A stretch of DNA of 24,401 nt from a virus, in the IMG/VR virus record IMGVR_UViG_3300044994_000187, positions 1-24,401 of that record; one strand, given 5' to 3'. Both the position numbers and the translations under genes were made by a program. Each line of letters starts with the position of its first letter. Within the stretch, counting starts at the first letter, position 1. Positions 1 to 24,401 of the stretch are shown here, in pieces. The notes under the pieces were generated by a model. That model had not been told where the DNA came from. It worked only from the letters and a program-made list of their open reading frames with translations, and did no database searches.

Positions 1-427
1 GCAACACGGTCACCATCCGGTAATCCTGCAGGCTGAATCCCGTGACATCGATGATCGTGCTGTTGCTAACGGCCGCATCAGTAAGCTTCGCCCACAAGTC
101 TCCGGCATCCACATACGCCTTGCGCGCCGCGTGGTTGGCGTTAGTAGGGTTGGAGGCGGGCAGCGTCAGTTGTCCCGTCATGGACACGGTGCCGTCCGCC
201 TTGACAAAGGAGGAAGCAGCAATAGCCTGCGCAGTCCGCAACGGCGTCATCATCTTGGCGTTGTTGGTGCCCGCCTCCGCTTCCGCCTGGCTGGCAATGG
301 GCACCAACGTGTCCAGATTGGACAAGTCGTAGCGATGCACCTCTCCTGTCACCGCATCGCAGCCCAGCAGCGTATGCTGCGTGGCCGAAAAAGGGCTGAC
401 AAGCGAATATGAAAACACTGTAGGCAT
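1..427 (-). CDS. tail fibre protein, N-terminal part (cut by window edge)
   Basis: The first 142 codons of a gene that continues past the left edge with no stop. Residues 47-66 contain EAEAGTNNAKMMTPLRTA, a signature often seen in tail-fibre and tail-collar proteins. Residues 78-107 fit the fibre pattern DGT-x-MTG-x-LTLP...A-ARKAYVD, seen in repeated form in many phage fibres. The expected role is host recognition, with the N-terminus attached to the tail. The ATG overlaps the stop of the preceding 1526-residue virion gene as TGATG and has GGAGG 7 nt upstream, so the start is well supported and translation is probably coupled. The receptor-binding C-terminus is outside the window. Confidence 0.88.
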   Translation of the reverse strand, partial: MPTVFSYSLVSPFSATQHTLLGCDAVTGEVHRYDLSNLDTLVPIASQAEAEAGTNNAKMMTPLRTAQAIAASSFVKADGTVSMTGQLTLPASNPTNANHAARKAYVDAGDLWAKLTDAAVSNSTIIDVTGFSLQDYRMVTVL

Positions 428-3400
428 CACTTGCCCTCCAAGGTTGAACCCACATCACGCTGTATGGACGACACTAGCCCATCCCAATACAGCAGATTGT
501 TGAACAAGATAAGCCTCCTGACAGCGGCAGCTTGCTGACTGCCCGTGGCCTCATCGGACGTGAAGGCCCAGATGGCCTGCATCCACGGCTCCATGGCAGG
601 AGCACCGCCCAAGGTGGCCGTGCCTGCCAGCCTTACCCAGTTGGGGTTCTTGTTCCACGGCTCGGGGTCAAGGCCAAGCAAGGGGCGTGCGCCAAGCTGG
701 TTTCCGCTATAGACCTCCACCATCGTGTTCACGTCGGTCAGAATCCCAAGCACGCCCGAGCGTTCCACGGCCGAGTAGAGGCGTTCGAAGGACATGATCG
801 GATGCCGCTCGTGCGGCGACTGACGCCCTCCCTCGACAAGCCACGCCAGGGCAATCATGGCAGCAATGCCCGACAAGGCGCGCTTGTCCCGCTCCTGCAA
901 CGCGGCACCCAAGACGCGCTGCGTCGCGCCAAGGGCAAAGCCGCGATAGAGAAATACCATGCGGCCCCACGGCTCGCGCATGAACAGAGGCCGGTCGGCA
1001 GCGCCGGGAGTCGGCACCGCCGTCTCGGTCAGGCGCGCGATGGCACCCCGCAGCGCTTGCGCCGCCTCCTGATCCTGCCAGCCAGGCGTGGAGGCAAGCG
1101 CCAGCCTGCCGTGGGAAGGCCTGCCTTGAGCATCCCAAGCTGCCGCAATGCGCAGCGCCATCTCGTCCGACACGCGCTCACGCAGGATCTTGAGGCGCGC
1201 GGGGGTGATGGTCCCCTCAGCCATGGCGATGGAGTCCTTGAGGATCTGGCTTTGCAGCACCGCGCCAGTAAACCGCTTGAGCAAGTCGGTCCAAGGCGCA
1301 AGCAGATTGACAAGGTTGAGGGTGTTCGAGGCGCGGTCGAAAAACCGCTCGACTTGCGTGCGCCCGAAGTCTCCAGGGTGGATGCCAGCAATCTCGTGCG
1401 CGCGAGACATGAGCACCATTTCAGCAGCCGCGCCCATCTCGTCCGCTTCTGCCATGGCCAACTTGAGGCCCTTGCGCTCCTTGGCCACGGCATCGAGCAC
1501 GGTGCCGAACATCTCCCGGAATCCGACTGACCAACCCGTGCGGCCCAGATCGGTGACGGCGGAGAACACCGCCTTGCCCATCTGGGTCAGCACGGCAAAC
1601 TGCATTTGCAGCCTCAGGATGCGAGGCGTCCACAGGGTCGGGTCAGAAGGCATGCCGTAGCGGTCGGCCACCACGTCGCGGAGGTCGGTCAGCGCCCCTA
1701 CGATCCGGTCCTGCACCTGTAGCGGAACGCCTTCGCTGGTGAGATCGTGCCGCAGCGCTTCAATGAAGCGCGTGAGGTTCGCGTCGCCAAAGCGCCTCGC
1801 GGTTTCCAGAAGCGGTGCCATGGTGCGGTGATATCGCAGCGCCAGCTCGTCGGCATTGAGATGCAGCCATGGCGCGAGGTCGGCGGTAGCGGCGGTGATG
1901 GTCCGGCTTTCGGCGTGCCCCTTGCCGGAGCCAAAGTCCATCTGGGTGCGCGCCGTGGAGTCCACATCGAAGATCGCATCCACGATGCCGGTGCCGAAGG
2001 TCTCGCCCTTGTTCTTGATCGTCAACGGCACGTCCGCATCTTCCAGCGCCTTGGACACGATCATCCGTTGTTCGAGCGTCCATTCGCGGTCGCCGTCCTT
2101 GCCTCGCAGCGACTGGACCTCGCGCTTGAGGCGCTTCCATCCGCTTTCCCGCAGGGAAGGAAGAAGGGGCTGGACAGTGGCATCGGCCTTGCTGGCGGCC
2201 TCGTCGGGCGTCATGCCACGGATGGTGTTCCATCGCACCAGCACGGCGCGGAGGGCCTCGCCCGGCCCCCCGCCTGCCATGTTGGCGACAAGGGCATCGG
2301 CACGAAGCTGCACAACGTCGGGGCGCACCTGCTCCCAGCCGAACTTCTGGCGCTGCACCCAGTCCTTGGCGATGATCTCGGCCAGCCCGCTCGGATCCCT
2401 GGCGATGGCTTCCGGCATCCACACATGCGGCACATAGGCCGGGTCAGCCTTCTCGCCCATGCGCGCCATGCGATCTTGCAGCTCGCGGTCCGCGTCGAGC
2501 TTGACGTGAAGCTCGTCGGCGAGGTTCAGGAGATGGTCAATCTTCTCTCGCAGCCTTTGCGTGACAGGCTCCGTGTCCTGACCAGCGGCCTTGCGCAAGT
2601 CCTGCAACTGCGCCGCGAGCGTCCTGCGGCGCTCCACCAGCGCCCGGTAGGCTTCGAGGTCCTGGCCGGAGAGAAGGCGCGTCCAGCCTTCGGTAGCGCG
2701 GTTCATGTCCTCAGACACCTGGCGAAGCTCGGCGATGGTATCGTCCCATGCCTTCTTCATCTCGGGCGTCATGAGGGTGCGATGGCGTGGCCCGCGCTTG
2801 ACTTCGGCAGCTTCGGCCTTGTCCAGCATCCGCGCCAGCTCCGGAAGCTGCTGCTGCTCGATGCGGTTGAGGATGGCGGCCCGCGACTGGATGCGGCTTG
2901 CGAGCTTCTCGGGGGTGAGCAGCAGCCCAAGGTCGATGGCCTGCTGCTGATACCAGTCGTAGAACTCCCGGTGCGCCTTCATGGCGCGCATGACGTTCGG
3001 ATCTGGGTGGCTGCCCTGGGCAAGCGCCATGCCGACTTCGCGGTTGAACTCGCCCCACGTCATCTTGCCTTCGCTGCCTGCCGCGCGCTGGTGAACGGCG
3101 GTCAGGCGTCGCGCGATTTGCCCCACGGTGCCAGCGCCGCTGCGCTCGACGCCGAGATGGGCAAACCATGCGTCGGTCAGCTCGCGGTTGGCGCGCATCA
3201 GCCGAGCCGAAAGCACCTTCACGGCGTTCTCGACGGACTGCTCGGGCCGCCAGCCCAAGCGCTCGCCGACGTAGTGCAGGCCGGGCGAGTCGGCCAGCAG
3301 ATCGGCCGCCTGCGACACACGCTGCCGCAAGTCCTCGGGAATCAGCCCCTTGGGCAGATTCTTGAGGTAGTGCCACGGCATCTGCCGCCACCGCAGCTTG

Positions 3401-5007
3401 TCCAGCAGCGAGCCAGGCGCAATGCGGTCGGCGTTCTCGCTCGGCTGCTTCGGCTGCCGCATGCCCACCGGCGGCTGCCGAGGAGGAGGTGGTGGCGCAC
3501 CAGAGGGGGCCGCAATCGGCCCTGGAAGGGCCGTGGATGCGTCCGAAGGCGTCCCGGCTACTTGGGTAGCAGGCGAGGCCTCAGGCCCCTCAGAAGCCAT
3601 CCTAGGGGCTTCTGAGGGAATGTCGGCCTCGGAGGCGCTCTTGATGGACGCAATGCTTTCCGACGCCTCCCTGGCCGCCTTGGCAACGCTCTCCGCCACC
3701 TCGGGCGGCGCGGTGCTGGCAGGCGTCTCGGCCTCGTCCGCCAGCGCCGCCATCTGGTCCATGCGACGGTTGAACTCAAGAATGAGACGCCGCGCCTCGG
3801 CACCCTCGGCCCCCTCCAACTCGCGCAGAATGGCACCGATCTCGCTCTCAAGGCGCTTCATCCGCGCCTCGGAACCCTCGGCCGAACGCAGCCAAGCCTC
3901 GAACTCCACCCGCGTCTCGGGATCGGGAAAGCCCAACGTGGCGCGCACGTCGCGCACAATCTCCTTCGCCACCGGCAATGGCTCGTCCGGCAGCAACGCC
4001 TTGGCAATCTTCGATTCCGTCTCGCCGCGCCTGCTGCGCGCCTCAATCTCCTGCGTCAAACCATCGCGGTCCGCCAACGCACGCGACGACGCCCACTGCT
4101 CCATGAACGCAGCGTTCGGAGAAGGCTCCGGAGGGCGCGGCTCAGGCGCAGGCGGCGGCGGACGAGAAGGCGGCGGAGGCGGCTCGGGAGGCGGAGGCGC
4201 AGCAGCGGACGGCGTTTCCACGCGAGGCTCAGGAGCGGGAACCTCGCCCTCGCCACGCGGCCGCATCGTCGGAGGCGGCGGCGGAGCCATGTCAGGCGGC
4301 CGGTCAGGAAAGTCAGGCAACACACGCTGACTCGCAGGCACGCCAGCCGCACTTTGCTGCTGCCACGCCTCAAGACGCGCCTGGGCCACATCAAAGCGGC
4401 CCAAGGCCTGCATGTCGATGAACTTGCCAATGGCACCGCCCAACGCAGCACCAAAGATCGCCGCGCCAGCAATCGTCACAGGCGGGTTGCCAGCCGTCTC
4501 CGCAGGCATCGTAGCCTGCCGGATGCCACTGTCAATCGCCTCGCCAACCACCCCCTGCAACGCGCCCGTCAAGGCACCACGCACAAACCCGCGCCCAATG
4601 CCAAGAGGACCCGTCAGAATGTTGCCGGGCGTCAGGATGCCAGCCAGAAAGCCGGAGACGTTGAGGTTGTGACCAACCATCGCCTCCAACTCCTCCTGGC
4701 GACGCTTGCTCTCCAACACCCACCGCTTGATCGCCTCCGTCTCGGCAGGCGAACGGCTGTCGCGGAAGAAATGCAGATTGTTCTCGAAGCCACGAAGCGC
4801 CTCGCGGTCCTCGAAGGGGTTGTAGCCCTCCACCGGCGGATAGCGGCCCGCAAAGGTCGCCTCCGTCCGGATCGCCATGCGGCGAATCTCGTCCTCCAAA
4901 CCGGACTCGAACCACCACTGGTTGACGAAGTTGCGCAGGAACGAAGCCTCGGCAGCAGGCTCCGTGCCACGGCCAAGCGAGTAGCGGCTCGGGCTTTGCT
5001 CGCTCAC
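427..5007 (-). CDS. giant internal virion protein (T7 gp16-like position)
   Basis: A 1526-residue protein, probably the largest ejected internal protein of the podovirus virion. It starts with GTG in a GTGA overlap with the upstream 925-residue gene and ends in a TGATG overlap with the tail fibre. Residues about 117-200 are glycine- and alanine-rich and hydrophobic, possibly membrane-inserting during ejection. Residues about 230-298 are strongly proline-rich, with a second proline-rich stretch before about residue 530. The rest is largely charged and helix-prone. Near the C-terminus, MVFLYRGFALGATQRVLGA resembles a conserved element I recall from large internal virion proteins. I see no lysozyme or transglycosylase motif at the N-terminus, where T7 gp16 has one. 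Identity rests mainly on size, composition and position. Confidence 0.82.
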   Translation of the reverse strand: MSEQSPSRYSLGRGTEPAAEASFLRNFVNQWWFESGLEDEIRRMAIRTEATFAGRYPPVEGYNPFEDREALRGFENNLHFFRDSRSPAETEAIKRWVLESKRRQEELEAMVGHNLNVSGFLAGILTPGNILTGPLGIGRGFVRGALTGALQGVVGEAIDSGIRQATMPAETAGNPPVTIAGAAIFGAALGGAIGKFIDMQALGRFDVAQARLEAWQQQSAAGVPASQRVLPDFPDRPPDMAPPPPPTMRPRGEGEVPAPEPRVETPSAAAPPPPEPPPPPSRPPPPAPEPRPPEPSPNAAFMEQWASSRALADRDGLTQEIEARSRRGETESKIAKALLPDEPLPVAKEIVRDVRATLGFPDPETRVEFEAWLRSAEGSEARMKRLESEIGAILRELEGAEGAEARRLILEFNRRMDQMAALADEAETPASTAPPEVAESVAKAAREASESIASIKSASEADIPSEAPRMASEGPEASPATQVAGTPSDASTALPGPIAAPSGAPPPPPRQPPVGMRQPKQPSENADRIAPGSLLDKLRWRQMPWHYLKNLPKGLIPEDLRQRVSQAADLLADSPGLHYVGERLGWRPEQSVENAVKVLSARLMRANRELTDAWFAHLGVERSGAGTVGQIARRLTAVHQRAAGSEGKMTWGEFNREVGMALAQGSHPDPNVMRAMKAHREFYDWYQQQAIDLGLLLTPEKLASRIQSRAAILNRIEQQQLPELARMLDKAEAAEVKRGPRHRTLMTPEMKKAWDDTIAELRQVSEDMNRATEGWTRLLSGQDLEAYRALVERRRTLAAQLQDLRKAAGQDTEPVTQRLREKIDHLLNLADELHVKLDADRELQDRMARMGEKADPAYVPHVWMPEAIARDPSGLAEIIAKDWVQRQKFGWEQVRPDVVQLRADALVANMAGGGPGEALRAVLVRWNTIRGMTPDEAASKADATVQPLLPSLRESGWKRLKREVQSLRGKDGDREWTLEQRMIVSKALEDADVPLTIKNKGETFGTGIVDAIFDVDSTARTQMDFGSGKGHAESRTITAATADLAPWLHLNADELALRYHRTMAPLLETARRFGDANLTRFIEALRHDLTSEGVPLQVQDRIVGALTDLRDVVADRYGMPSDPTLWTPRILRLQMQFAVLTQMGKAVFSAVTDLGRTGWSVGFREMFGTVLDAVAKERKGLKLAMAEADEMGAAAEMVLMSRAHEIAGIHPGDFGRTQVERFFDRASNTLNLVNLLAPWTDLLKRFTGAVLQSQILKDSIAMAEGTITPARLKILRERVSDEMALRIAAAWDAQGRPSHGRLALASTPGWQDQEAAQALRGAIARLTETAVPTPGAADRPLFMREPWGRMVFLYRGFALGATQRVLGAALQERDKRALSGIAAMIALAWLVEGGRQSPHERHPIMSFERLYSAVERSGVLGILTDVNTMVEVYSGNQLGARPLLGLDPEPWNKNPNWVRLAGTATLGGAPAMEPWMQAIWAFTSDEATGSQQAAAVRRLILFNNLLYWDGLVSSIQRDVGSTLEGK

Positions 5008-7781
5008 GGCGCAACACCCATGCTGGGCACGCCCTCAGGATTCAGGTTCCGCCTCTCCCGCGCAGCACGCTCCCTCTCGACGGCCGCATCGGCGGCAGCA
5101 TCGCCACGAATCAGCTCGGCACGCCGCGCCTCAAGATCGAACAAGGCAGGCACCGCCGTGCCCTTCTCCGCCACGTAGGTCGTCACCGTGCCATGGCGAT
5201 ACCACACCTGCCACCGCCGCTGGCCACCCTCATAGACCGGACGCAGCCGAACAGTGTCCAAGCTCATGCCGGAAGGCAGCTCAATCCCGCGCTGCGCAGC
5301 CTCCTGCCGGATGTGCGGCACAACCCACGCCAGCGTCGAGGAAGCGTTCCTGTAAGGAGCCGCAAGCACCACCTCAGGCGGGTCGCTGACAAGCCGCGCA
5401 CGGTCGGAAGCCACCTGGCCAATGTCGTTCACGCCCAGCCGCGACACGCCAAAGCGCATGAAAGGCACGCTGTCGATCACATTGCCACCCTCATCACGCG
5501 CCCACGTGCCTGTCTTGGCAAAGTTGTCGATCACCGAAGCCGCAGACGCCTCAAGGCTCCGGTTGTTGAAGGCCATGTCAAAGAGGATGGCCCGCCGCAT
5601 CAGATCTCGGACATGCTCAGACACCTCAGGCGCACCCTCACCCCAAGGCATGTTGCGCGCAAACCAGGAAACAAGCCGTGGAACCTGCTGGTCAATGGCC
5701 GCATCCAACGCCGCACGCTGCTTGGCCGGAGTGTCGCCAAGCCGCTTCTCGGCATCGTCCAGCGACGTGGGACGCCCACTCGCCGCCTGCCGCCTCTCCT
5801 CCATCACCGCCAACGGCGCAGCGCCCGCCACCGAAATATCGGCCTCCACCCCGTCCAACATCTTCTTGGTGAACGGGTCGAGGCGATCAAAGGCCGCACG
5901 CACGTTCGGATGCTCGGACTTCTGACCAGCAGCATAAACACGCGCCGCCGCCATGAACGCCTCGATGTTGTCGCTCCGCGCACCCCTCTGGATGTAATCC
6001 CGCATCTCGGACGGCAACACGCCCGTCATCGCGGCAATCATGCCAGCCTGCAACCCACGCGTCGTCGCATAGTCAGGCGCCACGCCACGATTGGCAGACA
6101 ACGCAATCTCGGAAGCCACCGCAATATTGCTGGCACTATGGTCGGCAGGCGGCATGCCGGGCTGCGCATGCAAAAGCATCCTCCGCAACCGCTCCATGGA
6201 CGCAGCACGCTCCTTCTGCGCCTCCTCGTAACGCTTCGCCAGCTCCGCAGCCTGTGCCGCCTGCACCGCAAGCGGAGCACCCTCGTCAATCTGGGAAGGC
6301 GGCAAGCCACCCGTCAAAGGCTCACCACCCAGAATCGCCTCGATCATGGCCTGCTCAATCGCACGGCCACGCGCCACCGCTACTCCCTGCCGCCACTCCG
6401 TCGCAGCACGCTCACTGCGCGACGCAATCGCCGACTCCACACGGGTCCACGAACCGGGAATCAACTCCTCAATCTCATTAAGCCGCGCCTCGTCGATCCG
6501 CCCCTCGCGAATCATCCGCTCCCTATCGGCCAGCGCTCCCCGCCTCAACGCCTCTGCACGCTCGCGCAAAACCGCCTGCGCCTGCGCATCCTGAACCTCA
6601 CGCAGCGCAGCCTCATCGATCCGCGACTCCATGGGACCAGACGGATTCTCGCCACCCAGCTCACGGCGCACCTCCGCCTCAACCTCCTGCGCCGCCGCAA
6701 TCCGTCGCTCCTGCGCCCATAGCGTCGCCATCAAACTACCGCGCCGATGCAACGCCATCTGCGCACGGTCAGTGATGCCGGGCACAACACGCTCAAGATC
6801 ACGCAGCCGGGCCATGTCCAACTGGCCCGACAACACCATCGTCTCGACTTCCGTCAGCGCACGCCGCGTGCCCTCGACGCGCGTGTAATCCTCTACCGCA
6901 CGCGCCACATTCAAACGCGCACGCGCCAGCTCGCCAACCTGCCGCCGCTCCTCGACCGACAGCTCGCCCGGCGCAATCTCGCCACGCTCGAACCGCTCAA
7001 GATAAGCATTGCCACCCGCATAGCCGCGCCGCCGCGCCTCGGCCAACACACCGCCCGCAATGCGCGCCACCTGCAACTCGCGCCGCTGCATCTCCGCATC
7101 GGCAGCCGTCAACACCCCGAGCTGAACCTGCCGCTCAAGAAACTCCTCGCCACGGCGCAAGGCGGGAGCCGGGTCCTCGCCCCGCTCCACCGCCATCTGC
7201 ACCTCGCTGACATTCAGATTATGCGCCTGCGCCGACAAACGCGCCGAAGCCGCCACCTCCCGCGCCATGCGCGCCTCGGCCAGACGCGCATGCACACGCG
7301 CCGCCTCGGTCAGATAGATCGGCATCAACTCCGCACGCAAAGCCTCGGGAGCCGCCGACGCCCACCCCTCTACTTGCGCCCGCGCCGCAGTCTCAAAGGC
7401 GTCAGGATCGGTCGCATGCGTGCGCGCCAGCTCGCCCATGCGCTGACTGGCGGCAATGCGGCTCTCGGACAAATAACGGGCTACCAGCGCCGCGCGATAT
7501 CCCTCATTGGCATGGAAGAAAGACCCGGCACCCGGCAGATCCTCCGGCATGACCGGCATGCCGTCCTTCATCTCGAACTGCACCTGGCCCGCACGGATGA
7601 CCCCGCGCTCCACCGCCTGCGCCTTGGCACCCTGCGCAGCCATGTTGATCAGCGGATCAAGGTTGCCAGCAATCACACGCCCCGGCGTGCCAGCCACCTG
7701 GCCCGCACGCTCAATCTCGCGCGTGTCAATGACGCCCAGAGGGCGGACGCCAGCAACCCTTTCGTCGCGCTGCAACGTCAT
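5004..7781 (-). CDS. internal virion protein (T7 gp15-like position)
   Basis: A 925-residue, mostly helical, Ala/Arg/Glu-rich protein without cysteine clusters, clear membrane segments or enzyme motifs. In T7-like phages the middle internal virion protein (gp15) builds part of the channel that crosses the periplasm during DNA ejection; by position between gp14-like and gp16-like genes this is the likely role. I prefer the ATG at 7781: it forms an ATGA overlap with the upstream gene and has GAGGGG about 7 nt upstream. An in-frame TTG two codons earlier is less likely. The stop overlaps the next gene's GTG start as GTGA. The segment HNLNVS near residue 190 recurs in the giant virion protein next door. 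Confidence 0.8.
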   Translation of the reverse strand: MTLQRDERVAGVRPLGVIDTREIERAGQVAGTPGRVIAGNLDPLINMAAQGAKAQAVERGVIRAGQVQFEMKDGMPVMPEDLPGAGSFFHANEGYRAALVARYLSESRIAASQRMGELARTHATDPDAFETAARAQVEGWASAAPEALRAELMPIYLTEAARVHARLAEARMAREVAASARLSAQAHNLNVSEVQMAVERGEDPAPALRRGEEFLERQVQLGVLTAADAEMQRRELQVARIAGGVLAEARRRGYAGGNAYLERFERGEIAPGELSVEERRQVGELARARLNVARAVEDYTRVEGTRRALTEVETMVLSGQLDMARLRDLERVVPGITDRAQMALHRRGSLMATLWAQERRIAAAQEVEAEVRRELGGENPSGPMESRIDEAALREVQDAQAQAVLRERAEALRRGALADRERMIREGRIDEARLNEIEELIPGSWTRVESAIASRSERAATEWRQGVAVARGRAIEQAMIEAILGGEPLTGGLPPSQIDEGAPLAVQAAQAAELAKRYEEAQKERAASMERLRRMLLHAQPGMPPADHSASNIAVASEIALSANRGVAPDYATTRGLQAGMIAAMTGVLPSEMRDYIQRGARSDNIEAFMAAARVYAAGQKSEHPNVRAAFDRLDPFTKKMLDGVEADISVAGAAPLAVMEERRQAASGRPTSLDDAEKRLGDTPAKQRAALDAAIDQQVPRLVSWFARNMPWGEGAPEVSEHVRDLMRRAILFDMAFNNRSLEASAASVIDNFAKTGTWARDEGGNVIDSVPFMRFGVSRLGVNDIGQVASDRARLVSDPPEVVLAAPYRNASSTLAWVVPHIRQEAAQRGIELPSGMSLDTVRLRPVYEGGQRRWQVWYRHGTVTTYVAEKGTAVPALFDLEARRAELIRGDAAADAAVERERAARERRNLNPEGVPSMGVAP

Positions 7782-8248
7782 CGCCAACCCCTCGCCAGCT
7801 CAGCGCCACCGCGCAGCAAGGTCGCACCCGCCTGCAACCACGCAGACGATCCCTGATGCGCATACGCAGCCCCGGAAACCTGCGCGCCCAAGCCCTGGAG
7901 CTGCAACTGCCGGTCACGCGCACCGCCCATCAGCCGGATGTTGCTCACATCCTCAGCCGCCATGCGCTCGTTCTCGCCCGCAATCGTCAGCCACGATCCC
8001 GAAGTCCAAGGGTCGTAGCCGGACGCACCAGCCAAAGCGAGGTTCGAACTCGCCACCAACCGCGCGCGGCGCTGGCGCTCGTTCTCCTCCTGCGCCGCCT
8101 GAATGGCGTTCAGCTCCCGCTGCTCGTCCGCCTGCACCTGCTGGATGCGCGCCGCCGCCTGGCCAAAAGCAGCCTGCGAGCGCGCCGACGAATATTGCAT
8201 CGCAGCAGAAGCGACAGTGGCCGCAGCCATCAGGAAGGTCCAGCTCAT
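7778..8248 (-). CDS. small internal virion protein (T7 gp14-like)
   Basis: A 156-residue protein with a short hydrophobic alanine-rich N-terminus (residues 5-20), then a Gln/Glu/Arg-rich helix (about 30-65) likely to form a coiled coil, and a Gly/Ala/Gln-rich C-terminus. Size, this layout and the position directly after tail tubular protein B match the gp14 class of ejected internal proteins, thought to form a pore in the outer membrane. The ATG lies 3 nt after the tail tubular B stop, with GAGGTGAGG upstream. The stop overlaps the next start as ATGA. Confidence 0.8.
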   Translation of the reverse strand: MSWTFLMAAATVASAAMQYSSARSQAAFGQAAARIQQVQADEQRELNAIQAAQEENERQRRARLVASSNLALAGASGYDPWTSGSWLTIAGENERMAAEDVSNIRLMGGARDRQLQLQGLGAQVSGAAYAHQGSSAWLQAGATLLRGGAELARGWR

Positions 8249-8251
8249 CGC

Positions 8252-10426
8252 CTACATCCTCACCTCTCGGGCCAGCGACAAGACGCTGACCGAAGACCAC
8301 GGTTCGTCATTCTTTCGCATGATGCGCAACGCCCCGTCCTGCTGCCACCCGAACAAACGGGAACGACGCCACACATGCTCGTCGCGCTCAGCCAACACCA
8401 GCTTGCCAATGATCGGAGCAAGGTTCTCATCGAGAATCGGCAAATCGTCATGATCCCTCAACACCTGCTGCTCTCGAATGTGCAACCCCTCCACAGACAA
8501 GGAGGATCCCCCCTCGATGCGCACAGGATCAAAAGGACGGGCCAAGACGGCCGCCCGCACCACACGCAAGCGGCGGTTGTCGCTCGGCCCAAACTGGCCA
8601 TCGAACTTGACCGGATACACCGCCACGCCCCACACATACGGCACGCCGATGAACCAAGGGCCATCGGTCTCGTTCGCACCCACCGTATAGTTGATGTTGC
8701 CAGCCGTAGGCGTATAGGTGTTCAGCTTCTTCCTCTTGCCGCGCGACTCCATCAAATAGAAAGTGCCATCCGCAGTAGACACATGCGTAGTCGGCATCGT
8801 GCCACTGCCCGTCGTGGCCCTCCCCCGCGCACCATCCAAAGGCACCCCCCACATCTGCGGATGCAGAACCTCCAATGACAACAAAGGCGCAGGATCATCC
8901 CCGACCGCCTCGACACGCGAAACAACGATGAAAAGAAAACCGTCGCCAGAAGCGACCGCATGCACTTTCCCGGCAGGCCGCACCTGCGGCACATGGCCGA
9001 TTGTCCAACGGACAAACTGCAGCGTGCGCCCGCTCTCGCCGCTCCGCATGACCATCATCTGCCGCCAATCGAAGCGATCCGCTTCGAACATCTCGGCCGA
9101 CGCGCGCGTCGGAGAAACCAACAACTCCTCAGGCGCATACCGAGAACCGGACATGGCCGCCATGGAAAGCTGGTCGGAAGCAATCTCCATGTCAGGCGCG
9201 GCAATGTTGGCCGCCTCGGAACGAACCCGCCGCTCCAACTCCGCGTTGTCAAACGACAGGCGACGCAGCGTCACACGATCCGACTGCCAGTAGAACACCC
9301 CATCGTCCAGCGCCACCGGCTCGGAATGGTGCGCCCCAAAGTCGCCAATCAGGCGCGGCACAATGTTGGACGGAGACAAAGGCTTGCCGGAAGCCGTCTC
9401 GAAATAGCGCGCCCTGTTCGCACTCAGCACCAGCAGATAACGGGCACCATAGACATGCCGAATCTCGCCATCGCCCGAATTGGACAAGGTGACAGCAATG
9501 CCTTCCGCATCCCCGCCCTGCCCCTGGTCAAAGTTGTAGTAGGCCCCCGTGCATGACAACCACACCGCATCGGGCGCATCGCGCACCCCGCCGATCACCA
9601 ACCGCTGCTCAAACAAGCAAACGGAACGCGGATAGCCACGCCCACTGCTCCACGCCTGCTCTTCCCACCGAGGCATCGCCACGTTCGGCGTCAAGCCCGG
9701 AGCCTCGAAATTAAAGGTCGCCGCAGTCGGACTGGTATAAACCGTCATGGTCGCATGGACCCACTTGTTCGTGCTCGTGTCAAACACACGGAAAGCACGC
9801 CCCACCTGCGCCGCCGCGAAGGCAGCAGCCGACGTGGTGACGGTCCGAGCACCAGCGCCAGCACCACCCGTGTTGGTAATCGTCACCGCCTGCGGCGCAT
9901 AGCGATAGAAAGGCCACTTCGCCACACTGCCAGCCTCGATGGCATAAGCCGACATGGCAAAGCTTGTTTGGCCCGTGCGCCGTATCACCTGCGGTTCCAC
10001 GTCGGGATGCACCACGAACATCGTATCGAAAGCAGTCGCCACACGCACACGCTCGATATCGCATGCGCCGAACGTGATTGCAGAACCGCACGCCGTCACC
10101 GCAGGAAGGAACGTGCCGGACGTGAGGTTCTGGTCCCACAAATAGAACTGAACCACCACGTTGTTGCCGGACTGATAGAAGTAAGCCAGGTAGAGGCGGT
10201 CGTTGGAACCGATGAAGGCGTAGAGACGCACCTTTGTCGTTTGTCCGCCCGTCAGCGTCGTCAGGAACCACGTGCCAGGACGCGAGACCGCACCACCAGC
10301 AGCACGCGGCCAGCAGTTGACCATCCGCCGCGCCGCATTGCGAAGCTGCGGCGTGTCGCGGCGGCCACTCACGTCGTCGTCCAGCTCGCCCGCCACAAAG
10401 CTGGTCTGCAGCGTATCAACGCGCAT
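8252..10426 (-). CDS. tail tubular protein B (nozzle)
   Basis: A 724-residue protein, close to the length of T7 gp12 (794). It starts MRVDTLQTSFVAGELDDDVSGR, with the TSFxxGELD element typical of tail tubular B proteins, followed by an RNxxxxPRGG-like stretch (RRMVNCWPRAAGG) and W/Y-rich beta-strand sequence. It is expected to form the hexameric nozzle below the gatekeeper ring. The reading frame stays open upstream, but the ATG at 10426 is clearly the start because it makes a TGATG overlap with the tail tubular A stop and begins the recognisable family N-terminus. Confidence 0.93.
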   Translation of the reverse strand: MRVDTLQTSFVAGELDDDVSGRRDTPQLRNAARRMVNCWPRAAGGAVSRPGTWFLTTLTGGQTTKVRLYAFIGSNDRLYLAYFYQSGNNVVVQFYLWDQNLTSGTFLPAVTACGSAITFGACDIERVRVATAFDTMFVVHPDVEPQVIRRTGQTSFAMSAYAIEAGSVAKWPFYRYAPQAVTITNTGGAGAGARTVTTSAAAFAAAQVGRAFRVFDTSTNKWVHATMTVYTSPTAATFNFEAPGLTPNVAMPRWEEQAWSSGRGYPRSVCLFEQRLVIGGVRDAPDAVWLSCTGAYYNFDQGQGGDAEGIAVTLSNSGDGEIRHVYGARYLLVLSANRARYFETASGKPLSPSNIVPRLIGDFGAHHSEPVALDDGVFYWQSDRVTLRRLSFDNAELERRVRSEAANIAAPDMEIASDQLSMAAMSGSRYAPEELLVSPTRASAEMFEADRFDWRQMMVMRSGESGRTLQFVRWTIGHVPQVRPAGKVHAVASGDGFLFIVVSRVEAVGDDPAPLLSLEVLHPQMWGVPLDGARGRATTGSGTMPTTHVSTADGTFYLMESRGKRKKLNTYTPTAGNINYTVGANETDGPWFIGVPYVWGVAVYPVKFDGQFGPSDNRRLRVVRAAVLARPFDPVRIEGGSSLSVEGLHIREQQVLRDHDDLPILDENLAPIIGKLVLAERDEHVWRRSRLFGWQQDGALRIMRKNDEPWSSVSVLSLAREVRM

Positions 10427-11007
10427 CAGAACCGCCGCGCCCGCGTGAAAGCACCAAGGTCCATCACTTGCGACGGACGCGACTGCGCATTGTGCAGGCG
10501 CGCCGCACGGAATGCCGCCATCATCTGACGCTCCATCGCATCGGTTTTCTCGGCACTCTCCGTCAAGCCAAGGCACAAGGCATGCGCCAAACGCAGCTCG
10601 GCATAAACCCGGAACCACGCTGGCCAGTCATTCTCCCCGATCCGCGCCACATACGTCAGGACAGGCGGATGCGTGGATTCCCACGGCCACAAAAGACGCT
10701 GGTTGCTATGCAACCCATATTCCTGCGTCGGCTGACGCTCATGCAAATAGACGGTCATCAGCCGCAGAAAATCGGTCGGCAACTGCCACTGCGTCTTCCA
10801 ACCATCCGGAGGCGTGCCCGGCGCTTGCGTCAACGTCACCGTCTTGGCCGCAAAATGCCACGGATGCGCGGCAAACGCCATGTCGCGCTCCACGTCGTAA
10901 ATGGCCAAAGCCTGCACCGCAATCGGACCATCCTCGTCCAAGCTCGTCAAAGGGCGCTCGCCCAAACGGGCCAAGGCGGCGTTGATGGTGCTCAGCTTCG
11001 TCTGCAT
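10426..11007 (-). CDS. tail tubular protein A (gatekeeper / adaptor)
   Basis: A 193-residue protein starting MQTKLSTINAALARLGERPL, the usual opening of T7 gp11-like tail tubular A proteins (INxxLxxLGExP). It continues with the family's conserved WxF / LPxDFLRL / YLH pattern (WHFAAKTV near residue 50, QLPTDFLRLMTVYLHER near 74-90). The protein forms the ring between portal and nozzle. A purine-rich AGGGGG lies before the start. A 74-nt leader separates it from the small head gene and contains GGGGAGGG/CCCTCCCC inverted repeats near 11025-11056. Confidence 0.92.
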   Translation of the reverse strand: MQTKLSTINAALARLGERPLTSLDEDGPIAVQALAIYDVERDMAFAAHPWHFAAKTVTLTQAPGTPPDGWKTQWQLPTDFLRLMTVYLHERQPTQEYGLHSNQRLLWPWESTHPPVLTYVARIGENDWPAWFRVYAELRLAHALCLGLTESAEKTDAMERQMMAAFRAARLHNAQSRPSQVMDLGAFTRARRF

Positions 11008-11080
11008 CCATGCCCCCTAAGCGAAGGGGGAGGGAAGGTCGCCCTCCCCTCCCCCCGATCCACTCGGCGGAACCCCCCGC

Positions 11081-11365
11081 TCAGGCGAGGTAGTTCTGCA
11101 ACGTCGTCACAGTGCCCGCCTGCGAAGCCGAAGTCACCATGCACAACATGAAACCCGGCGTGCCGCCAGTCTCCACATGCGCCATGATGATATCGCCCCG
11201 GTTGAGAAGATGCGTCGCGCCGTTGAAGTAGCCGGACGTTAGCACCGTCGTGCGGTTGTCAGGCGTCGAGTAGAACCACAGGCGGGGCGACCGCTCCGTG
11301 GCCGTGCCGCCATAAGCCCCGGCAAAGACCGGACCCGGCAGAAGCGTTCCAAGAGTCAAAGGCAT
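11081..11365 (-). CDS. small beta-rich head protein, possible decoration protein
   Basis: A 94-residue protein, rich in Gly, Thr, Ser and Val with little charge. The central stretch (TSGYFNGATHLLNRGDIIMA) is of a kind I recall in small proteins encoded directly after the capsid gene in podoviruses of Alphaproteobacteria. It probably folds as a compact beta structure and may bind the capsid surface, as cement proteins do. This role is inferred from position and composition. AGGAG lies 9 nt before the ATG and the gene follows the capsid stop by 12 nt, so it is likely expressed at a high level. Confidence 0.75.
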   Translation of the reverse strand: MPLTLGTLLPGPVFAGAYGGTATERSPRLWFYSTPDNRTTVLTSGYFNGATHLLNRGDIIMAHVETGGTPGFMLCMVTSASQAGTVTTLQNYLA

Positions 11366-11377
11366 GGTCCGTTCTCC

Positions 11378-12196
11378 TCAGAGGTCATACAGCTTGCGCT
11401 TCACGCCAGTCTGGTCGATGAGCTTCGCGCCCATGCTCATCGAACCCACGATGTTGTGCGCCGCACGCTCGCCATTCCACGTCACGTCCACGCTGATCTC
11501 AGCGCCGATGGCAGCACCCATCGCCGTCTTGTGCCAGAAGTAGCAGAACTTGTCGGCACCGGACGCCGTGCAGCCGGAGTAGGGCATCCACGTGAAGCCC
11601 GCCCACACCTTCGACGGCACACGCGCCGTCCAAGGCTGGTCGCTGACATACTCGGCGCTGGAAAACTGCTGGATCCCCAGCAGATCGCCCCACGCCTCCC
11701 ACGGCACGATGGCATAGGTCTGGCCATCGAGCGGCACGTCGTCCTTGCCGAACGTCTCCAAGGCCGCCACAGGCCCGGAAGCCGCCGTCCACACGGACGG
11801 AGAGCCGTTGTCGATGTAGCCCGTCGCCTGGTCGGCCGCCGTGATGATATCCTGATCCATCGCACGCCCAAGCGCCCAAGTGATGGCGTTGGTCAGGATG
11901 GCACGCTCGTCATGGTTGATCTTCAACTCATCGAGCTTGTCCACCAGCTCGCGCGCGTAGCGGTCGGTCAGCGTGATCGTGACCGTCCCACGGTCCGCGT
12001 TCATCAGGGGGATTTCGCCACCACGCGGCTTCGAGACGGCAGAACCCTTGCCGATCTTCTGCATCGTGGTGTCCATCGCGCCCTTCACGGTCTTGACGCG
12101 AACCGTCCCACGAAGCTGGGAACCCTGGCGCTGGAACGCCTCGAAAACTTCGGTCTCGTAGCTTTTGACAAAAGAAGTATCGATGTTCTGCGGCAT
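11378..12196 (-). CDS. major capsid protein
   Basis: A 272-residue protein between scaffold and tail genes. It begins MPQNIDTSFVKSYETEVFEA, a typical opening of short podovirus capsid proteins (xFVxxYxxEVxxAYQ). It contains the RGTV / KPRGGEIP loop region and a C-terminal segment (VDVTWNGERAAHNIVGSMSM) of the kind that carries the capsid A-domain in this group. It is shorter than T7 gp10A (344) and shows no added Ig-like domain. GGAG is 10 nt upstream of the ATG. Unlike most neighbours the gene is not overlapped by the preceding one, which leaves space for separate control. Confidence 0.9.
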   Translation of the reverse strand: MPQNIDTSFVKSYETEVFEAFQRQGSQLRGTVRVKTVKGAMDTTMQKIGKGSAVSKPRGGEIPLMNADRGTVTITLTDRYARELVDKLDELKINHDERAILTNAITWALGRAMDQDIITAADQATGYIDNGSPSVWTAASGPVAALETFGKDDVPLDGQTYAIVPWEAWGDLLGIQQFSSAEYVSDQPWTARVPSKVWAGFTWMPYSGCTASGADKFCYFWHKTAMGAAIGAEISVDVTWNGERAAHNIVGSMSMGAKLIDQTGVKRKLYDL

Positions 12197-12433
12197 TTCC
12201 GCTGCTCTCCACTTTCAACCTGATCCTGGTTGTCCGTCTCAAGCAGGCTCAGGGGTTCCGGCCTCCACCGCCCCATAGCCCCGCTTCCGGGCCTGCCCCC
12301 GTATGTGACACGGGAGGGGCTTGCAATGCAAGGGGAGACAGGCCATCCTAGGACCGTCTCCGTGTTGTGGGTTTCCTTCTCCCCCAAAACTCAGGGGGGT
12401 GGAGATTGCCTCCACCCCCCCCCTCTTTTCCTC
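12197..12433 (-). promoter_or_regulatory. leader of the capsid gene with strong hairpin
   Basis: This 237-nt gap is by far the longest inside the late gene block. It holds a perfect 11-bp stem (12394-12404 with 12410-12420, loop of 5) directly after the scaffold stop. On the minus strand the stem is followed by TGAGTTTTGGGG, a poor terminator tail. It also contains the near-palindrome CTTGCAATGCAAG at about 12320-12332 and CCCGT/ACGGG arms next to it. I see no convincing promoter hexamers. The stem may act as a partial terminator or as an RNA-stabilising 5' end set before the most abundantly needed product. Confidence 0.5.
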
Positions 12434-13174
12434 TCAACCCTGCTTCGCGAAGAACTGCTCGGCACGCTCGAACACCGACTTCCGGTAGTTGGAGTCGGTA
12501 TAGTATCGCTTGTCGCGCATGGCCGCCCGCACCTCCTCCTCGCTCGTAAAGGGCGCATTGGCCGCAGAAACCGGAGCCGCACCGCCACCCTTGCCGGGCA
12601 TGCCCTCGGCACCGCCCAAACGCACCACCTCCTCCAACGCCTCGATGACCTCGGCACGCTGCGCCACGCCCTGGAGGGCGCGGTAAGCCTTCTCGGACAG
12701 GTTCGCCGCAAGGTAGCCGTCGAGCTGCGCCAGCCGCTCATCGGCACGCTCGCCCAGCTTGGCCCGCTCCGCCTTCATGTCAGGCAAAGTCCCAGCCACC
12801 GCCTTGGCAAACAAACCCACCGCTTCCGTGAACGCCCCCTTCGGCAGCTTGTGACGGTGCGCCCACTCGCGCGCCTCCTTCGCCAAAGGGTCATCCGCCT
12901 CGATGCGGAACTCGAAGCCCTGCGGCACCGCAAAGCCCTCGGGCAGCGCCAGCTCATAAGCGTCGGGATTCTCAGGCAAATCCTTCGCCATCTCGGCGCG
13001 CAGCTCGGCCAGCAGCGTCTCACGCCGCTCGCCAAGCTTCTTCTCCAACTCGACATAGCTCGCCGCCAACGCCTCCGGCTCCTTGAACTTCGCCGGAAGC
13101 CACGCCGGACGCTCCGGCGCAGCAGCCTCGGGTGCGTTCTCCGCCACAGGGGCGGGCGCTTCCGTCTCACTCAC
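12434..13174 (-). CDS. capsid scaffolding protein
   Basis: A 246-residue acidic, helical protein. Residues 22-44 contain RPAWLPAKFKEPEALAASY, a hallmark of phage scaffold proteins (PEWLP-KFKxxExLAKSYxELE), followed by a long charged coiled-coil region and a basic C-terminus with many R and K (from about residue 215) that would contact the capsid shell. It is needed for procapsid assembly and normally leaves before packaging. It starts with GTG inside the last codons of the upstream small gene (8-nt overlap) with GGAG 8 nt before. Confidence 0.88.
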   Translation of the reverse strand: MSETEAPAPVAENAPEAAAPERPAWLPAKFKEPEALAASYVELEKKLGERRETLLAELRAEMAKDLPENPDAYELALPEGFAVPQGFEFRIEADDPLAKEAREWAHRHKLPKGAFTEAVGLFAKAVAGTLPDMKAERAKLGERADERLAQLDGYLAANLSEKAYRALQGVAQRAEVIEALEEVVRLGGAEGMPGKGGGAAPVSAANAPFTSEEEVRAAMRDKRYYTDSNYRKSVFERAEQFFAKQG

Positions 13175-13370
13175 TGGACTTCTCCTTCTGCTCCAAGCGG
13201 GTAAACAAGTCAGCGATCACGGACCGCTGACCCTCGCGATACGCCAGCTCGCCCTCCGTGAAAGGCGGCCTCGCCACCGTCGCATAGCGCGCCATGAGAT
13301 AGCGCGTCAGCAACGGACCAGCCGCGTTGAAGGCGCGCTGAACCGCCAACGTCACCTCATCGTCGTTCAT
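13167..13370 (-). CDS. small protein between portal and scaffold (Bbp19-like?)
   Basis: A 67-residue protein starting MNDDEVTLAVQRAF, with the later element FTEGELAYREGQRSVIADLF. Small proteins with an EGQRxxxxL helix occur between portal and scaffold in several podoviruses, and I recall the Bordetella phage Bbp19 type as similar; that link is tentative. Function is unknown. The ATG overlaps the portal stop as TGATG, with AGGAG 6 nt upstream inside the portal gene, so the gene is very likely translated. Confidence 0.75.
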   Translation of the reverse strand: MNDDEVTLAVQRAFNAAGPLLTRYLMARYATVARPPFTEGELAYREGQRSVIADLFTRLEQKEKSSE

Positions 13371-14938
13371 CAGAAGCTCCTAGGCTGGCCACCACCCATG
13401 CCACCCGCAGCAGCCGCAACCGCCTGCGCCAACGCCGGATCGGCATTGCCCAACTGCTGCTGCATCGCCCCGATCTGCGCACCCAAACGCGCCTGCTCCT
13501 GCGGCGAGATGAGAATGTTCGGCGGCACATCAAACAACCGCGCCAGCTCCTGCGCAAAGCGCGTCGGATCCACCTGCGTCATCAACACCTGCGGGCCGAA
13601 CAGGGAACCAATCGTCTGCGCCAACTGCACCTGACGCTTGCCCAACGCCATCGCACCCGCACGCGCCAAACCGCTGAACGGCTCCACACGCACCGTCCGG
13701 CCATCGATCACCGGCATCTCGATCATCCCCGCACGCTTGAGCAGATACCGCAAGCGCGCAATCAAAGGCACGCAGAACTCGGACCAGATGCGCTCATACG
13801 CCGGACCGAGCTGCCGCGCCAAGTCAAGCATCCGCTCCTCAACCTCAAAAGCCGTAGGCGGCGTGCCCTGCCTCGGACCAAGCGTCTCGTTGTAAAGCAT
13901 GCGGCGAATGGAGTGTTGAAGGTCGGCAATGACCAACTGGGTCAAGTCCACCTGCACCCGCTGCGTCAACGGCTGCAACCCCTTGCTCCCAACGGCAATC
14001 GGCAGGATCGCGCCGGGCACCATCACCGCCGTCTCGGGGTTGAACACCCCGTCATCCTCGGCCTGCCACAACCCGCCGAGCTGCAAGTCGGCACCGCGCA
14101 GCAGCTTCTCCTTCACCGCATTGAGCGTGCGCACGGACGGCAACGCCTGAATCGCCGGACCAATCCCGTAGATATCGCCGCTCGCAAGACTCATCCGGCC
14201 ATAGACAAACGGGCATGACCCCTCGCCCTGATAGGTCCTCTCCCACATGATCGAAGACCGCTCGCCATGCGCCAGCAAAAGGCCATGGCGATACCGCTCG
14301 CCCACGCCATCCCCGTCCAGCTCGCAGAACTCCACCACGTCGTAGAGCCGGTGATCCTCCACGTCGGACGGCAACTCCACACGCGGATACCGCATCCGCA
14401 TCTGGCCAGCGCGGTAACGGTTCAGCACATAGAAGGCATCAGGCCGCGTGCGATGCCACGCAGCGAACCAAACCTGCGTCATCGGCACAGGCTCGAACAC
14501 CAGCCCGCCAGGAGACACAGGATCGTAGGCCACACGCATCAGCCAGTTGCCGAACCCCACGGCGTCAATGAGACACTCCGTCACAGCCGAGTAGAAGTTG
14601 CTGTAAGCCATGCGCTCGAAAATGTAACGCTGCACGTCCGCCAAACGCTGACGCTGCTCGTCGGACGCGCCCTGCATCTCCAAACGCGCCCACTCCACGC
14701 CAGTCGGCATCACCCCCGACTGAATGCGCGCAGCACACTCGGGAACGCCTACCACCGCCGTGTCGTCATACAACTCCGTCGCATCCAGCGCCGAGGACAA
14801 ACTGTCCGTCTCCAAGCGGCGACGGCCCGGCATCATCAAGCTCAGCACGTCCCGCCAGTAAGGCTCGTAAGGCACACGCCAACGCTTCGCCTCGGCCCAA
14901 CGGGCAAGCACGCCGACCGCCGAAGGATCCTTCCTCAT
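13370..14938 (-). CDS. portal (head-tail connector) protein
   Basis: A 522-residue protein close to T7 gp8 in length (536) and pattern: N-terminal WxxAKxxRxPYEPYWRDVxxLMMP (residues about 14-37), SGVMPTGVEWARLEM near 75-90, the central CPFVYGRMSLASGDIYGIGP stretch near 240, and the helical LYNETLGPRQGTPPTAFEV region near 353. Twelve copies form the DNA entry channel at one capsid vertex and dock the terminase and tail. The C-terminus is Gln/Ala/Gly-rich. The ATG overlaps the preceding stop as ATGA and has no good ribosome site of its own, so coupling is expected. Confidence 0.95.
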   Translation of the reverse strand: MRKDPSAVGVLARWAEAKRWRVPYEPYWRDVLSLMMPGRRRLETDSLSSALDATELYDDTAVVGVPECAARIQSGVMPTGVEWARLEMQGASDEQRQRLADVQRYIFERMAYSNFYSAVTECLIDAVGFGNWLMRVAYDPVSPGGLVFEPVPMTQVWFAAWHRTRPDAFYVLNRYRAGQMRMRYPRVELPSDVEDHRLYDVVEFCELDGDGVGERYRHGLLLAHGERSSIMWERTYQGEGSCPFVYGRMSLASGDIYGIGPAIQALPSVRTLNAVKEKLLRGADLQLGGLWQAEDDGVFNPETAVMVPGAILPIAVGSKGLQPLTQRVQVDLTQLVIADLQHSIRRMLYNETLGPRQGTPPTAFEVEERMLDLARQLGPAYERIWSEFCVPLIARLRYLLKRAGMIEMPVIDGRTVRVEPFSGLARAGAMALGKRQVQLAQTIGSLFGPQVLMTQVDPTRFAQELARLFDVPPNILISPQEQARLGAQIGAMQQQLGNADPALAQAVAAAAGGMGGGQPRSF

Positions 14939-15147
14939 CGCGGAGCCAAGGACCGCTCGTCATTCATGAGGCTGCGATTGCCGCGCCCCACGCTCAAGAA
15001 ACCAAGACGCTCCTGCTCCACACGACGCGCCTCGGCCGCCTTCTCCTCAGCCTCGCGCCGCGCCGCCTCCTGACGCTGCCTCACCAGCTCAGGATCAGGC
15101 GGCGGAGGCGCAGGCGGCTTGGGAGAAGAAAAGATCGCACCCATCAT
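14935..15147 (-). CDS. small proline- and arginine-rich protein upstream of portal
   Basis: A 70-residue protein: an N-terminal segment with KPPAPPPPDPE (residues 10-20), a charged helix rich in R, E, A and Q (20-50) likely to be a coiled coil, and an RGN-x-SLM element at about 55-61. Such short proline-then-helix proteins are common next to portal genes in podoviruses, but no function is established. Two start codons sit in tandem (15147 and 15144). The second forms TGATG with the acetyltransferase stop, and GAAGGAG upstream can serve either. The stop overlaps the portal ATG as ATGA. Confidence 0.75.
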   Translation of the reverse strand: MMGAIFSSPKPPAPPPPDPELVRQRQEAARREAEEKAAEARRVEQERLGFLSVGRGNRSLMNDERSLAPR

Positions 15148-15584
15148 CCACGCTCCTTCACGAACACGGACATCCCCGGCTTATACCCCGCCGCACGCGC
15201 CAACGCCACATAGCCCGGCACCTCACCGGGGAAATGCCCGTGCATCAACACACGCGACGCACCCTGACGCCAACACCAGTCCTCGCCCGCCAGCAACAAG
15301 AGCCTCGCCACAGCCGTGCCACGCCACGGCGGACGCACATAGAACTTCACCACCTGCCCAAAAGACGGAACAAACAAGGGATCCACCGCCATCAGGCAGC
15401 CCCCGGCCACACGCCCGTCCTCCTCCACAGCCAGAAACCCCGCCATGCCCGGCATCGAAAGACCCCACGCCAAGCAACCCGGCGCATCATCGGACAACCG
15501 AACGCCCGCCTCCGCACACCCCTCGCGGAACAAATCGAGGACAACCCCGAGGTCGCCAGGACTAGCGCGCACGACGCGAGGCAT
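15144..15584 (-). CDS. GNAT-type N-acetyltransferase
   Basis: A 146-residue protein. The central segment KFYVRPPWRGTAVARLLL (residues about 88-105) matches the acetyl-CoA-binding motif A of GNAT enzymes (V-R-x-x-x-R-G-x-G/A). It is preceded by a beta strand (AGGCLMAVDP) and followed by YVALARAAGYKP, a typical GNAT motif-B end. The substrate cannot be told. Single GNAT genes of this size occur between terminase and portal in some podoviruses of Proteobacteria. I chose the ATG at 15584, which overlaps the terminase end by 23 nt, because sequence farther upstream in this frame is arginine-rich shadow of the terminase. Confidence 0.8.
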   Translation of the reverse strand: MPRVVRASPGDLGVVLDLFREGCAEAGVRLSDDAPGCLAWGLSMPGMAGFLAVEEDGRVAGGCLMAVDPLFVPSFGQVVKFYVRPPWRGTAVARLLLLAGEDWCWRQGASRVLMHGHFPGEVPGYVALARAAGYKPGMSVFVKERG

Positions 15585-17115
15585 AAGCACCCAAAGGACT
15601 ATAAGAAGCCGACGCACGCGCCTTCTGCGGCGGACGCGGACCACGCAAAAGCTGACGCCCCGCACCCGTGCCAAGACACGCATACTGCAACGCATCATGG
15701 ACATGCGAGAAGATGTTCTTCTCAGGCTCGGAAGCGAACCGCGTCGCTCCCGCCACCTGCAACCGCCGGATCCGGTAACCCCCGAGAAAGCCAGAACGCA
15801 ACGTCGGCGCACCCGGAACCGCACGGCTGCCCGGCCACACCAACAGCGCAGGACCCTCCTGGTTGCGGCTCAGGAGAAGGGAACGCACCGCGCCCTGACG
15901 CACATCGGGGTCGTTCGTCTCGGCCGGGAGAATCGGCAACCCACACGCAGCCGCAATCATGAACGGCGTCCGCGCATCCGTCTGGGCACGCTGGCTCCCC
16001 GCAGGATCGCCCCAAGCAATCCACTGCCGCTTCGACATATGCTCAGGAAACAACTGCATGAGGTCAGGCAACACCACGTCCTTCAAGAACTGCTCCAACC
16101 CCATGTTGGACGAAACCAGCTCACGCAACACACGCCGCTGGCCGTTCACCACCTGCATCACCACGCACGCAGGCGTCAGCCCGAAGTCAAAACCCAACAC
16201 CAGCTTGACATTCGGCACCACAGGAATCGGCTCCCGAGCACGATGAAACCCGTCGTCCCACTCGGGATACACCGCCAAGCCGTCCGCCGTGGACGCCAGC
16301 CGGTTCATGATATACTGGTCGATGTAGGCCTTCGATTTCCCCTGCGCGAGATCGAGGTAGTAGGTCGCACCAAGGTTGGAAGCGTTCTCCGCCTCGGGAT
16401 TGACACGATAGCCCACAACCGTCCGGCCGTCAGGCCCGAAATCCTCGATCAACCCACCCGGCTGACGAAACAACGCCCACCCAGGCGGATTCACCGGAAA
16501 CGTGTCACGCTCCTCAGGCGGCATCCACTCGGGAACCGGAGCCTCACCAAACAACCACGCCAACCAGCAATCCCCGTCCCAAGCATTGCTGTCCGCGATG
16601 AACCACTTGCGCGGAGGAATCGGCGAGCCAGGAGGCCGATAACGCCTCAGCCGCTCGTCGATCACATCAATGATCTCCTTCGACTGCTCCTTGATCTCGT
16701 TGGCCCACGCGCCAGTGAGATCGAGCGACCGGAGACTCCGCAACTGGTCCGGACGGTCCAGCGGAATGAACAACACATCCGCCTCCACATCCCCGAACCG
16801 GAACTCGTAGGTGTAAGGCGGAGACCACACCATCCGGCCCAAAGGACTCCCGTCAGGAAACCACTGCAACCACGTCGCCATCGTCGTGCTCTTGAGCTGC
16901 GGACCCGTGTTCCGCGTCACCAGCCAACGCGACCGGCGAATCCCGTCGTCGCTCGGCGGATAGGCACACGCCAAACGGAAAATCTCCATGCAGCACGCCG
17001 CAGACTTGCCGCTGCCCACAGGACCACGAATCACACGGAACGGCGCATCGCTCCGCATGAACTCCCGCAACACCCTGCCATCAGGGCGAAACTTCCGGGT
17101 GAACTCAACCGTCAC
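15562..17115 (-). CDS. terL: terminase large subunit
   Basis: A 517-residue packaging motor. Walker A is GPVGSGKS at residues 31-38. The Walker B end with catalytic glutamate is LTGAWANE at 133-140. The C-terminal RNase H-like nuclease has candidate metal ligands D310 (LGFDFGL), D370 (WGDPAG) and D474 (HVHDALQYA). It would pump DNA into the procapsid at the portal and cut the concatemer. It starts with GTG, in a GTGA overlap with the stop of the 267-residue frame upstream. The C-terminal tail is basic and low in complexity. A small-terminase candidate is not adjacent but about 6.6 kb away on the same strand. Confidence 0.95.
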   Translation of the reverse strand: MTVEFTRKFRPDGRVLREFMRSDAPFRVIRGPVGSGKSAACCMEIFRLACAYPPSDDGIRRSRWLVTRNTGPQLKSTTMATWLQWFPDGSPLGRMVWSPPYTYEFRFGDVEADVLFIPLDRPDQLRSLRSLDLTGAWANEIKEQSKEIIDVIDERLRRYRPPGSPIPPRKWFIADSNAWDGDCWLAWLFGEAPVPEWMPPEERDTFPVNPPGWALFRQPGGLIEDFGPDGRTVVGYRVNPEAENASNLGATYYLDLAQGKSKAYIDQYIMNRLASTADGLAVYPEWDDGFHRAREPIPVVPNVKLVLGFDFGLTPACVVMQVVNGQRRVLRELVSSNMGLEQFLKDVVLPDLMQLFPEHMSKRQWIAWGDPAGSQRAQTDARTPFMIAAACGLPILPAETNDPDVRQGAVRSLLLSRNQEGPALLVWPGSRAVPGAPTLRSGFLGGYRIRRLQVAGATRFASEPEKNIFSHVHDALQYACLGTGAGRQLLRGPRPPQKARASASYSPLGAYASRRAR

Positions 17116-17332
17116 GGGCCGGAATCACCAAACCCTTGTGATGCACAAGGCGAACCCCCTCCCGCATCGCAACCCTCCTCAAAATCTCCTCCCGACCCGC
17201 AGGCGGTATCCCCTCGATCACACGATCCAACTCCGCCGGAGTCGCATGAACCCCCCGCCACGGACCGAGAAGCCTTCTGACGCCGACGCGCAATCGCGCC
17301 AACTCCACAACGTCGCTCGGCAAGCCATACAT
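17105..17332 (-). CDS. 75-residue protein overlapping the terminase start
   Basis: No family recognised. The ATG at 17332 has a near-perfect ribosome site, AAGGAGGT, 8 nt upstream, and the stop falls 11 nt inside the terminase gene. The sequence looks protein-like: two short helices (VVELARLRVGVRRLL; AELDRVIEGIPPAGREEILRRVA) and a final strand-like LVHHKGLVIPARDG. It lies in another frame inside the end of the 267-residue gene. Third codon positions here are more GC-rich than in the competing frame, which favours this one. A small adaptor near the terminase is possible but unproven. Confidence 0.6.
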   Translation of the reverse strand: MYGLPSDVVELARLRVGVRRLLGPWRGVHATPAELDRVIEGIPPAGREEILRRVAMREGVRLVHHKGLVIPARDG

Positions 17333-17918
17333 CCAAACCCACCTCCTTCGCATCCACCCAACTGTTCATCCGCCGCAGCAACTTGCGATCCCTCGGCATA
17401 GGACCACGCGACCAACCAGAACTCAAAGGCGCATGGAACAAACGCGCCCTGTGCTTGGAATAAGGCCGGGGAACCAACACGATCCCCATCTCACGCGCCT
17501 CCAAAAGACGCTCAATCTCACTGATAAACACCGACACCACACGACCATCCAAATCCCGCAAAACTTTGGGATGCAGCAACGTCTCCACCAACTCACGCAA
17601 GCGCGTCTCGTCCTGCGGACGCAAATACCACGTGCGCGTCTCACGATACGGAACATCCCGCCACTCCGCCATCGCAACACCACGCGCCAAAGACTGGACA
17701 CGCCGCGCAGCCTCACGAGGCGCAGACTTGTAATGCTTGCCACGCAACCGCTGCGCCAACACGTGGTAATACGCCAAAAGCCGGTCATACCAAGGATGAC
17801 TCGGAAGCAACGGAAAACGCGGAAGCCCGTTCGCCCAATAGCCAGGAACATCCTGCGGATTCCGAAGCCCGGACGCACGCGGGGGAGAAGAAGGCTTAAA
17901 GCGCTTCCGATCGGACAT
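17112..17918 (-). CDS. hypothetical protein, first gene of the late block
   Basis: A 267-residue frame with no recognised family. It is basic, with N-terminal KRFKPSSPPRASGLRNPQD and aromatic segments (YWANGLPRFPLLPSHPWYDR), then a helical middle (about 100-160). Its last 70 or so residues become Gly/Ser/Cys-rich and overlap, out of frame, a 75-residue gene with an excellent ribosome site, so the C-terminus is doubtful. Against that, its stop makes a GTGA overlap with the terminase start, as at other junctions here. I start at ATG 17918; an in-frame ATG at 17930 is also possible, and neither has a clear ribosome site. TATGAT at 17982-17977 could be a -10 box but lacks a -35. Confidence 0.6.
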   Translation of the reverse strand: MSDRKRFKPSSPPRASGLRNPQDVPGYWANGLPRFPLLPSHPWYDRLLAYYHVLAQRLRGKHYKSAPREAARRVQSLARGVAMAEWRDVPYRETRTWYLRPQDETRLRELVETLLHPKVLRDLDGRVVSVFISEIERLLEAREMGIVLVPRPYSKHRARLFHAPLSSGWSRGPMPRDRKLLRRMNSWVDAKEVGLDVWLAERRCGVGAIARRRQKASRSVAGGSCDSGGVGSCDRGDTACGSGGDFEEGCDAGGGSPCASQGFGDSGP

Positions 17919-18035
17919 GGAACAGCTCATAGCAGAGGCAAGAGGGGGGAGGGAAGCCCGCAAGTTGGGGGGAAAAATCATAGAGGGGGTTTACGGCTCC
18001 CCACGCTGTCCCGACTTTTTCCCCTCCCCTGGCCC

Positions 18036-18317
18036 CCGCCCCCTCCCTTCGGTCGGGGGCGGTGGCCCGGCCGCCGCGCCCCTGCGGGGCGCGGCGGCTG
18101 TGGCCGCCCTTCGCTTCGCTGCGGGCGGCAATGCCCCCCTTCGGCTTCGCCTTCGGGGGGTGCGGCGGGTTCCGCTGGCTTCGCCAGCGTCACCCAAGGA
18201 AGGCCGCCGCGCCTTTGCGGCGCGGCGGCGTGCCACCGCTCCGCTGCGCGTCGCGGTGGGTCGCCCTCCTCCTGCTCCGCAGTCGGAGGGTGCGGCAAAG
18301 CCCACTGGCTGCGCCAG
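18036..18317. repeat. array of about nine consecutive GC-rich hairpins
   Basis: Stems with short loops follow one another: 18036-18062 (8 bp), 18070-18098 (13 bp perfect, loop TGC), 18103-18129 (7 bp), 18134-18160 (6 bp), 18173-18189 (7 bp, loop TTC), 18203-18229 (11 bp, loop of 5), 18233-18259 (7 bp), 18264-18290 (6 bp with an inner 4-bp stem) and 18305-18317 (5 bp, loop TGC). None has a T-tract, so they are not ordinary intrinsic terminators. Many loops contain TTCG or TGC. Similar palindromes are, from memory, common between genes in GC-rich Alphaproteobacteria. Confidence 0.8.
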
Positions 18318-18352
18318 GCCCAAAGGAACCAAACCCCGCCCACACGACAAAA

Positions 18353-18534
18353 ACAGACATACCCCGCAATCGGCCCAGAATCGCCGTAGAGAGGCATAAG
18401 GCACGCCCAGCTACCAAGGTAGCGGACAAATCGGAGAAGCCACTCCACGGCCTTCCTAGAGCCTTCCAGAGGCATGTCTAAGGACAACCCAACCCCGGCG
18501 CGGCCCAGCAAGCGACAAGGCTCAGCGCACGATG
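18353..18534 (+). repeat. long repeat, copy 1 of 3
   Basis: It begins ACAGACATACCCCGC and contains ATCGCCGTAGAG, the 14-nt dyad GCTACC-AA-GGTAGC at 18410-18423, then CCACTCCACGGCCTTCCTAG and GAGGCATGTCTAAGGACAACC. The same landmarks occur in the same order and at nearly the same offsets (dyad at +57, conserved block at +84) in the copies starting at 18582 and 19073. Confidence 0.8.
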
Positions 18535-18581
18535 CGCCAGGTCAAAGGGGTCAAAGCCTCGAAAGGCAAGTGCGTCAGAAT

Positions 18582-18804
18582 CAGACATGCCCCTAGAAAG
18601 CCCCAGGATCGTCGTAGAGCGGCCTCGGCACCTTCCAGCTACCAAGGTAGCAGCCACGCGGTTGAGGCCACTCCACGGCCTTCCTAAAGCGTTCCAGAGG
18701 CATGTCTAAGGACAACCCAGCACACACGGGCGGGCGGCCAGCCAGCGACACGCCTCAGCAAGCGCCCAACAGCCGCAAAAGGTCCAGCACATAAGCGGCG
18801 TCGG
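18582..18804 (+). repeat. long repeat, copy 2 of 3
   Basis: It begins CAGACATGCCCCTAG and contains GGATCGTCGTAGAG, the dyad GCTACC-AA-GGTAGC at 18638-18651 (offset +56), CCACTCCACGGCCTTCCTAA, and GAGGCATGTCTAAGGACAACC identical to copy 1. The downstream part (CAGCGACA...AGCAAGCGCCC...AGCCG) matches copy 3 better than copy 1. Confidence 0.8.
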
Positions 18805-19001
18805 TGGCACAAAACACACGCAACATCAGAAATCCCACACACGCCGTAGGGACTTTCGGGGAAAGAAAGCAAGCAAAAACAACGCAATAACCCTACAGAG
18901 GGGTCGGATATACCCCCTCCCCGCATCATACACCCGCATGCCGCGCCTCCGACGCTGCTCTAACCGATGCACTCCTGCCCCAGCCCGAATCTTCGGCTTT
19001 G

Positions 19002-19073
19002 CGAAGGTATCAGCTCTACATCCCCTACCTTCGCATCCCCGAAGGTATCCCTACCTTCGCATCTTCGAAGGTG
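19002..19073. repeat. alternating array of five TACCTTCG / CGAAGGTA half-sites
   Basis: CGAAGGTA at 19002-19009, TACCTTCG at 19026-19033, CGAAGGTA at 19040-19047, TACCTTCG at 19052-19059 and CGAAGGTG at 19066-19073. The orientation alternates strictly. Sites 2-3 and 4-5 form two hairpin-like dyads with 6-nt centres (CATCCC and CATCTT). This is the layout of a repeated operator or of binding sites for an origin-binding protein. Confidence 0.7.
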
Positions 19074-19283
19074 CGACATGCCCCGCCAAGCCTCTAGGAT
19101 CGTCGTAGAGTGGCCTCCGCCCTTCGGCGCTACCACCCTAGCGGCCACATCGTCGAGGCCCTTCCACGGCCTTCCTTGCGCCTTCTCGGGCCATGTCTAT
19201 GCGCGTCCCTCGCGCGGCCAGCGAGCGACATGCTTTAGCAAGCGCCCGTCAGCCGTAGAGGGTCCTGCCTCTAAGCGGGTGCG
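19073..19283 (+). repeat. long repeat, copy 3 of 3 (diverged)
   Basis: It begins GCGACATGCCCCGCC and contains AGGATCGTCGTAGAG identical to copy 2. Its dyad is altered to CGCTA-CCACCC-TAGCG at 19128-19143, at the same offset (+56). CTTCCACGGCCTTCCTTG and CCATGTCTATG follow, and CAGCGAGCGACATGCTTTAGCAAGCGCCC parallels copy 2. The copy starts directly at the last half-site of the array at 19002-19073. Confidence 0.75.
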
Positions 19284-19589
19284 TTCTCCGTCGCATGCGC
19301 CCGGCTTCGGGACTCGCGCCATCCTCGACGCGCGCTGCCAAGCCCTCTGCGCTTCCGGGCTTCGGCAATCGTCGGAATCAGAATCAAAAAAGGTGGTGTG
19401 TGCCGTCCCGCTGCGGCTTTCGGCCTCGCAGCATCTCGGCCCTGCACACTCTCGACACTCTCACGCGGGGCTTCACACGTTCGCGAGGCAGTGGCAGTTC
19501 GTCGTCCCGATGAGGCTCCCGCAGAAGCCCAACGAGGGGGGTAAGTCGCCTTCCCCCCCTGCACCCCCCCATCCCCAAGCATACTCCGG

Positions 19590-19690
19590 GACTAGAATTA
19601 TCTCTGATTAAGCAGAATCAAGATTCTTAGGGTAAGCACCCTCTTTGGTTAAAGAGATACTTCCTTCCCTTTTTTTGTTAAAGCATTGCC
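19590..19690. other. AT-rich island with nested inverted repeats
   Basis: The lowest-GC stretch of the window in a very GC-rich setting. It has outer arms TATCTC (from about 19600) and GAGATA (ending about 19659), inner arms GAATC-AA-GATTC (19615-19626), GGGT/ACCC around 19630-19641 and CTCTTT/AAAGAG (19641-19656), then a run of T (19670-19676). It is easily melted and dyad-rich, as in an unwinding element, or a promoter and operator region for the rightward genes. Confidence 0.5.
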
Positions 19691-19715
19691 CAGGCGTCCG
19701 AGGTCCGCATATCAT
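19686..19715 (+). promoter_or_regulatory. weak promoter candidate for the 125-residue gene
   Basis: TTGCCC (19686-19691) and TATCAT (19710-19715) are 18 nt apart, directly after the AT-rich island. The match to sigma70 consensus is only fair. It would give a leader of about 200 nt containing the compound stem-loop at 19769-19846. Confidence 0.25.
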
Positions 19716-19768
19716 GAAACCTCCGTGGTCGTCAAGAGGGGCAACGAAGATCAGCACGAAGACCAGGT

Positions 19769-19846
19769 GCGACGCCCGGCCCTGGCGTCAACTACCCGCT
19801 CGCTTCGCTCGCTGGGGTAGTTGACTCTGCGGGCCTAGGGCGTCGC
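19769..19846 (+). ncRNA. compound 78-nt stem-loop in the leader of the 125-residue gene
   Basis: Three stacked perfect stems share one axis: GCGACGCCC (19769-19777) with GGGCGTCGC (19838-19846), GGCCC (19778-19782) with GGGCC (19831-19835), and GTCAACTACCC (19787-19797) with GGGTAGTTGAC (19815-19825). They are separated by small asymmetric internal loops and capped by a 17-nt loop, giving 25 base pairs in total. A second hairpin, GAGCAGG/CCTGCTC, lies at 19878-19896 just before the ribosome site. It could be a leader regulator, a transcription stop or a DNA cruciform site. The RNA call is an inference. Confidence 0.45.
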
Positions 19847-19920
19847 TTGGGAGAGGGCATGTTGAGCGAGGTTTGAGGAGCAGGACGGCCCTGCTCGCGC
19901 TCGGCAAAAGGAGAAAAGAG

Positions 19921-20298
19921 ATGATTGGCAGCAGCAAGGAGCAGTGGCAGACGCTCTATCGGGCGTTTCGCAACGCCCAACAGGGGCCGAGCGACGAGGA
20001 CGGATGGGTGCATCCCGACGTCGCCGCGTCCATCGCGGCGCAGGACGCCATCGAACTCGGTGCCCGCGCGGGCTTCTGCCTGCGCCACGCGCCCAAACTG
20101 CCGCGCGTCGGCTTCGGCGCGCTGCTCGCGAAGCAGGACTGGGAGCGTCCCGCTCCCGGTTCTGCGCGGACGCTGCCGCGCCATGTGCGCGGCATGATGC
20201 GCAGGGGAAAGATCAAGGCGGGAGGCTATGGCCCCCGCTGGGAACCCCATGCAATGCGGTGGCATTGCCGGACCGAGGATCTGCCGGAAGAGGGGTAA
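19921..20298 (+). CDS. hypothetical protein, first gene of plus-strand cluster
   Basis: A 125-residue protein with AAAGGAG 7 nt before the ATG; a longer in-frame start at 19873 has no such site. Residues 1-50 are helical (SKEQWQTLYRAFRNAQ; VHPDVAASIAAQDAIELGARAG). The middle is basic, and the C-terminus has Trp/His/Arg (WEPHAMRWHC). The basic stretch PRHVRGMMRRGKIKAGGYGP might bind nucleic acid. No family is recognised. It stands alone, followed by 377 bp without a gene. Confidence 0.7.
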   Translation: MIGSSKEQWQTLYRAFRNAQQGPSDEDGWVHPDVAASIAAQDAIELGARAGFCLRHAPKLPRVGFGALLAKQDWERPAPGSARTLPRHVRGMMRRGKIKAGGYGPRWEPHAMRWHCRTEDLPEEG

Positions 20299-20324
20299 AA
20301 ACAAACCCGCGCCTTCGGCGCGGG
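20297..20324 (-). terminator. intrinsic terminator facing left (minus strand)
   Basis: CCCGCGCC (20306-20313), a loop of 3, and GGCGCGGG (20317-20324) form a perfect 8-bp GC stem. Read on the minus strand it is followed by TTTGTTTTT (20305-20297), a proper U-tract. On the plus strand no T-run follows. It would stop leftward transcripts at the end of the 125-residue gene and so marks a possible minus-strand RNA coming from 20325-20600. Confidence 0.65.
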
Positions 20325-20510
20325 AGAGGACAGGGGCAGCCCTTGTTAGGCAAAGAAACAAGCCTAAATCCGGCCCCCGTCCCCGTCAAGGACTGCGGGC
20401 GGCTGCGCCGCCCTTGCCGCGCTACGCGCGGTTGCTGCGCAATCCTTGACAGGGCCGTGGTCCGGAGGAAAAGCGCTGCTATCGCCAACAAGGGCAGCCC
20501 CTGTCCTCTC
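20324..20510. repeat. 187-bp element bounded by 24-bp inverted repeats
   Basis: Left arm 20324-20347 and right arm 20487-20510 are inverted repeats of 24 bp with a single mismatch. Inside are GTCAAGGA (20385-20392) paired with TCCTTGAC (20443-20450), extended by TGCG/CGCA after one mismatch. Within that stem are two more hairpins, GGGCGGC/GCCGCCC (20397-20413) and CCGCGC/GCGCGG (20417-20431). TAGGC/GCCTA (20347-20366) forms another. No reading frame of note crosses it. It could be a small non-autonomous mobile element or a branched structured RNA. Confidence 0.7.
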
Positions 20511-20598
20511 AAAAAAGAAACAAGGGCCGCGCGCAGTTGCCGTGCCGTGGCCGCGTGCTGGCGCAGATCATCGCGCAGCGTGGGAGTGAAAAAAGTTG

Positions 20599-20627
20599 TT
20601 GACACCCTCCCCGACACTTGGTATCTT
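20599..20627 (+). promoter_or_regulatory. sigma70-type promoter for the 208-residue gene
   Basis: A perfect TTGACA at 20599-20604, a 17-nt spacer, and TATCTT (4 of 6, with the conserved T at position 6) at 20622-20627. The predicted start near 20634 leaves a leader of about 40 nt with CGGAGA before the ATG at 20676. It is the best bacterial promoter seen in the window and suggests host RNA polymerase reads this cluster early. Confidence 0.75.
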
Positions 20628-20675
20628 GACACTGGCGACGGATGGTCCGTTGCCAGACCCAACCGGAGACAGATC

Positions 20676-21302
20676 ATGCCCAAGAATCAGCCTTCCACCA
20701 AGACCGTAACCAGCGGATCGCCCATCGCGATCCGCTTCATGCCAAACCTGAAAGGCGCGCTCGACACCCAGAGGGCAGCCTCAATCGAGGAGGCAGCCCG
20801 CGCGAACGCGCAAGCCTTCATGCATGCCCTGAACAGCGCCGTTCAGGGTGAACTCTCGATCACATTTGACGAGGCTCGCGCATTTGAGCGCGAGCACCGC
20901 GATCACGGATTCGCCAGCGCCGCAAAGCGCGCGCTGGTGGAGCGCATCACAAATGCGCTCCTCGACCACGCCTCGGACAGGGTGGCGAACGCCACCGCTG
21001 TAGAAGACTACGTGAGGAGGAGGGTAGCCGAACTAAGCGAAGGCACCCCAGCCGCCGAGGTTGTAAGCGTTCAACTCGCCGAGAGTCTTGAACGCCTGGA
21101 CCACGCAATGGCCGAGGCCTACGAGGCCTCCGCCTTCGCGAGCGCAGTGCTCGCGGCCGCCGAAGCGGCAGGACTGAGCCGCTTCGAGCGGCGAGACTAC
21201 AGCTACGCCTCGCGCAAAGCGGCAATGCCCCGCGACAGCGAGAAGCCTGTGGTCGGGCTGACCGAGCGCCAGCGCGCGCAGCTCGCACGGCTGCGCAAGT
21301 AG
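20676..21302 (+). CDS. hypothetical protein downstream of the strong promoter
   Basis: A 208-residue helical, Ala/Glu/Arg-rich protein with no recognised family. The N-terminal 20 residues are polar and probably flexible (MPKNQPSTKTVTSGSP). Then come helices with IEEAARANAQAFMHAL, a charged EREHRDHGFASAAKRAL segment, VEDYVRRRVAEL and a C-terminal LTERQRAQLARLRK. The frame is open farther upstream, but the promoter at 20599-20627 and the CGGAGA ribosome site fix the start. Expression straight from a good sigma70 promoter suggests an early host-takeover or regulatory protein. That role is inference. Confidence 0.75.
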   Translation: MPKNQPSTKTVTSGSPIAIRFMPNLKGALDTQRAASIEEAARANAQAFMHALNSAVQGELSITFDEARAFEREHRDHGFASAAKRALVERITNALLDHASDRVANATAVEDYVRRRVAELSEGTPAAEVVSVQLAESLERLDHAMAEAYEASAFASAVLAAAEAAGLSRFERRDYSYASRKAAMPRDSEKPVVGLTERQRAQLARLRK

Positions 21303-21309
21303 CCGCCAC

Positions 21310-21337
21310 GGCTGGCCAGGCAGCCACCTGGCCAGCC
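21310..21337 (+). terminator. hairpin after the 208-residue gene
   Basis: GGCTGGCCAGG (21310-21320) and CCTGGCCAGCC (21327-21337) form a perfect 11-bp stem with a 6-nt loop, 7 nt after the stop codon. The tail is CTTCC, so any termination would be weak or Rho-aided. Confidence 0.5.
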
Positions 21338-21343
21338 CTTCCA

Positions 21344-21373
21344 GCGCGGAGGGTTCTCAGGAACCTTCCGCGC
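21344..21373 (+). terminator. second tandem hairpin
   Basis: GCGCGGAGGGTTC (21344-21356) with GAACCTTCCGCGC (21361-21373): 13 pairs including one G-T wobble, loop TCAG, tail CCCTTCCC. It lies 6 bp after the first hairpin. Confidence 0.45.
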
Positions 21374-21386
21374 CCCTTCCCACGCG

Positions 21387-21419
21387 CCGGGGAGAGGGGG
21401 CTACGCCCCCTCTCCCCGG
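21387..21419 (+). terminator. third tandem hairpin (15-bp perfect stem)
   Basis: CCGGGGAGAGGGGGC (21387-21401) with its exact complement at 21405-21419 and loop TAC, followed by ACCCCACACCCC and no T-run. Palindromes of the form GGGGGC-n-GCCCCC-GGACCCC are, from memory, abundant between genes of Acetobacteraceae and relatives. Confidence 0.45.
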
Positions 21420-21858
21420 ACCCCACACCCCTGCGCGGCCGTGGAGAGTGCCGGGCAGAAATGGCGAGAAGGGAGTTGCTTCAACAATGCCCGCCCGCCC
21501 TACCCCCAGCCACCACGCTCAAAAGCCGCTGCCAGCAGCCGCCAAGCACCCCCCACATCCAGCGGGCGGCAGCAGTCCCTCGGCACCAGGCATCCAGCGG
21601 GTGGCAGCGGTCCCTCCCGCCCGGCGTGCGTCGCGTGGCAGCGGTCCCTCCCGCCCAGCGTGCGTCAAACGTCACCGGACACACGCTTTGGGAACGCAAG
21701 ATGCCGCGATCCCGCGCCAACCTCACGGCCTTGCGGCCCACAAAAAATCCCCCACACCGGCTGGACAACGAAAGTTTCCAGCCAACGCGCTTGCCTTGGG
21801 GATCGCAAGCTGCCCTCGACTTTCCTGCAACTTCAAAGCCTTGGAGGCAAAACGACCC
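21420..21858 (+). promoter_or_regulatory. leader region of the 94-residue gene
   Basis: About 440 bp with no supported gene. Besides the tandem repeats it holds a hairpin at 21759-21783: GGCTGGA with TCCAGCC, one bulged C, then AAC/GTT closing a GAAA tetraloop. The GNRA loop favours an RNA-level role. I find no good promoter here, so the downstream genes may depend on read-through from 20599-20627 past three hairpins. Confidence 0.35.
21557..21670 (+). repeat. three tandem imperfect repeats, period 34-35 bp
   Basis: The core G-y-GGCAGC-r-GTCCCTC starts at 21566, 21601 and 21635. Units 2 and 3 share GTGGCAGCGGTCCCTCCCGCC and end C-r-GCGTGCGTC; unit 1 is more diverged. Units 1 and 2 begin with ATCCAGCGGG at 21557 and 21592. 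The repeats lie in the gene-free gap before the 94-residue gene. Confidence 0.75.
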
Positions 21859-22143
21859 ATGACGCACACCACCGACACCAAGATTCTGACGATCCACGCC
21901 CTAAACGACGTGGTGAATGCTGCCTTGTCCAAGCTGGGCAGCGACATCTCCGTGCCGTGGTTCACGACGGTTTCTGGAATCTACAACCTCAGGCGCGTGC
22001 TGGACATTGCGAAAGCGTTGACGCGCGAGCTGCACGGCCATGACCAGTTGCCGTTGTTGAAGTCCACCCTGGCGCAGACGGAGCTGGGCATTGACCGCTT
22101 GGAGCGTCGCTTCAAGCTGCTGAACGGAGAGCCTGATGCGTGA
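21859..22143 (+). CDS. hypothetical 94-residue protein
   Basis: The ATG at 21859 has GGAGG 11 nt upstream; longer in-frame starts lie in repetitive, non-coding-like sequence. The protein begins MTHTTDTKILTIHALNDVV and is mostly helical, with a basic C-terminal helix (LGIDRLERRFKLLNGE). No family is recognised. Its stop lies inside the next, very small, gene (8-nt overlap), so the two are probably co-translated. Confidence 0.7.
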   Translation: MTHTTDTKILTIHALNDVVNAALSKLGSDISVPWFTTVSGIYNLRRVLDIAKALTRELHGHDQLPLLKSTLAQTELGIDRLERRFKLLNGEPDA

Positions 22144-22222
22144 CCCTGCGCTCTGGCTCATCGCCGCCGTCGTTGTTTCTGCCGCCTTGGGCATCGTTGC
22201 CGGGTGGCTGGTGCCCATGTAA
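22136..22222 (+). CDS. 28-residue single-span membrane peptide
   Basis: It reads MRDPALWLIAAVVVSAALG... and ends GWLVPM before TAA. Residues 5-26 form one uninterrupted hydrophobic span. The ATG lies within the last codons of the upstream gene and has GGAGAG just before it. Very small membrane peptides are common in phage early and lysis modules, but nothing here fixes a function. It is easily missed because of its length. Confidence 0.55.
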   Translation: MRDPALWLIAAVVVSAALGIVAGWLVPM

Positions 22223-22244
22223 CCAACGGAGAAGGAGACATACC

Positions 22245-22700
22245 ATGATGTTCCACATCGGTTCTGTCAGCCACGGCACCCTGCGTGCCGAGGATCTGGG
22301 TCCCGAGTTTCTCTATGTTGCCCTGCGCATGCTGCGTGGCAAGAAGCGCGAGAAATGGCAGTCCGAGGTGATCCGGGATGCCCGCGCCGAGGACCGGCGC
22401 GGCTGGACTGGCGAGCATGCCAGCGAGGTGATCGAAGAGTTGGAGAGCCTACTGAGCCAGCTCGCACCGCCCTATGTGTATTTCGGTGCGCACGAGGGCG
22501 ATCCGGCCAACTTCGGCTTCTGGCCCGACTGGCGGGCTATCGAGAATGACACGCGCGATGGCGAGATTCTCGCCATCGAGGCAGGCGACGAGGTTCCCAA
22601 GGACTACCGTGGTTATGTGATTGCCACCACGGACCACGGCAACGTGACGTTCTACGTCAAGACGGATCGCGGCATGCGCGAGCTGTGGTCTTGCGTTTGA
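22245..22700 (+). CDS. conserved phage hypothetical protein (GSVSHGTLR family)
   Basis: A 151-residue protein with AAGGAG 7 nt before ATG 22245 (a second ATG follows at once). The N-terminal HIGSVSHGTLRAEDLGPEFL and the central APPYVYFGAHEGDPANFGFW are of a type I recall from many unrelated phages and gut phage contigs (VSHGTLRPQDLIPAFL ... YFGxHPGDGxxFGFW). No biochemical role is established to my knowledge. The C-terminal half is acidic and beta-rich. It lies in a row with the neighbours, each with its own strong ribosome site. Confidence 0.8.
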   Translation: MMFHIGSVSHGTLRAEDLGPEFLYVALRMLRGKKREKWQSEVIRDARAEDRRGWTGEHASEVIEELESLLSQLAPPYVYFGAHEGDPANFGFWPDWRAIENDTRDGEILAIEAGDEVPKDYRGYVIATTDHGNVTFYVKTDRGMRELWSCV

Positions 22701-22725
22701 ACCCTCGACAGAAGGAGACACGACG

Positions 22726-23184
22726 ATGCTGCCGACCGACTTGCAAGAGATCTTCGACATCGTGGCCGAGCACCTGATGAAGCAGGGCATGCCTGCGGTG
22801 CGTGACGATGTTCCGGATTGGCGGAAGCCCAGCGGCGCTAGCCCTTGCGCCTACCGCAGTCCGGATGGGTTGCGCTGTGCCGTGGGCGTGTTCATCCCTG
22901 ACGAGCTTTACACGCCTGACTTGGAGGGCGAATCGTCCTTGCATGCCCTCGCGGCCTGCGGCCTGATTTCCGAGGACGAGCGCAAAGACTACCTCTTCCA
23001 AGACAAGAGCCGCCTGCACCTTCTCATCAGACTGCAGCGTGTTCACGACTTGGCGGCGCTGTGGCCTGACCGTTACACGCCGCCTGTGGCCAGCCGGGGT
23101 CCTGAGGCGGTGCGTGCCTTCTGGGCCAGCAAGCTGCGGGAAGTGGCGCAGGACTTCGGATTGCGGGTGCCGCCATGCGTGTGA
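22726..23184 (+). CDS. conserved hypothetical protein with CAYR / CAVGxxIPDELY motif
   Basis: A 152-residue protein with AAGGAG about 8 nt before the ATG. Pattern: helix LQEIFDIVAEHLMKQG (5-20), then PCAYRSPDGLRCAVGVFIPDELY (about 41-63), and a C-terminal LLIRLQRVHDLAALWP (101-116). Proteins with CxYR-x-x-x-G-x-x-CxxGxLIPD are widespread in phages and prophages, without known function. The two cysteines near 42 and 52 may be structural. It overlaps the methyltransferase-like gene by up to 10 nt. Confidence 0.8.
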   Translation: MLPTDLQEIFDIVAEHLMKQGMPAVRDDVPDWRKPSGASPCAYRSPDGLRCAVGVFIPDELYTPDLEGESSLHALAACGLISEDERKDYLFQDKSRLHLLIRLQRVHDLAALWPDRYTPPVASRGPEAVRAFWASKLREVAQDFGLRVPPCV

Positions 23185-23759
23185 TGGTGGCATGCGAGTT
23201 CAGCGGCACCGTGCGCCGTGCTTTCCGCGAGAGGGGCGTCGATGCTTGGTCATGCGACCTGATCGAAGCGACGGATGGACCGCCAGGCCAGGTGCCCTAT
23301 CACATCATCGGCGACATAAGGGAGGTGCTGGCCACACGCTGGGGTGCGCCCAGCACTTGGGACATGATCATTGCCTTTCCTCCCTGCACCTACCTGTGCT
23401 CGTCGGGTGCGCGATGGTGGTCGAGGCCCGGCAATGCCGAGCGGCAGGCGCAAGCCCTGAACTTCGTGCGTTCCCTGCTCGCGCTGGACTGTCCCCGCAT
23501 TGCGGTTGAGAACCCTGTCGGCATCATCAGCACGGCCATCCGCAAGCCGGACCAGATCGTCCACCCCTGGATGTTCGGCGATCCGGTCAGCAAGGCAACA
23601 TGCTTGTGGCTCAAGGGCTTGCCCAAGCTGGTGCCGACACGGGTGGTGCAGGAGCGGCAACCTCTGATTCACCGTATGCCACCAAGCCCCGACCGAGGGC
23701 GCAAGCGCAGCATCACCTTCCGCGGCATCGCTGCCGCGATGGCCGAGCAGTGGTGCTAG
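23175..23759 (+). CDS. small cytosine-C5 DNA methyltransferase-like protein
   Basis: A 194-residue protein. CEFSG (7-11) followed by AWSCDL (24-29) is the SAM-binding motif I region, IAFPPCTYL (67-75) holds the PPC catalytic motif IV with C71, and VENPVGI (111-117) matches the ENV-type motif VI. C5 methyltransferases usually exceed 300 residues and carry a target-recognition domain; none is evident here. Short versions of this kind are frequent in phages and may methylate phage DNA against restriction, or have lost activity. Start is either ATG 23175 or ATG 23184; the latter makes TGATG with the upstream stop. The stop shares CTAG with the convergent gene. Confidence 0.82.
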   Translation: MRVMVACEFSGTVRRAFRERGVDAWSCDLIEATDGPPGQVPYHIIGDIREVLATRWGAPSTWDMIIAFPPCTYLCSSGARWWSRPGNAERQAQALNFVRSLLALDCPRIAVENPVGIISTAIRKPDQIVHPWMFGDPVSKATCLWLKGLPKLVPTRVVQERQPLIHRMPPSPDRGRKRSITFRGIAAAMAEQWC

Positions 23760-24244
23760 TCCCTCAAGTCGATCTCGATATGGGATTGCGGCTTGACTTC
23801 CACCCTTTCCGGGGGCTTGAGGCCGATGCGGTCAAGAATGGCAATGACCGCATCGAGCTTCACTTTGCCCGACACGCGCGGGTCTGTCAGGATTTGGCGC
23901 AGCACCTTGGGTGCCATGCGTGAGAGCAGCACGACCTCGCGTTCGACGCGGGCGCGCATGGCTTCCTTGAACTTCGGCTTGCTTTGCGCCACGCCTGCAT
24001 GCGCTGCGGTCGGAAACCCTGCAAGCCGGGCAGCGTGTTCCACCGAGTCGTTCAAGTCTATCTGGAACAGGGCTTCCACAAGCCTGCGCTGCGGCGGCGT
24101 CAGGGGCGCGAGGCCGTCGTCCTCGGCGAGCACTTCGTCGCTGGCGTGCAGCGTCAGTTGCTCAAGCTGCGCAAGCGCTTGTTCCTGTTCAAGCTGCCCG
24201 ACATTCTGGGCTGGCGCTGGATCGGGCTGGCTTCGACGTGGCAT
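23756..24244 (-). CDS. terminase small subunit-like protein
   Basis: A 162-residue protein. After a Gln/Glu-rich N-terminus, LTPPQRRLVEALFQIDLND (48-66) and SVEHAARLAGFPTA (67-80) resemble the helix-turn-helix part of small terminases (LTPKQxxFVxxY...A-ARxAGY). The helical 90-142 segment would serve oligomerisation, and there is a short acidic C-terminus. A small terminase recognises phage DNA for packaging. The ATG at 24244 has AGGAG 5 nt upstream; longer frames reach into the divergent gene. It is separated from terL by 6.6 kb, so the assignment rests on sequence pattern and a general HTH regulator remains possible. Confidence 0.65.
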   Translation of the reverse strand: MPRRSQPDPAPAQNVGQLEQEQALAQLEQLTLHASDEVLAEDDGLAPLTPPQRRLVEALFQIDLNDSVEHAARLAGFPTAAHAGVAQSKPKFKEAMRARVEREVVLLSRMAPKVLRQILTDPRVSGKVKLDAVIAILDRIGLKPPERVEVKPQSHIEIDLRD

Positions 24245-24247
24245 GAC

Positions 24248-24270
24248 TTCTCCTGTGGCCAACAGGAGAA
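24248..24270. promoter_or_regulatory. inverted repeat made of two divergent ribosome sites
   Basis: TTCTCCTGT (24248-24256) and ACAGGAGAA (24262-24270) are perfect 9-bp inverted repeats with a 5-nt centre. Each arm carries the AGGAG of one divergent gene: minus-strand start at 24244, plus-strand start at 24276. Only 31 bp separate the start codons, so each gene's promoter must lie inside the other gene. Confidence 0.8.
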
Positions 24271-24275
24271 TGCCC

Positions 24276-24401
24276 ATGCGACGCAGCAAGTTCAACAGCC
24301 AAAGCGTTGTGGTTGCTGGCCTGCGCTTCGACAGCAAGGCGGAAAGCGAGCGCTGGTGCCAGCTCCAGGCCTTGCAGCAGGCAGGGCGCATCACTGACCT
24401 C
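24276..24401 (+). CDS. DUF1064-type phage protein, N-terminal part (cut by window edge)
   Basis: Forty-two codons to the right edge without a stop. RRSKFNSQSVVVAGLRFDSK followed by AESERWCQLQALQQAG and RITDL fits the start of DUF1064 proteins (KYxxKKTxxDGxxFDSKxEAxxxxxLxxLxxxGxIxxL). This family is nuclease-like, related to Holliday-junction or endonuclease VII-type phage enzymes as far as I recall. The ATG at 24276 has AGGAG 7 nt upstream; another ATG at 24270 is too close to that site. The putative catalytic FDSKxE element is intact. Confidence 0.8.
   Translation, partial: MRRSKFNSQSVVVAGLRFDSKAESERWCQLQALQQAGRITDL

Follow-up and report, generated by a model that had tools for sequence, protein, structure and literature searches.

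A family of palindromic elements in one podovirus lineage, found between genes and in frame within a virion gene

Three copies of a repeat lie in the intergenic region that separates the rightward genes of a viral contig from its leftward packaging and structural genes. The question raised by this locus is what kind of sequence they are, as a preliminary description had left the choice between a repeated structured RNA, a partition or replication site and eroded copies of a coding segment. Our study analysed the whole contig, a linear IMG/VR virus record of 24,401 bp, referred to here as the window. Its leftward genes form a T7-like podovirus set, in which a domain search identified capsid (PF19821), scaffold-type (PF05396) and head-to-tail connector (PF12236) families, and a family search also identified terminase large subunit, tail and internal virion protein families. 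The closest named relative was Pelagibacter phage Hodr, at only 32% identity for the portal and 41% for the terminase. A weak match to the terminase small subunit family (E 2e-4) was seen on the minus strand at 23756-24394, far from the large subunit, and the matching place in a relative (locus L120) holds long ORFs on both strands (7639-8283, plus; 7642-8280, minus). The features on which the analysis of the intergenic copies was based are as follows.

15562-17115, leftward: terminase large subunit gene; copies 1-3 lie upstream of the leftward genes
18353-18482, minus strand: palindromic element copy 1; 123-bp core at 18356-18478, minus-strand hairpin of -67.3 kcal/mol
18582-18710, minus strand: palindromic element copy 2, whose hairpin is the most regular; core at 18584-18706, -85.0 kcal/mol on the minus strand
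19073-19200, minus strand: palindromic element copy 3; core at 19075-19197
18731-18798, no strand given: repeat-unit tail after copy 2, 79% identical to 19211-19278
19211-19278, no strand given: repeat-unit tail after copy 3, also found after the relative's copy r2

The existence of a three-copy repeat was borne out by an independent repeat search, which returned one family of 3 x 147 nt at 18345, 18573 and 19064, copies 2 and 3 being 78% and 65% identical to copy 1. Self-BLAST linked copies 1 and 2 (E 1e-33, 188 bp), 2 and 3 (E 7e-25, 216 bp) and 1 and 3 (E 2e-11), and over the 130-nt element the identities were 76% (copies 1-2), 68% (1-3) and 72% (2-3). Two further intergenic copies, r1 and r2, were found in the relative (L004/L120), and the 123-bp core of all five could be aligned without an internal gap. 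The repeat unit exceeds the short dyad, as the entire 123-130 bp is an imperfect palindrome, laid out as a central GCTA...TAGC dyad flanked by two inverted arms of ~44 nt each. Copies 2, 3 and r2 remain alike for ~70-90 bp past the end of the hairpin, and the spacing between the window's copies is irregular (228 and 491 bp). Two other structures were noted in this region: a row of GC-rich hairpins at 18031-18317, in the interval from the palindromes to the leftward genes, which includes a 119-bp direct repeat (71%), and at 20324-20510 a second, unrelated large palindrome, which spans ~190 bp, is self-complementary at 69% and has its terminal repeats around GACAGGGGCAGCCCTTGTT. The latter directly follows a small ORF and was unmatched in L120 and, by BLAST, in phages.

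Each intergenic copy can be folded end to end as one long hairpin. Folding z-scores for copies 1, 2 and 3 were -6.4, -10.2 and -5.2 on the minus strand and -2.3, -7.2 and -4.4 on the plus strand, and the two intergenic copies of the relative gave -8.2 and -4.1 on the minus strand. The dyad had been described as kept though its sequence changes; instead, GCTA...TAGC was found to be identical in seven of seven copies, including two that lie within a gene and are described below. What differs in copies 3 and r2 is the register, since an inner pair (C-G in copy 3) has been lost and an outer pair gained, and therefore no pair was replaced by compensation. A covariation test on five related sequences, which has low power, found that both members were altered in 3 pairs of a 46-pair structure, where shuffles gave 2.2 +/- 1.0, and that 87.0% of the cells of the consensus paired, against 86.5% in shuffles. 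A permutation test that seemingly favoured pairing was discarded as biased, because its structure had been derived from those very sequences. No Rfam family reached its gathering score, the lowest E for this stretch being 2.7, and a tRNA or tmRNA identity of the repeats was rejected. Of the proposal of a structured RNA there thus stands the strong hairpin of every copy, with neither covariation nor an Rfam match beside it, and descent of a palindrome at the DNA level would give such folding too. For a partition or replication site, nothing in favour was found. Arm-to-arm oppositions of G-T and A-C on the minus strand numbered 10:1, 8:2 and 7:1 in copies 1, 2 and r1, and the ratio was reversed in copies 3 and r2 (1:3 and 1:4). 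Strong hairpins are frequent in the lineage, and those elsewhere are other sequences: 130-nt segments with z < -5 made up 61 of 4856 in the window, 21 of 3060 in L120 and 0 of 3976 in a distant relative (L121), by a scan with a composition-based regression background, which is rougher than the per-sequence shuffles used for single copies.

The preliminary description had also read the conserved block in one plus-strand frame, as KPLHGLPRAFQRHV, RPLHGLPKAFQRHV and RPFHGLPCAFSGHV, and these peptides are correct as given. That frame is open through five of the five intergenic cores, an outcome reached in 10% of column shuffles. Variable columns were distributed evenly over the three codon positions (18/18/18 of 41 per position), pN/pS was ~0.7-1.5 where computable and all differences within the orthologous pair of copy 3 and r2 were non-synonymous. 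Coding selection does not act on the intergenic copies.

A first, weak sign of a further copy came from a covariance model built on the five intergenic copies, which scored 15.7 bits (record-wide E 0.03) within the gene of a large virion protein.

427-5007, minus strand: gene of a 1526-aa protein, host of the fourth copy; its C-terminal half resembles phrog_342, 'internal virion protein with endolysin domain'
3508-3628 (HMM match 3519-3625), minus strand: fourth, degenerate copy, read in frame as D-I-P-S-E-A-P-R-M-A-S-E..., with the dyad GCTACCCAAGTAGC kept

The five-copy HMM (nhmmer) matched this segment on the coding strand, at 3625-3519, with 30.1 bits (E 1.9e-8). A 90%-identical protein at another locus (L162) carries the segment as well (39.9 bits, E 3.5e-12), with the central dyad GCTACCCAGGTAGC. 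The segment was also matched in reverse orientation, at 18.6 bits in the window and 27.5 bits in L162; codon shuffles (1000 whole-gene and 1000 local) reached a maximum of 10.5 bits, and 0 of the 2000 reached 18.6 bits. This palindromic signature within a gene counts for a palindrome origin, as a plain coding linker should have none. The frame of the in-gene copy, D-M/I-P, is that of the intergenic copies. Its folding is significant in the window (z -5.5) and weak in L162 (z -2.3). This older copy sits in a linker of low complexity, part of an ejection-type virion protein whose gene is under purifying selection in comparison with L162 (pS 0.224, pN 0.052); for the element itself the values were 0.133 and 0.077, based on few sites. 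The left arm of the in-gene copy, at 3580-3624, is now a nearly perfect local hairpin (CCCTCAGAAGCC...GGCTTCTGAGGG) that resembles a template-switch event. Within the window, L120 and L162, in-gene copies were confined to this single gene, and several unrelated genes carrying the element were not found there. A more distant relative, G002, has a complete homologous gene (identity 56.6% C-terminal, 42.1% N-terminal) from which the segment is absent, the best HMM score in L121 being 2.6 bits. That comparison depends on the low-complexity linker, and as the linker of G002 is of similar length, an empty site cannot be claimed. The suggestion of eroded coding copies was therefore right in so far as the repeat has a homologue in a real gene, in that very frame, and wrong in so far as the intergenic copies are not selected for coding. 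A palindrome entering the gene is likelier than a piece of the gene decaying between genes.

Comparison of the two phages that carry the family allowed part of its history to be reconstructed. Orthology links copy 3 to r2 (90% overall; 93 of 95 bases in the core) and the in-gene copies to each other (86%), and both pairs imply that at least one intergenic copy and one in-gene copy predate the split of the two phages. Judged by these sequences, the family is older than the divergence of its two known carriers. The left arm of r1 agrees with copy 2 in 36 of 37 bases and with copy 1 in 28 of 37, whereas its remainder agrees with copy 1 in 71 of 86 and with copy 2 in 59 of 86; r1 thus resembles a mosaic made from copies 2 and 1. 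The relative also holds a half copy (the left half, at L120 2406-2451), so that its intergenic number is two plus a half, compared to three in the window. Recombination or deletion between copies best explains both r1 and the half copy. L162 and L120 come from the same metagenome and may be one virus. Beside copy 3, at 19002-19059, inverted motifs TACCTTCG / CGAAGGTA occur four times in the window and five times in L120, in a repressor- or iteron-like arrangement. The G002 contig (L006 1-760) ends ~700 bp upstream of the terminase gene, short of the place that would correspond to the intergenic copies and near where the hairpin-rich region starts in the window, and this end is possibly an assembly break at hairpins.

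Searches for further copies were made in viral and bacterial sequences, and the family is known from these two phages. No further copy was found in any of 80 viral loci related by their terminase. A listing by locus excluded L001-L009, L097-L104 and L120 (the contigs of the window and of L004) and did not extend to L162; the excluded range includes the distant relative L006, which was searched separately as L121/L122. Motif scans for copies in other viruses, IMG/VR included, yielded L004 as the only true match after model checking. An HMM search over 161 loci (1.38 Mb) found nothing at E < 0.001 outside the lineage, the best outsiders being L110 (E 0.0026) and L114 (E 0.0095), both of which had been picked by motif. 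BLAST of the region returned nothing in phages and only a 65-bp match (E 0.07) in three Rhizobium plasmids. Peptide matches in plasmids and phages (E >= 1) were rejected, and no model match in 4 loci was better than E 0.45. An origin in a host genome was rejected for 15 of 15 stretches from a collection of 84,980 species, all of which failed the covariance model (best E 1.3), and 0 of the 10 genomes reached from those stretches had a copy. With 8 candidates scored per genome, model R1 matched 0 of 385 sampled genomes in the class of G003, which is a weak negative, and a single match was obtained among 369 genomes in the class of G006 (G681, E 0.006). The G681 match was judged to be chance, being by eye a dnaJ-like zinc-finger coding stretch with an HMM score of 8.2 bits over 37 nt. 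The negatives from bacterial genomes are weak, because only first-look candidates were scored under strict filters. Y1_Tnp was found in 0 of 4 records, which are fragments, and no transposase was found among the scanned proteins, which cover part of the ORFs. By eye, and with no empty site for comparison, no target-site duplication was evident.

One reading of the cluster is that the hairpins act in cis in the 5' leader of the leftward packaging and structural transcript, through RNase III-like processing or an effect on termination or stability. The position of the copies upstream of the leftward genes, the better folding of the minus strand, the excess of G-T over A-C oppositions in copies 1, 2 and r1 and the conservation of copy 3 all agree with such a leader. 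However, the oppositions run the other way in copies 3 and r2, and this strand is G- and T-rich overall, which favours G-T regardless. Covariation was not seen, no minus-strand promoter was found, terminator-like sites were at chance level and one copy lies within a coding gene, so we regard this explanation as unlikely. Even less probable, in our judgement, is a putative DNA site for a phage or host protein, with a role as an origin or in packaging or recombination and with each arm as a binding unit. The cluster adjoins the packaging genes and the TACCTTCG/CGAAGGTA run common to the relative, and half copies exist, but one copy is located within a gene at a distance of 15 kb, the number of copies varies between relatives, their spacing is irregular and no binding protein was identified. 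It is most doubtful that the virion gene was the source, parts of it being copied to the intergenic region and coding selection then lost. Gene and intergenic copies do share a frame that is open in all five of the latter; against this, openness had a probability of 0.10 under column shuffling, the intergenic palindromes are much more regular than the in-gene one and the homologous gene of the distant relative is without the segment.

We therefore favour, with modest confidence, a local family of ~125-bp palindromes that was copied without a visible transposase, in the manner of RPEs (Rickettsia palindromic elements) or MITEs, and that entered one gene; as far as seen, the family is restricted to one podovirus lineage. 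The palindrome would spread as DNA, partly with its flanks, by local duplication and by recombination between copies, and would, on one occasion, have entered a gene able to accommodate it in its reading frame. As no transposase was seen, transposase-free copying is the likeliest route, by replication slippage, template switching or recombination. The lack of covariation is to be expected of descent from one palindrome, and hairpins in leftward transcripts would then be a by-product or a secondary use. Several observations speak against parts of this favoured reading. For insertion, no empty site is seen, the linker of G002 has about the same length and a target-site duplication was not evident by eye; for spread, the sequence that copies 2 and 3 share past the hairpin suggests duplication of a segment rather than transposition, the only copy outside the cluster is the one in the gene, and the orthologue of this in-gene copy in L162 folds weakly (z -2.3). 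In addition, the core of copy 3 agrees with its orthologue in 93 of 95 bases, above several neighbouring stretches, which suggests constraint and hence function, and this conservation speaks for either the leader or the DNA-site role. A more specific version can be offered tentatively: the lineage might possess coding-compatible palindromes of its own that spread with no transposase involved and have lengthened a virion ejection protein by a segment, being probably made and repaired by template switching as the phage replicates; this would be the RPE mode of life in a virus.

The closest known parallel is found in the Rickettsia palindromic elements, which are described as 105-146 bp long, both intergenic and fused in frame within genes, with a long hairpin, terminal inverted repeats, unrelated host genes and an uncertain target-site duplication (PMC2229807, PMC10969869). 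The phage elements resemble them in being imperfect palindromes of 123-130 bp whose arms pair end to end and in being found outside genes as well as, in two relatives, in frame within one gene. They differ in belonging to a virus at ~64% GC and in numbering 4 copies rather than dozens. No such elements in phages were described in the titles and abstract openings found, which does not prove their absence from print. The MITEs with long hairpin transcripts (ERIC, Correia/NEMIS and YPAL) are likewise characterized as imperfect palindromes of ~100-200 bp with open frames able to fuse to genes (PMC2229807). Unlike these, the phage family is not dispersed over a bacterial chromosome; no target-site duplication was evident in it by eye, and no partner transposase was found among the scanned proteins. 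REP/RAYT repeats are palindromic, GTAG- and CGTC-tagged and sometimes intragenic (PMC3733652); REPs are 20-40 bp long with a terminal tag, and the phage records had a Y1 transposase in 0 of 4.

Hairpins in phage transcripts also include T7-type RNase III sites and those of other phage leaders. The elements described here differ from them in that one copy lies in a gene.

The origin and mobility of RPEs in Rickettsia and its relatives are not understood. A palindrome family with copies both between and within genes, in a viral genome of ~40 kb that has close relatives, would offer a compact system for following transposase-free copying together with the tolerance of a protein for such segments, and if the hairpins act in late transcripts, the cluster would represent a new phage leader element.

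Follow-up and report, generated by a model that had tools for sequence, protein, structure and literature searches.

The window, by which we mean the whole stretch of DNA analysed, is the IMG/VR virus record IMGVR_UViG_3300044994_000187 at its full length of 24,401 bases (positions 1 to 24,401). Its leftward genes (427-18511) are structural, with T7-like capsid assembly, portal and major head matches, and its small early genes are transcribed rightward, starting at 18967. Between two of these early genes lies an imperfect foldback, carried by an insert that was delimited by junction alignment with a sister phage, L012 (95% DNA identity around terL). Besides the foldback, the insert contains an ORF, a terminator and a promoter-like site. 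The features are as follows.

19857-20636, unstranded: insert of about 780 bp relative to L012, which has about 5 bp there
19921-20298, plus strand: small ORF of 125 aa with no family match, in the same insert as the foldback
20296-20324, minus strand: intrinsic terminator-like hairpin with a T tail, adjoining the left arm
20324-20510, unstranded: imperfect foldback of 187 bp, whole element, from inverted-repeat, self-alignment and folding analyses
20324-20347, unstranded: left outer arm, 24 nt
20363-20472, plus strand: match to the covariance model R1 (40.4 bits, E 5e-7)
20385-20392, unstranded: left strand of stem P1, GTCAAGGA, its first 7 nt invariant among relatives with one exception
20397-20413, unstranded: head hairpin a, GGGCGGC-TGC-GCCGCCC, an extra hairpin also present in L156 and the Nocardioides copies
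20417-20431, unstranded: head hairpin b (P2), CCGCGC-TAC-GCGCGG
20432-20442, unstranded: mini hairpin P3, TTGC-TGC-GCAA, pair-changed here from the TCGC-TGC-GCGA of most relatives
20443-20450, unstranded: right strand of stem P1, TCCTTGAC
20487-20510, unstranded: right outer arm, 24 nt
20599-20627, plus strand: sigma-70-like promoter, TTGACA-17-TATCTT, preceding the next early gene (ATG 20676)

The promoter that the earlier note had placed beside the element is a good one as a consensus match (10 of 12 positions). The structure model of the insert ORF had a pLDDT of 38.5, too poor for use, and a search of viral contigs found no relatives of either this ORF or the next early gene.

Other repeats and hairpins occur in the same part of the window. 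A partly palindromic repeat of about 125-145 bp, AGACATGCCCCTAGAAAG...AGAGGCATGTCT, is found at 18333-18480, 18567-18708 and 19075-19199, and also in L012 at 2394-2596 and 2804-3017; its several copies, in both orientations, lie at the divergent junction of late and early genes, and this zone is a possible promoter or origin region. The hairpin GTCAACTACCC..GGGTAGTTGAC at 19787-19825, upstream of an early gene, has a counterpart in L012 (4622-4660), GTCAACCACCC..GGGTGGTTGAC, in which the change keeps the pairing. Three consecutive strong hairpins (21310-21337, 21344-21373 and 21387-21419) fill the stretch 21310-21419 between two early genes. The early region of L012 encodes a DnaT-like domain protein and a DUF932 protein, at 9056-9316 and 12997-13872.

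The outer arms of the foldback, which lie 139 nt apart, are 96% complementary with a single mismatch, as the earlier note had described. In a scan for inverted repeats with at most one mismatch within 250 nt, this was the longest of the window, and none of 60 Markov shuffles reached its length of 24 (maximum 19, mean 13.7). Aligned to its own reverse complement, the element showed 69% identity (E 3.6e-9), the best foldback of the window. Folding both strands of 20295-20600, a check that the note had proposed, bore out the structure: the predicted RNA fold has -173.4 kcal/mol on the minus strand (z -8.15) and -166.8 kcal/mol on the plus strand (z -7.74), and no shuffle equalled either value. 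The inner stems, at least three, that had been seen within the arms are better described as three short hairpins on an 8-bp stem, together forming a head at 20385-20450. A good leftward terminator does abut the left arm, where on the minus strand CCCGCGCCGAAGGCGCGGG-TTTGTTTTT is predicted to form a hairpin (20324-20306) followed by a tail (20305-20296); as a terminator scan found such sites to be no commoner in the window than in shuffles, this call rests on the quality of the hairpin, which has eight G-C pairs. No plus-strand terminator was found downstream of the element, and a tRNA/tmRNA scan found none. The suggested Rfam search gave chance-level matches only, also at a permissive threshold, and no family at the gathering score.

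Because folded RNA tolerates G-U and not A-C, transition mismatches tell the two strands apart. In the arms of the window element, each of the three transition mismatches is a G-U pair on the minus strand, which also has the better fold over the foldback, by 12.5 kcal/mol. Among the relatives introduced below, the wobbles of the Albimonas-type copies favour the minus strand by 14 to 1 in the inner arms and by 134 to 55 in the outer arms, counts that overstate significance because the copies share ancestry; for the window together with L012, L018 and L156 the counts are 9 to 0 (wider arms) or 7 to 0 (narrower arms), and for all nine virus contigs 9 to 3 (p 0.15). Of 78 Albimonas-type copies, 72 also fold better as the minus strand, as do L012, L018 and L156, and the plus strand folds slightly or clearly better in L194, L233 and L180. 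Taken together, the placement of G-U pairs and the terminator hint at the minus strand as the folded one, which is suggestive, not decisive.

A small regulatory RNA, running leftward from the right of 20510 to 20297 and acting on the early genes, would agree with a terminator exactly at the left end and with the better folding and G-U mismatches of the minus strand; however, no minus-strand promoter-like site of at least 8 matches lies to the right of the element in 20500-20760, L012 has no element at this place, and no gene association is conserved across the relatives. We consider such an RNA quite unlikely. The structured minus-strand RNA of the earlier note thus survives in part: covariation (see below), mostly minus-strand wobbles and the terminator speak for folding in that strand, whereas the lack of a promoter to the right, and the many relatives that are 3' or intercistronic rather than stand-alone genes, speak against an RNA gene.

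The arm search proposed in the earlier note found nothing, an exact arm 20-mer being absent from viral contigs, and the outer arms are therefore not the conserved part. As far as sequence comparison goes, the portion of the foldback with relatives is the head rather than the 24-bp arms. In the window the head reads GTCAAGGA-CTGC-[GGGCGGC TGC GCCGCCC]-TTG-[CCGCGC TAC GCGCGG]-[TTGC TGC GCAA]-TCCTTGAC, and the recurring pattern is GTCAAGGA-[hairpins]-GGTYGC-TGC-GCRA-TCCTTGAC. The element is a long paired rod with a three- or four-way junction at its tip, made up in the family of the invariant base GTCAAGG/CCTTGAC, a variable hairpin and a mini hairpin of the TCGC-TGC-GCGA type; in the predicted fold, part of the P3 mini hairpin competes with an extension of P1.

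A pattern of the head core had four matches in viral contigs (L012, L015, L018 and L017). The foldback of L015 is identical to that of L018 (z -11.6) and in both stands immediately ahead of an early gene; the L017 match is a coincidence within coding sequence. A distant DNA search with the whole element against phages and plasmids returned short weak matches only. Another copy lies between the prohead protease and major capsid genes of L156, and further virus contigs with the element are L194, L233 and L180, as well as two inovirus-like contigs encoding a secretin, Rep and an integrase (L189, 5175-5214; L248, 5076-5115). In bacterial genomes, 92 stretches matched the pattern, from Albimonas pacifica and a relative, Sulfitobacter, Roseibaca, a Rhodobacteraceae bin and Nocardioides bins, the last being a host assignment that needs care because these contigs are metagenome bins from one assembly set. 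The head recurs in Rhodobacterales chromosomes: in the order of A. pacifica, nine of 296 genomes matched, A. pacifica with at least 129 copies and the others with a single copy each; the reversed pattern had no match there. A consensus query also matched pBBR1, at a place without an annotated gene, and a Pseudomonas putida plasmid of the RepL/MobV type (2.3 kb). In rhizobial sym-plasmids it found a close variant, flanked by a DUF736 gene and a small ORF in the neighbourhood of traG, with DUF736/DUF2493 genes alongside. Outside Albimonas, a looser pattern did no better than chance in 115 class-wide genomes, and it gave mostly chance matches in viral contigs, where candidates were filtered by pairing; the hit rate of the class-wide covariance search is no estimate of prevalence, since 11 candidates per genome were scored.

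The model R1 was built from 26 bacterial copies only, with no phage copies, and finds the window element nevertheless. In an alignment of 24 rows from chromosomes, plasmids and phages, which includes copies found by model or similarity and which left P1 position 8 and the mini hairpin unconstrained, 85.7% of cells pair (67.3% when shuffled, 30.7-43.8% when slid), and the covariation score is 0.415, compared with 0.125 +- 0.014 (sd) for shuffles. The compensatory changes in relatives on which the earlier note had made its readings depend are thus present. Read from the alignment, the eighth P1 pair changes from A-T to C-G and T-A, and the mini hairpin from TCGC/GCGA to TTGC/GCAA, TGGC/GCCA and TGCC/GGCA, while the seven pairs GTCAAGG/CCTTGAC are fixed in the 24 rows, with one exception, a broken outermost G-C. 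As the searches started from the window core, only positions outside the search patterns are independent evidence; these are the C after GTCAAGGA, GGTYGC and the paired arms, since GTCAAGGA and TGCGCRATCCTTGAC were prescribed in the pattern first used on genomes.

By sequence, structure and covariation, the foldback belongs to one family with these copies. The family looks undescribed, as it has no Rfam match and no description of the motif was found among open-licence papers. It looks like a family of mobile structured elements, because the same head, with matched paired mutations, stands between genes of phages, plasmids and chromosomes. Outer arms are conserved within Albimonas only, not across hosts. 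In the Albimonas copies, further conserved arms (GCGCCTGTTCTCCGGAGCCGTCTCTCGC and its complement) surround the head in a rod of about 170-215 nt that closely resembles that of the phage, followed by CGCGGGCTTGTTCTT on the minus strand; the minus strand of the window element ends in CGCGGGTTTGTTTTT, and the common form of the two ends, CGCGGG..TTGTTYTT, suggests that the full-length design is shared.

Among Albimonas-type copies, 22 lie between convergent, 30 between tandem and 7 between divergent genes (as defined by an approximate gene caller), and several single copies lie 11-26 nt past a stop codon. This fits a REP-like gene context with mostly gene-end placement. Other copies stand directly 5' of a gene (L012, L018, L140, L120 and L143). 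At a comparable locus in two genomes (L112/L140 and L120), single copies immediately precede the start of a choline-dehydrogenase-like (GMC oxidoreductase) gene and follow an aldehyde-dehydrogenase-like gene, the gene names being judged by eye.

The nearest described elements, the CGTC REP superfamily (Di Nocera et al. 2013, PMC3733652), are mainly alphaproteobacterial sequences of 20-40 bp that lie downstream of genes, between ORFs in convergent or tandem arrangement; they have an unpaired CGTC tag and a CCA tail, and their 8-9 bp stem begins with AT and carries a loop of 4-5 nt. Our elements are likewise dispersed, mainly alphaproteobacterial palindromes that favour intergenic positions between convergent and tandem genes, plausibly act in RNA and have no known dedicated transposase, but their GTC is paired (with GAC in all rows but one), their stem is GTCAAGG, their head is branched and their unit is about 90-280 nt. 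They do not, then, belong to the CGTC REPs. We file them under dispersed palindromic repeats, with the branched head and the fixed junction as new traits, because the tag and stem of these nearest elements are absent. With the GTAG REP/REPIN/BIME elements of RAYT transposases they share intergenic location, high copy number in some genomes and a foldback of paired arms, but not the GTAG tag, which does not appear in the alignments. The Y1 transposase domain (PF01797) was absent from both copy-rich genomes tested, in which controls were detected, and the involvement of a RAYT was rejected for these two genomes.

At the site of the window insert L012 has no foldback. It has instead an insert of its own, of about 1.05 kb, at window position 19739/19740, with GGCA at both edges and a 280-nt foldback of the same head type just before a DUF4326 gene. 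Sister phages thus carry different inserts, each with a foldback of this kind. No target-site duplication was seen at the window insert, in agreement with the earlier note, whose other reading, a non-autonomous transposable element, holds insofar as the foldback is a member of a dispersed repeat family within an insert absent from L012, and is weakened in that the arms are not the conserved part. A passive REP/MITE-like repeat without phage function, its palindrome kept by template switching during replication, would accord with the intergenic dispersal and patchy copy number (from at least 129 to none), the position in this insert and the GGCA edges of the L012 insert. The missing Y1 transposase argues against it, as does the lack of a common terminal repeat or target duplication across hosts, and the strand-biased wobbles and fixed junction suggest selection on the folded form. 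We regard a purely passive repeat as unlikely.

A signal at the DNA level was also considered, in which one strand would fold, either single-stranded or within a cruciform, and a protein encoded by the host or the element would recognise the fixed GTCAAGG/CCTTGAC junction; it might start complementary-strand synthesis (sso, ssi, Frpo-like) or serve packaging. In f1 the packaging signal and minus-strand origin sit after the secretin gene, and in L189 and L248 the element takes the same position, 25 nt past the secretin stop, toward Rep. Such a role stays a candidate since some carriers of relatives pass through a single-stranded stage, among them pBBR1, the RepL/MobV plasmid and, near traG, the sym-plasmids, and it would agree with the DNA fold of the element (z -10.3) and with a P1 sequence fixed while the arms vary. 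Like Frpo/ssi (PMC11541004) and rolling-circle single-strand origins, which are found in plasmid leading regions and small RCR plasmids, the elements are long imperfect hairpins with TTGAC in the stem. They differ in that the sequences, as read, show no usable -10 after the TTGAC of P1 (in the window, L012, L018, L156 and L159 a TATAAT-like box is missing at a distance of 16-18 nt, so that an Frpo-type promoter was discarded), and in that copies also occur in double-stranded-DNA phages and, at 129 or more, in a chromosome. The wobble bias is as predicted for RNA folding, though G-T in DNA could mimic it. Overall, a DNA signal appears improbable.

Our leading explanation, held tentatively and at somewhat less than even confidence, is an undescribed REP/BIME-like family of branched-head foldbacks that act in RNA as transcript-end or intercistronic hairpins and probably spread as non-autonomous passengers. 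We infer that the folded molecule is RNA, marking transcript ends and gene borders. The transcript would fold into a very stable rod, which would mark a transcript end or gene boundary, block exonucleases and isolate neighbouring genes, and the adjoining terminator would stop leftward transcription. RNase III may cut the rod; T7-type intercistronic RNase III processing hairpins likewise lie between early genes of a podovirus, but the present rod is several times longer, is common to plasmids and chromosomes, and has a fixed junction. The copies would owe their spread to phages and plasmids, in which they probably travel as non-autonomous passengers. Those directly 5' of genes are not accounted for by a role at transcript ends alone, and action in RNA leaves the near-invariance of GTCAAGG/CCTTGAC unexplained. 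It is conceivable, if doubtful, that a host factor of wide distribution recognises the folded form of this invariant junction, and that for this reason one structured module is in use in some chromosomes and in mobile elements as unrelated as early inserts of podoviruses, capsid operons, intergenic regions of inovirus-like elements, and rolling-circle and conjugative plasmids. With its unusually clear paired substitutions and fixed junction, the family should make any binding factor that exists easy to isolate.

In summary, the foldbacks form a testable family of structured elements across phages, plasmids and chromosomes that is absent from Rfam. Together with the inserts that carry them, they offer a handle on the exchange of accessory genes, and of the boundaries of these genes, between phages.
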